Source of the DNA: Rhodovulum sp. P5
GTDB taxonomy: Bacteria; Pseudomonadota; Alphaproteobacteria; Rhodobacterales; Rhodobacteraceae
DNA length: 64,000 bases
Assembly (NCBI RefSeq): GCF_002079305.1
Contig: NZ_CP015043.1
Span: forward strand, 1 to 64,000
Direction of reading: 5' to 3'
Under the pieces are notes generated by a model. It saw only the letters and a program-made list of their open reading frames with translations, did no database searches and was not told the DNA's origin. The first letter of the stretch is position 1. Each line of letters starts with the position of its first letter. This document shows positions 1 through 64,000 of this stretch, piece after piece. The translations under genes were made by a program, and so were the position numbers.

Positions 1-265
1 CAAATGCGCAGGTCTGGCGGAACTGGCCGAGGCGATCCGTGCGGGGCGGCCGCATTTCCCCTCGGCCGAGTTCACGCTGCACCTGACCGAACTGACGCTG
101 GCCATTCAGGCCGCCGGGCCCGATGGCGCCAGCCACACGCCGGTGCACCGGTTCGACCCCGCCCCGATGCCCGACCGCACCCGCGCGGGGCGCGACTATC
201 GCCCCCTTGCACGGCCCGCGTTTCTGCCGCGGCTGGTGCAGGGGATCACCGGCAAGGGGGCATGA
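1..265 (+). CDS. Gfo/Idh/MocA family oxidoreductase, 3' end (gene cut by window start)
   Basis: These are the last 87 codons plus stop (frame starting at base 2) of the oxidoreductase that is complete at 58289..59590. The cut is an artefact of where the circle was opened. The stop codon overlaps the start of the following glycosyltransferase (ATGA at 262), so the two are translationally coupled. See the full-length copy for domains and context. Confidence 0.9.
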   Translation, partial: KCAGLAELAEAIRAGRPHFPSAEFTLHLTELTLAIQAAGPDGASHTPVHRFDPAPMPDRTRAGRDYRPLARPAFLPRLVQGITGKGA

Positions 266-1572
266 CAATGGAGATGACACCGATGAACCGGGCCAAAACC
301 GCCCCCGCCGCGCAGGCCGGCGCCCTGCCGCGCATCGCCTATCTGGTCGGGCAGTTTCCCGAAGCCTCGCTGACCTTCATCACCCGCGAGATCGAGGAAT
401 TGCGCGCGCTGGGGGCAGAGGTTCTGACCTGTTCGATCCGCAAGACCCCGCCGGTGCAGCATCCCGGCGCGTCGGAAAAGGCGATGGCGGAGACCACTTT
501 CAACGTGCTGGCCGCGGCGCGCAACCCGCTGCGGTTCGCGGCCTCGCTGGTCTGGCTGGCCCGCCGGCCGCGCCGGGCGCTGGCCGCGCTGAAGCTGGCG
601 CTGGCCACCAGCGGGCCGGGGCCGCGGGCGATGCTGTACCAGATCATCTATTTCATCGAGGCCGCGATCCTGGCCCGCCATCTGGAACGGCAGGGGGTGG
701 GCCATGTGCACAGCCATTTCGTGGTGGGCAACTGCACCGTCGCGATGCTGGTGGCCGAGATGACCGCGATCCGCTTCAGCTTTACCCTGCACGGGCCGGC
801 GGACCTGTTCGAACCCTTCCGCTGGCGGCTGGACGAAAAGGTCGCGCGGGCCGATTTCGTCTCGACGATTTCGTATTACGCGCGCAGCCAGATCATGTTC
901 TTTTCCGACCCCGCCCATTGGGAGAAGATCCGGATCATCCATTGCGGGGTCCGGCCCGCGCTTTACGAAACGCCGCCGGGGCCGCCGATCCCGCCCCGGG
1001 CCGAGGGCGAGATCCGGCTGCTGTTCGTGGGGCGGCTGGCGCCGGTCAAGGGGCTGCGGGTCCTGCTGGAGGCGCTGGCGGAGCTTGCCCCCGAGATCCC
1101 CGGTCTGCGGCTGGTGCTGGTGGGCGACGGCCCCGACCGTGCCCGGCTGGAAGAGGCGGCCGCGCCACTGGGCGACCGCGTGACCTTTACCGGCTACCTG
1201 TCCCAGGACGAGGTCGCCGGGGCCATGCAAGGCACCGATATCTGCGTGCTGCCGAGTTTCGCCGAGGGCGTGCCGGTGGTGCTGATGGAGGCGTTCGCCA
1301 GCGCCAAGCCGGTGATCGCGACCCAGGTCGCCGGGGTGGGGGAGCTGGTGGCGCAGGGCGAAAGCGGCCTGATCGTGCCGCCGGGCGACCGTGACAGCCT
1401 GATCGCGGCGATCCGCAAACTGGCCGCCGATCCGGACCTGCGGGCGCGGATGGGCGCGGCCGGGCGCGCGAAGGTGGTCGCCGATTTCGATATCTCGGTC
1501 GAGGCGTCGCGGCTGGCGCGGCTGTTCGCGGGACAGGCGGGCGATGCGGTGCGCCCCGATCCCTTGTCCTGA
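262..1572 (+). CDS. Glycosyltransferase family 4-type
   Basis: A 436-residue protein with the two-domain GT-B look. A short N-terminal segment (IAYLVGQFPEASLTFITREI) matches the usual start of GT4 enzymes that handle EPS and LPS sugars. The C-terminal half carries the nucleotide-sugar region: LLFVGRLAPVKGL, then LVGDGPDR, then the acidic FAEGVPVVLMEAFASAKPVIAT segment typical of GT4. It probably adds one hexose to the lipid-linked repeat unit at the cytoplasmic membrane face. Start chosen at the ATG overlapping the upstream stop (ATGA); a second ATG at 268 has slightly better distance from AAGGGGG and is possible. It ends an operon of sugar dehydrogenases (57198 onward) and converges on exosortase E. 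It is the same gene as 59587..60897. Confidence 0.9.
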   Translation: MTMEMTPMNRAKTAPAAQAGALPRIAYLVGQFPEASLTFITREIEELRALGAEVLTCSIRKTPPVQHPGASEKAMAETTFNVLAAARNPLRFAASLVWLARRPRRALAALKLALATSGPGPRAMLYQIIYFIEAAILARHLERQGVGHVHSHFVVGNCTVAMLVAEMTAIRFSFTLHGPADLFEPFRWRLDEKVARADFVSTISYYARSQIMFFSDPAHWEKIRIIHCGVRPALYETPPGPPIPPRAEGEIRLLFVGRLAPVKGLRVLLEALAELAPEIPGLRLVLVGDGPDRARLEEAAAPLGDRVTFTGYLSQDEVAGAMQGTDICVLPSFAEGVPVVLMEAFASAKPVIATQVAGVGELVAQGESGLIVPPGDRDSLIAAIRKLAADPDLRARMGAAGRAKVVADFDISVEASRLARLFAGQAGDAVRPDPLS

Positions 1573-1582
1573 GCGCGTTTCA

Positions 1583-1628
1583 GACCGGCCCGGCCTGACG
1601 ACCCGGGCGTTGCCCGTTGGGGCCGGTC
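1583..1628. terminator. Nested hairpin between convergent genes, possible terminator
   Basis: Outer arms GACCGGCCC (1583..1591) and GGGCCGGTC (1620..1628) enclose an inner CGGGC-GTT-GCCCG hairpin (1604..1616). It sits in the 105-bp gap between the converging glycosyltransferase and exosortase E. No T-run follows on either strand, so intrinsic termination is only a guess from position and folding. The same structure recurs at 60908..60953. Confidence 0.35.
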
Positions 1629-1677
1629 CCCCCGGTCACATATCCGGCCACGCAGCCGGCCAAACGGGCCGGGGGTC

Positions 1678-3252
1678 TCAGATGATCGCGAGGTTCCCGG
1701 TGGCGACGGCGGTGCCATAGACGATGGCATTGGCCGTGGCATGGGCCAGGATCGGGTCGGTGACATTGCCCCTGCGGCGCATGACCGCCGAGAAGATGAG
1801 CCCCGCGACGAACGCCTCGGCCCAGCGGTCGTGCAGCGCGGCGAACAGCCCCGCCGAGACAACCGCCGCCAGAACCGTCCAGAGCCGGCCGGAGCCGAGC
1901 CGCAGCCGCTCTTCCAGGTAGTCGCGGAAGAACAGCTCCTCGACCAGCGGCACCAGAACCACCGTGCCCAGCCCCCTGAAGATGAACCAGCCGATCAAAA
2001 GCCCGCCCGACAGCGCGCCATAGGGCGGGGTGTCCGTCGGGGCGACGGGGATCAGGACCCAGTAAAGCCCGATCACGGCCCCCGCGGCCAGCGCCACGGG
2101 ATCGGCCCGCCAGGCCAGCCGGCGATAGACCGGCAAGAAGCCGGCCACCACCGCGGCCACCAGCAGAACCCGGCCGGGATAGAGCATCCCCGGCGCCTGC
2201 GAAATCGTGGAGACGATCAGCGCGCTCAGCATGAAGACCGCGAAGGGCAGGATCCGCGCCACCGCCGGGTCGCGCCAGAACGGCAGGGCCGGGGCAGGGG
2301 GGCGGGCCGGCGCGGCGGCGGCCGGCCCGTTCCGCTTGAGCGCGGGCACGGTTTGCGCAAGGGCGATGATCCCCAGCGCGATCAGGGTGAACAAAAGCCA
2401 GCCCGCATGGCTGTGGAACCCGCCAACGGCCAGCGCGGAATTGCCCTCCAGCCCGATGATCAGAAGCAGCGCGATCCGCACCACATTGAAGGTCATGGAG
2501 GCCGCGATCCCCAGCGGGTAGAGCAGCAGGACCCGGGGAAACCGCAGATCGTGGCGGAAGAGGAACAGGTAGAGCGTCACGAAAAGCACCACCAGGGCGA
2601 TGCCCTCGATGCCCGAACAGGCCGGCGCGATCGAGATCGAGAACGCCTCGGTGCCGATTTCCTTGTTTGCGGGGTTGGAGATGACGTCATAGCCCAGCGT
2701 CCGGACGATCCATGTCACGATATCGAAGGTCGCCGTGGCCAGTGTTTCCAGCCGCCAGACCGAGCGCACCTGGATCGCCAGAAGCGGCGTCAGGAAACCG
2801 CCGACAAGCACGGGCAGCAGGGTCCACCGGTTGTCCCGCGCAAGCTGCCACCAGGCCCGGGGCGGGGCCAGCCACAGGCACAGCGACAAGAGCATCACTG
2901 CGGTCCCCCCGGCCCAGAGCGCAAATCCCGGGGTCGGTGCGACGGTGCCGGGGGTGCCCCGCAGCAGCACCAGCGGCGACAGCATCAGCACCGCGCCCAG
3001 CCCGTTGACCGCCAGGGGCCAGAGGTTCTGGCCCGCCGTGCGGAACAGTTGCCGCAGGGCATCGCGGTTGAACATCGCAAACAGCGCGAAGGCGGCGACA
3101 AGGCAATAGGTCGAGATGATCAGGCCGCTGGACGCCTGGCAGAGCACGAGCGGATAGCTGGCATGGCAATGGGATTCCACGATCAGCTTGTAGACGAGGC
3201 CCGCGCCGCCAAGTTCGGCAACAAGCAGGAGGAAACCGGTCAGAAGGGGCAT
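1678..3252 (-). CDS. xrtE: Exosortase E / CPBP-type protease fusion (VPEID-CTERM system)
   Basis: A 524-residue polytopic membrane protein with two parts. The N-terminal exosortase part (about 1-305) has the expected transpeptidase triad: Cys212 in APACSGIEG, Arg259 in NVVRI, and His280/282 in GGFHSHAG. The C-terminal part (about 325-524) is a CAAX/CPBP-like intramembrane protease with EE at 438-439 (VEELFFRDYL), His474 (ALHDRW) and His504 (LAHATAN). This fusion is the known exosortase E architecture, which sorts proteins carrying a VPEID C-terminal signal. An ATG at 3252 was preferred over an in-frame TTG at 3264; neither has a strong ribosome site. No protein with a VPEID tail was found on this replicon, so its substrate is probably chromosomal. 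The gene precedes and faces away from the flippase stop, on the same strand as it. Confidence 0.88.
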   Translation of the reverse strand: MPLLTGFLLLVAELGGAGLVYKLIVESHCHASYPLVLCQASSGLIISTYCLVAAFALFAMFNRDALRQLFRTAGQNLWPLAVNGLGAVLMLSPLVLLRGTPGTVAPTPGFALWAGGTAVMLLSLCLWLAPPRAWWQLARDNRWTLLPVLVGGFLTPLLAIQVRSVWRLETLATATFDIVTWIVRTLGYDVISNPANKEIGTEAFSISIAPACSGIEGIALVVLFVTLYLFLFRHDLRFPRVLLLYPLGIAASMTFNVVRIALLLIIGLEGNSALAVGGFHSHAGWLLFTLIALGIIALAQTVPALKRNGPAAAAPARPPAPALPFWRDPAVARILPFAVFMLSALIVSTISQAPGMLYPGRVLLVAAVVAGFLPVYRRLAWRADPVALAAGAVIGLYWVLIPVAPTDTPPYGALSGGLLIGWFIFRGLGTVVLVPLVEELFFRDYLEERLRLGSGRLWTVLAAVVSAGLFAALHDRWAEAFVAGLIFSAVMRRRGNVTDPILAHATANAIVYGTAVATGNLAII

Positions 3253-3402
3253 ATCGGGTCTCAATCGTTGCTTCGGGTCGCGTGTCGGGCGGAATGGGCA
3301 TCGTGATCGGGACGGGCCCGGACGGCGGCCCCGGTCCGCGCCGCGGGGCGACGCGGATGCCGGGGCAGGGGGGGCGTCAGGTCCCCTGTGCCAGATCCGC
3401 GG

Positions 3403-4764
3403 TTACAGAAGTGCAAAGATCGCCCCCAGGGCCACCAGGGACAGCCCGAAAATCGCCGCGTCAAAAACGGTCTGCCGCTGTCCCAGGATATGGCGGGTCT
3501 TGCTCAGGATATAGGGCACGGCAAGGCCGGGGCTGGTCACCGCGGCCAGGATGGCCCCCTCGATCCCGAAGAACCTGTAGCCCAGGGGCAGGAACACGCA
3601 GATCGCCGCCGCCCGCTGGGCCGAGATCAGCATCACCGCCCGGCTGTCGCCGCTGTTGAGAACCAGGTTGCCCAGGCTGTCATAGCGCATGATCAGGAAG
3701 ACCGGCGACAGCAGCTGCAGATAGCGCCCGGCCTCGTGATATTCCTCGGTATACAGCGTGTCGATCAGCCAGGGGCCCAGCAGGAACGCCACCAGGAAGC
3801 CGCTGAAACAGAAGAAATCGACCGCGGTCTGGACCTTGCGGTAAAGCCGGGCGACCTCGTCGGGGCGCGAGCGCATCACCTCGGCCACGACCGGGAAGGT
3901 CACGTAGGAATTGAGCTGGTTCAACAGGACCCGGCCCGATTCCACCCAGATCTGGGCGATGACGTAGATCCCGAACAGCGTCGCCTCCAGCAGGCCGCCG
4001 AGGATCAGCTTGTCGGCGTTGAGCGCCACGAAGGTCAGCGCCGAGGACAGCAGCAGCCATTTGCCGAACTGCCACAGCCGCGCGGCGATTTCGCCATCCC
4101 ATTCGAACCGCATCCGCGGCCCGGGCAGGAACAGATGGGTGAAGACGCAGTTCAGCAGGTTGCCAAGCAGCATCCCCGCCATCAGCGCCCAGACCGTGGG
4201 GCTGATCTGGGCCGCGCCGATCATCGTCGGGATCACGCAAAGCTGGGCCACGATGCGCAACAGCACAAGGCGGCGGTTTTCCAGCCGCCGCATCACCAGT
4301 TCGCGCGAGGTCGAGGCCAGCCCGTCAAGGATCGGCGAGATCGCGATCATGGCGATGACGCCCGGCATTTCCGGCTGGGCATAGACGGAATCGGGCGGGA
4401 ACAGACCCTCTGGCAGAAGCCACAGGCCGATGCCCGCCGCGAGGATGCCCGCCCCGATGACGATGCCGCGCAACACCTTGACGACCCAGGCCACGCGCAG
4501 GAACCGGTCATCGGCCCCGTCGATTTCGCGCATGATCGAGCGGTTGATGCCGATATCGGTGAACAGGGTCACCGCCGTCATCACCGCGGCGGCCAGCGCC
4601 AGCATGCCGAAGGCTTCGGGCATCAGCAGCCGGGTCATGATCAGGTTCGAGATCAGGCTGAACAGTCGCTGGACGATGGTCATCGCCAGATGCCAGCCCC
4701 CCGCGCTCATCGCGCGCGCCCCGAGAGAGCTTTTCTGGGGGATCAGGTCGAGGATGCGTTTCAC
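3403..4764 (-). CDS. Oligosaccharide flippase (Wzx-like, MOP superfamily)
   Basis: A 453-residue hydrophobic protein with 12 or more predicted membrane segments and the start pattern of MOP/PST flippases (a short amphipathic leader, then WHLAMTIVQRLFSLISNLIMTRLL and LLMPEAFGMLALAAAVMTAV). It would move the lipid-linked repeat unit across the inner membrane. A GTG at 4764 (VKRILDLIPQ) with GGGA nearby was taken as start; upstream in-frame codons look non-coding (Pro/Arg-rich), and a downstream ATG (MSAGGWHL) is an alternative. It lies upstream of exosortase E on the same strand with a 150-bp gap, and diverges from the sulfotransferase at 4983. The gene appears again, cut by the window end, at 62728..64000. 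Confidence 0.85.
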   Translation of the reverse strand: MKRILDLIPQKSSLGARAMSAGGWHLAMTIVQRLFSLISNLIMTRLLMPEAFGMLALAAAVMTAVTLFTDIGINRSIMREIDGADDRFLRVAWVVKVLRGIVIGAGILAAGIGLWLLPEGLFPPDSVYAQPEMPGVIAMIAISPILDGLASTSRELVMRRLENRRLVLLRIVAQLCVIPTMIGAAQISPTVWALMAGMLLGNLLNCVFTHLFLPGPRMRFEWDGEIAARLWQFGKWLLLSSALTFVALNADKLILGGLLEATLFGIYVIAQIWVESGRVLLNQLNSYVTFPVVAEVMRSRPDEVARLYRKVQTAVDFFCFSGFLVAFLLGPWLIDTLYTEEYHEAGRYLQLLSPVFLIMRYDSLGNLVLNSGDSRAVMLISAQRAAAICVFLPLGYRFFGIEGAILAAVTSPGLAVPYILSKTRHILGQRQTVFDAAIFGLSLVALGAIFALL

Positions 4765-4982
4765 GGTTGCGGTCCCAGGCGGATGCTTGCGCGTATCTCT
4801 AGCGGAACATGGCCGGAGTACGAGGCGAAAATTTGCAGCCGGGGCCCGATGTTGCGGTCCTGCACCCCGCAAACGGGGCCGGGCGCGGCGGCAACCATGA
4901 TCGTCCGGCGGGCTTCTTCCGGCGGAAAATGCCGGTATAGAGAGGGCGACGGATTCCGCAAGAAGGCACCGGAGGAACGGAC

Positions 4983-5918
4983 ATGACCTCAGTTACGTCA
5001 AGATCGGTGGCGGTTTACGGGGCCTTGCGCTCCGGCACGACGTTGCTGCGGCTGATGCTGGACGGGCATCCGGCGCTGTCCTGCCCCGGGGAAACCGATT
5101 TCCTGTTCGACCATGTCGTTTTCGACGGGGCCCGGCCCGGCTATGACGCGGAAGCGCTGGAAAACGACCGCATCTATCGCGACCATCGCGATCTCTATCC
5201 CGACCGCCCGCTGGCAGACCTGACGCCCGACGCCCTGATCGACCGCATCGCCGGGGCGGACCAGACCGCGGTTCTGATGCTGCACCGGCATCTGGACCGG
5301 CTGCTGGAGGTCTATCCGGACATGCGGATCATCCACCTGGTGCGCGATCCCCGGGATGTGGCCCGCTCCAGCATCGGGATGGGCTGGGCCGGAACGGTCT
5401 ATTACGGCGTCGATCACTGGATCGATACCGAAACCGGCTGGCAGGCCCTGTGCGGGACGCTGAAACCGGAGCAGGTGATCCAGATCTCTTACGAGGACCT
5501 GATCAACGCCCCCGAAGCGACCCTGCGCAAGCTGTGCGATTTCATCGGGATCGAATTCGTCCCCGGGATGCTGCAATATGACGAGACCAGCACCTATTCC
5601 AGCCCCGACCCCAGCCTTGTGGCCCAGTGGAAGCGCAAGATGACCGCCAGAGAGGTCGGGCTGGTCGAGCACAAGGTCGGCGGGCTTCTGGCGCAGGCGG
5701 GTTATGCGCCCAGCGGCTATCCGGCGCGCGCGCCGGGGCGGTTGGGCCGGCTGGCGCTGCGGCTGAACAACCGGCGCCTTGTGCTGTCGCGGCGGATCGA
5801 ACGATACGGCCTGCGCGATGCGCTGCTTGTCTTCGCGGCCAGCAGGCTGGGCGTGCCATCCCTGGCGCAGGGGGCACAGCGCAGGATCGACGGCAAGACC
5901 GTCCGCTATCTGAAATAA
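4983..5918 (+). CDS. Sulfotransferase family protein
   Basis: A 311-residue soluble protein. Residues about 13-26 (YGALRSGTTLLRLMLDGH) match the 5'-phosphosulfate-binding loop of PAPS-dependent sulfotransferases, and HLVRDPRDVARSS (about 119-131) matches the 3'-phosphate-binding motif. It would transfer sulfate from PAPS to a sugar hydroxyl of the polysaccharide or its lipid-linked precursor. The start has a good GGAGG site. It stands alone between the divergent flippase and the convergent rhomboid gene. A second, more distant sulfotransferase is at 56330. PAPS-forming enzymes are not on the replicon and must be chromosomal. Confidence 0.85.
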   Translation: MTSVTSRSVAVYGALRSGTTLLRLMLDGHPALSCPGETDFLFDHVVFDGARPGYDAEALENDRIYRDHRDLYPDRPLADLTPDALIDRIAGADQTAVLMLHRHLDRLLEVYPDMRIIHLVRDPRDVARSSIGMGWAGTVYYGVDHWIDTETGWQALCGTLKPEQVIQISYEDLINAPEATLRKLCDFIGIEFVPGMLQYDETSTYSSPDPSLVAQWKRKMTAREVGLVEHKVGGLLAQAGYAPSGYPARAPGRLGRLALRLNNRRLVLSRRIERYGLRDALLVFAASRLGVPSLAQGAQRRIDGKTVRYLK

Positions 5919-5946
5919 CGCGCCCCGTGCCGCGGGTCCGGCCGGT

Positions 5947-6639
5947 TCAGGGCCGGGTGGCGCCGTCGTCGCCACTCTCGCCGGTGTCGTCCCCGGCGGT
6001 CTCTGGCGGCAGGGCGGCCAGCGGCCGGGGATCGACCAGAAGCGCCAGCACCCAGCCGGCCAGGAACCCGCCCAGATGGGTCTCCCACGCCAGGTGCCCG
6101 CCCATCGCCCACCACAGAACCAGGTTCAGCCCCGCCAGAAGCAACACCGCGCGCCCCACGGGCCAGAGCCCCTCGTCATAGGTATAGCGGTCGACATAGG
6201 CCCAGGCGAGGATGCCGCCCGCCAGCCCGAACAGGGCCCCCGACGCCCCCACCATCGGCCGCAGGTCGGAGGCGAGAAGCGCAAACCCCGCCGCGCCGCC
6301 CAGGATCGCGCCGGCATAAAGCACGGCAAAGCCGCGCGTGCCCACCCGGTCGAGCACCGCGCGCCCCAGCGACCACAGCGTGACCATGTTCACGGCCAGA
6401 TGCACCGGCCCGCCATGCAGGAACCCGTAGGTGAAGAACATCGCATAGGGTTGCGCGGCATAGTTGGGCTTCCAGTCGTTCAGAAGCCCGGGCCAGAACC
6501 CGCCATAGTCATAGGCAAGCTGGCGCAGCCGGGACGGCCCGATCAGCCCCGCATCGGCCAGCGACAGCGCGGCCTCGATCACGGTGCAAAGCGCGATGAG
6601 CCCGTAAAGCAGCCAGTGCCTGCGCGTCAGTACCGCCAC
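5947..6639 (-). CDS. Rhomboid family intramembrane serine protease
   Basis: A 230-residue protein with about six membrane spans and the rhomboid signature: the HGGPVHLAVNM segment, catalytic serine in GASGALFGLAG (about residue 140) and histidine in WETHLGGFLAG (about 193). It cleaves transmembrane substrates within the inner membrane. The start is a GTG at 6639 that lies inside the end of the upstream barrel gene (13-base overlap), so the two are probably co-translated. It is the last gene of a minus-strand export operon (8625 to 5947). The substrate is unknown; a link to the exosortase-sorted or barrel proteins is inferred from position only. The C-tail is Asp/Gly-rich and non-membrane. Confidence 0.85.
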   Translation of the reverse strand: MAVLTRRHWLLYGLIALCTVIEAALSLADAGLIGPSRLRQLAYDYGGFWPGLLNDWKPNYAAQPYAMFFTYGFLHGGPVHLAVNMVTLWSLGRAVLDRVGTRGFAVLYAGAILGGAAGFALLASDLRPMVGASGALFGLAGGILAWAYVDRYTYDEGLWPVGRAVLLLAGLNLVLWWAMGGHLAWETHLGGFLAGWVLALLVDPRPLAALPPETAGDDTGESGDDGATRP

Positions 6640-8003
6640 CGGAAGCTTTTCTCCAGGCCGAGGAAGACGGTTCCGCTTTCCTCCTCGTCGCCGCCCCGGT
6701 CGCGGGAGAAGCTGTGCGCATAGCTGCCGATCGCGTCCCAGTCACGGGTCAGCCGGTGCCGGTAGGCCAGGCTCAGATCGACCCGCTGCGTATCGTCGAC
6801 CCCGGCCCCGACATAATCGGTCGCGGCCAGCATGAGGCCCGCCTGCACGCTCGCCTCGGGCGAGAGTTCCTGCAGATAGGTCAGGTTCAGGCGGCTGTTC
6901 AGGGCCTCGTCCCCGTCGCTGCTGGTGGTGAAGCCCTGGGCAAAGCTGGCCGACAATGCGGCGCGGGGCAGTTCCCGGCGCCAGATCAGATCGTAAAGCG
7001 GGCGCAGGTTGTCGTTTTCGCCCTGGCTGGCGCCGATGCCGGCCAGGAAGGTGCCGGCCGGCAATTCGAAACGGCGGGCAAGGCGGGCGGTGTCGCGCCG
7101 CTCCCCGCTGTCGTTGAGGTCCGATTTCAGGCTGCCGGTGATCGCGCCGTCGGGCCGCGTTTCGGTAAAGGACAGCGTGTAATAGCCCCCCACCGCCTTG
7201 CTGTCGGTGCCGGGGCCATAGCCGGTGATGACCTCCGACCGGCCGGCCTCGATCTCGGCGGTCAGCGTCTTGGTGACCCCAAGCACGAGCCCCGCCCCGA
7301 TGGCCGTGCGATCGGTGTCCTGTCCGTTGTTGTCGCGATCGCTGCGCGACAGGCTGGTGACCAGCCGGGCGCCGATCCGGTCGTCGATGTCGAAGCGCAG
7401 CGTCGCCGCGGCCGAGGCGGTTTCCCGGTCGTCGAGATCGGTGCGCTGGGTGTCGGAATAGACCGTCGCGCCATAGCCCAGTTCCAGCGTGCCGCCGAAC
7501 CGCGCGGTGCGGCCGAATTCCAGCGCCGCGGTGCCGGTATAGGTTTCCACCGTGCCGCCGTCGATCACCACCACGTCCTGGGTCAGCGGAATGCTCAGCG
7601 TCAGGTCGTCGATGTCGCCCTGGCGATAGCCGAAGGCGAGGTCGAACTTGGTATCGCGCGAATCCCGGCCATAGCCGAGCCGCAGCGCCCGGTCGGTGAA
7701 ATTGCTGGTGGGGCTGGAGGCGTTGGTCTCGCCCCATTCCGCCTGGCCGCTGGCGCTGAAGGTGAAATAGGAACTCCGGCTCTGCCGGATCATCGAGAAG
7801 CCCAGCCCCAGCGCGGCGCGGGCGGTGTCCTCGGTATCGGTTCCGCCATCCCAGGTCATCCCCGGGGTCAGCGTCAGCGTGGCGGTGTTGGCGCCGGTCT
7901 GCTGGGCCGGTCCGGGCTGGGCAAAGACGACAAGAAGGCCCGCCGCAGCGAGCCCCCGTCGCAGCCCCGCCCGGGCGGGGCCGGTCATGGAATGGCGCCT
8001 CAT
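6627..8003 (-). CDS. Outer-membrane beta-barrel protein of the polysaccharide export operon
   Basis: A 458-residue protein with a signal peptide (about 1-34, cleavage near AQPGPAQQ). It then has many alternating amphipathic strands rich in Gly, Thr, Arg and Asp, ending in an aromatic residue (SFRWRY) as barrel proteins do. It resembles the barrel proteins that accompany PEP-CTERM/EPS loci, but I cannot name a family with certainty. It starts 4 bases after the stop of the Wza-like gene and overlaps the rhomboid start, so it belongs to one operon. Likely role: a pore or scaffold for passing the polysaccharide through the outer membrane. The ATG at 7988 is an alternative start. Confidence 0.7.
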   Translation of the reverse strand: MRRHSMTGPARAGLRRGLAAAGLLVVFAQPGPAQQTGANTATLTLTPGMTWDGGTDTEDTARAALGLGFSMIRQSRSSYFTFSASGQAEWGETNASSPTSNFTDRALRLGYGRDSRDTKFDLAFGYRQGDIDDLTLSIPLTQDVVVIDGGTVETYTGTAALEFGRTARFGGTLELGYGATVYSDTQRTDLDDRETASAAATLRFDIDDRIGARLVTSLSRSDRDNNGQDTDRTAIGAGLVLGVTKTLTAEIEAGRSEVITGYGPGTDSKAVGGYYTLSFTETRPDGAITGSLKSDLNDSGERRDTARLARRFELPAGTFLAGIGASQGENDNLRPLYDLIWRRELPRAALSASFAQGFTTSSDGDEALNSRLNLTYLQELSPEASVQAGLMLAATDYVGAGVDDTQRVDLSLAYRHRLTRDWDAIGSYAHSFSRDRGGDEEESGTVFLGLEKSFRWRY

Positions 8004-8007
8004 CGGA

Positions 8008-8625
8008 TCACTCGAACAGGCGCCGTTCGGGGACGAGGATCACGTCGCCGTCCCGAAGGGTGATGTCACGGGCCATCGTCGCCCCGCGCATGATCGCGTG
8101 ATAGTCGATCTGATAGACCTTCTGGGCCCCGGTCTTGGGATCGGCCCGGCGCAGCTGGATCCGCTTGGTCGCGGCAAAGTTGGTCAGCCCGCCGCCCAGC
8201 GACAGCGCCTGCAGGAAGGTGGTGCCCTTCTCGACCTCGCGCAGGCCCGGCGTGCCGACCTCGCCCAGGAAGTAGACATTGATCACCGGCCCCAGATAGC
8301 CATCCGCCGCCGACCCGTCGTCGGTTGCGGGCTGCACCGCGACGAACACGTTGGGCGTGATCGTGAAATTGCCGGAAATCGCCGAGGTGATGGCGGATTC
8401 GATCTGCCCCACGGTCCGGCCGGCAGCGACGAGCGAACCGGCGAAGGGGAAGCTGATGCGGCCATCGGGCAGCACCACGAGCGAGCGGTTGAGGCTGTTG
8501 TCCTCAAGCACCTCGACGCTCAGCACATCTCCGGGCTTCACGCGGTACTGTTCCTGGGCTTGCGCGGCGGCGGCCGCAAGGACCAGCATCAGGCCCGCAA
8601 CGATACGTTTCAGAAAAAGCGCCAT
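8008..8625 (-). CDS. Polysaccharide export protein (Wza-like, Poly_export/SLBB)
   Basis: A 205-residue protein with a clear Sec signal peptide (MALFLKRIVAGLMLVLAAAA, cleavage after AQA). It then has the polysaccharide-export domain (YRVKPGDVLSVEVLEDNSLN, LPDGRISFPFAG) and an SLBB-like region (VINVYFLGEVGTPGLREVEKG). The final RDGDVILVPERRLFE is typical of the family. It would form the periplasmic/outer-membrane part of the EPS channel. The lipobox cysteine of classical Wza is absent, as in many short alphaproteobacterial members. The start was placed at 8625 because AGGAAGG lies 10 bases ahead. First gene of the export operon; the TPR lipoprotein 150 bp upstream is on the same strand. Confidence 0.88.
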   Translation of the reverse strand: MALFLKRIVAGLMLVLAAAAAQAQEQYRVKPGDVLSVEVLEDNSLNRSLVVLPDGRISFPFAGSLVAAGRTVGQIESAITSAISGNFTITPNVFVAVQPATDDGSAADGYLGPVINVYFLGEVGTPGLREVEKGTTFLQALSLGGGLTNFAATKRIQLRRADPKTGAQKVYQIDYHAIMRGATMARDITLRDGDVILVPERRLFE

Positions 8626-8781
8626 GATGTATCTGCCTTCCTGCCATATTTTGCGGCATTGTCCCCGGCCCGGCCGGTCAAGGAAAGCGCATAATGGCAT
8701 TCGGGGCCGGATGTAAGTCCGAGTGTAGTCTCCCAGTCACGCCCGATGGACGCACCCGGCCCGAACCGGCCCCTCTGGCGG

Positions 8782-11241
8782 TCAGTTTTCCGCCGGGGCC
8801 GGGGTATCGGTGTCGGGCAGGGTCTGGGCCAGTTGGCGCGCCTCGGTGATCTCGGGGCTGCGGTCGGCCGGGCCGGCCAGCTGGATCGCCTGTTCGAACC
8901 GGGGCCGGGCCTCGGCCGGACGGTCGAGCGCCACATAGACCTTGCCCAGGTGATAAAGCACCAGCGGGTTGGTCTTCAGACCCTCGGCCGCGGCCTCCAG
9001 ATAGGGCAGGGCGCCCGCGCTGTCGCCGCGCAGATGCAGGATCCAGCCATAGGTGTCCTGCATCGCCGGGATCTCGGTATCGGCAAAGCGGCGTGCGATG
9101 GTCCAGGCCCGTTCCAGGCTTTCGGGGTCGGACCGGTGCGAGGACAGCAGGCTGGCAAGGTTGTTGGCGATCACCGCAGAGCGGGAATTGCGCTCATACA
9201 GCGTCTCGTAGATGGCGATGGCACCGTCGACATCGCCGTCCTGTTCCAAAAACGACGCCTTGGCCCAAAGCAGCTTGGGGTCGTCGGGCATGTTGGCCAG
9301 CGCATCGTCGACGGTGGACTTGGCCGCGTCGCGATAGCCCTGCCGCTGATAAAGCCGGACCAGTTCCAGCCAGACCTGCGGCCGCGTCTGGTCGGTTTCC
9401 AGCAGGTCCTTGTAGGTTTCCTCGGCCGCATCGAGATCGCCGCTGGCGGCTTGCGTCGCGCCCAGGATGAAGTCGAGCGCGGGGTTGTCGGGATCCTCGG
9501 CCTTCAGCTGCTCGGCCAGTTTCAGCGCGCCGTCGATATCGCCGGTGGCAAGGCGCGCCCTCAGCAGCGTGAGCTTGGAGGCAAAGGTCGCATCCGCGCC
9601 GTCGGCCAGTTCCTCCAGATAGGCGATGGCGTCGCCCGCGCCGCTCTGGCGGTTGAGCCGTTCGGCCTCGATCTGGTTGGCGGCCTGGACCGAGGCATCG
9701 GTGCCAAGCCGGCGCAGCGCGTCGGCGACGCTCTGGGCGCGGCCGTAATCTTCCATCTTCAGATAGAGCCCGCCCAGCGTCGTCAGCAGTTCGGGGTTCT
9801 GCGGCGCCAGCCGCAGGGCGGAAATCAGCACGTCCTCGGCGGGCAGATAGCGTTCCTCGCCGATCAGCAGACGGGCATAGCGGATGCTTTCGGCCGGGGC
9901 GTTGCGCGAGGCCTCCACCGCGCGGGACAGGAAGTCGCGCGCCAGGTCGGGCTTGCCGGCGCGGGCATAGGCCTCTGCCATCAGGCTCATCGCCTGCGCG
10001 TCCTCGCCGTCCTGGTCAATCGCGGTGCGCAACGCGTTGATCGCGCCGTCGGTATCGTCGGCGGCGGTCAGCCAGACCGCCTGCATCTTCAGCGCCTCCA
10101 CCTGGGTGGGATCCTCGGCCAGCACTTCCTCGACCAGGGTGCGGGCGCCGACCTCGTTGCCCATGGAGCTCAGCATCCGGGCGAGCGTGACCTTGATATG
10201 GCGGGTCTGGTCGGACGGTTCGGCCGTGGCCAGCACCGATTGCAGGGTGGCAACGGCCTGGTCCCGCTTGCCCGCCTGGAAGTCGAGACCGGCGTCCAGC
10301 ACCTGGAACGGCACCGGGTCGGGCCGTTCGGCGATCGCCTTGGCGATTTCCGCCTGGGCGGCCTCGATGCTGCGCCGTTCCGACAGGAAGCGGATCAGGT
10401 CGATCGTCGGGCCCGCCTTGTCGAGGGGGGCCGCCGCGGCCAGGCTGCGCAGGAAGGCCTCGGCATCGTCGAGACGGTCTTCCGACAGGTAGAAGCGCAA
10501 CAACATCGCCTTGTTCGCCTGATTGTCGGGGAACTTCTCGACCATGTCGCCAAGCTGGGCCTCGATCCCGGCCCGGTCGCCAAGCTGGGCCAGCACCTGC
10601 AGCCGCTGCTGGTAATAGCGCAGGTTGTCGGGGTCGTTGGCGATCATCCAGTCGATGCCGGCCAGCGCGCCGGAATAGTTCGCCTCGCGCAGGTCGTCGT
10701 CGATCTGCACCGCATGCAGCACGATGCTGTCGGGCTGGTCGGCCATCAGCTCGGCCACGGTGCGGGCGGCCTCGCGCCGGGCGGCGGCATCGTTGTCGGC
10801 CACCGCCGCGGTATAGGCGCGGGCCGCGACAAGAACCCGGGCGCGGGGATCGTCGGGGGCCAGTTCCTCGATCTTCGCGACATGGCGCTCAAGCTCGTCG
10901 CGATTGCCGCCGAGGAAGGCCATCTCGGCCAGCTTCAGGCGCACATCCAGATCGTCGGGATAGAATTCGGCCAGGCGCAGATATTGCCGGTAGACGCCCT
11001 GAAGATTGCCGCGCTGCTCGTTCAGATCCGCCAGCGTCAGGCGCGCCTCCCGGTGGCCGTCCTCCAGTTGCAGCGCGTTGCGCAGCTCCACGATGGCGCG
11101 GTCGATGTCGCCCTCTGAAATCAGGGTCAGCGCATCCTGGTAATACTTGTCCGCCCGCTCCTCGACGGACTGACAGGCCGACAGCGCCAGGGTGGCCGAC
11201 AGCAGGACAATGGTGGGGGAAAGGCGGTTCTGAATACGCAT
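8782..11241 (-). CDS. prsT: TPR-repeat lipoprotein of the exosortase/PEP-CTERM type
   Basis: An 819-residue protein with a lipoprotein signal (LSAC, Cys23), followed by about twenty TPR-like helical repeats through to the C terminus (for example IVELRNALQLEDGHREARLTL). Length, lipobox and repeat content fit the PEP-CTERM system TPR lipoprotein (PrsT). It is generally found beside exosortases and EPS genes and probably works as a periplasmic scaffold. The start at 11241 follows a strong GGAGGAG. A 475-bp gap separates it from the divergent ATPase gene. The assignment to this family is from recognition of the architecture; generic TPR lipoproteins in cellulose/alginate export are the alternative. 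Confidence 0.8.
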   Translation of the reverse strand: MRIQNRLSPTIVLLSATLALSACQSVEERADKYYQDALTLISEGDIDRAIVELRNALQLEDGHREARLTLADLNEQRGNLQGVYRQYLRLAEFYPDDLDVRLKLAEMAFLGGNRDELERHVAKIEELAPDDPRARVLVAARAYTAAVADNDAAARREAARTVAELMADQPDSIVLHAVQIDDDLREANYSGALAGIDWMIANDPDNLRYYQQRLQVLAQLGDRAGIEAQLGDMVEKFPDNQANKAMLLRFYLSEDRLDDAEAFLRSLAAAAPLDKAGPTIDLIRFLSERRSIEAAQAEIAKAIAERPDPVPFQVLDAGLDFQAGKRDQAVATLQSVLATAEPSDQTRHIKVTLARMLSSMGNEVGARTLVEEVLAEDPTQVEALKMQAVWLTAADDTDGAINALRTAIDQDGEDAQAMSLMAEAYARAGKPDLARDFLSRAVEASRNAPAESIRYARLLIGEERYLPAEDVLISALRLAPQNPELLTTLGGLYLKMEDYGRAQSVADALRRLGTDASVQAANQIEAERLNRQSGAGDAIAYLEELADGADATFASKLTLLRARLATGDIDGALKLAEQLKAEDPDNPALDFILGATQAASGDLDAAEETYKDLLETDQTRPQVWLELVRLYQRQGYRDAAKSTVDDALANMPDDPKLLWAKASFLEQDGDVDGAIAIYETLYERNSRSAVIANNLASLLSSHRSDPESLERAWTIARRFADTEIPAMQDTYGWILHLRGDSAGALPYLEAAAEGLKTNPLVLYHLGKVYVALDRPAEARPRFEQAIQLAGPADRSPEITEARQLAQTLPDTDTPAPAEN

Positions 11242-11716
11242 GACACAAGCTCCTCCGCTTGGGCGTCGGAAAGGGATTTTTTTGACAGGCATGTCGATGG
11301 CCGATTTTTCCCCGTCACGCAAGCGCCGCAAGGCCCGGACCACGCAGAGTTGTTCTGCCCGGCGCTTTGGCACAAAGGGAGAGGCCGCCCGCCGCCCCGC
11401 CGGTCCGGATCGGGCGCCGCGCGGCCCGGGGGGACAATCCCGCCCGGCGCCGGGCCACCGTTTGTGGGCGGGAAACGGAAATGCGCGGTTTTCGCCGCAA
11501 TTGGCAAAGGCCGCTGCGAATCACCGGGGGGCAACGTAAATTGATTGCGCGTGACCGGCGGGGTCCGGGACAGCGCCGGGGCAGGCCCGTTAAGAATGCC
11601 TTGATAATACCCTGTCTTCCCACTACCGCAGGTCGTATATAAATGTCTTTGTATTCGTGCGCCTCTGTCGCGCTGCCCCGCATTGAAACGAAACGCGAAG
11701 AAGAGACGAGCACGCC
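11242..11716. other. 475-bp divergent intergenic region, presumed promoters
   Basis: It lies between the TPR lipoprotein (minus) and the ATPase operon (plus) and must hold promoters for both. The half near 11717 is richer in A+T, with a TTGATA at 11601 and a TATATAAAT at 11636; their spacing is too wide to be one standard promoter. The rest is GC-rich with no coding frame I trust and no hairpin of note. Confidence 0.4.
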
Positions 11717-12604
11717 ATGAGCTCCGCCCTCTACAACGAGTATTTCGGTTTTCGGGAACGTCCGTTCTCGCTTTTGCCCGATCCCGATTTCCTGTTCTGG
11801 TCGAAGGCGCACAGCCGCGCCTTCACGATCCTGGAATACGGGATCATGTCGCGTGCGCCGCTGACGGTGGTCACCGGCGAGGTCGGGGCCGGCAAGACCA
11901 CGCTGATCCAGCATCTGCTGGGCCAGATGGAGGCCAACGTCACCGTCGGCCTGATCTCCAACGCCCAGGGCGGGCGCGGGGATCTGCTCCGCTGGGTGCT
12001 GAACGCGCTTGACGTGGCCGCGCCCGAGGGCGCCGACTATGTCACCCTGTTCCAGACCTTCCAGGAATTCGTGATCGCCGAATACGGTGCGGGGCGGCAT
12101 GTGCTGTTGATCGTGGACGAGGCGCAGAACCTCTCGACCGAGACGCTGGAAGAGCTGCGGATGCTGATCAACATCAACTCCGGCAAGGACGAGCTGTTGC
12201 AGATCATCCTCGTCGGCCAGCCGGAGTTGCGCGACGTGATCCGCCAGCCCTCGCTGCGCCAGTTCGCCCAGCGGGTGTCCGCCGTCTATCATATCGAGCC
12301 GATGGACCTGGCCACGACGCGGGAATACATCGCCCACCGGCTGCGCCATGCGGGCGGCACCGGCGAGGAATTCTCGCTGATGGCGACGCGGCATATCTTC
12401 GACGAATCCGGCGGCATCCCCCGGGTCGTCAACAAGCTGTGCGATCTGGCCCTGGTCTATGCGTCCAGCTCCGGGGACACCCAGGTCGGGGCCGAGACAA
12501 TTCGCGAACTGGTCCGGGACGGGCTGATCCTGAAACCGTTGGAAGACCCGCTTGTCCTGACCAACCCCATCGATACCGACCGTTTCGGGAAGGCTGCCGA
12601 ATGA
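11717..12604 (+). CDS. XrtA-system-type AAA ATPase (ExeA/GspA-like)
   Basis: A 295-residue cytoplasmic ATPase. The N terminus (YNEYFGFRERPFSLLPDPDF) is the hallmark of the ExeA/PEP-CTERM ATPase family. Walker A is GEVGAGKTT with Lys60, Walker B is LLIVDEAQN (Asp134-Glu135), and an arginine-rich sensor region (LRQFAQRVSAVYHIEPM) follows. Homologues sit beside exosortase A/EPS loci and are thought to power or regulate envelope assembly. Its stop overlaps the ATG of the chain-length protein (ATGA at 12601), giving translational coupling in a three-gene operon with the CpsD-like ATPase. Confidence 0.85.
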   Translation: MSSALYNEYFGFRERPFSLLPDPDFLFWSKAHSRAFTILEYGIMSRAPLTVVTGEVGAGKTTLIQHLLGQMEANVTVGLISNAQGGRGDLLRWVLNALDVAAPEGADYVTLFQTFQEFVIAEYGAGRHVLLIVDEAQNLSTETLEELRMLININSGKDELLQIILVGQPELRDVIRQPSLRQFAQRVSAVYHIEPMDLATTREYIAHRLRHAGGTGEEFSLMATRHIFDESGGIPRVVNKLCDLALVYASSSGDTQVGAETIRELVRDGLILKPLEDPLVLTNPIDTDRFGKAAE

Positions 12605-14154
12605 ACTTCGATCTTCGTTTCTACTGGGCGCTGTTCCTGCGCCGCCTGCCGGTGATGATGCTGCTGGCGCTTCTGGTCTCGGGGCTTGGCATCGCCTATG
12701 CCCTGCGCCTGCCCGACACCTATTCGACAGAGGCCCGGCTTCTGGTCGAGGCGCCGAAGATCCCCGAGACGATGGTGTTCTCCACCGTGCAGACCGAGGC
12801 CGAGGAACAGCTTCAGATCATCGAGCAGAAACTGCTGACGCGGGCCAATCTGATCGACATCGCGCGCAAGTTCCAGGTCTTCCCCGACCTCGCCAACATG
12901 GAGCCCGACGAAATCGTCGAGGCGATGCAGAAGCAGACCCGGATCACCCGTTCGGCGGGCCGCAACCTGGCAACGCTGATGACGATCTCGTTCGAGGCCC
13001 GGACGCCGCGGACCGCCGCGGATGTGGTCAACGAATATGTCACGCTGGTTCTGGAAGAGAATGTCGATTTCCGCATGTCGCGCGCGGAGGGCACGCTGCA
13101 GTTCTTCCAGCAGGAGGTCGAACGGCTGGGCCAGGATCTCGACCGCCAGAGCGCGGCCATCGCGACCTTCAAGTCGGAAAATTCCGCCGCCCTGCCCGAG
13201 GACCAGTCCTACCGGCTGGGCCGGCTGACGCTGTTGCAGGAACGCCTGACCGGGCTGGAGCGGGACCGCAAGGATCTGGTCACCCAGCGCGAGGAGATCG
13301 TGCGCATCTTCGAATCCACCGGCTCGATCCGGAGCGGGCTGGACCAGGAACAGGATCTGAGCCCCGAGGAAAAACAGCTTATCGCGGCGCGGCGCGACCT
13401 GGAAAACGCCAAATCGGTCTATTCCGACACCAACCCCAAGATGGTGCGCCTGCAATCGCTGGTGGACCGGCTTGAAAAGATCGTTCTGGAACAGAACCAG
13501 GATAGCGCCAGCGGCGACGGTCAGAACGTGACCGGCGAACAGGCGCTGTTGCAGGCGACGCTGGCCCAGGTCGACACCCGGATCGCCTCTCTCGACGACC
13601 AGATCGCCGATGCGAGCGAGGAAATCGAGGCGCTGCAGGCCGCGATCGCGAAAAGTGCCGCCAACGGCATCCAGCTGGCCGCGCTGGAACGCGATTACGA
13701 CGCGATCCAGAGCCGTTACAACGGCGCGGTCGACAATCTCAACGAAGCGCAGATGAGCGAGCGGGTCGAGACCACCTCCCAGGGGCAGCGCATCTCGGTC
13801 ATCGAGAACGCCTCGATCCCGCAACTGCCCAGCGGGCCCGAGCGGATCAAGATCGCGATCCTTGCGGTGGCCGCGGGCGCGGGCCTTGCGGCGGGCTATT
13901 TCATGCTGCTGGAGACGCTGAACCGCAACATCCGCTCGCCCGCGGAACTGACGGGCCGGTTCGACATCACCCCGATCACCACGATCCCCTACATGGAAAG
14001 CCAGCGCGAGAAATTCCTGCGCCGCACCGGGCTTGTCACGGCCACGCTGGCGGTGCTGATCATCGTGCCGGCGGCGCTGTGGTATGTGGATACGTTCTAC
14101 CTGCCGCTGGAACTTCTGGTCGAGAAGGGCCTCGACCAGATCGGGCTTGGCTGA
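12601..14154 (+). CDS. Polysaccharide chain-length determinant (Wzz/PCP family)
   Basis: A 517-residue inner-membrane protein. It has a short cytoplasmic N terminus, a first membrane span (about 16-34) and the Wzz signature TYSTEARLLVEAPKI. A long periplasmic coiled-coil region follows (about 170-400, many LxxLExxxxxL heptads). After it come the Pro-rich ISVIENASIPQLPSGPERIK, a second span (about 420-440) and an extra third span near 480. This is the layout of PCP proteins in EPS systems of the XrtA type, which set polymer length with a cytoplasmic tyrosine-kinase-like partner; that partner is the next gene, 27 bp downstream. Start fixed by the ATGA overlap with the ATPase gene. Confidence 0.88.
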   Translation: MNFDLRFYWALFLRRLPVMMLLALLVSGLGIAYALRLPDTYSTEARLLVEAPKIPETMVFSTVQTEAEEQLQIIEQKLLTRANLIDIARKFQVFPDLANMEPDEIVEAMQKQTRITRSAGRNLATLMTISFEARTPRTAADVVNEYVTLVLEENVDFRMSRAEGTLQFFQQEVERLGQDLDRQSAAIATFKSENSAALPEDQSYRLGRLTLLQERLTGLERDRKDLVTQREEIVRIFESTGSIRSGLDQEQDLSPEEKQLIAARRDLENAKSVYSDTNPKMVRLQSLVDRLEKIVLEQNQDSASGDGQNVTGEQALLQATLAQVDTRIASLDDQIADASEEIEALQAAIAKSAANGIQLAALERDYDAIQSRYNGAVDNLNEAQMSERVETTSQGQRISVIENASIPQLPSGPERIKIAILAVAAGAGLAAGYFMLLETLNRNIRSPAELTGRFDITPITTIPYMESQREKFLRRTGLVTATLAVLIIVPAALWYVDTFYLPLELLVEKGLDQIGLG

Positions 14155-14181
14155 CGCCACGGACATAACGGGAAGAATACA

Positions 14182-14994
14182 ATGGAAAAACTGCAGGCCG
14201 CGCTCGAGAAAGCCCGCCAGACCCGTGCCGAACATGTGCGCTCCGCCCCGACCGAGCGGGTGCTGCCGGCCGACCATCCCCCCACCAGCATTCCCGAATT
14301 GTGGGCCGCCTTGCCAAGCTTCGAGGTGGACGAAAAGCACCTTGTGCAGAACCTCGTCTTCACCCGGCAGGCCGGCACCCAGGCGGCGCCCTTCGACATC
14401 CTGCGCACCAAGGTCCTGTTGCAGATGCGCCAGAATGGCTGGAAGCGGCTTGCGGTGACCTCGCCGATGCCGCGGGCGGGCAAGACCACCATCGCCTGCA
14501 ACCTCGCGCTCAGCCTCGGGCGGCAGCAGGACATGTGCTCGATGCTGTTCGATCTCGACCTGCGCGATCCCAGCGTGCACCAGTTCTTCCAGACGCGGCC
14601 CCGCCACAGCATCGGCGAGGTGCTGAAGGGCGATACGCTTTTCGCCGATCAGGCGCAGTGCTATCGCGGCAATGTCGCGGTCTCGATGGCCAACCGGTCC
14701 GAACCCGACCCCTCGCAGCTCTTGCTGGCCGAGGAAACCGCCACGGTGCTCGACCAGATCGAGGCTGTCTACAAACCCGACGTGATGATCTTCGACCTGC
14801 CCTCGGTGCTGGTGAACGACGACACCCGGGCCTTCGTCAAGAATGTCGACTGCGCGCTGATCGTCGCCCGGTCCGACGACACCCGCTATGCCCAGTTCGA
14901 CACCTGCGAGCGTGAGCTTGGGGAACAGACCAACGTGCTGGGCACCGTGCTGAACGCCTATCGCCACGGCGAGAAGGACGCCGGGGGCGTCTGA
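14182..14994 (+). CDS. CpsD/CapB-family tyrosine-kinase-like ATPase
   Basis: A 270-residue cytoplasmic protein of the BY-kinase/MinD fold. Walker A is SPMPRAGKTT (Lys101), Walker A' is MLFDLDLRDPS (about 121-131) and Walker B is VMIFDLPS (Asp205). It normally partners the Wzz-type protein upstream to control polymerization. The C-terminal tail (GEKDAGGV) has no tyrosine cluster, so autophosphorylation of the usual kind is not evident. It may act as an ATPase switch only, as in several XrtA-type loci. GGGAAGA precedes the ATG. Last gene of the operon starting at 11717. Confidence 0.82.
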   Translation: MEKLQAALEKARQTRAEHVRSAPTERVLPADHPPTSIPELWAALPSFEVDEKHLVQNLVFTRQAGTQAAPFDILRTKVLLQMRQNGWKRLAVTSPMPRAGKTTIACNLALSLGRQQDMCSMLFDLDLRDPSVHQFFQTRPRHSIGEVLKGDTLFADQAQCYRGNVAVSMANRSEPDPSQLLLAEETATVLDQIEAVYKPDVMIFDLPSVLVNDDTRAFVKNVDCALIVARSDDTRYAQFDTCERELGEQTNVLGTVLNAYRHGEKDAGGV

Positions 14995-15587
14995 CCCCGG
15001 CCGCCGGGCCACGACCGGCCCGGGCGCCCCGTGCGGGGGCGATGTCCGGCCCCCATGACGCCCGTCCAGGGCGTGTCGCGGCGCCATCGTGAAAAAACCC
15101 GGAATCAAGATTATGTGAAAACACCGGGGTCGATCCCGGGGCCGGTCAGGGCAACGCACCGTCTTTGACGGGCGGTCCCGGGGATCGGCGGGATGGCCGG
15201 CGGTCGTTGCAGCCCCCGGGGGCCCCGCGCAAGCCGGGGGCCCGAGTTTTCCTTTGAAACCGGTATGATCGCCGATTTTCGCACGCAAACCGGCCCCTTT
15301 GCCCGAACCGCCGGGGCCGCGATGGCCCCCCTTTTATGCGCCCGATGCCCCGGGCGGCGGGAAATGACGCATCCGGCGCCCTGGGGCGGGGATGGTGCGC
15401 GCCCATCCGCCGAATACCCCATGGAAAGCTTGACTCGTTGATCTTCAGCGGATTTGTAAATGAGAGGTCATTTACCTTGTGACGGCTTTTTTAACCATAC
15501 CGGTGGCAGGTGGCGACCGGACCGGCCTGAGCATGACCGGTCATTTCGCAATCGGGATAGCGCTCCTGGCATCGAAGGTATCACATC
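14995..15587 (+). other. 593-bp intergenic region upstream of the aminotransferase-reductase fusion
   Basis: No convincing gene is present; open frames here are Arg/Pro/Gly-rich and lack ribosome sites. A GC-rich hairpin (GGGCCCC 15220..15226 with GGGGCCC 15237..15243) followed by GAGTTTT could end the preceding operon, though it lies over 200 bp from it. The final 160 bp hold a good promoter with an overlapping palindrome, listed separately. Confidence 0.5.
15430..15475 (+). promoter_or_regulatory. Promoter with overlapping palindromic operator
   Basis: TTGACT (15430..15435) and TTTGTA (15453..15458) are separated by 17 bp, a near-consensus housekeeping promoter. A perfect inverted repeat, GTAAATGA-N4-TCATTTAC (15456..15475), begins within the -10 element and covers the expected transcription start. 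That is the classic placement for a repressor site. The downstream gene starts at 15588 after GAAGGT. The regulator is unknown and none is encoded nearby. Confidence 0.6.
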
Positions 15588-18209
15588 ATGACAGCACTCA
15601 ATCCGACACGGTCGGGTCTCATGACGCTTTTCGGACTCGACACCCGGATCGTGCAGGGGCGGGGATCCTATCTGCAGGGTGAGGACGGGCGCGAGTATCT
15701 CGACTTCCTGTCCCAGTACGGGGCCTTGCCCTTCGGTCACAACCCGCCTGAGCTGTGGGAGGCGATGACGGCCTTTCGGGACAGCAGCCTGCCGATCCTG
15801 ATGCAACCCTTCCACCCGCCAGAGGCCGAACGGCTGGCCGGGAAACTGGCCGAGCTTGCGCCGGGCGATCTGTCGCTATCGGTCTTTGCCAATAGCGGCG
15901 CCGAAACCGTGGAGGCCGCGATCAAGCTGGCGCGCGCGCGCACCGGGCGCAAGCGGATCCTGTCCACCACGAACGGGTTTCACGGCAAGACGCTGGGCGC
16001 GCTGTCGGCCACGGGAAAGCCGCTTTACCAGCAGGATTTCTTCGCCCCGAGCGAGGGGTTCGACTATATCCCGTTCGGCGATCTGGCCGCGCTGGAAACC
16101 GCCCTGCGCGACGGCGCGGGCGAGATCGCGGCCTTCCTGGTCGAACCGATCCAGGGCGAGGGCGGCGTGATCCTGCCCCCCGAGGGCTATCTTGAGGGGG
16201 CGATCGCGCTTTGCCGCGCCCATGACGTGCTGAGCGTCGTCGACGAGATCCAGACCGGGCTTGGCCGGACCGGAGAGCTGTTCTGCTGTTCGACCCTGCC
16301 CGAACCGCCCGACATGCTGCTTCTGTCCAAGGCGCTTGGCGGGGGGATGATGCCCATCGGGGCCTGTATCGTCCGGCCCTCGGCCTGGGACGACCGCTTT
16401 GGCCTGTTGCACAGTTCGACCTTTGCCAATGGCAACCTTGCCGCCCATGTCGCCTGCCGCGCGCTGGATCTGCTGACCGCGGAAGAGGGCCGGCTGGTCG
16501 CGCAGGTGCGCGAGAACGGTGAATATCTGCGCACCCGCCTGCGGGAGGTGCAGGACCGTTATCCCGGCGTGATCCGCGAGGTGCGCGGCCGCGGCTATAT
16601 GAATGCCGTGGAATTCCACCCCCTGCATGACGGGGGGGAGTCGGCGATTCTGGCCTATGCCAGCCTGAATGGCGGCACGACCGCCTTTGTCAGTTCGTAT
16701 CTGATGAATGTCTGCGGCCTGGTGACGGCGCCGATGTTCAACGACACGCGCACGCTGCGGCTGCAACCGGCCCTGACCGCGGGCCGGGCGGAGCTTGACC
16801 GCGCCGTCGATGCCCTGGCCGAGGTCTGCGAGGTGCTGGCCCGGCGCGACGGATACGCCCTTGTCCGCCATATCCTCGATGCCCCGCCTGCCCCGCTGGC
16901 GGAGCGGGCGGCCGCCCTGACGCAGCCCGCCGGGGCCATCGAGGCGACGGGCGATCCGACGAAATTCGCCTTTCTCGTGCATTTTACGCAAATGGAAGAC
17001 ATCTATCGGTGCGAGCCGTCGCTGCGCCAGGCGGACGAGACGCATATGGATGCCTTCCGGGGCTGGGCGAAACAGGTCGGGCCGGGCTATGCCTTCCCGG
17101 TGCCCAATGTCGCGTCGCCCAGGGGCGCGCGGGCGGAAGGGTGCCTGATCTCGCTGCCCCTGCTGCCCGAGGACATGATGGGCCGGGAACGCAAACGGGC
17201 CGTCGCCATGATCGGGCAGGCCATCGACATGGCCCGGCGGGACGGGATTTCCCGGATCGGGCTGGGGGCCTTCACCTCGATCGTCACGCGGGGCGGCGCG
17301 GCGGTCACCGATCGCGATGCCTCGATCACGAGCGGCAACACGCTGACATCGGTCATCACGGTTCAGGGGCTGGCCCAGGTGGTGACGAAGGCGGGCCTGG
17401 ATCTGGCGGATCTGAACGTGGCGGTGGTCGGGGCCTCCGGGGCGATCGGCCGTCTGGTGTCGCTGATGCTGGCCTCGCAGGTGCGCGGGCTGACCCTTGT
17501 GGGCAACCCCTCCAACCCCCATGCCCCGACCTTCCTGCGGCGTGTGGCCGATGAGATCTGCGGCATCGGTTTCGACGGCCATCCCCATTTCGTGCCCTAT
17601 CGGCAATCGGTGGTCACCCGGATCCACGCGCTGTGCGAGCAGATGCAGCTGGACTGCGACAAGACCGGCGGGGCGGAGCGGGTGCGGGACGCGTTCGCGG
17701 CGCTGGAGGACGACGCGCCCCTGGACTGGACCACCGATCTCGACCGGGCGCTTTCGCGCAGCGATGTCGTCGTGGTGGCGACCAGCGGCACCGACAGCCT
17801 TGTCGATCCGCTCGCGCTGGCCCCCGGGACCATCGTCTGCGACATCGCGCGGCCGCCGAACGTGGTGCAGCGGGATCTGTCGGATTGCGGCGTGATCGCC
17901 TTTGACGGGGGGCTGGTGAAACCGCCCTTCGACCTGAATCTGGGGCCGTCGCAGGTCCTGCCGGACGGGATCTGCTGGGGCTGCCTTGGCGAGACCATGC
18001 TTCTGGCGCTGGCCGGGGAAGAGGGCGATTACAGCATCGGAAGCGCGCTGAGCCTTGCCGAAGCCGCGCGGATCGCGGAATTGGCGCGCCAGCACGACTT
18101 TGCCCCCGCCACGCCGCAATGGTACGGCACGGAACTGCCCGATGCCCTGTTCGAGGCGTTCCGGGAACGCCGGGCGCTGCGGCACGCCGCCCGGCAGGCG
18201 CGATCCTGA
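15588..18209 (+). CDS. Class-III aminotransferase fused to an acyl-ACP-reductase-like domain
   Basis: An 873-residue bifunctional protein. Residues about 1-420 are a PLP-dependent class-III aminotransferase: GAET near 104, VVDEIQTGLGRTG with Asp219, and the Schiff-base lysine 248 in LLSKALGGG. Residues about 455-830 resemble the cyanobacterial long-chain acyl-ACP reductase: LGAFTSIV, TSGNTLTS (about 581-588), an NAD(P)H loop VAVVGASGAIG (about 611-621), and GCLGETMLLAL. In this last motif Cys799 matches the reductase's acyl-accepting cysteine. Inferred reaction: reduce a fatty acyl thioester to the aldehyde, then aminate it to a long-chain amine. It is a single-gene unit with its own promoter and a downstream terminator. 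Whether the product decorates the polysaccharide or is a separate lipid is unknown. A dehydrogenase acting on another thioester is the alternative. Confidence 0.75.
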   Translation: MTALNPTRSGLMTLFGLDTRIVQGRGSYLQGEDGREYLDFLSQYGALPFGHNPPELWEAMTAFRDSSLPILMQPFHPPEAERLAGKLAELAPGDLSLSVFANSGAETVEAAIKLARARTGRKRILSTTNGFHGKTLGALSATGKPLYQQDFFAPSEGFDYIPFGDLAALETALRDGAGEIAAFLVEPIQGEGGVILPPEGYLEGAIALCRAHDVLSVVDEIQTGLGRTGELFCCSTLPEPPDMLLLSKALGGGMMPIGACIVRPSAWDDRFGLLHSSTFANGNLAAHVACRALDLLTAEEGRLVAQVRENGEYLRTRLREVQDRYPGVIREVRGRGYMNAVEFHPLHDGGESAILAYASLNGGTTAFVSSYLMNVCGLVTAPMFNDTRTLRLQPALTAGRAELDRAVDALAEVCEVLARRDGYALVRHILDAPPAPLAERAAALTQPAGAIEATGDPTKFAFLVHFTQMEDIYRCEPSLRQADETHMDAFRGWAKQVGPGYAFPVPNVASPRGARAEGCLISLPLLPEDMMGRERKRAVAMIGQAIDMARRDGISRIGLGAFTSIVTRGGAAVTDRDASITSGNTLTSVITVQGLAQVVTKAGLDLADLNVAVVGASGAIGRLVSLMLASQVRGLTLVGNPSNPHAPTFLRRVADEICGIGFDGHPHFVPYRQSVVTRIHALCEQMQLDCDKTGGAERVRDAFAALEDDAPLDWTTDLDRALSRSDVVVVATSGTDSLVDPLALAPGTIVCDIARPPNVVQRDLSDCGVIAFDGGLVKPPFDLNLGPSQVLPDGICWGCLGETMLLALAGEEGDYSIGSALSLAEAARIAELARQHDFAPATPQWYGTELPDALFEAFRERRALRHAARQARS

Positions 18210-18272
18210 GATCACGGCCCGCGCGCCCTGTTGGGGCGTGCTCCGGGTGCCGGAAACGAAACGCACCAACGA

Positions 18273-18308
18273 AAAGGCCCGCAGATTGACTGCGGGCCTT
18301 TCGTTTTT
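18273..18308. terminator. Intrinsic terminator between convergent genes
   Basis: A 12-bp stem AAAGGCCCGCAG / CTGCGGGCCTTT with a 5-base loop is followed by CGTTTTT on the plus strand and flanked by A-residues on the other side. It probably stops both the fusion gene (plus) and the VPLPA-CTERM gene (minus). Confidence 0.85.
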
Positions 18309-18349
18309 CGATGGGATGACCGGGCTGTCCCCCGTGGGGGACAGGGTCG

Positions 18350-19060
18350 TCAGCTCTTGCGGCGCGACCGGGCCAGGCCGAGCCCGCCAAGGGCCCCAGC
18401 CAGAAGCAGCGCAGAGGCCGGCAGCGGAACCGATTCCACGGTGATCGAGTCCAGCGCGCCGTCAAAGGCGGTGTTGATCGACTCGATCTCGAAGACGAGC
18501 GCGCCGACATTGCTGAAATCGGCGGTGCCGGTGAACAGGTCGAAATACAGGTACGGGTCGAACCCGGGGGCCAGCGTTTCGGTGTAGGTCGAAACACCGC
18601 CGACCATGTCGTAGACCGTGATCGTCACGTCGGCCACGTCATCGGCGGCCACGACGTTGAAGAAGAAGTAGGTGTCCGACAGGCTGTTCCCGGCCAGAAG
18701 GTCGATACCGCCCAGACCGGTCGTGTTGACGCCCACCGCATCGCTGTCGAGCCCGTCATAGACAAGCACGCCAAGGCCGCTGGTGAAGGTGTTGTTCGAG
18801 AAGCTGGCATAGCCGCCCTCGACACGCAGGTCGGTGGTGTCGAGCGACGGGGGCGTCGTCGTCACATACATGTCGCGGTAGCCGCCGATCACCGTGCCGT
18901 CAGCGACTTCGGAGGAACTCACGAGGCCCGGGCTCGGGTTGGCGGAGACGCGCTGAGACGTCCCGTCGAAGTTGTCGATAATCGAAATCGTGGCGGCAGA
19001 GGCGCCGAACGGAACCAGAAGACCTGCGGCAAGCAGGAGTGATTTTGCTGAAAGAGTCAT
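18350..19060 (-). CDS. VPLPA-CTERM sorting-domain protein (exosortase D substrate)
   Basis: A 236-residue secreted protein. It has a Sec signal peptide (MTLSAKSLLLAAGLLVPFG, cleavage after ASA) and then a beta-rich body with many Asp, Gly, Ser and Thr. The C-terminal tripartite sorting signal is VPLPA (about 211-215), a hydrophobic segment, and a basic tail ending ARSRRKS. The VPLPA motif is the known target of exosortase D, which is encoded at 22734..24338. The body resembles no enzyme I recognise; matrix or surface attachment is a guess. Start at 19060 chosen because GAGG lies 8 bases ahead; the ATG at 19066 is too close to it. Confidence 0.88.
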   Translation of the reverse strand: MTLSAKSLLLAAGLLVPFGASAATISIIDNFDGTSQRVSANPSPGLVSSSEVADGTVIGGYRDMYVTTTPPSLDTTDLRVEGGYASFSNNTFTSGLGVLVYDGLDSDAVGVNTTGLGGIDLLAGNSLSDTYFFFNVVAADDVADVTITVYDMVGGVSTYTETLAPGFDPYLYFDLFTGTADFSNVGALVFEIESINTAFDGALDSITVESVPLPASALLLAGALGGLGLARSRRKS

Positions 19061-19609
19061 GTCCATACCCTCGGATAAAGATTGCTTAACCGTAGACCAT
19101 ATTCCGCCGCCCGATTCAATTCACTTCACGGACACAGAACGTTCTTGTTTCTGCCTCAGGTGGAATCCGGCGTAATTTTGCCTCAGTTCCGGCCGCGACC
19201 CGGCCTTTGGGGCCCCCCAGACGGGTCTTGCGGCCCGCCAGACCCCGATCCGCGCCCGCCCAGACCCCGAAGAAGGCGCCGAGATCGGGCCTCGCCCCGG
19301 TGAGTCGCAAGATTGTTCGGCGTGATTCCCCGCCCCCGCATCGACAGGGCCAGCCCGGTTCAGGCCCGGTCCGGGGGCGTCTGCGCCCCGGGCCGCGCCG
19401 AAGATCGGCGGGTGACGAATGACAGGCCCGATGCGCGTGGAGCCCATGTTTTGACGCCAGAAGATGGGGTTTGGCGGAATGTAGCCGACAAAATCGGGTA
19501 CAAAGGGGAAACGTCCCACTATTTTAGTCGAAAATTAATAAAGGTTAACAGGGCTTGGTTGACTCGCGGCCTGTTCAGATGGTTTCCCTTTTCAACAAGA
19601 GAAGGGCCG
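19061..19609. other. 549-bp divergent intergenic region
   Basis: It lies between the VPLPA-CTERM gene (minus) and the large beta-helix gene (plus). The last 120 bp are clearly richer in A+T than the surroundings (for example around AAAATTAATAAAGG at 19531..19544) and probably contain the promoter of the downstream gene. I see no complete -35/-10 pair. Upstream frames that extend the beta-helix protein are Arg/Pro-rich and look non-coding. Confidence 0.4.
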
Positions 19610-22600
19610 ATGGCAACCACAACCATCGGAGATTGGAACTCTAGAGGGTGTTTTACTGTGAGTTACGAACGAGATACACTTTCCTCTGATGCGATAGTAT
19701 ATCAACTTTCCGTTCTGGAAGGCAAGGACTTCGAAACGATTTTCGGGCCTGCACAGCCCCTGCCCCAGTCGATCGTCGATTCGATTTCGCCGGTGGCGGG
19801 GCTGGATGAGGAAAGCCCGTTCGAGTTGATCGGCGACACCCTGACCCCGACGCTCGAGACCGTGCCGGACGAAGAGGATCCGGCCGAGGACAGCGCCGAC
19901 ACGCCGGCCGAGGACGCCGAAGATCAGGCGGTTTCGCCATCGGCAGAGGCGGCCAGCGTCGATCTGCAACTGGACGCGGCGGTCGAAGAGGCGCTGCCCG
20001 TGGCGGTTGCCCCGGCGGGGCTGGCCACGCTGACGGACAGTGCCGAACTCGACGCCGCCGATGTCACCTTCGAGGCGCTGTCGGGGCGGGTGACGACCCT
20101 TGAACTGCCCCAGTCGGATATCGCCGATGTCACGGTGCTTGCGCTGCCGGAATACGGCAACCTCACCGTCAACCCCGACAACTCCCTCGCGCTGGTGCTG
20201 ACCGGGACGACCGCCACGGACGATCTTGTCGCGACGGTCGAGGTGACCTACCGGGACGGCAGCAGCGAAGTGATCGACCTGGGCATCGATGTCGAGGCCG
20301 GCCCGCAGGACGGCGGCTGGGGGCTGGGCGAGACCTATATGCTGGCCACCGACGAAGACGACAACGTCATCGTGGAAGCGGGGGAAAATCACCGCAAGAT
20401 CTACGTGTCGGGCAGCGAGGACGCGTTGAGCCTGGAGGACATCGCAGAGCTTGAAAACATACCGGTGGAGTCGGTCAACGCGTGGTTCCTGCGGCAGCAT
20501 CCCGAATACGGCGCGTCGGCCACGATGGCGCTGGACCAGGAGGCCGGGCGCCTGGTCTGGGAGACCTATACCGATCCGACGCATTACGATACGGCATCGC
20601 ACTGGCTGCTTTTCGAATGCGGCTATGAATATGACGACATGGGCGACCTGCTGAACCGGACCGTCGAGGGGGAATCCCCCCTCCATCCGCTCTATATCGG
20701 GTCCTACGGAACGGGGGACGACCCGGTCCTGACCAGCCCGATCAACGGGTTGAACGGGCCGGTGACCAACCTGGTCATCCAGGGCATTTCCGCCCCCGTC
20801 ACCATCTTGACGGGCGAAAACGTCCTGCTCGACGATGTGTGGTTCGACGGCGTATCGCTGACCGTGCAGAATGTCGACGGCTTCACCTTGCGCAATTCCG
20901 GGATCGTCGATGTCGTGGACACCGACCCCGCGCTTGGCGATACGTGGGATGCCTATGACGACCGCATCAGCGGCCTGTTCATCTACGGCAGCAGCGGCAT
21001 CCTGCTGGAGAACAACTTCTTCGACCATAACGGTTGGGAAGACGGCTATGACGTCTCGGGCTCGGCCGAGTACGGGCAACCGCCGAGCATGTACAGCCAC
21101 AACATATATATCCAGTTCAACTGTTCCGACGTGACCTTCCGCGACAACATCGTGATGCGCGCGGCCGCCAACGGGGCGCAGATCCGCTCTGGCGGGTTCA
21201 TCGAGGACAATGTCTTCATCGACAACAATATCGGTCTTCTGATCGGTGGCGGGACCGGCGGGACCGAGGGCAACTACACGCTGTTCACCGACAACCTGAT
21301 CACCTCGGGGGCCCATAAATACGCCGAGGTCGCAACCGGCGGCCTGACCGCGGGCGTGGGCAATCTCGGCACGCTCGGGACCTTCCTCGACAACATCATC
21401 ACCCACCTGGCCGATCCCAACAATGCCGAGGAATTCGCCGAGCGCCTGGCCAGCAATGCGGCGATCATCAACAATGGCGGCACGCTCTATTATGACGACA
21501 CGATCGTCCATAACTGGGTCGGGTCGTATCTGTATGATGAGGACAGCCGGACGGCGCGGGACGTCAACACCGAGGACCTCGATCTCGAACTGCTGGATTC
21601 CACGACGATCCAGCTGTTCACCGCGGCCCTGCTGGATCTGTACCCCGCCGCGATTTCCGACCTGGCCGACGCCCTGAAGGCGGCCGCGGCCGAGGGCAGC
21701 CATCTCGATCTCACCGATGCCGACACGATCATCGACTATTTCCAGTCCGGCTTCGGCCTCGACGGGGTGTCCGATACCATCCAGACCCGGCAGGTACACG
21801 TCTTCGTCCCGAACGATCTGGGCGAGGGCATGCGCTGGGACAACCGCCTGAACTGGAGCACCGAGGTCGTGCCGGAGGACGGCGACAGCATCCGCCTGAA
21901 CGGCAACTGGGTGATCTATTCCGGCACGACCCATGACGTTTCATGGTTCGATTTCGGATCGGGGGGGCGGCTTTATGTCGGGCAGGGACTGCTTGAACTG
22001 GACAAGTCCCCCGTGGTCGGGTCGGCCGGCGCCGTCATCGAGGTCTCCAATGCCGGGCAGCTTTTCGTGAACGGCTACTGGGATGCGGACCTTCTGGAGA
22101 TCGACGTCTCGGGCGGGCGCTTCGTCAACACCAGCGTCTTCAAGGGCGGCACCGATATCACCGTCAGCGGCGGCGAGACGGTCCTGGCCACCTTTGCCGG
22201 CAGCATGTGGATCCAGGACGGGCACGAACTGCGCATCGTCGGGTCGGACGCCAAGGTCGGCTTCGACGGCGAGGGCGAGGTCCGGGCCTATCTGAATATC
22301 GATGACGGGGCCGTTCTGGCCTTCGAAAGCGACGAACTCGGGTTCTCGGCGATCCAGGAGTTCGACAGCGGGCACTGGGACGATGCCAGCTATGACAAGC
22401 CGTCGGTGGTCGAACTGGCCGGCGTTCTGGAAATCGACCTGTCGGCCTATGACAGCGGCGCGGCCCGGCACATGCTGATCGATGTCGACGTTCTGTGGGG
22501 CGCCCCCGACAGCGTCGAGTTCACGGGGCTGGACGACTCCCTGGACGCCATCGTCATCCTCGACCATTCCGCGGACGAAATGTATCTCGTCCTGCTCGAT

Positions 22601-22636
22601 GGCAGCGGGCAGACCGCGTTCATGGAACTGGGCTGA
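19610..22636 (+). CDS. Large acidic right-handed beta-helix protein, probably exported
   Basis: A 1008-residue, strongly acidic protein. Residues about 1-190 are Glu/Asp/Ala-rich. A cadherin-like module follows (about 150-230: LPEYGNLTVNPDNSLALVLTGT). A parallel beta-helix region lies near 370-580 (DGFTLRNSGIVDVVD, SSGILLENNFFDHNG, CSDVTFRDNIVMRAA), and a second repeat-rich beta region near 760-960 (GAVIEVSNAGQLFVNG). The first domains resemble those of polysaccharide lyases and epimerases, but no catalytic residues can be assigned. No Sec signal or CTERM tail is visible, so type I secretion or a noncanonical route is likely if it is exported. Start at 19610 follows AGAAGGG; longer frames are non-coding in style. 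It converges on exosortase D. Confidence 0.75.
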   Translation: MATTTIGDWNSRGCFTVSYERDTLSSDAIVYQLSVLEGKDFETIFGPAQPLPQSIVDSISPVAGLDEESPFELIGDTLTPTLETVPDEEDPAEDSADTPAEDAEDQAVSPSAEAASVDLQLDAAVEEALPVAVAPAGLATLTDSAELDAADVTFEALSGRVTTLELPQSDIADVTVLALPEYGNLTVNPDNSLALVLTGTTATDDLVATVEVTYRDGSSEVIDLGIDVEAGPQDGGWGLGETYMLATDEDDNVIVEAGENHRKIYVSGSEDALSLEDIAELENIPVESVNAWFLRQHPEYGASATMALDQEAGRLVWETYTDPTHYDTASHWLLFECGYEYDDMGDLLNRTVEGESPLHPLYIGSYGTGDDPVLTSPINGLNGPVTNLVIQGISAPVTILTGENVLLDDVWFDGVSLTVQNVDGFTLRNSGIVDVVDTDPALGDTWDAYDDRISGLFIYGSSGILLENNFFDHNGWEDGYDVSGSAEYGQPPSMYSHNIYIQFNCSDVTFRDNIVMRAAANGAQIRSGGFIEDNVFIDNNIGLLIGGGTGGTEGNYTLFTDNLITSGAHKYAEVATGGLTAGVGNLGTLGTFLDNIITHLADPNNAEEFAERLASNAAIINNGGTLYYDDTIVHNWVGSYLYDEDSRTARDVNTEDLDLELLDSTTIQLFTAALLDLYPAAISDLADALKAAAAEGSHLDLTDADTIIDYFQSGFGLDGVSDTIQTRQVHVFVPNDLGEGMRWDNRLNWSTEVVPEDGDSIRLNGNWVIYSGTTHDVSWFDFGSGGRLYVGQGLLELDKSPVVGSAGAVIEVSNAGQLFVNGYWDADLLEIDVSGGRFVNTSVFKGGTDITVSGGETVLATFAGSMWIQDGHELRIVGSDAKVGFDGEGEVRAYLNIDDGAVLAFESDELGFSAIQEFDSGHWDDASYDKPSVVELAGVLEIDLSAYDSGAARHMLIDVDVLWGAPDSVEFTGLDDSLDAIVILDHSADEMYLVLLDGSGQTAFMELG

Positions 22637-22645
22637 ACGCAGCCC

Positions 22646-22691
22646 CGAAGGCGGGCGCCTTCGATCTTCCGGCACGGGATGTCCGTGCCGG
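22646..22691. terminator. Two consecutive hairpins between convergent genes
   Basis: CGAAGGCG-GG-CGCCTTCG (22646..22663) and CCGGCACGG-GATGT-CCGTGCCGG (22669..22691) are perfect stems in the 97-bp gap between the beta-helix gene and the exosortase D gene. No T-run follows, so termination is inferred from position and pairing. Confidence 0.45.
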
Positions 22692-22733
22692 TTGCGGCGC
22701 CCCCTGCCCCGGGCCGCTTGCGCGTCGGCGCCG

Positions 22734-24338
22734 TTACTCGTCGGGGATGAACCTCGGCAGGGGTTCGTTCAGGGCGCGCAGCACCTCCATCAGGCGGGCC
22801 TCGGCGGTGTCATTGTCTTCGCCGCGGCCGATCAGCGTGGTCAGCCGGATCAGGGCCCCGTCGGTCCGCCCGGTTCTTACCCCGTCGATCATCAGCCAGA
22901 ACTTGGCGGCGTAGTCGAGCGCGATGCGGCGGTCCTTCTGCTGGAACCAGTAATAGGCCATCATGCGCACCTCACCCTTCTGGATGATCGCGCGGTTGAT
23001 GTTGAAGGGGGTGTCGCTGCCAAGCGCCTCGGCGACGTCGGTGCGTTCCAGCCAGGCGATTTCCCAGCCCGCCCCGGGCAGGCAGACCTCGGGGGAGTGC
23101 ACGCCGCCATGGCTCTGGTCCTCGTACCAGGCCATGAACAGGCTGACCGGGGTCGGGGCGCCGCTGCGGACCAGCGTGACATCGTGATAGTCGTCCGCCC
23201 CCAGGCCTTCCTCGATATTGGGGGACAGGATCCGGCGCGGCCCGGACTGGTGCCAGTCGCCCAGTTGCCGCGGGAACAGGACAAAGCTTTCCCGCTCGGG
23301 CACGACGCTGCCGCGGTCGGGCAGCACCTTGAGCGAGCCTGCGGCCATCAGCACGACCAGCGCGGCGGTGATCAGCGCCGCCGACGGGCGGACATGGCGC
23401 AGCCGCATGAATTGCGGGGCCAGCCCGTGGGAGTCGAGATCCAGCGCCTCGGCCAGGGACATCTTGCTGGGATGCAGGAACAGCATCAGCCGCGCCATCC
23501 CGAACAGGATGATGATGGAGCACAGGAAGATCACCCAGCCCTCGAAGAAGTGGGAGAAGCCTTCCAGCCAGTCGAGCCCGTAGACCTGCACGATGATGCC
23601 CGCCAGCGCGATCCGGACCGAGTTCATGAAGATCGCGATCGGCACTGCCGAGACCAAGAGGATCGCCTTGTGCCATTTCGGCCCCTGATAGAGCACCGCG
23701 AAGATGTAGGAGAAGCTGAGGATCGGGAACATGTAGCGCAGCCCCGAACAGGCCTCGGCCACATGCATCTTGGTCACGCCCAGATCGATGATGTTGCCTT
23801 CCAGGAAGACCGGCACCGACAGAAGCTTCAGGAACCACACCCCCAGTTCGGAGGAGAAGAACTGCAGATGGGTGGAGACCTTGTAATAGATCGTCCCCGG
23901 CAGCGGCAGCATGTAGACCAGATGCAGCACCGGCGGCCAGAAATTCCGCCCGGTCTGCCAGCCGAAGCTGATCAGCAGGATGCCGCCCACCCACAGGATC
24001 AGGCCATAGGCGACGAAATCGGGAATGCCGCTGAACGCCCCCAGCGTGCCCAGAAGCAGGGCAAAGACGATCAGGGTCATCCCCGGCCAGCGGTCCGATT
24101 TCGGCCCCGGCTGCGGCGGGTACTGTTTCAGCTCGCGCAGGAACATCAGCCCCGACAGCACCGGGATCAGGGGGCCGTGGCTGTATTCGGGGCGCTGCCA
24201 GGCATGCAGCATCGCCGCGATGCCTTCCCAGAAGAAGATCCCCGCCCCCGCAATGGCCACGAGAAGCCAGACCAGTCCCCAGTTGAGAGCCAGTCCCGAT
24301 TGTGAACGCTGCGAGGATCCCGGGATGCTGATAGCCAT
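22734..24338 (-). CDS. xrtD: VPLPA-CTERM-specific exosortase D with EpsI domain
   Basis: A 534-residue membrane protein. The first 290 residues form the exosortase: YSHGPLIPVLSG near the N terminus, Cys197 in EACSGLRYM, Arg242 in MNSVRIA, and His263 in FSHFFEGW. These are the transpeptidase triad of the family. Residues about 310-534 are a periplasmic EpsI-like domain (HSPEVCLPGAGWE, near 395-410). This fusion is the known form of exosortase D, which cleaves VPLPA tails and is thought to transfer the protein to a cell-surface glycan. A substrate is encoded 3.7 kb away (18350..19060). The start at 24338 has AGGAAG six bases upstream; an ATG at 24365 lacks a ribosome site. The gene diverges from a methyltransferase. 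Confidence 0.92.
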   Translation of the reverse strand: MAISIPGSSQRSQSGLALNWGLVWLLVAIAGAGIFFWEGIAAMLHAWQRPEYSHGPLIPVLSGLMFLRELKQYPPQPGPKSDRWPGMTLIVFALLLGTLGAFSGIPDFVAYGLILWVGGILLISFGWQTGRNFWPPVLHLVYMLPLPGTIYYKVSTHLQFFSSELGVWFLKLLSVPVFLEGNIIDLGVTKMHVAEACSGLRYMFPILSFSYIFAVLYQGPKWHKAILLVSAVPIAIFMNSVRIALAGIIVQVYGLDWLEGFSHFFEGWVIFLCSIIILFGMARLMLFLHPSKMSLAEALDLDSHGLAPQFMRLRHVRPSAALITAALVVLMAAGSLKVLPDRGSVVPERESFVLFPRQLGDWHQSGPRRILSPNIEEGLGADDYHDVTLVRSGAPTPVSLFMAWYEDQSHGGVHSPEVCLPGAGWEIAWLERTDVAEALGSDTPFNINRAIIQKGEVRMMAYYWFQQKDRRIALDYAAKFWLMIDGVRTGRTDGALIRLTTLIGRGEDNDTAEARLMEVLRALNEPLPRFIPDE

Positions 24339-24449
24339 GAAATCTTCCTGGAAAATACGATTCATACCAGTCCCGCAGCTATGCCAGATCGGCCGTGAAA
24401 GAGCTATCCGGTAGGGCGATTGCTGACCTAAATTTTACATTTCAGGGTA

Positions 24450-24470
24450 TTTCCGGCGGGCCGCCGGAAA
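24450..24470. repeat. Perfect GC-rich palindrome in a divergent promoter region
   Basis: TTTCCGGCGG and CCGCCGGAAA flank a single central G. It sits midway between the divergent exosortase D and methyltransferase genes. It could be an operator or a leader hairpin; there is no T-run for termination. Confidence 0.5.
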
Positions 24471-24537
24471 CAAACCGCCCTGAAAACGGCCTTCGTTTCA
24501 GCCGCGGCGGGCAGTCCCGGCCGGCGGCGATCACGGC

Positions 24538-24567
24538 TTGACCTGTTCCGGCTTTCCCGGCTTTGTA
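24538..24567 (+). promoter_or_regulatory. Candidate promoter for the methyltransferase-glycosyltransferase operon
   Basis: TTGACC (24538..24543) and TTTGTA (24562..24567) with 18 bp between them, 42 bp ahead of the ATG at 24609. The -10 hexamer is the same as in the promoter at 15453. Weak on its own. Confidence 0.4.
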
Positions 24568-24608
24568 GCGGTGAAATTCGATTCCTCGCACAACTTTCGG
24601 TTTTTCAT

Positions 24609-25370
24609 ATGCCCCAGTCGACGACCTCTGTTTCGTACAAGGAATTCAGCCGGGTCTATGCCGAAAGCATCCAGGGGCGGACCTTTGTCGAGGACCTGTC
24701 CTACTACAAAGCCTGCAAGCCCCGCTTCTGGGAAGCGTTCCGCCGGATCGACGCGCTGGGGCTGCCGCCCGGCAGCAAGGTGCTCGATATCGGGGGCGGG
24801 ATCATGGCGGTTCTGGCCGCGCGCCTGCTTGGCTTCGATGCGATGGTGGGCGATGTCAACGAACGGGCCCGCGCCGATGTCGAGGAGCTTGGCCTGGGCT
24901 TCGTCATCTTCGACCTGTTCTCGGACGGGGCGCCGCCGGTGACGGGGCTTGACCTTGTCATCCTGACCGAGGTGATCGAGCATATCCCCCAGCCGCCCTA
25001 TCTGGTGCTGCAGCGGATCGCCAAGCTGATCGCCCCCGGCGGGCGGCTGTTTCTGACCACGCCCAACGGGCACCGGATCCGCAACATCCTCTACATGATG
25101 GCGGGCAAGGAAATCCTCGGCATCTACCGCTATCCCGAACCGGGAATGGCGCTTGGCCACCAGCATGAATACACGATGAAGCAGATGCTGTGGCAGGCCG
25201 GGCATGCCGGGTTCGAGGTCGAACTGGCAGAGTATTACGAGGACGGGTTCAAGGGCGCGACCCTGCCCGCCCGGATCGCCTGGATGGTGGTCAAGCCGCT
25301 GTCGCGAATCCCGCGCCTGCGCAACAGCATGGTCATGGTGCTGCGCCGCCCCGCCGGAGACGGCGCGTGA
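24609..25370 (+). CDS. Class I SAM-dependent methyltransferase
   Basis: A 253-residue soluble enzyme with motif I VLDIGGGIMA (about 58-67), an acidic residue at the end of beta-2 (VGDVNE), LVILTEVIEHI (motif II, about 113-123) and LIAPGGRLFLTTPN (about 138-151). It belongs to the group of methyltransferases common in surface-polysaccharide clusters, and probably methylates a sugar of the repeat unit or its chain end. Its stop overlaps the GTG start of the next gene (GTGA), so it is coupled with that glycosyltransferase. No good ribosome site precedes the ATG. Confidence 0.82.
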   Translation: MPQSTTSVSYKEFSRVYAESIQGRTFVEDLSYYKACKPRFWEAFRRIDALGLPPGSKVLDIGGGIMAVLAARLLGFDAMVGDVNERARADVEELGLGFVIFDLFSDGAPPVTGLDLVILTEVIEHIPQPPYLVLQRIAKLIAPGGRLFLTTPNGHRIRNILYMMAGKEILGIYRYPEPGMALGHQHEYTMKQMLWQAGHAGFEVELAEYYEDGFKGATLPARIAWMVVKPLSRIPRLRNSMVMVLRRPAGDGA

Positions 25371-26665
25371 CCGAAACACCCCGCCCGCGGGTTCTGGTCA
25401 TCGCCGAAGCGGCCAATCCCGAATGGGTCAGCGTGCCGCTTGTCGGCTGGTCGCTGGCCGCGGCCCTGCGGCAGGTGGCCGATGTGCATATCGTCACGCA
25501 AATCCGCAACCGCGATGCGTTCCTGCGCGCAGGCCTGGTCGAGGGGCAGGATTTCACCGCGATCGACAGCGACGCGGTCGCCCGCCCGTTCTGGCGCCTG
25601 GCCAAGCTGCTGCGCGGGGGCACGGGCACGGGCTGGACGATCAACACCGCGATGGCCAGCCTGTCCTATTTCTATTTCGAACATCTGCTGTGGCGCCGGT
25701 TCGGCCCCGATATCGGGGCGGGGCGCTATGACATCGTGCACCGGGTGACGCCGCTGGGGCCGACCTCGGTCTCGCCGGTGGCCGCGAAATGCGCCGCGGC
25801 CGGCGTGCCCTTCGTGATGGGGCCGATCAATGGCGGCGTGCCCTGGCCGGCCGGGTTCGATGCCGAACGCCGGCGAGAGCGGGAATGGCTGTCCTATGTG
25901 CGGGGCATCTACAAGATGCTGCCGGGGCGGCGGCGGATGCTGCGCGCGGCGGCGGCGATCATCGCGGGCTCGCACCACACCGCCGGCGAATATCCCCGCG
26001 CCTGCCGCGACCGCATCGTCTATATCCCCGAGAACGCGATCGCGCCGGAACGGTTCAACCTTGTGGCCGAACAGCGGCCGGACGGCCCGCTGCGGGGCTG
26101 TTTCATCGGCCGGCTGGTCCCCTACAAGGGCCCCGACATGGCGCTGGAGGCCGCCTTGCCGCTTCTGGCCGCGGGGCACATGACGCTCGACATCATCGGC
26201 GACGGCCCCCTGCGCCAAGGCCTGGAAGACATGGTCCGCGACAACGGGCTGGACGGCGCCGTCACCTTCCACGGCAACCTGCCCCATACCGAGGTGCAGA
26301 AGGTCGCCGTGCAATCGCACCTTCTGGTGTTTCCCTCGATCCGCGAATTCGGCGGCGGCGTGGTGCTGGAAGCGATGGCACTGGGGGTGGTCCCGGTCGT
26401 GGCCGACTATGCCGGGCCCGGCGAACTGGTGACCGACGACACCGGGATCCGGATCCCCATCGCCACGCGGGCCGAGACCGTCTCGCGGTTCCGCGACCGG
26501 CTGGAGGCGCTGGCCCGCGACCGCACCGCCCTGCCCGCGATGGCCGCGGCCGCCCGCGCCCGGATCGCGTCGCATTTCACATGGGCCCGCAAGGCCGAAC
26601 AGGTGTGCAAGGTCTATGACTGGGTGCTGTCGGGGCGCCCGGCCCCGCCGCCGCGTTTCTTCTGA
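25367..26665 (+). CDS. Glycosyltransferase family 4-type
   Basis: A 432-residue GT-B enzyme. The N-terminal half has VLVIAEAANPEWVSVPLVGWSLA, and the middle FVMGPINGGVPWP is seen in several GT4 enzymes. The C-terminal half has GCFIGRLVPYKGPDMALEA, LDIIGDGPLRQGLE and FPSIREFGGGVVLEAMALG, the nucleotide-sugar-binding part with its conserved Glu pair. Donor and acceptor cannot be told. The GTG start at 25367 overlaps the stop of the methyltransferase. Followed 66 bp later by a GT2 gene on the same strand. Confidence 0.87.
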   Translation: MTETPRPRVLVIAEAANPEWVSVPLVGWSLAAALRQVADVHIVTQIRNRDAFLRAGLVEGQDFTAIDSDAVARPFWRLAKLLRGGTGTGWTINTAMASLSYFYFEHLLWRRFGPDIGAGRYDIVHRVTPLGPTSVSPVAAKCAAAGVPFVMGPINGGVPWPAGFDAERRREREWLSYVRGIYKMLPGRRRMLRAAAAIIAGSHHTAGEYPRACRDRIVYIPENAIAPERFNLVAEQRPDGPLRGCFIGRLVPYKGPDMALEAALPLLAAGHMTLDIIGDGPLRQGLEDMVRDNGLDGAVTFHGNLPHTEVQKVAVQSHLLVFPSIREFGGGVVLEAMALGVVPVVADYAGPGELVTDDTGIRIPIATRAETVSRFRDRLEALARDRTALPAMAAAARARIASHFTWARKAEQVCKVYDWVLSGRPAPPPRFF

Positions 26666-26731
26666 CCCCGCGGGGGCCAGGGGGATTTTTAATCATGCCC
26701 GGCCGTGCCGCTTGTCAGAAGGGATGTGCTC

Positions 26732-27688
26732 ATGCAGAACCGCGCCATGACCCAGTCCGCCCCCGCCCCGCGCGCCTATGTCGTCGTCTCGCCCTGCCGG
26801 AACGAGGCGCAGTACATGCGCCGCACCCTTGACAGCATGGTCGCCCAGACCGAACGCCCCGCGAAATGGGTGATCGTCGATGACGGTTCCACCGACGCCA
26901 CGCCCGACATCCTGGCCGAATATGCCGCCCGGCATGACTGGATTTCCGTCGTGCAGAAACCCGACCGCGGCCACCGGGCCGTCGGCCCCGGCGTGATCGA
27001 GGCGTTCTATGCCGGGCTCGAAACCGTGTCGCTGGACGACTATGCCTATCTCTGCAAGCTCGACCTCGATCTGGATCTGCCGCCGCGCTATTTCGAGATC
27101 CTGATGGACCGGATGGAGGCCAATCCCCGGATCGGCACCTGTTCGGGCAAGGCCTATATGCGCGTCGAGGACGGCAGGCTTGTCAGCGAAGAGATCTCGA
27201 ACGAATTCTCGCTGGGCATGACCAAGTTCTTCTCGGTCGCCTGTTTCCGCCAGATCGGCGGGTTCGTGCACGAGGTGATGTGGGATGCCATCGACTGCCA
27301 CACCGCGCGGATGAAGGGCTGGACCCCGGTCAGCTGGGACGACCCCGAATTGCGCTTCGAACATCTGCGGCCCATGGGGTCGAGCCAGAAAAGCATCTTC
27401 ACCGGGCGCCGGCGCCACGGCTTCGGGCAATATTACATGGGCACCGATCCGCTGTTCCTGATCGCCTCGGCGATCAACAAGTCGCGCCAGCGGCCCTATG
27501 TGCTGGGCGGGCTGGCCATCCTGCAGGGCTATTTCGGGGCGATGCTGCGCGGGGCGGCCCGCCATGACGACCCCGAGCTTACGGCGTTCATCCGTGCCTA
27601 TCAGCGCCGCGCGCTGGTGCAGGGCAAGACCCGCGCCGTCGCCGCGATCGAGGCCGAGCGCGCCCCCGCCTGGTCCCCGGCGGGCTGA
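26732..27688 (+). CDS. Glycosyltransferase family 2
   Basis: A 318-residue GT-A enzyme. It starts with the nucleotide-binding strand AYVVVSPCRNEAQYMRRTLD and has VIVDDGSTDATPDILAEYA (about 46-64). The metal-binding acidic stretch is KLDLDLDLP (about 106-114), and a catalytic-base region lies around WDAIDCHTARMKGW. No membrane anchor. It probably adds one sugar to the lipid-linked unit. The start at 26732 has AAGGGA at good distance; an upstream in-frame ATG at 26705 is less likely. It converges on the spike cassette with a 39-bp gap. Confidence 0.87.
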   Translation: MQNRAMTQSAPAPRAYVVVSPCRNEAQYMRRTLDSMVAQTERPAKWVIVDDGSTDATPDILAEYAARHDWISVVQKPDRGHRAVGPGVIEAFYAGLETVSLDDYAYLCKLDLDLDLPPRYFEILMDRMEANPRIGTCSGKAYMRVEDGRLVSEEISNEFSLGMTKFFSVACFRQIGGFVHEVMWDAIDCHTARMKGWTPVSWDDPELRFEHLRPMGSSQKSIFTGRRRHGFGQYYMGTDPLFLIASAINKSRQRPYVLGGLAILQGYFGAMLRGAARHDDPELTAFIRAYQRRALVQGKTRAVAAIEAERAPAWSPAG

Positions 27689-27727
27689 GACCGGCCGCGC
27701 GAAAGGCGGGCCGGTCCCGGCGCCCCC

Positions 27728-30724
27728 TCAGTCGGGCACTTCCAGCGCGCCCAGGGACAGATAGGCCGGGCGCTCCTTGCCGGTCAGGTCGTCGATGACC
27801 TTGTGGTCCTCGATATCCACGACCTGCCCGAGGATATCGGTTGCGCTGAGGGTCGGCGCGTAGAGCGCCACCGTATCCGCCGGGGTCGCCCAGGTGCTGT
27901 CGGGGGGCAGAAGGTTGCCGCCGATATCGACATAGACCCGCAGCACATGCCCCGCCTGCCAGATCTCTGCGGTGTTGTCGTTCTGCACCGTGATCTGGCT
28001 TGCCCCGAAATCCGTCACCGAGGCATGGGTCGTGTTCCCGTATTCGGCGTTGCTGTCATAGGTGAACAGGTGATACCCCGCCCCGTTCACCATGGCCTGC
28101 GTGACATTCGGCGGATAGTCGATCGCCACCGTGCCGCCCGGCGAGACATCGGCGGTCAGGACATGTTCGGCCATCCGGTGCCGGTAGTTCGGCCCCTGGT
28201 ATCTGGGCGTCCACAGAAGCGTGGCGGTGTCGAAATCGTCGAGGTATTTTCCCGCGGCATCGGGGTTGAGCAGGAGGTTGTAGGCCTGCTCAACCTGCGG
28301 AAAGGCCGCGGGGTCGTAATGCACCGCGACGGGGGCCGCGCCGGGCTCTCCGTATGGCGTGCGGTTGACGATGGTGTTGTGGTAGACCTTGACCGGCAGA
28401 AGCTTGGCGCCCTCCTTGTCCAGATAATCGGCATCGAGCAGAACGAACGCGACGGCGGGAAGAATTGTCCGGTCGGCGATTTCCGGGAAGACGGCCAGGT
28501 TGTTGCGAATGGTGAACCCGCCCGTCCCGAGCGTGAAGAACTTGGCCGAATGCCAGGACCCGACCATCACGTTGTGATGGAACAGCACGTTCTGCGGAGA
28601 GACGTTGTTCTTGAACCCCGCGGCGGTGTGGTTCGTCGCCCCCGCCGACACCAGGCCGCCGCCGCCCTCCATGCTGCAGCGGGTGATGTTGCCGCGCGCC
28701 CCGATCAGGCCATCCTGGTTCCAGCGCAGAACCGGCTGCATCGCCCGGTATTCGGGATCGGTCAGCCCCGACCAGCCCCGGTTCGTGAACATGTCGCAGG
28801 CATCGATGACGACATCCCGGCAGGCCTTGAACCGGACGAAATGCTGGTTGTGGTACCCTTCATAGGTGTCGAATGCCAGCTCGCCGGTTTTCGTCGGGGC
28901 GTTGTAGCCATGTTTCACGCCGCCGCTCAGGGCGTCGGGACTGTCGGCCAGCCGGCAGCCCAGAAAGGCGAAGTCCCGGGCGCCATCGGTGAAGATGACA
29001 TAGTCGCGCCAGTTCGTGGCAACGGTGTTGTGGATGCACCAGCCGCCGACCTGCCGCGCCTCGTAGGGCGGATCCTGCGACGGGTAGAGCGCGGTGGAGC
29101 ACTGCCACATGAAACACATCTCGAAACCGGAGATCGTGCAGTTCGAGACGAGCACCGTATCGGTATAGCCGTACCCGGTCGAGATCGCGGGCGACTTGTA
29201 TTCTTCGCCGACGCTGCTGAAGGTCTCGGTCGTGCTGTCCCAGGGCCCGCGCAATTCGATGCCGTAAAGCGCGAATTCCCGCTGCAGCACCGATCCGTCC
29301 TGCGAGCCGAAACTGCCCAGTTCGAACATCCGCCCGGTCAGGGCATTGGTGTGGACGATGACCGGGTCGGCCCCGTTGCCGGGGCCCGCCACAAGATGCA
29401 GGTGGGGGTAGGCTTCGACAAGCTGCATGGTTGCAAGCTCATGCACCGTGTCGCGCGGCAGCATGATCCGCAGGGCATGCTTGTCGCGGTTCGCCGGCAG
29501 CCTGTTCTTGGCCGTCAGCAGCGTGTTGAGGACGCGGTACCAACCGTCGCCCACCCCCGGCGCGGCCTGCGCCGTTGCCAGGTCGTCCCGGTGCACCCAG
29601 TAGTCCTCGGGCAAGGTGTCATCGATATACCAGGTCTCGGTCGGCAGCGTGGCGTGATTGGGCAGGGTGAAGACCGCCTCCGGATCGCGCACCGGGGCCC
29701 CGTCGCCGGCCAGGTCGTTGTCGTCCTCGCCGATCCTGTACCGGGTCTCGGCATATTTGCCGGTGGCGGGCTCATAGACCTTGCAGGTCACGGTATAGCT
29801 GCCGGGCGTCTCATAGACATGGGCGACATAGGGGCCGAAAGCGGTGTTCGCGTCCCGGTGGTCGTCAAGCAGGTTCTCGGGCGCGGTAAAGGTCGCCCCC
29901 GCATCGCCGAAATCCCAGACATAGATCAGGTCGTGCCAGTGGGGGTCATAGACCTCGCCCTGCCCCGCGGGCTGGGTGTCGAACCCGCCCACCGTCGCCT
30001 GGAAGAAGATCCGTTCCGGCGCGGTGCGCAGCGCAGAGCGGCGCATGGCGATCCGGACCGTGGGAACCGTGACCGAGCGCAGGGACTCCTGCACGTCCAC
30101 GGTGAACCCGCTATCGGCCTCTCCGCCGCTATTCCTTGCGCGCAGGATGATGTTCTGCCCGGTCGCGGCGGCCGCCGGCGTCCCCTCCAGAAGGCCCGCG
30201 GCACTCAGCGTCAGGCCCGCCGGAAGCGCGGCAGAGGACGGGGCCAGTTCGAAGGACAGGCCCTCCCCGGTGAAATCGGCCGAAAGATCCAGCCCCGTCA
30301 CGGGCGTCTCGGCGGTCAGGAGCAGATCCGGCAGGGCGCCGGCGGCCACCGGCGGCGTATAGGTCACCGTGATCGTTTCGGTCGTTTCCGCCACGTCGCC
30401 GCTGACATGGGTGCCCATCGCGACGCCCGCGATGACCTCGCCATCGGACACGGTATAGGGCAGGGTGACGGCCGCACCGTCCACCACAAGACCCGCTTCC
30501 AGCGTCACCTCGGGAAACCCCGGATCGCCGGAAGTGACGATATCGGCGGCCGCGATGGTATGGCCGTGACGATAGGGTGCGGCGGCCCAGGCCGCCGCGA
30601 TCGCCGGCACCCGTTGCCCCCAGAAGCCGACGGTCAGCGGATCGGTGCTGCGTGGCCCCTGCACCGCCTGTACGGTCACGCTGGAGCCTGCCATTCCCGA
30701 TGACAGAAGCCGGATCTTGATCAT
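27728..30724 (-). CDS. Tailspike-like beta-helix protein with Ig-like and PKD modules
   Basis: A 998-residue protein, third gene of the spike cassette. Residues about 1-45 (IKIRLLSSGMAGSSVTV) have a phage-structural style. An Ig/cadherin-like module follows (about 135-215: ELAPSSAALPAGLTLSAAGL) and a PKD-like module (about 270-340: YVWDFGDAG, AHVYETPGSYTVTCKV). A long parallel beta-helix runs from about 400 to 800 (VLVSNCTISGF, VVIDACDMFTNRGW, VLFHHNVMVGSWH), then a compact C-terminal domain. No Sec signal. The layout suits a receptor-binding or polysaccharide-cleaving spike. The start overlaps the previous gene's stop (ATGA, 30721..30724). A free-living polysaccharide lyase is the alternative; no active site can be named. 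Confidence 0.72.
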   Translation of the reverse strand: MIKIRLLSSGMAGSSVTVQAVQGPRSTDPLTVGFWGQRVPAIAAAWAAAPYRHGHTIAAADIVTSGDPGFPEVTLEAGLVVDGAAVTLPYTVSDGEVIAGVAMGTHVSGDVAETTETITVTYTPPVAAGALPDLLLTAETPVTGLDLSADFTGEGLSFELAPSSAALPAGLTLSAAGLLEGTPAAAATGQNIILRARNSGGEADSGFTVDVQESLRSVTVPTVRIAMRRSALRTAPERIFFQATVGGFDTQPAGQGEVYDPHWHDLIYVWDFGDAGATFTAPENLLDDHRDANTAFGPYVAHVYETPGSYTVTCKVYEPATGKYAETRYRIGEDDNDLAGDGAPVRDPEAVFTLPNHATLPTETWYIDDTLPEDYWVHRDDLATAQAAPGVGDGWYRVLNTLLTAKNRLPANRDKHALRIMLPRDTVHELATMQLVEAYPHLHLVAGPGNGADPVIVHTNALTGRMFELGSFGSQDGSVLQREFALYGIELRGPWDSTTETFSSVGEEYKSPAISTGYGYTDTVLVSNCTISGFEMCFMWQCSTALYPSQDPPYEARQVGGWCIHNTVATNWRDYVIFTDGARDFAFLGCRLADSPDALSGGVKHGYNAPTKTGELAFDTYEGYHNQHFVRFKACRDVVIDACDMFTNRGWSGLTDPEYRAMQPVLRWNQDGLIGARGNITRCSMEGGGGLVSAGATNHTAAGFKNNVSPQNVLFHHNVMVGSWHSAKFFTLGTGGFTIRNNLAVFPEIADRTILPAVAFVLLDADYLDKEGAKLLPVKVYHNTIVNRTPYGEPGAAPVAVHYDPAAFPQVEQAYNLLLNPDAAGKYLDDFDTATLLWTPRYQGPNYRHRMAEHVLTADVSPGGTVAIDYPPNVTQAMVNGAGYHLFTYDSNAEYGNTTHASVTDFGASQITVQNDNTAEIWQAGHVLRVYVDIGGNLLPPDSTWATPADTVALYAPTLSATDILGQVVDIEDHKVIDDLTGKERPAYLSLGALEVPD

Positions 30725-31611
30725 GAAAGCTCCTCCAGCGTGAAATCATAGACCTGCAGGATTTCGCCCGCGGCGCTGAAATTCGGATACAGGACGAGAT
30801 AGCGTGCCGCCGCACTGCCATCGTCGACCGTGAAGGTTTCGTCGATGGCGATCTCTCCGGGACCGGCCCCTGCAAGGTCCAGCTTGAGAAAGTTCCCGGC
30901 GCCAAGTTCCATGTTGTTGCGGATCGCCAGCTGGCTGTTGGCCCCCATGGCGGCCGACACCTGGATCGTGCCGACCAGCCGATAGCTTTTCGCCTGGGAC
31001 GCATCGCCAAGCGTCTCGGTCAGCCATGCCAGACGATAGGACACGGCCTGGACGGTCTCGAATTCGCGGCCCCCCGCGATGGTCCCGTTGTCCTGCCAGA
31101 AACCGGGATAGATCAGGGCCGGTTTCACGGTCATGTCGATCAGGGCCGGCACCGGGCCCAGAAGCGCGTTGGACACCGCTTCGGCCGACCCGTTCGAATC
31201 CGTGACCGTTTCCCGCAATTGCAGGCTCTTTCCCGCATCCTCGGTGCCGGTGACGAAGCTCTCGTCGGTGGCCCCGTCGATCTCGACCCCGTCGCGCAAC
31301 CATTGCCGCGCAAGGGTCGGCGCGGGGCCGGACCGGGCCCAGAGACCGGCAACCGATGTCAGTGTTCCCGGCGTGGCGGACTCCACGATGACAGGGGGCA
31401 CAAGCGCGACCGGGCCGGCCTCCAGAAGGGCCACATCCACGATATAGGTCCCGTCGTAATACTGGGTGCCCGTCAGCGTGATCTCGACGGCTTCCCCGGA
31501 CACGGCGGTGATTTCGACCTCTCCGCCGAGCGAGGTGATCGAAAGCGCGGCCAGAACTTCCTGCAACCGGGAATGTGTGTTCGGCACGTTGGCGACCATC
31601 GGACCGATCAT
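30721..31611 (-). CDS. Ig-like-domain protein of the spike cassette
   Basis: A 296-residue protein with no signal peptide. An N-terminal helix (THSRLQEVLAALSI) leads into beta-rich modules. An Ig-like one spans about 80-160 (LARQWLRDGVEIDGATDESF, KSLQLRETVTDSNGSAEAVSNAL), and a jelly-roll-like C-terminal part spans about 165-296 (SYRLVGTIQVSAAMGANSQLAI). This kind of Ig module is common in structural proteins of Rhodobacterales phages and gene transfer agents. It starts one base after the spike-base stop (ATG at 31611; 31629 and 31599 are alternatives) and overlaps the next gene by four bases, so the three are coupled. Function is inferred only from position. Confidence 0.65.
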   Translation of the reverse strand: MIGPMVANVPNTHSRLQEVLAALSITSLGGEVEITAVSGEAVEITLTGTQYYDGTYIVDVALLEAGPVALVPPVIVESATPGTLTSVAGLWARSGPAPTLARQWLRDGVEIDGATDESFVTGTEDAGKSLQLRETVTDSNGSAEAVSNALLGPVPALIDMTVKPALIYPGFWQDNGTIAGGREFETVQAVSYRLAWLTETLGDASQAKSYRLVGTIQVSAAMGANSQLAIRNNMELGAGNFLKLDLAGAGPGEIAIDETFTVDDGSAAARYLVLYPNFSAAGEILQVYDFTLEELS

Positions 31612-31612
31612 G

Positions 31613-31876
31613 TCAAACCAGTCCCACAAGTTCCGCGGCGGTCGTGTTGGTGGCCAGAACCCTGTTCACCCGGATCGGGTAGAGAGAGCCCCCCTGCATG
31701 TCCTTCAGGACCAGGCTTGCGCCCCCCGCCAGTTCCACGGCGACATCCCCGCCGGTGCCGACATAAAGCGCCCGGGTCACTTCCTGCAGATCGACGCTGT
31801 CGTCGGGGGTGACGGCGAACCCGTTCACCAGGGGGGAGGTCAGGCTGACATTGAACCGGGCGAATTCGTCGGGCAT
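31613..31876 (-). CDS. Spike base protein of the RcGTA Rcc01079 family
   Basis: An 87-residue protein that matches the small head-spike base family: MPDEFARFNVSLTSPL, then AVTPDDSVDLQEVTRALYVG, then a beta-rich end IRVNRVLATNTTAAELVGLV. In Rhodobacter capsulatus the homologue (Rcc01079) anchors the fibre that lets gene-transfer-agent particles bind capsular polysaccharide. AGGAG precedes the ATG at good distance. It heads a three-gene minus-strand cassette and diverges from the Wzy-like polymerase. No capsid, portal, terminase or tail gene exists on the replicon, so it is not part of a complete particle here. Confidence 0.85.
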   Translation of the reverse strand: MPDEFARFNVSLTSPLVNGFAVTPDDSVDLQEVTRALYVGTGGDVAVELAGGASLVLKDMQGGSLYPIRVNRVLATNTTAAELVGLV

Positions 31877-32077
31877 GGGAAAACTCCTGCTGGGGGAAGG
31901 GCGCGTGTTGACCAAATATTGTGATCGGCTTGATTTACGTTGCCCTATACTACCGAACGATCGTCTCGGCCCCCCTCGCCGACGGCCCGCCCCTCCCGGG
32001 ATTGACATCCCGAAGCGGCCCGGGCAACCGGTGGCGGGAGCCGCGAAAAAGGAACAGATCCGGAGCGCGAAACCGAC

Positions 32078-33604
32078 GTGGTACTGTTTGCCCTGCTGTC
32101 CTGGCCACTGGTCATGCTGGTACTTTTCCGCCAGTTAAGTGTCCCGCTTGCCTTGCTGATCTCGCTTGTGGGCGGCTTCCTGCTCTTGCCGCCGAACATC
32201 GTCGTTCTCAACCTGCCGCTTCTGCCGCCGGTCAACAAGGACACCGTTCCGGCCCTCATGGCGCTGGCGATCCTGCTGAGCAAGCCGAGCCGGGAAAAAC
32301 TGGGCTTCCTGCCGACGGCCCCCATTCCGCTGCTGTTGCTTGTCTTCCTGGTGGCCGGGGCGTTCCTGACCGCGTTGACCAACGGCGATACCGTCATCTC
32401 GGGCGGGCGCGTGCTGCCGGGCATCGAATCATACGATGCCTTTTCCGATGTTCTCATCGCGCTGATGATGCTGTTGCCGTTCTTCTTCGCGCACCGGTTC
32501 CTGGCCGCGACGGATCTTCACCGCCTGTTTCTGAACGTCCTTGTCATCGCCGGCCTGGTCTATTCCCTGCCCGCCCTGTTCGAGGTGCGGATGTCGCCCC
32601 AGCTGAACATGTGGATATACGGGTATTTCCCCCATGAATGGATCCAGCATGTGCGGGAAAACGGCTTCCGGCCGGTGGTCTTCCTCAAGCACGGGCTGTG
32701 GCTGTCGACCTTCTTTTCGCTGTCCACGCTGGCCGCGGCGGGGTTGGCCCGCTTCGGGCCCGAAACGCACCGGCGGCGTTACCTGCTGGCGATGATCTGG
32801 CTGCTGATCACGCTGGTGCTGACCAAGTCCTTCGGGGCGGTGCTCATCACCCTGCTTCTGGTGCCGCCGATCCTGTTCCTGGGCCTGCGCGGGCAGTTCC
32901 TGGTGGCCGCCTTCTTCAGCGCGGTCGTGCTGCTCTACCCGATGCTGCGCGCGGTCGACGTGGTCCCCACCGAGCAGATCATCGAAACGGTGGAAACCGT
33001 CGCGCCGGACCGGTCCCGGTCGCTGGCCTTCCGGGTCAGGAACGAGGACATGCTTCTGGCAAAGGCGGATGAGCGCGCGCTTTTCGGCTGGGGCGGCTGG
33101 GGGCGGCAGTTCATCTACGGAGAGTCCGGGCAATCGGAAACGATTTCCGATGGCACCTGGATCGTTGTCATGGGGCGCACGGGCTGGACCGGCTATCTTG
33201 GCACTTTCGGTCTTCTGACCCTGCCGGTCATCCTGATGGCGTTTCGGCACCGCCGGTTCAACCTGGCGCCCGAAACGGCGATCCTTGCGATGATCCTGGT
33301 GGCCAACCTGATCGACCTGATCCCCAATTCCAGTATCACCGTGCTGACCTGGATGATGGCCGGCGCGCTTTGGGGCCGGCTGGCCCTCGGGACGGTCACC
33401 GCGGAGGAGACATCGCCGGCCGACACCCCGCCCCAGCCGTCCTCGCCCTACAGCCGCCAGTTCCGGCGCCGGCGCCGCGGCGGCCTGCCCGAACCCGACC
33501 AGGCGGCCATCTCGGCCGACCCGCCCGATCCGGCCCCGACCGGCAAGACCCCGACCGGCAAAAAGCGGCCCGTCCGCCATTCCCGTGCCGAAATCATCCC
33601 CTAA
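32078..33604 (+). CDS. O-antigen/EPS polymerase-like membrane protein (Wzy type)
   Basis: A 508-residue protein with about 11-12 membrane spans in the first 440 residues and a basic, Pro-rich cytoplasmic tail (about 440-508). Between spans lie the larger periplasmic loops typical of Wzy/WaaL proteins: one has the sequence GYFPHEWIQHVRENGFRPVVFLKHG in pieces near residues 180-205, and a second lies near 305-370 with GGWGRQF and DGTWIVVMGRTGW. Wzy enzymes are poorly conserved, so this is recognised by topology and context beside glycosyltransferases and a flippase. A GTG at 32078 was taken as start with GGAG 11 bases ahead. First gene of a probable operon with two GT2 genes. Confidence 0.75.
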   Translation: MVLFALLSWPLVMLVLFRQLSVPLALLISLVGGFLLLPPNIVVLNLPLLPPVNKDTVPALMALAILLSKPSREKLGFLPTAPIPLLLLVFLVAGAFLTALTNGDTVISGGRVLPGIESYDAFSDVLIALMMLLPFFFAHRFLAATDLHRLFLNVLVIAGLVYSLPALFEVRMSPQLNMWIYGYFPHEWIQHVRENGFRPVVFLKHGLWLSTFFSLSTLAAAGLARFGPETHRRRYLLAMIWLLITLVLTKSFGAVLITLLLVPPILFLGLRGQFLVAAFFSAVVLLYPMLRAVDVVPTEQIIETVETVAPDRSRSLAFRVRNEDMLLAKADERALFGWGGWGRQFIYGESGQSETISDGTWIVVMGRTGWTGYLGTFGLLTLPVILMAFRHRRFNLAPETAILAMILVANLIDLIPNSSITVLTWMMAGALWGRLALGTVTAEETSPADTPPQPSSPYSRQFRRRRRGGLPEPDQAAISADPPDPAPTGKTPTGKKRPVRHSRAEIIP

Positions 33605-33671
33605 GGGCGTGCCGTAACCCCTCCCCTTGCGGCCCGTTCCGCCGATCTCTTCCCGAAGGAGTCGCCTTCCC

Positions 33672-34742
33672 GTGTCCTCCGATCCTGCCATCGATATCTC
33701 GGTCGTCGTCGTCAATTACGGCACGGCCGAGCTGACCATCGCGGCTGTCGAAAGCGTCCTCACGCGCAGCCATGGCGGCCGGCGCGTCGATGTCCATCTT
33801 GTCGACAATGCCTCTCCGAACGGGGACGGCGCCCGGCTTGCGGCCGCGATGACCCGCCCCGGCTGGGCCGGCCGGGTGCATTTCTACCCCGAGACCGTCA
33901 ATCACGGCTTCGGGCGCGGCAACAACCTGGTGTTCCGGCGGCTTGCGGCGCAGCCGGTCCCGCCCCGCCATGTCTTCCTGCTCAACCCCGATGCCCGTCT
34001 CGACAACGAGGCGATCGCGATCCTGGCCGACACGCTGGAGGCCAACCCCCAGGCCGGGTTTGCCGGGGCGGCCGTGGAACGGCCCGACAGCGGCGCGGCC
34101 ACCGCCGCCTTCCGCTTCCCCAGCCTCCTGTCGGAATTTTCCCATCACCTCGCTTTCGGGCCGGTTGCAAAACTGTTTGCGCGCTGGCGGGTGCCGCTGC
34201 CCCCCGACCATCCCGAGGGACAGGTCGACTGGCTGGTGGGCGCCGCCGTCATGGCCCGGCTGGACGTGCTGAAGCAGATCGATTTCTTCGATCCCGCCTT
34301 CTTCCTCTATTACGACGAGGTCGACCTGATGCAGCGGGCGCGGGACGCGGGCTGGACCTCTCTCTATGTCCCGCGGGCGCGCGTGCACCATGCCGAGGGC
34401 GCGGCCACCGGGGTGCGCAGCGGTGAATCCTTCCGCAAGCGCCGCCCGGCCTACTGGTACCGCTCCTGGGGATGGTATTTCCGCCGGCATCACGGCCGGG
34501 CCGGGGCGCTTGCGATCCTGGCCGCGACGCTGACCGGCACGGTTCTCAACCAGATCCAGCGGCGCCTGCGCCGGCTGCCGCCCTCGGGCGCGATCTGGGC
34601 GTTCTGGGATTTCGCGACCGTATCGGCCTGGACGATCCTGTTCGGCACGACGGCCAGCACCTCCGGCCTGCCCGACCCGGCCCCCGCCGACGGGGGCGGG
34701 CATCCGGCCGGCACCGTCCGCCTGCAAAAGGACGCCGGATGA
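33672..34742 (+). CDS. Glycosyltransferase family 2 (rhamnosyltransferase-like)
   Basis: A 356-residue GT-A enzyme: ISVVVVNYGTAELTIAAVESVL at the N terminus, HLVDNASPNGDG (about 41-52), VNHGFGRGNNLVFRRL, LLNPDARLDNEA (the DxD-like site, about 100), and FFLYYDEVDLMQRARDAGW (about 213-231). This pattern is frequent in rhamnosyl-type transferases. GTG start at 33672 with GAAGGAG ten bases upstream; an earlier in-frame TTG lacks a site. Its stop overlaps the next start (ATGA at 34739). With rmlA, rmlC and rmlD present, rhamnose is a plausible donor sugar but not shown. Confidence 0.87.
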   Translation: MSSDPAIDISVVVVNYGTAELTIAAVESVLTRSHGGRRVDVHLVDNASPNGDGARLAAAMTRPGWAGRVHFYPETVNHGFGRGNNLVFRRLAAQPVPPRHVFLLNPDARLDNEAIAILADTLEANPQAGFAGAAVERPDSGAATAAFRFPSLLSEFSHHLAFGPVAKLFARWRVPLPPDHPEGQVDWLVGAAVMARLDVLKQIDFFDPAFFLYYDEVDLMQRARDAGWTSLYVPRARVHHAEGAATGVRSGESFRKRRPAYWYRSWGWYFRRHHGRAGALAILAATLTGTVLNQIQRRLRRLPPSGAIWAFWDFATVSAWTILFGTTASTSGLPDPAPADGGGHPAGTVRLQKDAG

Positions 34743-35689
34743 TCGGCGCCGTTCTCATCGGCCGCAACGAGGGCGAGCGGCTGGTGCGCTGTCTGGCCTC
34801 GGTCGCCGGACAGGCGGACCGTGTCGTCTATGTCGACAGCGGCTCCACCGATGGCAGCGCCGCGGCCGCCCGCGCCGCCGGGGCCGAGGTGGTCGATCTC
34901 GACATGGACCGGCCCTTTACCGCCGCGCGGGCGCGCAATGCCGGGCTGGCCCGGCTGACCGAAACCGGCCCGGCGCCCGATCTGGTGCAGTTCGTCGATG
35001 GCGATTGCGAGGTGCAGCCGGGCTGGATCGCCACCGCCGCGGCCTTTCTGGCCGACCATCCGCAGGTCGCCGCGGTCTGCGGCCGGCGCCGCGAACGCTT
35101 CCCCGCGGCCTCGATCTACAACCGCCTGATCGACACCGAATGGGACACGCCGGTGGGCGAAGCCCGCGCCTGCGGCGGCGATGCGCTGATGCGGGTCGAT
35201 GCGTTGCAGGCGGTGGGCGGCTTCAACCCCGCGCTGATCGCCGGGGAAGAGCCCGAGCTTTGCGTGCGGTTGCGGCAGGCGGGCTGGACGATCTGGCGCC
35301 TCGATGCCGAGATGACCCTGCATGACGCCGCCATGACCCGCTTTTCCCAGTGGTGGACCCGCGCGCGCCGGGCCGGCCACGCCTTTGCCGAAGGCGCCGC
35401 CCTGCACGGGGCCCCGCCCGAACGCCACAAGGTCCGCGAAACCCGCCGGGCGCTGGCCTGGGGCGTGGGGCTGCCGCTGCTGACCCTTCTGGGGCTGGCG
35501 ATCACGCCCTGGGCGTTGGTCCTTCTGCTGGCCTGGCCCGCGCAGATGCTGCGGCTGCGGCTCAAGGGCGAAAGCGGGCTGCGCGCGGTATTCCTGACCC
35601 TGGCCAAGCTGCCCGAGGGACAGGGCGTGCTGAGTTACTGGCGCCGGCGGCTGACCGGCGGCCCCATCGCGCTGATCGAATACAAGTAG
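34739..35689 (+). CDS. Glycosyltransferase family 2
   Basis: A 316-residue enzyme: IGAVLIGRNEGERLVRCLAS, VVYVDSGSTDGSAAAARAAG (about 27-46), VQFVDGDCEVQPGW (DxD, about 81-94), GGDALMRVDALQAVGGF and GEEPELCVRLRQAGW (about 165-180). Two hydrophobic segments near 245-275 suggest membrane association. ATGA overlap with the previous gene gives translational coupling. It converges on rmlA with a 43-bp gap. It differs in size and C-terminal anchor from the other two GT2 genes. Confidence 0.87.
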   Translation: MIGAVLIGRNEGERLVRCLASVAGQADRVVYVDSGSTDGSAAAARAAGAEVVDLDMDRPFTAARARNAGLARLTETGPAPDLVQFVDGDCEVQPGWIATAAAFLADHPQVAAVCGRRRERFPAASIYNRLIDTEWDTPVGEARACGGDALMRVDALQAVGGFNPALIAGEEPELCVRLRQAGWTIWRLDAEMTLHDAAMTRFSQWWTRARRAGHAFAEGAALHGAPPERHKVRETRRALAWGVGLPLLTLLGLAITPWALVLLLAWPAQMLRLRLKGESGLRAVFLTLAKLPEGQGVLSYWRRRLTGGPIALIEYK

Positions 35690-35732
35690 GGCGGGTTGAG
35701 GGCGCCCCGGCCCCAGCCCCCGCGCCGCGCCC

Positions 35733-36614
35733 TCAGCCCGTTTCGGCCAGCCGGGCGAGGAACTTGCCGTACCGGGTCTTCTTGAAAAAGGCCGCATGTT
35801 CCAGCAGCGCGTCGCGGTCGATCCAGCCCTTGCGATAGGCGATCTCCTCGGGCGCACTGATCTGTAGCCCCTGCCGTTCCTGCAGGGTGCGCACGAAATT
35901 GCCCGCGTCCAGAAGGCTTGCATGGGTGCCGGTGTCCAGCCACGCATAGCCGCGGCCCATCCGCTCCACCGTCAGCGCGCCATCGGTCAGATAACCCTGC
36001 AACAGATCGGCGATCTCAAGCTCGCCCCGGGCCGAGGGGGTCAGCGCCCGGGCCCGCGCCGGCGCGGTGCCGTCCAGGAAGTAGAGCCCGGTGACCGCGT
36101 AGTCCGAGGCCGGGCGCTCGGGCTTTTCGATGATCTCGACCGCCTTCGTGCCGGTGTCGTCGAAGGTGATCACGCCATAGCGTTCGGGGTCGGTGACCTG
36201 ATAGCCGAAGACCGTGCCGCCGGTTTCCTGCCGGTCGGCATCCAGCAGGATCTCGGGCAGGCCGTGGCCGAAGAAGATGTTGTCGCCCAGCACCATCGCC
36301 GAGGGGCAGCCGTCCAGGAAGTCCTCGGCCAGCAGATAGGCCTGCGCCAGCCCGTCGGGCGAGGGCTGCTCGATCCAGGTGAAGGACAGGCCCCATTTCG
36401 CCCCGTCCCCCAGCAGGCGCTTGAACTGCGCCTGGTCCTGGGGGGTGGTGATGATCGCGATCTCGCGGATACCGGCCAGCATCAGCGTGCTGAGCGGGTA
36501 ATAGATCATCGGCTTGTCATAGACCGGCAAAAGCTGTTTCGAGACGCCCATGGTGATCGGGTAAAGCCGGGTGCCCGAGCCCCCGGCCAGGATGATGCCC
36601 TTGCGTTCGCTCAT
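35733..36614 (-). CDS. rmlA: Glucose-1-phosphate thymidylyltransferase
   Basis: A 293-residue enzyme that makes dTDP-glucose from glucose-1-phosphate and dTTP, the first step to dTDP-deoxysugars. Signature [16 protein letters not shown] at the N terminus, then [31 protein letters not shown] (about 108-119), [21 protein letters not shown] and [15 protein letters not shown]. Full family length. AAGGAC precedes the ATG at 36614. It faces away from the other rml genes, which lie at 40491..43009 on the opposite strand, so the pathway is split over two units. Confidence 0.95.
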
Positions 36615-37078
36615 GTCGTCCGTCCTTGTTCCTGATCGCCCCGGTTCCGCCGTCCGGGCCTGTTCGGGGCCGGTGTTCCGCAGGGTCGCGCGACAATCAA
36701 GTCCGGAATGGCAGCATGCTTTCCGAAGCGCGACCAGCGCGGCAGGACAGCCATAGCGCGCGACAGGCGGCGGCCGGCCCGGTGCGCGGGGGCGGGCGGC
36801 GTTTCGAATCGGACTTTGAGGCAGGATTTCGACAGCCCCGCAAGGGGTCGGCCCGTCAATGCGGCAAATTCTGGGCAGATTTTCGAAGGGAAGCGGAAAC
36901 AGAGCGCCGGTTTCGCCGCCACTGTCCCGGACCGTGCCGCAAAGCAGCGAGAATACGCCTTTCTTCTGGCAAGAAGCGGACAAAGACCCTAGAAATTAAG
37001 GCAGGGTTGGGGCAACGGCGATCCCGGTATTTCGGACATCGTCGAATTGTAACGATATATTTTCGGGGGTTCTAAACC
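36615..37078. other. 464-bp divergent intergenic region (rmlA / sugar transferase)
   Basis: No gene is supported; the open frames are Arg-rich without ribosome sites. The 80 bp before 37079 are A+T-rich (TTGTAACGATATATTTT at 37045..37061) and probably hold the promoter of the sugar transferase, although no clear -35/-10 pair stands out. A small inverted repeat CTTCT-GGCA-AGAAG lies near 36962..36975. Confidence 0.4.
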
Positions 37079-37756
37079 ATGATTTCCGGCAACATTTCCC
37101 AGTTTGATGCCATCGTTACACGTTTTCCCGAGGCGCTGCCGCTATCGGAGCCGGCCGCCCGGCAGCCGCTGGCCTTCCGCCTGTTCAAGTTCGCCATCGA
37201 CAAGGGCATGGCGCTGGCCGCGCTGCCGCTGATCCTGTCGACCGCGCTGATCCTTCTGGTGCTGAACCCGATCCTCAACCCCGGCCCGCTGTTTTACCGG
37301 CAGGAACGCATGGGGATGGGCGGGCGCCGCTTCACGATGTGGAAGTTCCGCACCATGCTGCCCGCGCCCGAGGCCGTTCGCCATCACGCCGCGCCGCTGG
37401 AGGTGGACCGGATCACGCCGCTGGGCGCCTTCCTGCGGAAATTCCGCATCGACGAGCTGCCGAATTTCTTCAACGTGCTGCGTGGCGAGATGAGCGTCGT
37501 GGGCCCCCGCCCCGATGCCTGGTCCCATGCCACGGCCTATATCCAGACCGTCCCCCATTACCACAGCCGCTTCGGCGTGCGCCCGGGGATCACGGGGCTG
37601 GCCCAGGTCTGCGGCGGCTATGCCGACTGCGCCCATTCGATCCGCCGCAAGGCCCGCTATGACCGGTTCTACGTGACCCGCCCCGGCATCGCGATGGAAC
37701 TGCATGTCATCTGGCGCACCGTCGCCGTGGTGATGACCGGCTTCGGCGCCCGGTAA
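37079..37756 (+). CDS. Undecaprenyl-phosphate sugar phosphotransferase (initiating)
   Basis: A 225-residue bacterial sugar transferase. It has one hydrophobic span (about 44-65), then YRQERMGMGGRRFTMWKFRTM (in pieces about 82-100), FLRKFRIDELPNFFNVLRGEMSVVGPRP (about 120-147) and GITGLAQVCGGY. These are the family's conserved motifs with the Asp-Glu pair. It would start repeat-unit assembly by moving a sugar-1-phosphate to undecaprenyl phosphate. Short ExoY-like form without the PssD/WbaP N-terminal spans. It is followed by a terminator, so it is a single-gene unit. Confidence 0.9.
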   Translation: MISGNISQFDAIVTRFPEALPLSEPAARQPLAFRLFKFAIDKGMALAALPLILSTALILLVLNPILNPGPLFYRQERMGMGGRRFTMWKFRTMLPAPEAVRHHAAPLEVDRITPLGAFLRKFRIDELPNFFNVLRGEMSVVGPRPDAWSHATAYIQTVPHYHSRFGVRPGITGLAQVCGGYADCAHSIRRKARYDRFYVTRPGIAMELHVIWRTVAVVMTGFGAR

Positions 37757-37794
37757 CGCGCCCCCCGGCGGGCCCGGCCCACCCCCGAACGACA

Positions 37795-37823
37795 AAAGCC
37801 CCGGCCGCCCGGCCCGGGGCTTT
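37795..37823. terminator. Intrinsic terminator after the sugar transferase
   Basis: A 10-bp stem AAAGCCCCGG (37795..37804) pairs with CCGGGGCTTT (37814..37823), followed by CTGC. The U-tract is only the three T of the stem, so strength is uncertain. It also ends the convergent minus-strand toxin-antitoxin unit. Confidence 0.65.
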
Positions 37824-37874
37824 CTGCATGCGATGGGGCCCCCGCCGCACCCCGCCCCGGCAAGGCACCCGGCC

Positions 37875-38147
37875 TCAGGACGTCAACTGCCGCAGGCCCT
37901 GCTCGATCATGTGGCGGGCAAGGCGCGAATGCGGGATACCCCTGCGCTTGGCTTCCGCTTTCAACGCGTCCAGCTCGGCCTGCGAGATCCGCATTTCCAG
38001 ACGTGCGTCCTTTTTCGCAAGATCGAAGCGGGCCGGGGCGAAACCGGACAGGTCGTAGTCGGACAGGTCGGCCTCATCCGTGAAACGCTCGGCCTCTGCG
38101 TCTGTCGTCAGGACAGGCAGGGGGGACTTACCGGGTTTGTCGTTCAT
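37875..38147 (-). CDS. brnA: BrnA antitoxin
   Basis: A 90-residue protein. The C-terminal half (ARLEMRISQAELDALKAEAKRR, IPHSRLARHMIEQGL) is the ribbon-helix-helix DNA-binding part of BrnA antitoxins; the N-terminal half is acidic and would cover the toxin. It is preceded by a strong AAAGGAGGT and overlaps the end of the toxin gene by 20 bases, the usual toxin-first BrnTA order. It likely represses its own promoter together with BrnT. Confidence 0.85.
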   Translation of the reverse strand: MNDKPGKSPLPVLTTDAEAERFTDEADLSDYDLSGFAPARFDLAKKDARLEMRISQAELDALKAEAKRRGIPHSRLARHMIEQGLRQLTS

Positions 38148-38418
38148 AGCTTTCGACCTCCTTTCGGTGCATGTAGCGCGCACTTACGGGGCGGATGCGC
38201 CTGTTTCGGAAGGTGAAGGCGACAAATGCATATCGCCCTTCATCTGTCCGTCCGATGGCCTTGAAACGTTGCTCCGTGTCCGAATGGGTTGGCTGGTCGT
38301 GAACGGCGGGGACGTTCAGGAAGACCTGCTCGACCTCTGCCTGTGTCATGCCGTGCTTTCCGCATTTCGGCCAGTTGCCTTCGTCCCAGTCAAACCCTTC
38401 GAACGCAATCGATGTCAT
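38128..38418 (-). CDS. brnT: BrnT family toxin
   Basis: A 96-residue protein typical of BrnT ribonuclease toxins: FEGFDWDEGNWPKCGKHGMT (first 24 residues), EVEQVFLN, DTEQRFKAIGRTDEGRYAFVAF, RNRRIRPVSARYMHRKEVESYE. The family's pattern WDxxKxxxNxxKHG and the Arg-rich RxxRxISARxM end are visible. It degrades RNA and is neutralised by BrnA. Likely function here is plasmid maintenance. The start is almost exactly where transcription should begin from the promoter at 38424..38451, suggesting a leaderless mRNA. Confidence 0.87.
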   Translation of the reverse strand: MTSIAFEGFDWDEGNWPKCGKHGMTQAEVEQVFLNVPAVHDQPTHSDTEQRFKAIGRTDEGRYAFVAFTFRNRRIRPVSARYMHRKEVESYERQTR

Positions 38419-38423
38419 AGGTC

Positions 38424-38451
38424 AGTATAACATTTGTACGGACAAAATCAA
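38424..38451 (-). promoter_or_regulatory. Promoter of brnTA with overlapping short inverted repeat
   Basis: On the minus strand TTGATT (38446..38451) and TATACT (38424..38429) are 16 bp apart. Between them lies a short repeat, TTTGT-CCGT-ACAAA, a candidate BrnA operator. The predicted start point falls at about 38417-38418, which is the A of the brnT start codon. Confidence 0.65.
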
Positions 38452-38463
38452 GGATGCCCGGCC

Positions 38464-39582
38464 CTACCCCAACGCCTCCGCCACCGCCGCGCCGAGGGCA
38501 AGCGATGCGGTCAGCCCCGGGCTTTCGATGCCGTACAAGTTCACCACGCCGGGCAGGCCGTGAACCTCTTCGGTCTGGATCGCGAAATCGGCGGCCGGTT
38601 CGCCGGGGCCCGACAGCTTGGGGCGGATGCCGGAATAGTCGGGGCTGAGCGCGCCATCGGGCAAGCCCGGCCAGTAGCGGCGCACCGCGGCATAGAACCC
38701 CGCGCCCCGGGCCGGGTCCACGTCATAGGACAGATCCCCCGGCGCCAGCCCCGCGGCCAGCCATTCGACATCGGGGCCGAATTTCACCTGCCCGCCCATG
38801 TCGATCGTGGCATGCACCCCCAGCCCGCCATCGACCGGCGCCGGGTAGACAAGATGCGTAAACGGCCGCGCCCCGGCCAGCGTGAAATAGCATCCCCGCG
38901 CGAACCGCATCCGCGGGATCGACCCCGCGGCCAGCCCGCCGATCCGGCCCGCCACCTCGGCCGCATAAAGACCCGCGGCATTGACCAGCCGGCGTGCCGT
39001 CACCTCGGCGGGGTCGGGCCCGCCGGTCCAGACGCGGAGCCCCTGCCCCTCGACCTCTGCCCGGACCAGCGGGGCGCGCAGCGCGACATGGCCGCCCGCG
39101 GCCTCGATCCGCGCGACCAGCGCCAGCATATAGGCATGGCTGTCGAGAATGCCCGTTTCGGGCGACAAAAGCGCGGCCTCGGCCACGACCTGCGGCTCCA
39201 GCGCCTCGACCTCCGCGCGGTCGATCAGGCGCAGGTTTTCCACCCCGTTGGCCGCGGCCCGGGCGGCGATGGCCTCGATCTTCGGGATCTCGTCCGCATT
39301 GGTCGCCACGACGATCTTGCCGCATTTGCGGAAGGGCACGCCGGTTTCCTGCAGGAACGGGTAGAGCATCCGCCGCCCGCGCACGCACATCTCGTGCTTC
39401 AGGCTGCCGGTGGGGTAATACAACCCCGCATGGATCACCTCGCTGTTGCGCGAGGACGTGCCCGAGCCGATCAGGCCCTCCGCCTCCAGCACCAGCACGG
39501 TCTGCCCCTGCCCGGCCAGGGCCGCCCCGCAGGCCAGCCCCACGGCGCCTGCACCGATCACGATCGCGTCGAAGTCGAACAT
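38464..39582 (-). CDS. FAD-dependent oxidoreductase (LhgO/DAO family)
   Basis: A 372-residue flavoprotein with the dinucleotide-binding start DAIVIGAGAVGLACGAALAG (about 4-23) and VLVLEAEGLIGSGTSSRNSEV. It has HAGLYYPTGSLKHEMCVRG and RRLVNAAGLYAAEVA, and a conserved end GVVNLYGIESPGLTASLALG. This is closest in style to L-2-hydroxyglutarate oxidase-like members of the DAO family; the true substrate is unknown. The ATG at 39582 was chosen since upstream codons are non-coding in style. It sits between two toxin-antitoxin modules on the same strand and has no obvious link to polysaccharide synthesis. Confidence 0.82.
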   Translation of the reverse strand: MFDFDAIVIGAGAVGLACGAALAGQGQTVLVLEAEGLIGSGTSSRNSEVIHAGLYYPTGSLKHEMCVRGRRMLYPFLQETGVPFRKCGKIVVATNADEIPKIEAIAARAAANGVENLRLIDRAEVEALEPQVVAEAALLSPETGILDSHAYMLALVARIEAAGGHVALRAPLVRAEVEGQGLRVWTGGPDPAEVTARRLVNAAGLYAAEVAGRIGGLAAGSIPRMRFARGCYFTLAGARPFTHLVYPAPVDGGLGVHATIDMGGQVKFGPDVEWLAAGLAPGDLSYDVDPARGAGFYAAVRRYWPGLPDGALSPDYSGIRPKLSGPGEPAADFAIQTEEVHGLPGVVNLYGIESPGLTASLALGAAVAEALG

Positions 39583-39673
39583 CCCGGGCCGCTGCCGCTC
39601 TGGTTGTGGTCCCGGGGTTCTAGAAGAGGCCCCGGGCAAAGGCAAGGCGGGCAGGAAAACCGCGGCAGCCCCC

Positions 39674-40060
39674 TCAGATCGGTGTCAGCCCCGCGCTCAG
39701 CCATTCTGCGAACGCCGCCTCGCTCAAATCCCCTGCCGCCAGATCTTCCATCATCCGCACCCCCTCTTCCGGCGCGGGCCGAAAGGCAAACCCGTTCAGG
39801 CGAAGGAACGTGACCCCGGTCACGAACCCCGTGCGCTTGTTGCCGTCGATGAAGGCATGGGCCCGGGAGATGCCGAACGCATAGGCCGCTGCGATCTCTG
39901 GCAAGCCTGCCGCCTCATAGGCGGCACGGTTCAGCGCCCGTGCACAGCCCGCCTCCAGAAGTGCCCGGTCGCGCAATCCGGTCGCGCCCCCGTGGCGCGC
40001 GATCTGCCGATCGTGAATGATGATGATCGCAGGCAGCGGCACCCAGACCGGGGCGGTCAC
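39674..40060 (-). CDS. doc: Doc-type Fic toxin
   Basis: A 128-residue Fic/Doc protein. The active-site motif is HAFIDGNKRTG (68-78): His68, Asp72, Asn74, Lys75 and Arg76. The start of the family is also visible (IIIIHDRQIARHGG, LRDRALLEAGCARAL). Doc proteins phosphorylate elongation factor Tu to stop translation. GTG start at 40060 overlaps the antitoxin stop (GTGA), so the pair is translationally coupled, antitoxin first. Confidence 0.87.
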   Translation of the reverse strand: MTAPVWVPLPAIIIIHDRQIARHGGATGLRDRALLEAGCARALNRAAYEAAGLPEIAAAYAFGISRAHAFIDGNKRTGFVTGVTFLRLNGFAFRPAPEEGVRMMEDLAAGDLSEAAFAEWLSAGLTPI

Positions 40061-40281
40061 GCAAGGGCCTGAAGCAGATCGCGGTTCTCCTCCATGACGA
40101 TGTCGGCGGCGGCCAGCGCGGCGGTCACCGACGGGTCATGGGCCGTGATCTTCAGGCTGCCGTCATCGCCGCGCAGGACGAAAACCGTGTCGCCTTCCTT
40201 GGCATCGAGGACGGCCAGCATTTCCGTGCTCAGCGTCACGACGGCGGAGTCCCCGACCTTGCGGATCCTGGTTTCGAACAT
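40057..40281 (-). CDS. SpoVT/AbrB-type antitoxin paired with Doc
   Basis: A 74-residue protein: FETRIRKVGDSAVVTLSTEMLAVLDAKEGD is the swapped-hairpin AbrB/MazE DNA-binding domain, and the C-terminal part (ADIVMEENRDLLQALA) should bind the toxin. Classical Doc partners with Phd; an AbrB-type partner is a known but less usual exchange. GGAAGGG precedes the ATG. It is likely autorepressed. The A+T-rich 40285..40325 region upstream presumably carries its promoter. Confidence 0.82.
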   Translation of the reverse strand: MFETRIRKVGDSAVVTLSTEMLAVLDAKEGDTVFVLRGDDGSLKITAHDPSVTAALAAADIVMEENRDLLQALA

Positions 40282-40490
40282 GGGGCCCTTCCGTATCCTT
40301 TTTCACATACAGATATAGCCCCGACCGTCCCGCCCCCCAAGCACCCCGTGAACAAAACGACCCCGGACGCAACATTCCGCCGGAACGGGAAACCGTTTCG
40401 CCCCAAAACTCCCCTGCCGGGCACGGCCGACTTGAAAACGCCATGTTCCGGAAGTATCAGCGCCGCAGTTTTTCGGGAGAAATGCGTTTC

Positions 40491-41051
40491 ATGCAGCCAG
40501 ACATCGTATCGCTCGCCATTCCGGAAGTGAAGCTCATCACCCCGCGAAAATTCGGGGACAGCCGCGGCTTCTTTTCCGAGGTCTACAACAAGCGCAGCTT
40601 CGCCGCGGCCGGGATCGAGATCGACTTCGTGCAGGACAATCACTCCCTGTCGGGCACCGTCGGCACCGTGCGGGGGTTGCATTACCAAAGCCCGCCCTTC
40701 GCCCAGGACAAACTGGTGCGGGTGCTGAAAGGCGCGATCTTCGATGTCGCGGTCGATCTGCGCAAGGGCTCGCCCACCTACGGGCAGCATGTCGCCGCCA
40801 CGCTGACCGCCGAGGACTGGACCCAGATCCTCGTGCCCATCGGCTTTGCCCACGGCTTCATGACGCTGGAGCCGGACACCGAGGTCGTCTACAAGGTGTC
40901 GAATTACTACGCGCCCGACAACGACCACGGGATCCTGTGGGACGACCCCGCCCTTGGCATCGACTGGCCGCTGAAAGGCATCGACTTCGAAGTGTCCGAC
41001 AAGGACCGCGTGCAGCCCAAGCTCGCCGATATCACCTCCCCCTTCGCATAA
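40491..41051 (+). CDS. rmlC: dTDP-4-dehydrorhamnose 3,5-epimerase
   Basis: A 186-residue RmlC cupin: ITPRKFGDSRGFFSEVYNKRSF, VQDNHSLSGTVGTVRGLHYQ (catalytic His about 63), KLVRVLKGAIFDVAVDLRKGSPTYG, VPIGFAHGFMTLEPDTEVVYKVSNYYAP, and WDDPALGIDWPL. It converts dTDP-4-keto-6-deoxyglucose to the L-lyxo form on the way to rhamnose. Start at 40491 chosen by distance from GGGAGA. First gene of the rmlC-SDR-rmlD unit. Confidence 0.93.
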   Translation: MQPDIVSLAIPEVKLITPRKFGDSRGFFSEVYNKRSFAAAGIEIDFVQDNHSLSGTVGTVRGLHYQSPPFAQDKLVRVLKGAIFDVAVDLRKGSPTYGQHVAATLTAEDWTQILVPIGFAHGFMTLEPDTEVVYKVSNYYAPDNDHGILWDDPALGIDWPLKGIDFEVSDKDRVQPKLADITSPFA

Positions 41052-41102
41052 GCCCGACCGGCCGGGCGGCCGGGGGGTCACATCCCTATCAAGGAGGTCG
41101 CC

Positions 41103-42134
41103 ATGACCGAGATCAATCATGTCCTCGTGACCGGGGGCGGCGGCTATATCGGCACCGTTCTCATCCCGATGCTGCTGGCCGATGGCTACAAGGTCCGCGC
41201 GCTCGACCGGTTCTTCTTCGGCCGCGAATTGCTGCCCGAAGATGACAACCTGGAAATCGTGGTGGAAGACACCCGCCGCCTGGCCCCCGAACACCTGGCC
41301 GGGATCGACGCGGTGATCGACCTCGTGGCGATCTCCAACGATCCCTCGGGCGAGCTGTTCCAGGACGCCACCATGGCGATCAACCGCGACAGCCGCATCG
41401 CCTGCGCGAAGCTGGCCAAGGCGGCGGGCGCCAAGCGCTATATCCTGCCCTCGTCCTGCTCGATCTACGGTTTCCAGGAAGAAGGCGTCATTTCCGACGA
41501 GACCTGCCCGACCAACCCGCTGACCACCTATGCCCGCGCCAACGAGATGGCAGAGCATGGCGTGCTGCCCCTGGCCGATGACACGTTCTGCGTGACCGTG
41601 CTGCGCCAGTCCACGGTCTATGGCCTGTCCCCGCGGATGCGGTTCGACCTGGCGATCAACGGCATGACCTATGGCGCGTGGAAGACCGGCAAGCTGCCGC
41701 TGATGCGCGACGGCAGCCAGTGGCGCCCGATGGTGCATGTGGCCGACACCGCCAGCGCGCAGAAATTCATGCTGACCGCGCCCGCCGACAAGGTGAATGG
41801 CGAACTCTTCAATGTCGGGTCGGCGGCGAACACCTACCAGCTTGGGCCGCTCGGCGAAATCGTCGCCAACCGCGTGCCCCGCGATGTGGAAATCGAATGG
41901 TACGGCGACCCCGACCATCGCAGCTATCGCGTGGCCTTCGACAAGATCGAGGCGCTTGGCTGGAAAGCCTCGAAAACCGCCGAGGACGGGGTGGACGAGA
42001 TCTGTGCAGCCCTTGAGGCCGGGACCACCGACAAGACCACGAAGACCATCACCCTTGAATGGTACAAGGAACTGGTCCGCTGGCAGCAGATCGTCCATGC
42101 CACGGAGCTTGACGGAAAGATGCTTGCGCTATGA
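41103..42134 (+). CDS. Extended SDR nucleotide-sugar epimerase/dehydratase-like protein
   Basis: A 343-residue extended short-chain dehydrogenase with NAD-binding VTGGGGYIGTVLIP (9-22) and SSCSIYG (117-123) for the serine. The active-site position normally YxxxK reads YARAN (Tyr143, Asn147), so the usual lysine appears replaced. Late motifs are QSTVYG, WRPMVHVADTASAQ and NVGSAANTY. It lies between rmlC and rmlD, where rmlB usually sits, but lacks the TDEVYG motif and size pattern of RmlB. AAGGAGG precedes the ATG; ATGA overlap joins it to rmlD. Role inferred as a nucleotide-sugar modifier. Confidence 0.8.
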   Translation: MTEINHVLVTGGGGYIGTVLIPMLLADGYKVRALDRFFFGRELLPEDDNLEIVVEDTRRLAPEHLAGIDAVIDLVAISNDPSGELFQDATMAINRDSRIACAKLAKAAGAKRYILPSSCSIYGFQEEGVISDETCPTNPLTTYARANEMAEHGVLPLADDTFCVTVLRQSTVYGLSPRMRFDLAINGMTYGAWKTGKLPLMRDGSQWRPMVHVADTASAQKFMLTAPADKVNGELFNVGSAANTYQLGPLGEIVANRVPRDVEIEWYGDPDHRSYRVAFDKIEALGWKASKTAEDGVDEICAALEAGTTDKTTKTITLEWYKELVRWQQIVHATELDGKMLAL

Positions 42135-43009
42135 AGGTTCTGCTGCTGGGCCCGAACGGGCAGCTCGGGTCTGACATCCAGACCGCCCATGCCGCCGCGG
42201 GAGAGCCGTTCCAGCTGATCCCGCTGGAGCGTGAGCGGCTTGACGTCTCGGACCTGGCGGCCATCGGCCCGGCGCTGAACGGCATCGCGTTCGACGTGCT
42301 GGTCAACTGCACCAGCTATCACAAGACCGACGAGGTGGAGGACAACGCCGCCCTCGCCTTTGCCGTCAACGCCCACGGGGTGGAGGAGATGGCGAAGGCC
42401 TGCGCCGCCAGGGGCGCGCGGTTCATCCATGTCAGCACCGATTACGTCTTCGGCGGCGATACCGGGCGCACGGAATTGCTGACCGAGGACGCCCCCACCG
42501 CACCGGTCAATGTCTACGGCGCGTCCAAAGCGATGGGCGAGACGCTGATCCGGCTGGCCTGCCCCGATCACGCGATCCTGCGGGTCTCGTCGCTTTTCGG
42601 GGTGGCGGGGGCCTCGGGCAAGGGCGGCAATTTCGTGGAAACCATGATCCGCGTGGGCCGCGAGCGCGGCGCGCTGAAGGTGGTGTCCGACCAGATCATG
42701 ACGCCGACCGCCACCGCCGACATCGCAGACGCGATCCTTGCGCTGCTGACCAGGGGCGCGCCTTCGGGCACCTATCACGTGGCGGGCACCGGCGCGGCAA
42801 GCTGGTACGACTTCGCCTGCGAGATCATCCGCGCCGCCGGGGTGGAGGCCACCGTCACCCCCTGCACCAGTGCCGAGTTTCCCGCCCGCGCCCACAGGCC
42901 CGCCTACAGCGCGCTGGACAACGGCAAATGCGCGCGCGAGATCATGGCCATGCCGCCCTGGCAGGACGCGCTGGAACGGTATCTGAAGGCCAAGGGGCAT
43001 ATCGGCTGA
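42131..43009 (+). CDS. rmlD: dTDP-4-dehydrorhamnose reductase
   Basis: A 292-residue RmlD: KVLLLGPNGQLGSDIQTA (cofactor loop, 2-19), DVLVNCTSYHKTDEVEDN, FIHVSTDYVFGG (about 99-110), PVNVYGASKAMGETLIR with Tyr and Lys of YxxxK, and SSLFGVAGASGKGGNF. It reduces the 4-keto group to give dTDP-L-rhamnose using NAD(P)H. Length is normal. Start is fixed by the overlap with the SDR gene. It is followed by a parS-like palindrome and the first acyltransferase. Confidence 0.93.
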   Translation: MKVLLLGPNGQLGSDIQTAHAAAGEPFQLIPLERERLDVSDLAAIGPALNGIAFDVLVNCTSYHKTDEVEDNAALAFAVNAHGVEEMAKACAARGARFIHVSTDYVFGGDTGRTELLTEDAPTAPVNVYGASKAMGETLIRLACPDHAILRVSSLFGVAGASGKGGNFVETMIRVGRERGALKVVSDQIMTPTATADIADAILALLTRGAPSGTYHVAGTGAASWYDFACEIIRAAGVEATVTPCTSAEFPARAHRPAYSALDNGKCAREIMAMPPWQDALERYLKAKGHIG

Positions 43010-43026
43010 GACCGCGGCCGGGGCGG

Positions 43027-43050
43027 AAAAGTTTCGCATGCGAAACTTTT
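43027..43050. repeat. parS-like palindrome, copy 1
   Basis: A 24-bp perfect palindrome with core GTTTCGCATGCGAAAC flanked by AAAA and TTTT. It lies 18 bp after rmlD and 40 bp before the first acyltransferase start. It shares its right flank (TTTTGGCCCCGC) with copy 4. It is about 6 kb from parB, the most distant copy. Confidence 0.8.
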
Positions 43051-43089
43051 GGCCCCGCTGATCGCCCCATGGAAGGGACACGGCGCCCG

Positions 43090-44202
43090 ATGGGCCACGA
43101 CATCCACAGCCCCCGCCTGCGCCTGTCCCCCCACGGGCATTACGTCTGGATCGACGCGGTCCGGGGCATCGCGGCGCTGGCGGTGGTGGTGTTCCACTAT
43201 CACCATTTCTACCTGGCCGACGCCCTGGCCCGGCCCGGCCTGCCCGAAACCTCCAGCTTTCCGTGGGCGGCGCTGTTCGACCCGCTCTACCGCCACGGCC
43301 ATTACGCGGTGGAACTCTTCTGGGTGATCTCTGGCTTCGTCTTCGCCCATGTCTATCTGCCCCGGCCGACCACCGCCCGAAACTTTGCCGCCGCGCGCCT
43401 TGCCCGGCTTTACCCGCTGCACCTGGCCACGCTTCTGCTGGTGGCCGGGGTGCAGATGTTCAGCCTGAACAGGCTCGGCCACTGGCAGATCTACGCCAAT
43501 AACGACCTGCCGCATTTCCTCATGAATCTGGGGATGGCCAGCCACTGGACCTACCTGACCCCGGGGCTCAGCTTCAACGGCCCGATCTGGTCGGTGTCGC
43601 TGGAACTGCTGTCCTATGGGCTGTTCTTCCTGTCGCTGGGGCTCTTGCGGCGCGGGGGCGCGGGCTTTGCCGCGGCCCTGACGGCGGCCTGTTTCGGCAT
43701 ATACGCGTCCGGGCTGTCCCTGCCGCCGCTGCGCCTGACCGACATCTTCCTGTGCGCCACGCTGTTTTTCACCGGGACGACCCTTTATTTCCTGCACGGC
43801 CTTGCCGAAACCCGCCGCGCCTGGGACGGCGTCACCCTTGCGGGGCTGGCAGGCCTGTCCATGCTGGCCCTGATGGCGGGGCGGGACGATGTCGCGCTGA
43901 TCGGGATCTGCGCCGCGATCGTGCTGGTCACCGCGATGCTCGACCGGCTGTTCCCCCGGGTGCCGGCGGTGTTCCGCATGCTGGGCGATACCAGCTACAG
44001 CATCTATCTGGTGCATGTGCCGATGCAGATGATCGTGCTGACCGCGGCCGACCTGTTCTTCGGGGGCAGCCGCGCCTTCGCAACCCACCCGCTGACGCTG
44101 CCGGTCTATGTGCTTGCGGCCCTCGGGCTGGCCTGGGTCGTGCATGTCCGGTTCGAACGGCCGGTCGGCCGGGCCCTGCGCCGGTGGATGGAACGGCGCT
44201 GA
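43090..44202 (+). CDS. Acyltransferase family 3 membrane protein (OafA-like)
   Basis: A 370-residue protein with about ten membrane spans. The family start YVWIDAVRGIAALAVVVFHY carries the Asp-Arg pair and the following HYHHFY histidines. Also seen are HYAVELFWVISGFVFAHVY, FNGPIWSVSLELLSYGLFF and DTSYSIYLVHVPMQ. It would O-acetylate (or otherwise acylate) sugars of the polysaccharide at the membrane. Start at 43090 follows GAAGGGAC; an in-frame ATG at 43069 lacks a ribosome site. No SGNH domain, unlike the next gene. Confidence 0.87.
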   Translation: MGHDIHSPRLRLSPHGHYVWIDAVRGIAALAVVVFHYHHFYLADALARPGLPETSSFPWAALFDPLYRHGHYAVELFWVISGFVFAHVYLPRPTTARNFAAARLARLYPLHLATLLLVAGVQMFSLNRLGHWQIYANNDLPHFLMNLGMASHWTYLTPGLSFNGPIWSVSLELLSYGLFFLSLGLLRRGGAGFAAALTAACFGIYASGLSLPPLRLTDIFLCATLFFTGTTLYFLHGLAETRRAWDGVTLAGLAGLSMLALMAGRDDVALIGICAAIVLVTAMLDRLFPRVPAVFRMLGDTSYSIYLVHVPMQMIVLTAADLFFGGSRAFATHPLTLPVYVLAALGLAWVVHVRFERPVGRALRRWMERR

Positions 44203-44233
44203 GACCACCCCTGCCCCGGGCGCGCGGAATTCA

Positions 44234-44269
44234 ATTAACATATTGATATAAATTACATTTATTGTTAAT
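44234..44269. promoter_or_regulatory. AT-rich inverted repeat upstream of the second acyltransferase
   Basis: ATTAACA (44234..44240) and TGTTAAT (44263..44269) flank a 22-bp A+T-rich spacer, inside a 50-bp A+T-rich island that is rare on this replicon. It is about 80 bp before the GTG start at 44352 and probably marks a promoter and regulator-binding region. Confidence 0.45.
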
Positions 44270-44351
44270 CAGGGGGATTGGGCCAGCTTGACTTGGCCGC
44301 CGGGCCTTTTGTACGACATCTGGGGCATTTCAGCATTTTGGGAGTTTTCGC

Positions 44352-46313
44352 GTGAAGTATCGCAGGGATATCGACGGCCTGCGTGCCGTGGCGGTCGTGT
44401 CCGTGGTCGTACACCACGCCTTCGCCTCCCTTTCGCCCGGGGGTTATGTCGGGGTCGACATCTTCTTCGTGATCTCGGGCTTCCTGATCGGGGGCATCAT
44501 CCGGGACGAGATGCAGGAGGGCCGGTTCTCGCTGCTCGGCTTTTACGAACGGCGGGTGCGGCGGATCCTGCCCGCGCTGTTTGCGGTGCTGCTGTTCTGC
44601 CTTGGGACGGCCTGCCTGCTGTTCCTGCCCGAGGATCTGAACGCTCTGGGCGGGTCGCTGGTGGCGGCGCTTCTGTTCGTGTCGAACTTCTTCTTCCTGC
44701 TGGAAATCGACTATTTCGCCGCGCCCCTCGACAGCTATCCGCTGTTGCATCTGTGGTCGCTGGCGGTGGAGGAGCAGTTCTACATCGTGCTGCCCGCGGT
44801 CTTTCTGCTGCTCTGGCGCTTTGGCCGCCGGACGGTCTTTCTGACGGTTGCGGCGTTTTCGGCGCTGTCCTTCCTTGCCTCGGTCGCGGCGGTCGAGTTG
44901 TACCCGTCGGGGGCATTCTACATGCTGCCGACGCGGTTCTGGGAACTGGGCGCGGGCGTGCTGCTGGCCATGGCGGCGCCGGATATCCTGGCCCGGCGCC
45001 GCGCGGGTCCGGGGCCGGCCCTTGCCTCCTGGGCGGGGGCGGGGCTGATCGCGGTCAGCGTGGCGGCGTTCTCGGAGCGGACGGCCTTTCCCGGGGCCAC
45101 GGCGGTTCTGCCGGTGCTGGGCGCGGTGCTGCTGATCTGGGCGGGCCCGGCGGCGCCGGTCAACCGGTTGCTTGCCACGCGGCCCTTCGTGGCGGTGGGG
45201 CTGATCAGCTATTCGCTCTATCTCTGGCACTGGCCGCTTCTGTCCTTCCAGCAATATGCCACCCTTGGCCCGGTGCCGCCGCTGCAGGTGGCCGGCGCGG
45301 TGGCCCTGTCGGCGGTCATGGCCACGCTGAGCTATTACCTGATCGAAACCCCGGTGCGCCGCCGGCGCCTGGGGCTGCGGACGCGGCGGGCCGTGTTCGG
45401 CGCGGCGGGGGGCACGATGGCGGCACTGGCCGCGGCGGGGGTCGCGCTGGTCATGGGGCAGGGCTGGCCCGCCCGCTGGCAGGCGAGCTCGCTTGACGCG
45501 ATCCATGCCGCCTATCGGCCGGTCGATCTGGGCGGGCCCGATGCGCGGCGGATCGCGCGGCCGGGGCTGGGCGGGTTCGTCTACGCGGTGGGCCCCGACA
45601 AGGCGCGGCCCGATTTCATCGTCTGGGGGGACAGCCACGGGCTTGCCATGCGGCGGGGCGTTGCGAAGGCGGCCAACGACACCGGGCTTTCGGGCCTGCT
45701 GATCGGCAAACATGCCTGCATGGGGCTGCTTGGCGCGCGCTACATGAAGATGCCCGCCTGGCATGGCTGCGCGGCGCATAATGCCGCCGTGATGGACTAT
45801 ATCGCGGCCGAGCCCCCCGAAACCGTCGTGCTGATCTCACGCTGGGCGATCCACGACCTTTACGAATTCCTCGAAACGCCGGGGGGCCGGGCGCCGCTGT
45901 CCCATCTGCTGCCGATGCAGCGGCAGGGCCGTTTCGAAGACGCGGTCGATGCCACCCTGACCGGGCTGCGCGCGGCCGGCGTTGCGCGGATCGTCTGGAT
46001 GCGCACCGTGCCCGAGCAGACGACCGACATCCCCCGAACACTGGCCAAGGCCGCGGAATGGGGCCGGGCCCCGGCGCCCGGATCGCCCCACGCCGCCCAT
46101 GCCGCGCGCAATGACGGGATCGACGCGCTGTTCGACCGGTTCCCCGGAACCGTGCGGATCGCGTCCGATGCGCATCTGTGTGCCGACGGGATCTGCCCGA
46201 TCGCGCGGGAGGGCGTCGCGCTTTACAAGGACCAGACCCATATCAGCCCCTTCGCGGCAGAGGGGCTGGCCCCGGCCCTGGCACAAGCGCTGACCGGGCC
46301 GCTGGCAGAGTGA
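44352..46313 (+). CDS. Acyltransferase 3 with C-terminal SGNH domain (OafA type)
   Basis: A 653-residue protein. Residues about 1-360 are the membrane acyltransferase: YRRDIDGLRAVAVVSVVVHHAF with the Arg-His pair, GGYVGVDIFFVISGFLIG, and LHLWSLAVEEQFYIVLP. The last 240 residues are a periplasmic SGNH hydrolase-like domain with nucleophile Ser428 in VWGDSHGLAM and the Asp-x-x-His box DQTHISPFAAEGLA near 630. This two-domain form transfers acyl groups across the membrane to surface polysaccharides. GTG start at 44352. It runs towards repA, with a parS-like site in the gap. Confidence 0.9.
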   Translation: MKYRRDIDGLRAVAVVSVVVHHAFASLSPGGYVGVDIFFVISGFLIGGIIRDEMQEGRFSLLGFYERRVRRILPALFAVLLFCLGTACLLFLPEDLNALGGSLVAALLFVSNFFFLLEIDYFAAPLDSYPLLHLWSLAVEEQFYIVLPAVFLLLWRFGRRTVFLTVAAFSALSFLASVAAVELYPSGAFYMLPTRFWELGAGVLLAMAAPDILARRRAGPGPALASWAGAGLIAVSVAAFSERTAFPGATAVLPVLGAVLLIWAGPAAPVNRLLATRPFVAVGLISYSLYLWHWPLLSFQQYATLGPVPPLQVAGAVALSAVMATLSYYLIETPVRRRRLGLRTRRAVFGAAGGTMAALAAAGVALVMGQGWPARWQASSLDAIHAAYRPVDLGGPDARRIARPGLGGFVYAVGPDKARPDFIVWGDSHGLAMRRGVAKAANDTGLSGLLIGKHACMGLLGARYMKMPAWHGCAAHNAAVMDYIAAEPPETVVLISRWAIHDLYEFLETPGGRAPLSHLLPMQRQGRFEDAVDATLTGLRAAGVARIVWMRTVPEQTTDIPRTLAKAAEWGRAPAPGSPHAAHAARNDGIDALFDRFPGTVRIASDAHLCADGICPIAREGVALYKDQTHISPFAAEGLAPALAQALTGPLAE

Positions 46314-46322
46314 CCCCGCCCG

Positions 46323-46346
46323 AAAAGTTTCGCATGCGAAACTTTT
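46323..46346. repeat. parS-like palindrome, copy 2
   Basis: The same 24-bp palindrome (core GTTTCGCATGCGAAAC) in the 48-bp gap between the converging acyltransferase and repA genes. Confidence 0.8.
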
Positions 46347-46361
46347 GGCGGGTCGCGCGCG

Positions 46362-47369
46362 CTATCCCGCGCGCCGCCTGACCCAGCCCAGGAACGCCTT
46401 GTCGGGGCTTTTCAGCCGCTGCCGCCCCGTGGCGGCCCAGACGCCGCGCCATTCGGCCTCCAGCGCATAGACATCGGCGCCGGGGATCAGGGCCCGGGCG
46501 GCCTCCAGCGCGTCGGGGGTCAGATGCGGGGCGGTTGGGCCGGGCTCGGTCACCGCGCCCTTGGGGGTGACGCGGATGATATCGCCGGGTTCCTCGACCA
46601 GGTCGTAATCGGGAATGTTCCCTTCCCTGATGATCTCGCGCAGCATCGCGCGGAAAACGCGGCGCGGACTGGCAGAGCCGGTCTTCTTGCACAGCGTCTC
46701 GACCGAGACCTGCCAGCCCGCCTGCCGCCCGCAATGCTTGCGCGCCAGTTCGTAAAGCCGCCGCTCCAGCGGCTTGCGCAAACCGAAATAGTCGCGGGAC
46801 AGCGTCAGCACCGATTTCGACAGCACCGCGCGGTACAGCCATTCCGACAGCGTCACCGCCACACTGACCATCCGGCCGCCCCGGGTCTTGCGCACGATCT
46901 GCCAGCTTTCGATCAGACCGAAACCGGTGGTCGTCTCCGCCTCGCCCGTGACGATATTGGTGGTGATGCGGGTGCCGGCCAGCCGCTCGAACGCGTCCCT
47001 CAGCCGCCGGTAGCCATCGCCGGAGGTTTCCCGCCCGGTGGCAATCAGCAGGTCATGGGCGGTCAGCGTCAGCCGCCGCGCGGTGGGGCGCCCGGCATTC
47101 AGCGCGGCCATCAGTTGGCTGATGCAGAAAATCAGGATATCGGCATCGAAGATCGTCGCCCGCCCCTTGACCGAAGGCGTCACCGTCACCCGCACATCGT
47201 TATGGACATAATCGAGGATGCGCCGGTCGGGCCGGGTGGACAGCGAGAAGAGCGGATGCTCCATGCTGGCGAGATCATGCTTGGGGACGGCTGCGAAAAA
47301 ATCGCAGACGAAGAAATCCTGCTGCACGGGGACTGCCCCCGATCCTGCCGCGGTCGCTGCCCCGGTCAT
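46362..47369 (-). CDS. repA: Plasmid replication initiator RepA
   Basis: A 335-residue RepA of the type found on roseobacter plasmids (RPA family). Conserved segments: QQDFFVCDFFAAVPKHDLASMEHPLFSLS, DNRRILDY-like stretch RPDRRILDYVHNDV, VKGRATIFDADILIFCISQLM, RLTLTAHDLLIATGR, GGDGYRRLRDAF-like SGDGYRRLRDAFERLAG, and LSRDYFGLRKPLERRLYELARKHCG. It binds origin repeats and loads the replisome. An ATG at 47369 with AAGGA upstream was chosen; a longer in-frame GTG form to 47564 would code through the iterons. The three iterons, a DnaA box and an A+T-rich stretch lie directly upstream. Confidence 0.93.
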   Translation of the reverse strand: MTGAATAAGSGAVPVQQDFFVCDFFAAVPKHDLASMEHPLFSLSTRPDRRILDYVHNDVRVTVTPSVKGRATIFDADILIFCISQLMAALNAGRPTARRLTLTAHDLLIATGRETSGDGYRRLRDAFERLAGTRITTNIVTGEAETTTGFGLIESWQIVRKTRGGRMVSVAVTLSEWLYRAVLSKSVLTLSRDYFGLRKPLERRLYELARKHCGRQAGWQVSVETLCKKTGSASPRRVFRAMLREIIREGNIPDYDLVEEPGDIIRVTPKGAVTEPGPTAPHLTPDALEAARALIPGADVYALEAEWRGVWAATGRQRLKSPDKAFLGWVRRRAG

Positions 47370-47466
47370 CGCCTGCCTGTCCTTACTGCCCGCTCCGGCC
47401 TGCTCTGGCCGGTCATTGCCGGCCGCCCCGTTTTTCGGGGTTTCATTGACACCCCACCCTAGGGGC

Positions 47467-47662
47467 TGTGGATAAGTCCGTCCAGCCCGGAGCGGGATCC
47501 GATCGGGGGTTCGGAGTCGGGATGACGTGGGATCGGAGTCGCCTTTTCGGGGGTTCAGAGTCACCCCTGCCCCCGCGATACCCCCCTGCCCTTTTGATTT
47601 CCAAGGATTTTCCTGTTGCCAGGGATCCCCCTTAACTATGAAATAACATCAAGATAACAAAG
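47467..47662. other. Probable origin of replication (iterons, DnaA box, AT-rich stretch)
   Basis: The interval between repA and parA has the parts of an iteron origin. A perfect DnaA box (TGTGGATAA, 47467..47475) is followed by three iterons (47504..47562) and an A+T-rich stretch (47632..47662, around AAATAACATCAAGATAACAA) that could melt. All are within 200 bp of the repA start. Confidence 0.75.
47504..47562 (-). repeat. Three RepA iterons with 22-bp period
   Basis: On the minus strand GACTCTGAACCCCCG (47562..47548), GACTCCGATCCCACG (47540..47526) and GACTCCGAACCCCCG (47518..47504) repeat every 22 bp, two turns of the helix. RepA dimers or monomers would bind on one face. Confidence 0.8.
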
Positions 47663-47763
47663 ACCCCGCCGGGACAGCGCCCCCACCCAGCGACATCGCC
47701 CCGCGAATCGCGCCGGATTTGCTGAGAAAAGACAGGGGAAGAGACGTTCTGCTTGGCGTATGC

Positions 47764-47793
47764 CGTGTTTTGTGACACATTGGTCAAAACACG
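47764..47793. promoter_or_regulatory. Inverted repeat upstream of parA, likely autoregulatory operator
   Basis: CGTGTTTTG (47764..47772) and CAAAACACG (47785..47793) are perfect arms around a 12-bp spacer, ending 18 bp before the parA ATG. ParA proteins with an N-terminal HTH-like part commonly repress their own promoter through such sites. Confidence 0.65.
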
Positions 47794-47811
47794 ATACATC
47801 GGGGGACGAGC

Positions 47812-49197
47812 ATGACAGGCAAAGACCTGCCTCCCTATTTCAACATCTCGCCGGACAAGGCGCTGGCGGATCTGCCGCCCCCCACCCGGACCGCCGATCT
47901 TCGGGACATGGCCGAGGCCTGCGCCCGGGGGCGGAGCGATCTGGCCGGCCGGGGGCTGGATGAAACCGGCGCACGGCGGCTGCGGCCGTTCTCCACCTGG
48001 GAGATCACGAAATACCTGATCCCGGTGGCGCCCGCCCATTTCCGGCGCGTACTGCGGGAAAACCCCGACCTGCCCCAGGGTGTCAGCGAGACCGAGGGCG
48101 GCGCGAAATGGTTCACCCTGGACGAGGTGCTGCGGCTGCGCGCCCATTTCGGGGCGGCCGGGTCGAAGGCCAAGGAATACCTGCCCTACCGCCCCGAGGG
48201 GCTGCCCGCCAAGATCGTGGCGGTGGCCAATTTCAAGGGCGGGGTCGGCAAGACCGCGACGGCGGCGCATCTGGCGATGTCGGCGGCGCTCGACGGCTAC
48301 AAGGTGCTGGTGGTCGATCTGGACAGCCAGGGCTCGATGACCTCGATCTTCGGGGCGAAGATCGCCGATGAATGGGACACCGTCTTTCCCCTGCTGGCCC
48401 GCCATTACGGCGAACATCTGCGGGCCGAGAACCAGCGCCGGCTGGACCGGGGCGAGGCGCCGCAACCCCTGGACGACACGCTGACCGAGGCGATCAAGAT
48501 GACGCCCGCCGATGTCATCAAGCCCACCCACTGGCCCAATATCGATCTGATCGGGGCGCAGCTGAACCTGTACTGGTCGGAATTCCAGATCCCCGTCTGG
48601 CGGATGAATGCGCGGTCGTGGAAGCTCTGGGATGCGCTCTCAGAGGCGCTGGAGGCCGGCGGCGTGCTGGACCGCTATGACCTGATCTTCCTCGATACGC
48701 CCCCTGCCCTTGGCTATCTGACGATCAACGGGCTGGCCGCGGCCGACATCCTGCTGGTGCCGGTGGGGGCGTCTTTCCTGGAATTCGACAGCACGGGGCG
48801 GTTCTTCGACATGCTGCACGCCACCTTTTCTTCGATCGAGGAGGGGGAGAACATGGCCGCCCGCGCGCTGGGGCGGGAGGAGCTGTCTTTCGAATGGGAC
48901 GCGGTGCAGGCGGTCATCACCCGCTTCGACGCCGCGCAGCAGGCCGAGATGGCGGCGCTGATGCAGGCCTATATGGGCCGGACCCTTTCCCCCTTCCGGC
49001 AGGATTTCACCGCACTCATCGGTCAGGCGGGCGAAAGCGTGAACGGGATATACGAGGCCGATTACCGCGATTTCAACCGGGACACCTATGCCCGCGGCCG
49101 CGCGACCTTCGATGAAACCTATGCCGCCTTCAAGCGGCTGCTGTTGGGGATCTGGCGGCGGGAAGAACGGGCGCGGGCGGGTCTGGCGGCGGAGTGA
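47812..49197 (+). CDS. parA: Plasmid partition ATPase ParA (type Ia)
   Basis: A 461-residue ATPase. An N-terminal extension (about 1-130), with STWEITKYLIPVAPAHFRRVLREN resembling the DNA-binding part of type Ia ParA, precedes the deviant Walker A KGGVGKT (142-148). Walker A' is VVDLDSQGSMTS (168-179), and LIFLDTPPALGYLTINGL is Walker B plus motif 3. It moves plasmid copies by ATP-dependent gradients on the nucleoid with ParB. Length agrees with the P1/SopA type. The start follows GGGGGACGAG. It is followed by two parS-like sites and then parB. Confidence 0.93.
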   Translation: MTGKDLPPYFNISPDKALADLPPPTRTADLRDMAEACARGRSDLAGRGLDETGARRLRPFSTWEITKYLIPVAPAHFRRVLRENPDLPQGVSETEGGAKWFTLDEVLRLRAHFGAAGSKAKEYLPYRPEGLPAKIVAVANFKGGVGKTATAAHLAMSAALDGYKVLVVDLDSQGSMTSIFGAKIADEWDTVFPLLARHYGEHLRAENQRRLDRGEAPQPLDDTLTEAIKMTPADVIKPTHWPNIDLIGAQLNLYWSEFQIPVWRMNARSWKLWDALSEALEAGGVLDRYDLIFLDTPPALGYLTINGLAAADILLVPVGASFLEFDSTGRFFDMLHATFSSIEEGENMAARALGREELSFEWDAVQAVITRFDAAQQAEMAALMQAYMGRTLSPFRQDFTALIGQAGESVNGIYEADYRDFNRDTYARGRATFDETYAAFKRLLLGIWRREERARAGLAAE

Positions 49198-49198
49198 A

Positions 49199-49216
49199 AG
49201 TTTCGCATGCGAAACT
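49199..49216. repeat. parS-like palindrome, copy 3 (shorter)
   Basis: An 18-bp palindrome with the same core GTTTCGCATGCGAAAC, immediately after the parA stop codon. The outer AAAA/TTTT arms are degenerate here, so it may bind less well. Together with copy 4 it forms a pair 29 bp apart. Confidence 0.78.
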
Positions 49217-49227
49217 CTGACCGCCCG

Positions 49228-49251
49228 AAAAGTTTCGCATGCGAAACTTTT
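49228..49251. repeat. parS-like palindrome, copy 4
   Basis: A full 24-bp copy (core GTTTCGCATGCGAAAC) between parA and parB. Confidence 0.82.
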
Positions 49252-49310
49252 GGCCCCGCCCATCCCGCAAGGGGACAGACCCGGGTCTGGCAGGAAAAGG
49301 GACGAAAACC

Positions 49311-50318
49311 ATGGCCAAACGCAAGCGTCTGAGCCCCGCGGCACCGGACATCCTGGGCCCCGCGCCAGAGACCAAGGCGATGGGGGTGGCCGGGGTCTAT
49401 CGCCGGCCTGCGCCGCCGATTGCCGATGTCTCGGGCGACGCGGCCACCCGTGCCGCGCTGGAGGAGGTCAGCCGGGAACTGACCTCGGCGCGCGCCGAGG
49501 GGCGCTTCGTGATGCGCCTGCCGCTGGAGGCGGTGGAGGCGGGGCACCTGGTGCGCGACCGGATCGCGATGGACGAGGACGACCTGACCACGCTGATGGA
49601 GAGCCTGAAGGCCCGCGGCCAGCAGATGCCGATCGAGGTCGTCGATCTGGGCGCCGGGCGCTATGGGCTGATCTCGGGCTGGCGGCGGCTGACGGCGCTG
49701 AAGCGGCTGCATGCGGAAACCGGGGAAGACCGTTTTACGCAGGTTCAGGCTCTGGTCCGCACGCCCGAAGGCGCGCCGGAGGCCTATGTCGCGATGGTCG
49801 AGGAAAACGAGATCCGCGCCAATCTGAGTTTCTACGAACGCGCCCGGATCGCGGTAAAGGCGGTGGAGCAGGGGGTGTTCCCCCGGCCGCTGGTCGCGGT
49901 GCGGGAACTTTTCGCCGCCGCGCCCGCGCCGAAACGCTCGAAGATCCTGACCTTCACCGCGCTGGTCGAGGCGCTGGACGATGCCTTGCGCTTTCCCCAT
50001 GCGATCCCCGAACATCTGGGGCTGAAGCTGGTCGCGGCGCTGGAGGAGGAGGCCGGCTTTGCCGACCGGCTGGTCGCGGATCTGGCCGCGGCCGACCCCG
50101 AGGACGCGCTGGCCGAGCGCAAGGTGCTGGACGCCGCGCTGAAGGCGCTGGGGCAGGGGGCCCGGCCCGCCGCCCCGCCCGCGGGGGAGGAACCGGCCCC
50201 CGGCGTGACGCTCAAGCGCGGGCGCGGGCGGCTGACCCTGTCGGGGCCGGGGGTGGATGACGCGCTGATCGGCGCGTTGCGCGACTGGCTGGCGGCCCGG
50301 GGGGCGGGGCAGGGCTGA
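49311..50318 (+). CDS. parB: Partition protein ParB
   Basis: A 335-residue ParB. The N-terminal ParB/Srx nuclease-like domain includes DEDDLTTLMESLKARGQQMPIEV, YGLISGWRRLTALKRL (the GxxRR CTP-binding motif) and ENEIRANLSFYERARIA. A central helix-turn-helix region and a C-terminal dimerisation part (VDDALIGALRDWLAARG) follow. It recognises parS, loads on the plasmid and stimulates ParA. ATG at 49311 chosen with AAAAGGGA ahead; a longer frame from 49239 codes through copy 4 of the palindrome and is unlikely. One palindrome follows its stop. Confidence 0.9.
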   Translation: MAKRKRLSPAAPDILGPAPETKAMGVAGVYRRPAPPIADVSGDAATRAALEEVSRELTSARAEGRFVMRLPLEAVEAGHLVRDRIAMDEDDLTTLMESLKARGQQMPIEVVDLGAGRYGLISGWRRLTALKRLHAETGEDRFTQVQALVRTPEGAPEAYVAMVEENEIRANLSFYERARIAVKAVEQGVFPRPLVAVRELFAAAPAPKRSKILTFTALVEALDDALRFPHAIPEHLGLKLVAALEEEAGFADRLVADLAAADPEDALAERKVLDAALKALGQGARPAAPPAGEEPAPGVTLKRGRGRLTLSGPGVDDALIGALRDWLAARGAGQG

Positions 50319-50348
50319 TCCCGCCTGCCGCCGTCCGGCGCTCGCCCG

Positions 50349-50372
50349 AAAAGTTTCGCATGCGAAACTTTT
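50349..50372. repeat. parS-like palindrome, copy 5
   Basis: Same 24-bp palindrome (core GTTTCGCATGCGAAAC) in the gap between the converging parB and manC genes. Confidence 0.8.
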
Positions 50373-50379
50373 GCAGGTC

Positions 50380-51792
50380 TCAGGTCCGGTCGTAGATGTC
50401 TTCGTACCGGATGATGTCGTCCTCGCCCAGATAGCTGCCGGTCTGCACCTCGATCAGGTACATCGGCAGCCGGCCGCGATTGGCCATCCGGTGCACGGTG
50501 CCCAGCGGGATGTAGACGCTCTGGTTCTCGGTCACCAGTTTCACCTCTTCGCCGAGCGTCACCTCGGCCGTGCCCTCCACCACGATCCAGTGTTCGGACC
50601 GGTGCATATGGCTTTGGAGGCTGAGCACGCCGCCGGGCTTGACCATGATCCGCTTCACCTGGAAGCGCCCGCCAAGGCAGAGCGTTTCATACCAGCCCCA
50701 GGGTCGGTGAAAGCGGGGATAGTCGTCGGCCTGTGCGACCTCGGCCGCGCGCAGGGTGCTGACCACGGTTTTCACGTCTTGCGCGCGGGACTTGTCGGCC
50801 ACCAGCACCGCGTCGCGCATCGCCACGGCGACGATGCCCTCCAGCCCCAGCCCGACAAGGTGAATGTTGCCCTCATGCGCCTGCAGATAGCTGTCGGTGC
50901 AGTCGATGGCGGTGACGGGGCCATCGGTGACCATGCCGTCCCCATCGGGCCCCCGCGCCTGCCACAGCGCATCCCAGGACCCCAGATCGGACCAGCCCCC
51001 CGACAGCGGCACCGCGGCCACGCTGCCTGCCTTTTCCATGATCGCGTAGTCGAACGAGATCGCCTCTACCGCCCCATAGGCCTCGGGGTCGAGCCGCAGG
51101 AAGCCCAGGTCTTCCTGCCCCTTCGCGATTGCCGCCCGGCAGGGGGGGATCAGGTCGGGGGCGTGGGTTTCGAACGCGGCGATCACATCGGCCACGCGAA
51201 AGAGGAAAATCCCCGCATTCCACAGATAGGTGCCCGCGGCCAGGAAGCCTTCGGCGGTGGCCAGGTCCGGTTTCTCGCGGAAGCTTTTCAGCGCCACCGC
51301 GGCGCCGTCTTCGGGCGGCCCCGACAGTTCCAGATAGCCATAGCCGGTTTCGGGGCGGTCCGGCGTGACGCCGAAGGTGACCAGCGTGCCGCCGGTGGCC
51401 GCGCCCGCCCCGGTGGCGACCGCCTGCAGGAACACCGGCAGATCGGCGATCACGTGGTCGGAGGGGGCCACCAGCATCTGCGCCTCGGGGCTGTCCGCCA
51501 GCAAGAGCGCGGCGGTCAGGATCGCGGGCGCGGTGTCGCGCGCCACCGGTTCGATCACCACCCGCGCATCCGAAAGCCCCAGGCTTGCCGCCTGTTCGGA
51601 GGCCATGAAGCGGAACTCGTCCCCCGTCATGATCAGGGGGGCGGCGAACTCCGCCCCGGCAAAGCGGCGCAGCGTCTGCTGGTACAGGCTTTCGGGGCCG
51701 ATCAGCGGGGCGAACTGCTTGGGGTAAGCCTTGCGCGAGGCGGGCCAGAGGCGCGTGCCCGAGCCGCCGCAGAGAATGACGGGATGAATCAT
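50380..51792 (-). CDS. manC: Mannose-1-phosphate guanylyltransferase / mannose-6-phosphate isomerase
   Basis: A 470-residue bifunctional enzyme. The pyrophosphorylase part begins MIHPVILCGGSGTRLWPASR and has PKQFAPL, APSDHVIAD, GYGYLE and FREKPD. The C-terminal cupin (about 350-470) carries the isomerase part: RPWGWYETL, RIMVKPGGVLSLQSHMHRSEHW and QSVYIPLGTVHRMANRG. It supplies GDP-mannose, a source of mannose or GDP-deoxysugars for the repeat unit. AAGGAGC precedes the ATG at 51792. It is divergent from the methyltransferase at 52119 and convergent with parB. No manB or gmd is visible here. Confidence 0.95.
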   Translation of the reverse strand: MIHPVILCGGSGTRLWPASRKAYPKQFAPLIGPESLYQQTLRRFAGAEFAAPLIMTGDEFRFMASEQAASLGLSDARVVIEPVARDTAPAILTAALLLADSPEAQMLVAPSDHVIADLPVFLQAVATGAGAATGGTLVTFGVTPDRPETGYGYLELSGPPEDGAAVALKSFREKPDLATAEGFLAAGTYLWNAGIFLFRVADVIAAFETHAPDLIPPCRAAIAKGQEDLGFLRLDPEAYGAVEAISFDYAIMEKAGSVAAVPLSGGWSDLGSWDALWQARGPDGDGMVTDGPVTAIDCTDSYLQAHEGNIHLVGLGLEGIVAVAMRDAVLVADKSRAQDVKTVVSTLRAAEVAQADDYPRFHRPWGWYETLCLGGRFQVKRIMVKPGGVLSLQSHMHRSEHWIVVEGTAEVTLGEEVKLVTENQSVYIPLGTVHRMANRGRLPMYLIEVQTGSYLGEDDIIRYEDIYDRT

Positions 51793-52118
51793 GAAAGCTC
51801 CTTGCCGGTTGCGGGGCGTGGATGGGGTGGGGACTCCATAGCCCATCGCGGGCCGGACGGGAAAGGATCGTGCCGGGAACCCGTTTGCAAAGCGTGAAAC
51901 CGGCCCCTGCGTGACAGGTTCCGGAACAGGGAAAGTCCAGAACGTCGGAATGGGGCGGGAAAGGATGGGCGGGGACGGCCATCGGGGGGTGCTTCGGTCG
52001 TGGATTGTGTCGTTTGCGTCGCTAAATGGTTAACCGTTTGAAGATTGTTAACCGTTTGAAGATGGCCGGCGCCGGTATCGCGGCCCCAAAGCAGACCCGC
52101 AGCAAAGGACTGCAAGAC
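51793..52118. other. 326-bp divergent region (manC / methyltransferase)
   Basis: No gene seen. It contains a tandem 17-bp repeat at 52029..52063, listed separately, close to the start of the methyltransferase. Promoters for both directions must lie here but no clean -35/-10 pair is visible. Confidence 0.4.
52029..52063. repeat. Two tandem 17-bp repeats near the methyltransferase promoter
   Basis: GTTAACCGTTTGAAGAT occurs at 52029..52045 and again at 52047..52063, an 18-bp period. The first copy is preceded by G, making GGTTAACC. Such adjacent repeats upstream of an operon look like paired regulator-binding sites. Confidence 0.7.
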
Positions 52119-53069
52119 ATGGCATTGTTCCCGGATATTTCCGAATACAGCTCAGAGACATGGATGCGCGTGCCCGGCGACTGGCGCCGCCCCGCGGTCG
52201 ACGAACGCTACACCGTCCTTTGGGACAGGGCGCGCAAATACGGCCAGGTGTCGCCCCGCCCCGCGGCGGCGGATGTGCCGGCATTCTACGAGATACAGGA
52301 TTACTACACGCATTCCGGCACCGCCCTGTCCGCGGGCGCGACCAGGACCATCGGCCAGAAGGCGCTGGAACATCTGGCATGGAGAGCCGACAGGGGCACC
52401 GAACCGGATGCGCGCTGGTGGGCGGAGATCCTGGGGGACGCGCCGCGCCGTATCCTCGAAATCGGCTGCGGCAACGGCACCAACCTGACCACGCTGGCCG
52501 CCCTTGGCCATGATGTGACCGGGGTCGAACCCGACCCCGCCGCCCGCGAGGTGGCGCGCAAGGCCGGGTTCGAGGTTCATCCCGGCACCGCCGAGGCCTT
52601 GCCCGACCGGCTTGCGGGCGAAACCTTCGACGCGGTGGTCTTCATGCATGTCCTGGAACATTGCGTAGATCCCGCCGCCGCGATGGGCAATGCCGTCGGC
52701 CTGCTTGGAACCGGCGGTCTTCTGATCGCCGAGGTGCCCAACAACGAATGCCTGGGCGCCGCCCATTTCGGGCCGCTCTGGCACTGGCTCGACGTGCCGC
52801 GCCATCTGAACTTCTTCACCCGCAACAGCCTGTGCGCGCTGTTCGAGGATGCCGGCCTGTCGGTGGAGGATGTTCTGTTCCGCGGCTATTGCCGCCAGTT
52901 CGGCCCGGCCTGGCGGGAGGTGCAGGCGCATATCGCCGCCGTGTTCGGCATGGACCGGGACCGGCGCATCGGCACCCGGTCCTACTGGCTCTACCTGCTG
53001 CAAACCGCCGCCGCCGCCCCGGGGAAGAAATACGACTCCGTCCGGGTCGTCGGCAAATTGCCCCGCTGA
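52119..53069 (+). CDS. Class I SAM-dependent methyltransferase
   Basis: A 316-residue enzyme with motif I RILEIGCGNGTNLTTLAALG (111-130), VTGVEPDPAAREVARKAGF, FDAVVFMHVLEHCVDP (motif II) and LLGTGGLLIAEVPNN. A helical N-terminal region (about 1-100) is an addition to the core, and the C-terminal part has WLDVPRHLNFFTRNSL. This is a type often found in polysaccharide loci. It begins the plus-strand run (52119-1572 across the circle) that includes dehydrogenases, a sulfotransferase and glycosyltransferases. AAAGGAC precedes the ATG by 12 bases. Confidence 0.82.
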   Translation: MALFPDISEYSSETWMRVPGDWRRPAVDERYTVLWDRARKYGQVSPRPAAADVPAFYEIQDYYTHSGTALSAGATRTIGQKALEHLAWRADRGTEPDARWWAEILGDAPRRILEIGCGNGTNLTTLAALGHDVTGVEPDPAAREVARKAGFEVHPGTAEALPDRLAGETFDAVVFMHVLEHCVDPAAAMGNAVGLLGTGGLLIAEVPNNECLGAAHFGPLWHWLDVPRHLNFFTRNSLCALFEDAGLSVEDVLFRGYCRQFGPAWREVQAHIAAVFGMDRDRRIGTRSYWLYLLQTAAAAPGKKYDSVRVVGKLPR

Positions 53070-53343
53070 TCCGGGGCAGGGGGCGGGCCCGGCGCGCAAG
53101 GCCGGGGAATGCGTGGCTTTGTGCCGTCTTGGCCCGATCGGTCACACAACCGCCCCCCCGCCGTCCCATTGTTTCCGCATCGGCCGGTAATTGCCGCGTC
53201 CGCGCCCCCCTCTGGCCCCAATTCCGTTGCAACCAAAGCGAAAAAAGCGCATAGCGTTGCGCGATTTTTACAGGACGTTGCAATAGGCTCCGGCGGGTGG
53301 CTCTGGCTGCCGGCAGGCAATTGGCAAGAGCAGAGGAACGAGC

Positions 53344-54435
53344 ATGACAGACAAGGTCAGGGTGGCCGTTGTGGGCCTTGGCAAGATGGGGATCAGTCAT
53401 TTCGGCATGGTCAACGCCCATCCCGATGCCGAAACGCTGGCCTGCGACGGGTCGGGCTTCATGGTGGATGCGCTGACCAAGAACATCGCCACGCCGATCT
53501 ACAAGGATTACGACACCCTGCTGGAGAAGGAACCGCTGGACGCGGTGATCATCGCCACGCCCTCGCGCCTGCACGCGCCGATGGTAAAGGCCGCGCTGGA
53601 CCGCGACATCCATGTCTTCTGCGAGAAACCCTTTTGTCTCGACTGGGGCGACAGTGCCGCGCTGACCGATCTGGCCGCGGAAAAGGGCCGGGTGGCGCAG
53701 GTGGGGTACCACTATCGCTATGTCGGCGCCTTCCAGGAGATGAAGCGCATCCTCGATAGCGGCGCGCTGGGAAAGGTCACCCATGTGCTGGCCGAGGCCT
53801 ACGGGCCCGTCGTGCTGCGCCCCAAGCGCGCCACTTGGCGCACCCAGAAGGAAGAGGGCGGCGGCTGTCTCTACGATTACGCGGCGCACCCGCTGAACCT
53901 TCTGAACTGGTATTTCGGCGCGCCCGACCAGGTAATGGGCTCGGTCCTGGGGCAGGTGTTCTCCGAAGGCACCGACGACCAGGTGTTTTCCACCCTGCAA
54001 TGGACGGACGGGCCGACGGCGCAGCTTTCGGTCAACTGGTCGGATGAAAGCCATCGCAAGATGTCCACCAAGATCGCGATGATCGGCACCAATGGCCGGC
54101 TTTATGCCGACCGGCAGGAATGCCAGCTGTTCCTGCGCGACCCCCATGACGGGCTGCCGGGATATGAACCCGGCTGGACGGTGAAATACACCACCGAACT
54201 GACCGACGAGGTCTGGTTCTACCTGCGGGGTGAGGAATATTCCGCCCAGATCGCCGATTTCGTCGAGGCCGTGCGCGACGGCAAGTCGGGGGCGGTCGAA
54301 AACTCCTTCGCCTCCGCGACCGAGACCGACCGGACGCTGGCCATGATCATCGAGAATGCCGAAACGGGCCAGACCGTGGGCGAGGCGCGCGCGATGCAGG
54401 CGCCGAAGAAACGCGGCTGGTTCGGGCGCGGGTAA
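53344..54435 (+). CDS. Gfo/Idh/MocA family oxidoreductase
   Basis: A 363-residue NAD(P)-dependent sugar dehydrogenase. The Rossmann start is VRVAVVGLGKMGISHFGMV (5-23), then DAVIIATPSRLHAPMVKAAL and VFCEKPFCLDWG with the EKP lysine (about 93-104). The C-terminal part includes GGGCLYDYAAHPLNLLNW (about 174-191) with the Asp-x-x-x-His substrate site. It probably oxidises a nucleotide-activated sugar. Starts with an ATG after AGAGGAACGAG. The next gene begins 11 bp later; the two are likely one operon with the WecG-type transferase. Confidence 0.85.
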   Translation: MTDKVRVAVVGLGKMGISHFGMVNAHPDAETLACDGSGFMVDALTKNIATPIYKDYDTLLEKEPLDAVIIATPSRLHAPMVKAALDRDIHVFCEKPFCLDWGDSAALTDLAAEKGRVAQVGYHYRYVGAFQEMKRILDSGALGKVTHVLAEAYGPVVLRPKRATWRTQKEEGGGCLYDYAAHPLNLLNWYFGAPDQVMGSVLGQVFSEGTDDQVFSTLQWTDGPTAQLSVNWSDESHRKMSTKIAMIGTNGRLYADRQECQLFLRDPHDGLPGYEPGWTVKYTTELTDEVWFYLRGEEYSAQIADFVEAVRDGKSGAVENSFASATETDRTLAMIIENAETGQTVGEARAMQAPKKRGWFGRG

Positions 54436-54446
54436 GGAGACAGGAC

Positions 54447-55316
54447 ATGGACAGGCTTCTTTTCGGCGACAACCAGTTTTTCGGCATCAACCACATGTCC
54501 GAGGAAAAGGCCCGCGCACAGGCGATGCGGTTCCAGAAAACCGACGCGATCATGGATGTGCTCGACATCGCCTATGACGAGGGGATCCGCACCTTCATGT
54601 GCACCACGCACGACCGGATCGCCGCCATCGCGGACCGGGTGCGCGCCAATCCCGCGCGCTATCCCGATTTCCAGTTCTACCCGTGCATGCCCTATGCCCA
54701 CAAATATGCCAATGCGATGACCGAATACGGCATGGTCGGCGCGCTGAAGCATTTCATGCCCGACGATGGGTTGTTTGCCACCGCGCTGGCGGGGGGCAAG
54801 GCGCTGGCCACGAAAGAGGTCGACGGCATCGCCAAGGTGCTGATCGACATGGAGATGAAGATGTTCGCCGGCACCAAGACGCCGGTGATCTTCGTGCAGA
54901 ACATCTTTACCGATCTTCTGCTCGGCATGGGCTTCACCCGCGCGCTGCGGATCTTTTACGATCACATCGTGGAGAAATACGACGCCGAACCCGCCTTCAT
55001 CACGATGAACATGCCGATGCTGCTGGACGCCCTTGAGAAAGAGGGGATCGAGCGGCCGATCATCTGTTCGAACATCAACAAAATCGGCTTCCGCATGGCG
55101 GGCGGCTTCGACGCTTATCTTGATGCGCTGAAATCGGGCCGGGTGCGGGCGATCGCGATGTCGGTCTATGCCTCGGGCGCCATTCCCGCGGATGAGGCGA
55201 TCCACTGGGTGTCCGAATTGCCGGGCGTGGAATCCATCGTCTTCGGCGCGTCCTCGGCGGGCAATATCCGCGGCACGAAAGCTTTGGTCGACAAATACAT
55301 GAAGGAGGCCGCGTGA
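54447..55316 (+). CDS. Unrecognised TIM-barrel-like protein, aldo/keto-reductase-like
   Basis: A 289-residue cytoplasmic protein. Residues 1-16 (MDRLLFGDNQFFGINH) and the end (SELPGVESIVFGASSAGNIRGTKALVDKYM) resemble the first and last strands of aldo/keto reductases. The middle (VRAIAMSVYASGAIPADEAI) also fits a barrel. The AKR catalytic Tyr/Lys/His set could not be placed with confidence. It sits between an oxidoreductase (11 bp) and a WecG-type transferase (one-base overlap), so a step in making or moving a modified sugar is likely. I do not assign a reaction. Confidence 0.6.
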   Translation: MDRLLFGDNQFFGINHMSEEKARAQAMRFQKTDAIMDVLDIAYDEGIRTFMCTTHDRIAAIADRVRANPARYPDFQFYPCMPYAHKYANAMTEYGMVGALKHFMPDDGLFATALAGGKALATKEVDGIAKVLIDMEMKMFAGTKTPVIFVQNIFTDLLLGMGFTRALRIFYDHIVEKYDAEPAFITMNMPMLLDALEKEGIERPIICSNINKIGFRMAGGFDAYLDALKSGRVRAIAMSVYASGAIPADEAIHWVSELPGVESIVFGASSAGNIRGTKALVDKYMKEAA

Positions 55317-56140
55317 TGGCCGATGGCAGCACCATGCCCCCCGCCCCGGTGAAGGCCGATTTCCCCAAGGTGAAGATCCTCAACGCCTGGGTGCATGACC
55401 TTTCCATGGATGAACTGGTGGAAAACTTCACCGAAGGCGCGCTGCTGACGCTGCATGTGGACAGCATCATGAAGCTGCAGAAGGACCGCGCGTTTCACGC
55501 GATCTTCGACCAGTTCGACGTGATCACCTGCGACAGCCAGATCATGACCTTCGCGCTGCAATTCCTCGGCACGCCGGTCAAGGAACGGGTGTCGGGGTCG
55601 GACTATTTCCCGCGCTTTTACATGCATCACAAGGACAACCCCGATGTGACCGTCTTCCTTCTGGGCGGCAAGCCGGGGATCGCGGACCTGGCGGCCAAGA
55701 ACGTCAACGCCAAGGTGGGCCGTGAGATCATCGTGGGCACCGATGCCCCCGCCTTCGATTTCGAGACGAAACCGGGCGAGATCGACCGGATGATCGAGGC
55801 GGTGAATGCCTCGGGCGCGACGGTCTGCCTGGTCGGTCTTGGCGGCGGACGGCAGGAAAAGTTCATCGTCAAATACCGCGACCGGATGCCCAAGGTGAAG
55901 TTGTGGCTGCCCCTGGGCGGCACCATCGATTACGAGAGCGGCACCTTTGCCCGCCCGCCCGCCTGGATCACCGATGCGGGCTTTGAGTGGCTCTACCGGC
56001 TGGTCAAGGAACCGCGCGCGCGCTTCCACCGCTATGTCATCCACGAGCCGCCCTTCATCATCGCGCTGCTGAAGCAGAAGCTGGGGCTTTACCGCGATCC
56101 GTTCGCCAAGGATGCGTCCTCTGCGCCCCGGGGAGGGTGA
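55316..56140 (+). CDS. WecG/TagA/CpsF family glycosyltransferase (GT26)
   Basis: A 274-residue enzyme. Family features: VHDLSMDELVENFTEG near the N terminus, ITCDSQIMTFALQFLGTPVKERVSGSD (the catalytic Asp-rich/Gly region, about 74-100), VFLLGGKPGIADLAAKN, and VCLVGLGGGRQEKFI. It then has LWLPLGGTIDYESGTFARPPAWITDAGFEW, where family members carry the PxxWxxxxGxEW pattern. It transfers a hexosamine or uronic sugar to a lipid-linked acceptor. Start at 55316 with AAGGAGG; the previous stop overlaps by one base (TGATG). A terminal basic stretch (about 225-260) may bind the membrane. Confidence 0.88.
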   Translation: MADGSTMPPAPVKADFPKVKILNAWVHDLSMDELVENFTEGALLTLHVDSIMKLQKDRAFHAIFDQFDVITCDSQIMTFALQFLGTPVKERVSGSDYFPRFYMHHKDNPDVTVFLLGGKPGIADLAAKNVNAKVGREIIVGTDAPAFDFETKPGEIDRMIEAVNASGATVCLVGLGGGRQEKFIVKYRDRMPKVKLWLPLGGTIDYESGTFARPPAWITDAGFEWLYRLVKEPRARFHRYVIHEPPFIIALLKQKLGLYRDPFAKDASSAPRGG

Positions 56141-56329
56141 GTGAGGCCCGCCCCGCAATGAGGTTCGACACATTACAGGCCGCCGGACAGCCTGCGCGCG
56201 CCGGGGCCCGGCCGCCCGTAAGGATATGAAAGGGCCTTGTACGCTACAAGGTCGCCACCTTCCGTCCGGGGCGCGTGACAGCGGTCCTGCCTCCGGATGC
56301 CCGCAGCCGGCCATCGAGGCGAAACACCC

Positions 56330-57130
56330 ATGATCATCAGCGACGAACACAACTTCTGTTTCATCCACATTCCCAAATGCGGCGGCTCCACGATCCGCGA
56401 CCAGATCGGCGATCTCGACTCCCTGGGCGGGTTCTTTCACGGCCGCACCGAAGAGATCCCCGGCGGCCCGCATCAGAAGGCGCATCTGCCGCTGCATGCG
56501 ATCCGCGACTATTTCCCCGAGATCTTCGAAAGGATCAGCGGGCTGGAAAAGATCGTGATCGTGCGCGACCCCGAGGCCCGGTTCCTGTCGGCGATGTCGC
56601 AGCGCGCGCGCGAAACCCATGGCAAGTTCCTGGACGAGCTGACCGAGGCGGAGCTGCGCGCCGATTTCCGCGAAATCGCGGATCATCTGAAGGCGCATCC
56701 CGCCCTGCCGTCCTTCGACTTCCGGCATTTCGTGCGGCAGTCGGATTTCGCCAATCTCGACGGCAAGCTTGTCGTGGAACATGTGGTCCCGCTGGAGCGG
56801 ATCTCGGAACTGGTCGTGTTCCTGTCCGAACGCACCGGCCGCTACATGGACAGCGCCTATCATTCCAACCAGACGGTGGTGATCCGCAACAAGACCCTGC
56901 AATCGTCATTGCTGTGGGTGAAGGAACTGGTGAAGAGCGTCCTGCCGATCACCGTCTACGGGAAGATCAAGGAATTCGGGCTGAGCCTGTTCACGGACCG
57001 GGGGGTCGCGCCCCATGTCCTGAAGGCCCTGGAAAAGGAGGGGTTCCGGGACTTCGTGACAACCTTCTATGCCGATGACTATGCCCTTCTGGAACTGGGG
57101 CGGTCCCGCAATACCCTGACGGGGGGGTGA
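56330..57130 (+). CDS. Sulfotransferase family 2-like protein
   Basis: A 266-residue protein. ISDEHNFCFIHIPKCGGSTI (3-22) is the PAPS 5'-phosphosulfate loop of Sulfotransfer_2-type carbohydrate sulfotransferases, and KIVIVRDPEARFLSAM (about 77-92) is the 3'-phosphate site. FVRQSDFANLDGKLVVEHVVPLERI supports the same family. No signal or membrane span, so it acts in the cytoplasm on activated or lipid-linked sugar. Start at 56330 with GAGG ahead. It differs in family from the other sulfotransferase (4983..5918), so the polymer may be sulfated at two positions. Confidence 0.82.
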   Translation: MIISDEHNFCFIHIPKCGGSTIRDQIGDLDSLGGFFHGRTEEIPGGPHQKAHLPLHAIRDYFPEIFERISGLEKIVIVRDPEARFLSAMSQRARETHGKFLDELTEAELRADFREIADHLKAHPALPSFDFRHFVRQSDFANLDGKLVVEHVVPLERISELVVFLSERTGRYMDSAYHSNQTVVIRNKTLQSSLLWVKELVKSVLPITVYGKIKEFGLSLFTDRGVAPHVLKALEKEGFRDFVTTFYADDYALLELGRSRNTLTGG

Positions 57131-57197
57131 CCCCCCCGGGCGCCGGCCCGGGCGGCCTTGTGCAACGATCCGCATATCCGACAGAAGGAACCTCTCC

Positions 57198-58292
57198 ATG
57201 ACCGAGCTGCCACGCCGTCCCGTCCGCTGGGCCATTCTCGGCACCGGGGCGGTGTCGCGCAAATTCGCGTGGGATCTGCGCCGGGCAGGCGGGATTCTGG
57301 CGGCCGTCGCCTCGCGCGATCCCGAAAACGCCCGCCGTTTCGCCCATGACCTGGACGTGGCCGTGGCCGCGCCCGACTATGCCGCCGCCGTGGCCGCGGA
57401 TGTCGACGCGGTCTATGTGGCCACGCCGCCGGCCCTGCACGAGGCGCATGCGCTGCTGGCCATCGCCGCGGGCAAGCCCGTGCTGGTGGAAAAACCCTTT
57501 GCCCTGGATGCCGCCGCGGCCGCCCGCATCGCCGCGGCCGCCCGCGCGGCGGGCGTCTTCTGCATGGAGGCGATGTGGACCCGGTTCCAGCCGCTGCCCA
57601 CGCTGGTGCAGCAGCGGATCGCCGACGGCGCCCTGGGCGAGCTGCGCGGGTTCGAGGCACGCTTTTGCGGGGCGAACCTGCCCGAGGCAGGCGGCGGTAT
57701 CTTCGATGCTGATGCGGGCGGCGGGGCGCTGATGCATCGGGGCATCTATCCCCTGTCGCTGGCGCGCTGGTTCCTTGGTCCCGTGGCCGAGGTGCAGACC
57801 ATGGCCCGGATCGGGGCCTCCGGCGTGGACGAGGACAGCGTGCTGCTGTTGCGGCACGAGGGCGGCGCACTGTCGACCCTGCGCGCCAGCCTGCGCAGCG
57901 CGGGCGACGAGGGCATCACCGTCTATGGCACACGGGCCACGTTGCAGGTGGAAGGGCCGGTCTGGCGGCCCACCGGCGCGGTTCTGCGCCCCACATGGGC
58001 GGGCCCGGCCCGGCCGGGCAAACCGCCCCGGCTGGAGGCCTTGCGCGAAAGCGGCGCATGGATCGCGGTTTCGGAGCGGCTTTCGGGGGTCAAACGGCTG
58101 ATCCGCGGGCGGGGCGAACGCCTGCACGCGCCCTTTGCGGGCAACGGCTATCGGCACGAGGCGCAGGCGCTGATGGCCGCGCTGGCCGAGGGCCGGACGG
58201 AAGAGCCGCGGATGACGCTGGCCCAAAGCGTGGAGATCATGGAACTCGTCGATGCGGCGCGCATCGCCTGGGGCAGGGGAGAAGACGCATGA
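57198..58292 (+). CDS. Gfo/Idh/MocA family oxidoreductase
   Basis: A 364-residue dehydrogenase with the NAD-binding VRWAILGTGAVSRKFAWDLRR (9-29), AVYVATPPALHEAHALLAI and VLVEKPFALDA (about 94-104). The substrate region is GGALMHRGIYPLSLARWFLG. Very Ala-rich in the first domain. It probably oxidises or epimerises a nucleotide sugar. The stop overlaps the ATG of the next oxidoreductase (ATGA at 58289), so the two are coupled and may act in sequence. AGAAGGAAC precedes the ATG. Confidence 0.85.
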   Translation: MTELPRRPVRWAILGTGAVSRKFAWDLRRAGGILAAVASRDPENARRFAHDLDVAVAAPDYAAAVAADVDAVYVATPPALHEAHALLAIAAGKPVLVEKPFALDAAAAARIAAAARAAGVFCMEAMWTRFQPLPTLVQQRIADGALGELRGFEARFCGANLPEAGGGIFDADAGGGALMHRGIYPLSLARWFLGPVAEVQTMARIGASGVDEDSVLLLRHEGGALSTLRASLRSAGDEGITVYGTRATLQVEGPVWRPTGAVLRPTWAGPARPGKPPRLEALRESGAWIAVSERLSGVKRLIRGRGERLHAPFAGNGYRHEAQALMAALAEGRTEEPRMTLAQSVEIMELVDAARIAWGRGEDA

Positions 58293-59590
58293 AGATCGGC
58301 GTTGTCGGCTGCGGCTATGTCTTCGACATCTACATGGGCACCATCGCCCGCCATCCCGGCATCGACATCGTGGCGGTGGCCGACCGGAACATGGCCCGGG
58401 CGCGCGCCGCGGGCGCCCATTACGGGCTGCGTGTGCATGACGACGCGGCCGCGCTTCTGGCCGATCCGGAAATCGACATCGTCGCCAATTTCACCTCGAT
58501 CGAATCCCATGACGAGATCAGCCGCGCCGCGCTGGAGGCGGGCAAGCATGTCTATTCCGAAAAGCCGCTGGTGACCGATATGGGGGCCGCCCGCGCGCTG
58601 GCGGACCTGGCCGCGGCAAAGGGGCTGCGGCTGTCCTGTGCGCCGTCCAATGCGCTGTCGCCCGCGGTGCAGACCCTGTGGAAGGCGACCCATGACGGCA
58701 CCGTCGGCGATGTGCGCATGGTCTATGCGGAATTCGACGACAACCCGGTCTACCTGCTGAAGCCCGAGACGTGGAAATCGGCCTCCGGCGCGCCCTGGCC
58801 GTATTTGCATGAATACGAGATGGGCTGCACCTGGGAACATGTGGGCTATCACCTGACATGGATGTGCGCGATCTTCGGCCCTGTCCGGCGCGTCACCGCC
58901 TTTTCGAAACACACCCTGCCCGACAAAACGGACAAGACCCTAAACCCGCCCGATACGCCGGATTTCTCGGTCGCCTGCCTCGATTTCGAAAGCGGGGTGG
59001 TGGGGCGGATCACCTGTTCCATCGCGGCGCCCGCCGATCACCGGATGCGGATCATCGGCAACAAGGGGGTGCTGAGCGCGGACAGCTATCGCGACTATAC
59101 CTGCCCGGTGCGGGTGGAGCCCTTTAACGGGGTCACGCTGTCGGCCCGCAACCTGCGCATCGTGCGCGAGAACACGCTTTTGCAGCGGCTGACCGGCGTG
59201 GGGGGGCGGACCCTGCCCTTGGCCGACAATCCCGTGGCGGGCGTGCTGCCGCCCGCGCCCCTGCCGCGGACCGCGCTGAAGGCGCGCCTGAAACGCTGGC
59301 TGGCCCGGCAGAAGGGGCAGCAGGACAAATGCGCAGGTCTGGCGGAACTGGCCGAGGCGATCCGTGCGGGGCGGCCGCATTTCCCCTCGGCCGAGTTCAC
59401 GCTGCACCTGACCGAACTGACGCTGGCCATTCAGGCCGCCGGGCCCGATGGCGCCAGCCACACGCCGGTGCACCGGTTCGACCCCGCCCCGATGCCCGAC
59501 CGCACCCGCGCGGGGCGCGACTATCGCCCCCTTGCACGGCCCGCGTTTCTGCCGCGGCTGGTGCAGGGGATCACCGGCAAGGGGGCATGA
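58289..59590 (+). CDS. Gfo/Idh/MocA family oxidoreductase
   Basis: A 433-residue dehydrogenase: KIGVVGCGYVFDIYMGTIAR (2-21), IVAVADRNMARARAAG, IVANFTSIESHDEISRAALEAGKHVYSEKPL with the conserved EKP (about 92-94), and DFSVACLDFESGVVGRITCS. The C-terminal 150 residues extend beyond the usual family length, with a basic stretch (ALKARLKRWLARQKG). It is coupled to the preceding oxidoreductase and to the glycosyltransferase that follows (ATGA at 59587). This is the complete copy of the gene cut at window position 1. Confidence 0.87.
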   Translation: MKIGVVGCGYVFDIYMGTIARHPGIDIVAVADRNMARARAAGAHYGLRVHDDAAALLADPEIDIVANFTSIESHDEISRAALEAGKHVYSEKPLVTDMGAARALADLAAAKGLRLSCAPSNALSPAVQTLWKATHDGTVGDVRMVYAEFDDNPVYLLKPETWKSASGAPWPYLHEYEMGCTWEHVGYHLTWMCAIFGPVRRVTAFSKHTLPDKTDKTLNPPDTPDFSVACLDFESGVVGRITCSIAAPADHRMRIIGNKGVLSADSYRDYTCPVRVEPFNGVTLSARNLRIVRENTLLQRLTGVGGRTLPLADNPVAGVLPPAPLPRTALKARLKRWLARQKGQQDKCAGLAELAEAIRAGRPHFPSAEFTLHLTELTLAIQAAGPDGASHTPVHRFDPAPMPDRTRAGRDYRPLARPAFLPRLVQGITGKGA

Positions 59591-60897
59591 CAATGGAGAT
59601 GACACCGATGAACCGGGCCAAAACCGCCCCCGCCGCGCAGGCCGGCGCCCTGCCGCGCATCGCCTATCTGGTCGGGCAGTTTCCCGAAGCCTCGCTGACC
59701 TTCATCACCCGCGAGATCGAGGAATTGCGCGCGCTGGGGGCAGAGGTTCTGACCTGTTCGATCCGCAAGACCCCGCCGGTGCAGCATCCCGGCGCGTCGG
59801 AAAAGGCGATGGCGGAGACCACTTTCAACGTGCTGGCCGCGGCGCGCAACCCGCTGCGGTTCGCGGCCTCGCTGGTCTGGCTGGCCCGCCGGCCGCGCCG
59901 GGCGCTGGCCGCGCTGAAGCTGGCGCTGGCCACCAGCGGGCCGGGGCCGCGGGCGATGCTGTACCAGATCATCTATTTCATCGAGGCCGCGATCCTGGCC
60001 CGCCATCTGGAACGGCAGGGGGTGGGCCATGTGCACAGCCATTTCGTGGTGGGCAACTGCACCGTCGCGATGCTGGTGGCCGAGATGACCGCGATCCGCT
60101 TCAGCTTTACCCTGCACGGGCCGGCGGACCTGTTCGAACCCTTCCGCTGGCGGCTGGACGAAAAGGTCGCGCGGGCCGATTTCGTCTCGACGATTTCGTA
60201 TTACGCGCGCAGCCAGATCATGTTCTTTTCCGACCCCGCCCATTGGGAGAAGATCCGGATCATCCATTGCGGGGTCCGGCCCGCGCTTTACGAAACGCCG
60301 CCGGGGCCGCCGATCCCGCCCCGGGCCGAGGGCGAGATCCGGCTGCTGTTCGTGGGGCGGCTGGCGCCGGTCAAGGGGCTGCGGGTCCTGCTGGAGGCGC
60401 TGGCGGAGCTTGCCCCCGAGATCCCCGGTCTGCGGCTGGTGCTGGTGGGCGACGGCCCCGACCGTGCCCGGCTGGAAGAGGCGGCCGCGCCACTGGGCGA
60501 CCGCGTGACCTTTACCGGCTACCTGTCCCAGGACGAGGTCGCCGGGGCCATGCAAGGCACCGATATCTGCGTGCTGCCGAGTTTCGCCGAGGGCGTGCCG
60601 GTGGTGCTGATGGAGGCGTTCGCCAGCGCCAAGCCGGTGATCGCGACCCAGGTCGCCGGGGTGGGGGAGCTGGTGGCGCAGGGCGAAAGCGGCCTGATCG
60701 TGCCGCCGGGCGACCGTGACAGCCTGATCGCGGCGATCCGCAAACTGGCCGCCGATCCGGACCTGCGGGCGCGGATGGGCGCGGCCGGGCGCGCGAAGGT
60801 GGTCGCCGATTTCGATATCTCGGTCGAGGCGTCGCGGCTGGCGCGGCTGTTCGCGGGACAGGCGGGCGATGCGGTGCGCCCCGATCCCTTGTCCTGA
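59587..60897 (+). CDS. Glycosyltransferase family 4-type (same gene as 262..1572)
   Basis: Same 436-residue GT4-like enzyme as at 262..1572. In this copy the upstream context is intact: it follows two Gfo/Idh/MocA oxidoreductases, with an ATGA overlap at 59587, and so belongs to that operon. The nucleotide-sugar segment FAEGVPVVLMEAF and the GRLAPVKG strand are present. It converges on exosortase E after a nested hairpin. Confidence 0.9.
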   Translation: MTMEMTPMNRAKTAPAAQAGALPRIAYLVGQFPEASLTFITREIEELRALGAEVLTCSIRKTPPVQHPGASEKAMAETTFNVLAAARNPLRFAASLVWLARRPRRALAALKLALATSGPGPRAMLYQIIYFIEAAILARHLERQGVGHVHSHFVVGNCTVAMLVAEMTAIRFSFTLHGPADLFEPFRWRLDEKVARADFVSTISYYARSQIMFFSDPAHWEKIRIIHCGVRPALYETPPGPPIPPRAEGEIRLLFVGRLAPVKGLRVLLEALAELAPEIPGLRLVLVGDGPDRARLEEAAAPLGDRVTFTGYLSQDEVAGAMQGTDICVLPSFAEGVPVVLMEAFASAKPVIATQVAGVGELVAQGESGLIVPPGDRDSLIAAIRKLAADPDLRARMGAAGRAKVVADFDISVEASRLARLFAGQAGDAVRPDPLS

Positions 60898-61002
60898 GCG
60901 CGTTTCAGACCGGCCCGGCCTGACGACCCGGGCGTTGCCCGTTGGGGCCGGTCCCCCCGGTCACATATCCGGCCACGCAGCCGGCCAAACGGGCCGGGGG
61001 TC

Positions 61003-62577
61003 TCAGATGATCGCGAGGTTCCCGGTGGCGACGGCGGTGCCATAGACGATGGCATTGGCCGTGGCATGGGCCAGGATCGGGTCGGTGACATTGCCCCTGC
61101 GGCGCATGACCGCCGAGAAGATGAGCCCCGCGACGAACGCCTCGGCCCAGCGGTCGTGCAGCGCGGCGAACAGCCCCGCCGAGACAACCGCCGCCAGAAC
61201 CGTCCAGAGCCGGCCGGAGCCGAGCCGCAGCCGCTCTTCCAGGTAGTCGCGGAAGAACAGCTCCTCGACCAGCGGCACCAGAACCACCGTGCCCAGCCCC
61301 CTGAAGATGAACCAGCCGATCAAAAGCCCGCCCGACAGCGCGCCATAGGGCGGGGTGTCCGTCGGGGCGACGGGGATCAGGACCCAGTAAAGCCCGATCA
61401 CGGCCCCCGCGGCCAGCGCCACGGGATCGGCCCGCCAGGCCAGCCGGCGATAGACCGGCAAGAAGCCGGCCACCACCGCGGCCACCAGCAGAACCCGGCC
61501 GGGATAGAGCATCCCCGGCGCCTGCGAAATCGTGGAGACGATCAGCGCGCTCAGCATGAAGACCGCGAAGGGCAGGATCCGCGCCACCGCCGGGTCGCGC
61601 CAGAACGGCAGGGCCGGGGCAGGGGGGCGGGCCGGCGCGGCGGCGGCCGGCCCGTTCCGCTTGAGCGCGGGCACGGTTTGCGCAAGGGCGATGATCCCCA
61701 GCGCGATCAGGGTGAACAAAAGCCAGCCCGCATGGCTGTGGAACCCGCCAACGGCCAGCGCGGAATTGCCCTCCAGCCCGATGATCAGAAGCAGCGCGAT
61801 CCGCACCACATTGAAGGTCATGGAGGCCGCGATCCCCAGCGGGTAGAGCAGCAGGACCCGGGGAAACCGCAGATCGTGGCGGAAGAGGAACAGGTAGAGC
61901 GTCACGAAAAGCACCACCAGGGCGATGCCCTCGATGCCCGAACAGGCCGGCGCGATCGAGATCGAGAACGCCTCGGTGCCGATTTCCTTGTTTGCGGGGT
62001 TGGAGATGACGTCATAGCCCAGCGTCCGGACGATCCATGTCACGATATCGAAGGTCGCCGTGGCCAGTGTTTCCAGCCGCCAGACCGAGCGCACCTGGAT
62101 CGCCAGAAGCGGCGTCAGGAAACCGCCGACAAGCACGGGCAGCAGGGTCCACCGGTTGTCCCGCGCAAGCTGCCACCAGGCCCGGGGCGGGGCCAGCCAC
62201 AGGCACAGCGACAAGAGCATCACTGCGGTCCCCCCGGCCCAGAGCGCAAATCCCGGGGTCGGTGCGACGGTGCCGGGGGTGCCCCGCAGCAGCACCAGCG
62301 GCGACAGCATCAGCACCGCGCCCAGCCCGTTGACCGCCAGGGGCCAGAGGTTCTGGCCCGCCGTGCGGAACAGTTGCCGCAGGGCATCGCGGTTGAACAT
62401 CGCAAACAGCGCGAAGGCGGCGACAAGGCAATAGGTCGAGATGATCAGGCCGCTGGACGCCTGGCAGAGCACGAGCGGATAGCTGGCATGGCAATGGGAT
62501 TCCACGATCAGCTTGTAGACGAGGCCCGCGCCGCCAAGTTCGGCAACAAGCAGGAGGAAACCGGTCAGAAGGGGCAT
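61003..62577 (-). CDS. xrtE: Exosortase E / CPBP protease fusion (same gene as 1678..3252)
   Basis: Second reading of the exosortase E gene, identical in sequence. Catalytic Cys212, Arg259 and His280/282 lie in the exosortase part, and the EE and His residues of the CPBP part lie near the C terminus. See the first copy for details. No VPEID substrate is found in the neighbourhood. Confidence 0.88.
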   Translation of the reverse strand: MPLLTGFLLLVAELGGAGLVYKLIVESHCHASYPLVLCQASSGLIISTYCLVAAFALFAMFNRDALRQLFRTAGQNLWPLAVNGLGAVLMLSPLVLLRGTPGTVAPTPGFALWAGGTAVMLLSLCLWLAPPRAWWQLARDNRWTLLPVLVGGFLTPLLAIQVRSVWRLETLATATFDIVTWIVRTLGYDVISNPANKEIGTEAFSISIAPACSGIEGIALVVLFVTLYLFLFRHDLRFPRVLLLYPLGIAASMTFNVVRIALLLIIGLEGNSALAVGGFHSHAGWLLFTLIALGIIALAQTVPALKRNGPAAAAPARPPAPALPFWRDPAVARILPFAVFMLSALIVSTISQAPGMLYPGRVLLVAAVVAGFLPVYRRLAWRADPVALAAGAVIGLYWVLIPVAPTDTPPYGALSGGLLIGWFIFRGLGTVVLVPLVEELFFRDYLEERLRLGSGRLWTVLAAVVSAGLFAALHDRWAEAFVAGLIFSAVMRRRGNVTDPILAHATANAIVYGTAVATGNLAII

Positions 62578-62727
62578 ATCGGGTCTCAATCGTTGCTTCG
62601 GGTCGCGTGTCGGGCGGAATGGGCATCGTGATCGGGACGGGCCCGGACGGCGGCCCCGGTCCGCGCCGCGGGGCGACGCGGATGCCGGGGCAGGGGGGGC
62701 GTCAGGTCCCCTGTGCCAGATCCGCGG

Positions 62728-64000
62728 TTACAGAAGTGCAAAGATCGCCCCCAGGGCCACCAGGGACAGCCCGAAAATCGCCGCGTCAAAAACGGTCTGC
62801 CGCTGTCCCAGGATATGGCGGGTCTTGCTCAGGATATAGGGCACGGCAAGGCCGGGGCTGGTCACCGCGGCCAGGATGGCCCCCTCGATCCCGAAGAACC
62901 TGTAGCCCAGGGGCAGGAACACGCAGATCGCCGCCGCCCGCTGGGCCGAGATCAGCATCACCGCCCGGCTGTCGCCGCTGTTGAGAACCAGGTTGCCCAG
63001 GCTGTCATAGCGCATGATCAGGAAGACCGGCGACAGCAGCTGCAGATAGCGCCCGGCCTCGTGATATTCCTCGGTATACAGCGTGTCGATCAGCCAGGGG
63101 CCCAGCAGGAACGCCACCAGGAAGCCGCTGAAACAGAAGAAATCGACCGCGGTCTGGACCTTGCGGTAAAGCCGGGCGACCTCGTCGGGGCGCGAGCGCA
63201 TCACCTCGGCCACGACCGGGAAGGTCACGTAGGAATTGAGCTGGTTCAACAGGACCCGGCCCGATTCCACCCAGATCTGGGCGATGACGTAGATCCCGAA
63301 CAGCGTCGCCTCCAGCAGGCCGCCGAGGATCAGCTTGTCGGCGTTGAGCGCCACGAAGGTCAGCGCCGAGGACAGCAGCAGCCATTTGCCGAACTGCCAC
63401 AGCCGCGCGGCGATTTCGCCATCCCATTCGAACCGCATCCGCGGCCCGGGCAGGAACAGATGGGTGAAGACGCAGTTCAGCAGGTTGCCAAGCAGCATCC
63501 CCGCCATCAGCGCCCAGACCGTGGGGCTGATCTGGGCCGCGCCGATCATCGTCGGGATCACGCAAAGCTGGGCCACGATGCGCAACAGCACAAGGCGGCG
63601 GTTTTCCAGCCGCCGCATCACCAGTTCGCGCGAGGTCGAGGCCAGCCCGTCAAGGATCGGCGAGATCGCGATCATGGCGATGACGCCCGGCATTTCCGGC
63701 TGGGCATAGACGGAATCGGGCGGGAACAGACCCTCTGGCAGAAGCCACAGGCCGATGCCCGCCGCGAGGATGCCCGCCCCGATGACGATGCCGCGCAACA
63801 CCTTGACGACCCAGGCCACGCGCAGGAACCGGTCATCGGCCCCGTCGATTTCGCGCATGATCGAGCGGTTGATGCCGATATCGGTGAACAGGGTCACCGC
63901 CGTCATCACCGCGGCGGCCAGCGCCAGCATGCCGAAGGCTTCGGGCATCAGCAGCCGGGTCATGATCAGGTTCGAGATCAGGCTGAACAGTCGCTGGACG
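62728..64000 (-). CDS. Oligosaccharide flippase (same gene as 3403..4764), 5' end cut by window end
   Basis: Second reading of the Wzx-like gene. The window stops before its first 29 or so codons. It is identical to the corresponding part of the full gene at 3403..4764. Confidence 0.87.
   Translation of the reverse strand, partial: VQRLFSLISNLIMTRLLMPEAFGMLALAAAVMTAVTLFTDIGINRSIMREIDGADDRFLRVAWVVKVLRGIVIGAGILAAGIGLWLLPEGLFPPDSVYAQPEMPGVIAMIAISPILDGLASTSRELVMRRLENRRLVLLRIVAQLCVIPTMIGAAQISPTVWALMAGMLLGNLLNCVFTHLFLPGPRMRFEWDGEIAARLWQFGKWLLLSSALTFVALNADKLILGGLLEATLFGIYVIAQIWVESGRVLLNQLNSYVTFPVVAEVMRSRPDEVARLYRKVQTAVDFFCFSGFLVAFLLGPWLIDTLYTEEYHEAGRYLQLLSPVFLIMRYDSLGNLVLNSGDSRAVMLISAQRAAAICVFLPLGYRFFGIEGAILAAVTSPGLAVPYILSKTRHILGQRQTVFDAAIFGLSLVALGAIFALL

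Follow-up and report, generated by a model that had tools for sequence, protein, structure and literature searches.

Why gene transfer agents (GTAs) persist, and which cells receive the DNA that they carry, is an open question. The locus described here poses a narrower one: what role might a gene set headed by a GTA head-spike base play inside a plasmid-borne polysaccharide locus? The window, the whole stretch of 64,000 nucleotides that was analysed, comes from Rhodovulum sp. P5 (NZ_CP015043.1, positions 1 to 64,000). A sequence-only reading of it had proposed a cassette of three spike genes, encoded with the polysaccharide that the spike may recognize. In our best reading, the cassette supplies the chromosomal GTA in trans with the means to grip, and perhaps trim, the plasmid-encoded polysaccharide.

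An Intact Cassette in a Plasmid-Borne Polysaccharide Locus

The first and last 4,778 bases of the contig are identical, which identifies the molecule as a circle of 59,325 bp; it carries replication and exopolysaccharide genes (Table 1). In the partition region, matches to TIGR03454 and TIGR00180 stay below cut-off, and the epimerase/dehydratase at the position of RmlB exceeds no rmlB cut-off. The frame of the group 1 glycosyltransferase overlaps the preceding frame, hence its true start is probably located further downstream. On one side the cassette is flanked by a family 2 glycosyltransferase gene and on the other by a divergent O-antigen-ligase-like gene, in line with its earlier placement between glycosyltransferase and polymerase genes. 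The ligase-like protein has no Pfam or NCBIfam match and shares 47% identity with the O-antigen ligase of Ruegeria SCSIO 43209 and 43% with that of Jannaschia CCS1.

Table 1. Coordinates of the cassette and of surrounding plasmid features in the window.
Feature	Position	Strand	Evidence
Exosortase XrtD, VPLPA-CTERM type	22734..24365	-	TIGR04152 637 bits, cut-off 400
Group 1 glycosyltransferase	25190..26665	+	PF00534 81.7 bits
Family 2 glycosyltransferase, flank of the cassette	26705..27688	+	PF00535 63.7 bits
998-aa protein, candidate polysaccharide-binding or -cleaving spike	27728..30724	-	Ig-like, PKD, modelled beta-helix
Probable head-spike fibre, 296 aa	30721..31611	-	Position after base; PHROG; G080/L116 counterpart
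Spike base protein, Rcc01079 family, 87 aa	31613..31876	-	NF048002, phrog_12296, PDB 6tb9
O-antigen-ligase/polymerase-like protein, divergent from cassette	32078..33604	+	Identity to annotated ligases
Two family 2 glycosyltransferases	33627-34742, 34472-35689	+	PF13641/PF00535
RmlA, dTDP-rhamnose pathway	35733..36983	-	TIGR01207 452.6 bits, cut-off 360.65
RmlC, epimerase/dehydratase, RmlD	40443..43009	+	TIGR01221, PF01370, TIGR01214
RPA-type initiator (-), ParA and ParB-like (+)	46362..50318	mixed	PF10134 325 bits, PF13614

The three minus-strand frames of the cassette are all open and coupled, with a one-base gap after the base gene and a 4-base overlap between the 296-aa and 998-aa frames, as had been read from the sequence; the three-gene cassette is real and intact. 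In another genus (G080/L116), base, 302-like and 998-like genes follow each other in the same order inside a polysaccharide locus, and there, too, the divergently oriented neighbour is O-ligase-like. A longer version of the cassette is found on plasmid p1 of Jannaschia CCS1. The frames are therefore kept in a relative, and the decay there that the sequence-only reading had named as a threat to its proposal is not seen. Capsid, portal, terminase and tail genes, which had been described as absent, gave no match in a Pfam or NCBIfam scan of 28 further frames of the window, covering about 11-56 kb. That the cassette is the chance remnant of a decayed prophage is highly improbable. The base family is common in viruses and a partial, unannotated base match on Roseobacter litoralis pRLO149_63 would suit such an origin, but we reject it because the frames are open, coupled and conserved, the relative's cassette being open as well, and the 28 scanned frames hold no phage genes.

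The Spike Base and the Probable Fibre

Sequence comparison places the 87-aa protein in the head-spike base family of Rcc01079, as first proposed. It matches NF048002 over positions 1-85 of 85 with 109.2 bits (E = 8.9e-32), well over the curated cut-off of 28, and further matches phrog_12296 (E = 1.5e-25) and, in sequence similarity, PDB 6tb9 (Rcc01079; E = 4.3e-12).

The middle frame encodes 302 aa from a TTG at 31629 or 296 aa from an ATG at 31611, and the ATG, which leaves one base between this gene and the base gene, is the likely start. The gene is located directly 3' of the base gene, as in the RcGTA head fibre arrangement. Among the PHROGs, its product matches a family listed as unknown (E = 2.3e-8) as well as a virion structural protein (E = 2.1e-5). 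It shares 36% identity over 149 residues with the product of the same-position gene in G080/L116, whose N-terminus is MIGFSLGLNGAG. Position, PHROG matches and this counterpart suggest that the 296-aa protein is probably the head-spike fibre. The Ig module formerly assigned to it stands only in weak form, with Hoc-like proteins matching weakly among the PHROGs (E = 0.02) and no Pfam match over cut-off.

For the alternating hydrophobic anchor (IALGLGLGL), the 296-aa N-terminus scores 4/9, which is within background, compared with 9 for the RcGTA fibre and 7 for the same-place gene of the relative. This weak score counts against the GTA-spike reading.

The 998-Residue Protein

The beta-helix and PKD module attributed to the third protein are both recovered, the PKD domain by Pfam (PF00801, 25.3 bits; cut-off 23.5) and the helix by structure modeling, with no Pfam match for the helix. 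Pfam additionally detects an Ig-like domain (PF05345, 33.4 bits; cut-off 24). The centre of the protein is predicted to form a right-handed beta-helix at about residues 350-823, and the modelled fold resembles polysaccharide lyases, epimerases and phage tailspikes; the N-terminal fifth of the model has low confidence and residues 1-219 are unreliable. Two of eight members of the 998-aa family match Pfam Beta_helix (best E = 0.007). The protein has no PDB sequence match at E <= 0.001, while a PDB profile search with its family returns mainly collagenase PKD domains and a weak match to lacto-N-biosidase (E = 0.008).

The 998-aa protein might instead work in the exopolysaccharide pathway as a polysaccharide lyase, an epimerase or an adhesin (cf. 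RbmB, AlgG), perhaps together with its partner, with the base as an unrelated passenger. Some polysaccharide loci in which no base was detected (L010-L012) also encode relatives of the 998-aa protein, which counts against the GTA-spike reading. Reuse as a surface adhesin, an option raised earlier, loses some likelihood through the lack of any strong export signal visible at the N-terminus. Overall, we regard the passenger explanation as rather unlikely.

A GTA Cluster and a Satellite-Like Element in the Same Genome

The chromosomal GTA cluster that the sequence-only reading proposed to look for is present, without a base of its own. It is of RcGTA type (C1:195-209 kb; PHROG and Pfam) and has, in the order of that type, genes for terminase, portal, protease, capsid, tape measure and megatron. 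A CtrA-like site is present ahead of this cluster and absent ahead of the window base, which counts against the GTA-spike reading.

Besides the plasmid base, a single further one was found in this genome; it lies apart from the GTA, on the chromosome, in an element that resembles a satellite and carries genes for integrase, portal, capsid and terminase. The frames next downstream of the satellite base have, by reading, no fibre-like appearance. The plasmid set might serve prophages or capsid-carrying satellites, decorating any capsid that accepts the base, with the plasmid supplying the host-recognition parts in trans to departing viruses. Phages often carry the base family, which has 88 phage records (72 from Flavobacterium phages), and RcapMu, RcapNL and Pben1 carry a base-family gene near the end of their structural genes. 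However, the satellite already has its own base, 49% identical to that of the plasmid.

Spike Bases Beside Polysaccharide Genes Across the Family

To place the locus in its family, we consider the best 100 of 115 base places, with the genome's own two left out and the weakest 13 dropped. At least one reference polysaccharide gene lies within 10 kb in 71/100 base loci compared with 5/40 control stretches, and at least three in 42/100 compared with 2/40. A paired count on the same 40 contigs, in which the single contig carrying two bases was averaged, gives polysaccharide context in 31 vs 5. That a spike base is encoded together with polysaccharide genes is thus a family-wide pattern, not unique to this plasmid. 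The 95 polysaccharide references were taken from plasmid stretches with annotation, most of them surrounding a base, and six stem from the window. As a control for circularity, 28 references from three plasmids were used that had been picked via the 998-aa protein and not by nearness to a base; with these, the counts are 59/100 base loci and 1/40 controls. On named plasmids, 11 of the 15 base loci inspected (out of 24 plasmid matches) are located in polysaccharide loci, the unannotated locus of Paracoccus versutus (H24) being counted as outside. On the opposing side, 29/100 base loci have no polysaccharide reference in reach, 26 of them having neither kind of reference and three having phage genes.

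The survey also bears on whether phages or satellites are served. Just 3/100 base loci have at least two phage reference genes, although divergent prophages may escape the set of 46 phage references. Genomes with a GTA marker carry a base more often than those without (97/259 vs 5/36; p = 0.005), the 36 marker-less genomes comprising 20 listed directly and 16 inferred by absence from the list of 259. The five base-carrying genomes without a GTA marker, among them a single-contig genome with a rich polysaccharide locus (G141), count against the GTA-spike reading and are compatible with phage or satellite use. Taken together, we consider service to phages or satellites quite unlikely.

Genes downstream of the base have an anchor-like alternating start in 32/59 cases compared with 63/1398 background frames. 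Under the rule used, 35/100 base loci have no adjacent gene of at least 150 aa, which counts against the GTA-spike reading. Bases are found inside an RcGTA-like cluster in 10/52 named loci, from Sphingomonadales and Brevundimonas. On the base tree, which is built from 85 columns and has 49/122 inner branches open, the polysaccharide label changes 30 times among 126 rows and is slightly clustered (5/500 shuffles as low); the context thus recurs across the tree, a further point against a prophage remnant. Where two loci have homologous fibres, they have more neighbouring genes in common than expected from the similarity of their bases, in a test that leans partly on one plasmid group, without which the co-variation falls to r = 0.08 (28/2000 shuffles as high).

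Motifs ahead of the bases were also compared. TTAA-N7-TTAA precedes 5/100 bases and 2/659 control frames. TTAAC is found within 260 bases of 42/100 bases and GTTGCG near 42/100, being the most frequent of their 30 and 60 permutations, respectively. None of the three motifs is located ahead of the window base, and since the control stretches are often coding, we place no weight on these motif counts.

A Probable Spike Encoded With the Coat It May Recognize

On balance, we think it somewhat probable that the cassette encodes the head spike of the genome's own RcGTA-type particle, in the locus of the polysaccharide that this spike probably recognizes. The base pentamer would sit on the GTA capsid and the 296-aa fibre would dock on this pentamer. 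The 998-aa beta-helix protein would bind or cut the polysaccharide, whether it stays attached or is co-released. Particles might thereby reach cells with the same plasmid-type coat. Similar pairings in many related bacteria suggest that coat and key travel together.

More tentatively, the receptor-recognition part of the GTA may have been split off and tied, as a key to its lock, to exchangeable and often plasmid-borne polysaccharide loci. Gain of a plasmid would then change coat and spike in one step and steer exchange toward cells sharing the plasmid and away from others, giving plasmid-defined mating groups; we hold this to be possible but doubtful. If spikes and the recognized coat form one mobile unit, transfer would be aimed at coat-sharing cells, and since both would be inherited together, kin- or plasmid-directed exchange would be directly testable. 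As a genomic rule, a spike base beside a polysaccharide locus would allow a GTA receptor to be proposed from sequence.

Comparison With Known Systems

The RcGTA head spike consists of the base Rcc01079/GhsA and the fibre Rcc01080/GhsB, encoded beside the capsule genes rcc01081-rcc01086. The cassette resembles it in the base family (NF048002), in the fibre candidate directly after the base and in the siting of the spike genes, which lie next to genes for surface polysaccharide and not in the GTA cluster. In contrast, it is plasmid-borne, has a third gene for the 998-aa beta-helix protein and lies in a locus with rhamnose and XrtD genes, and its fibre, likened to Rcc01080 by position, is without a clear IALGLGLGL-type anchor. 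According to two reports, the R. capsulatus spike genes adjoin capsule genes and are co-regulated with them, and the spike fibre binds capsulated cells (PMC10218006, PMC7296036). The adjacency in R. capsulatus is therefore known already (PMC10218006), whereas the family-wide, plasmid-borne pairing of spike and polysaccharide was not found in literature searches.

TspA (Rcc02623) is a detachable, biofilm-degrading beta-helix tailspike of RcGTA with 763 residues, encoded on the chromosome beside lysS. Compared by description, the 998-aa protein is likewise a predicted beta-helix protein that would belong to a GTA and for which an action on matrix polysaccharide is proposed. Unlike in the case of TspA, no such gene was seen in 17 kb around lysS, where the only frame above 530 aa encodes 653 aa and reads like a topoisomerase. 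The RbmB lyase and capsule-specific phage tailspikes share the right-handed beta-helix fold predicted for the 998-aa protein but are only 8-14% identical to it.

Roseobacter biofilm plasmids are characterized by a RepA-I replicon and a rhamnose operon. Although the literature passages at hand do not mention a spike cassette for them, the plasmid described here resembles them in its size of about 60 kb, its exopolysaccharide locus and the combination of an RPA-type initiator with rhamnose genes (PF10134; rmlA, rmlC and rmlD) on a circular replicon.

A Spike Cassette on a Polysaccharide Plasmid

On the minus strand in the middle of the window, three coupled genes encode proteins of 87, 296 (302 from an upstream TTG) and 998 amino acids. 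The sequence-only reading described them as a spike cassette within a polysaccharide locus and proposed a profile search with the smallest protein. This description holds: the 87-residue protein clears the cut-off of NF048002, the NCBIfam equivalog model named "spike base protein, RCAP_Rcc01079 family", over its whole length and matches the solved RcGTA base structure in a sequence comparison. Searched against ~5.8 billion proteins, it yields 45 matches at E <= 0.001, itself among them, and 1 of these is annotated as a spike base at source. The Rcc01079 family lies close to the end of the structural genes in the three phages inspected.

The plasmid contig (64,103 bases) is one of five in the 4.47-Mb genome. 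It begins and ends with the same 4,778 bases, and the molecule is thus a 59,325-base circle; as the assembly is uncircularised, genes in these ends appear twice in the window. Profile searches identify a replication set of an RPA-type initiator and partition genes. The plasmid further encodes the rhamnose genes rmlA, rmlC and rmlD, an XrtD exosortase, several glycosyltransferases, and chain-length and tyrosine-kinase homologs that both score below their respective cut-offs.

Relatives of the cassette occur in similar surroundings. In one genome (G080, locus L116), the base is followed consecutively by relatives of the middle protein (379 aa) and of the 998-residue protein (730-aa frame); a glycosyltransferase gene lies behind them, and the divergent side holds an O-ligase-like gene. 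Plasmid p1 of Jannaschia CCS1 has a polysaccharide locus with a base, two intermediate genes and a relative of the large gene; partition and replication genes follow ~4 to 6 kb away. In genomes G126 and G185, the base and a relative of the large gene are separated within one locus. Polysaccharide/XrtD loci also hold a relative of the large gene in Jannaschia W003, Ruegeria SCSIO 43209 and Tateyamaria, where no base was found in the fetched stretches. The Ruegeria gene adjoins an annotated O-antigen ligase, the closest in the reference set to the ligase-like protein of the window.

Coordinates of features in the own genome (G000; C1, chromosome; C5, plasmid contig) and fetched loci (L) with bases in RcGTA-like clusters
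Feature	Location	Content
Spike base gene	G000:C5:31613-31876	87 aa
Large cassette gene	G000:C5:27728-30724	998 aa
O-ligase-like gene	G000:C5:32078-33604	
Identical contig ends	within the window, 1-4778 and 59326-64000	
RcGTA-type cluster	G000:C1:195-209 kb	terminase, portal, protease, capsid, tape measure, megatron
TTAA-N7-TTAA site	L066, upstream; G000:C1, ~209 kb	
Capsid element with second base	G000:C1:65974-74040 (L005 7975-16041)	integrase, portal, capsid, large terminase matches
lysS region	L226 (G000:C1:3345000-3362000)	
Bases in RcGTA-like clusters (Sphingomonadales, Brevundimonas)	L039, L044, L046, L049, L060, L051, L057, L058, L062, L063	

Polysaccharide Genes Around Spike Bases

Within the family, 102 of 295 genomes (one per genus) carry NF048002. 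We compared the best 100 of 113 base places (own two excluded, at most 10 kb each side) with 40 random stretches from base-carrying contigs, scoring the context with two sets of reference proteins, 95 for polysaccharide and 46 for phage. At least three polysaccharide genes were found at 42/100 base loci and 2/40 controls (Fisher p 6e-6), and at least one at 71/100 and 5/40 (Fisher p 2e-10); the other 29 loci had none within reach. The 40 shared contigs gave a paired count of 31 base loci vs 5 controls (Wilcoxon p 7e-7), and 28 references chosen independently of the base hit 59/100 loci vs 1/40 controls. Two or more phage reference genes occurred at 3/100 base loci and 3/40 controls.

Named plasmids gave 24 base matches, and 11 of the 15 inspected lie within polysaccharide loci; the remaining four are a phage-like Tritonibacter plasmid, an unannotated Paracoccus replicon, Cereibacter and Thioclava FTW29. 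By label, 52 loci from named genomes divide into polysaccharide (at least three genes, 9), weak polysaccharide (16), phage (11) and none (16). In 10 of the 11 phage-labeled loci, the base sits inside an RcGTA-like cluster (Table). The polysaccharide rule is thus strongest in the window's own family. A poorly resolved tree built from 126 bases requires 30 changes of the polysaccharide label (shuffled mean 36.4).

Link to the Gene Transfer Agent

The GTA marker PF13547 is found in 259/295 genomes, and the base in 97/259 marker-positive vs 5/36 marker-negative genomes (p 0.005). The R. capsulatus head spike is reported as an Rcc01079 pentamer with one Rcc01080 fiber, anchored via residues 2-10 (PMC7296036). 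The alternating pattern of this anchor (score at least 6) opens 32/59 genes directly following a base, compared to 63/1398 background frames. The window's own fiber candidate lacks it (score 4), which counts against the simplest reading.

The sequence-only reading also suggested a search for a chromosomal GTA cluster, and one of RcGTA type is present. It is preceded by a CtrA-like TTAA-N7-TTAA site. The motif, equally spaced, precedes 5/100 spike bases and is absent before that of the window. The sole other base found in the genome, 49% identical to that of the window, lies in a small capsid element, which appears to hold protease- and HNH-like frames as well; tail genes are not evident in it, and it is possibly a capsid-encoding satellite. 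Comparable capsid sets adjoin a base in G151 (L093), G130 (L181) and Croceicoccus (L054). Beside lysS, described as the tspA position in other Rhodobacterales (PMC13420450), the fetched region showed no beta-helix gene comparable in size to tspA.

Does the Spike Follow the Sugar?

Fiber-position genes were present in 60/112 loci. At least three other genes are shared by 11/79 pairs with homologous fibers vs 11/1691 other pairs. With base similarity allowed for, fiber and neighborhood correlate at 0.22 (0/2000 shuffles as high), which drops to 0.08 (28/2000) when one plasmid group is omitted. This co-variation fits joint inheritance and is no demonstration of recognition. Replicons of Sulfitobacter, Marinovum, Roseivivax and G141 (L069, L070, L071, L075, L147) have a fiber-position gene in common (54-86%) and, in the listed pairs, three to seven further genes, with bases merely 39-73% identical. 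In the four named plasmids among them, parAB is followed by the base.

The spike/polysaccharide interpretation stands in part. It is very likely that a GTA-type spike cassette is paired here with a polysaccharide locus. The cassette likely acts on the GTA and likely recognizes the plasmid's own polysaccharide, and that plasmid exchange switches specificity is a good hypothesis.

Comparison With Known Systems

Among the literature matches listed, no title or opening abstract reports a family-wide or plasmid-borne spike/polysaccharide pairing. Biofilm plasmids with a rhamnose operon are already known from roseobacters (PMC8224337, PMC9426580). TspA is described in a 2026 preprint as a beta-helix, biofilm-degrading RcGTA tailspike that some Rhodobacterales have lost (PMC13420450). 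In R. capsulatus, spike genes are reported to adjoin capsule genes and to be co-regulated with them, and the tagged fiber to bind better to capsulated cells (PMC10218006).
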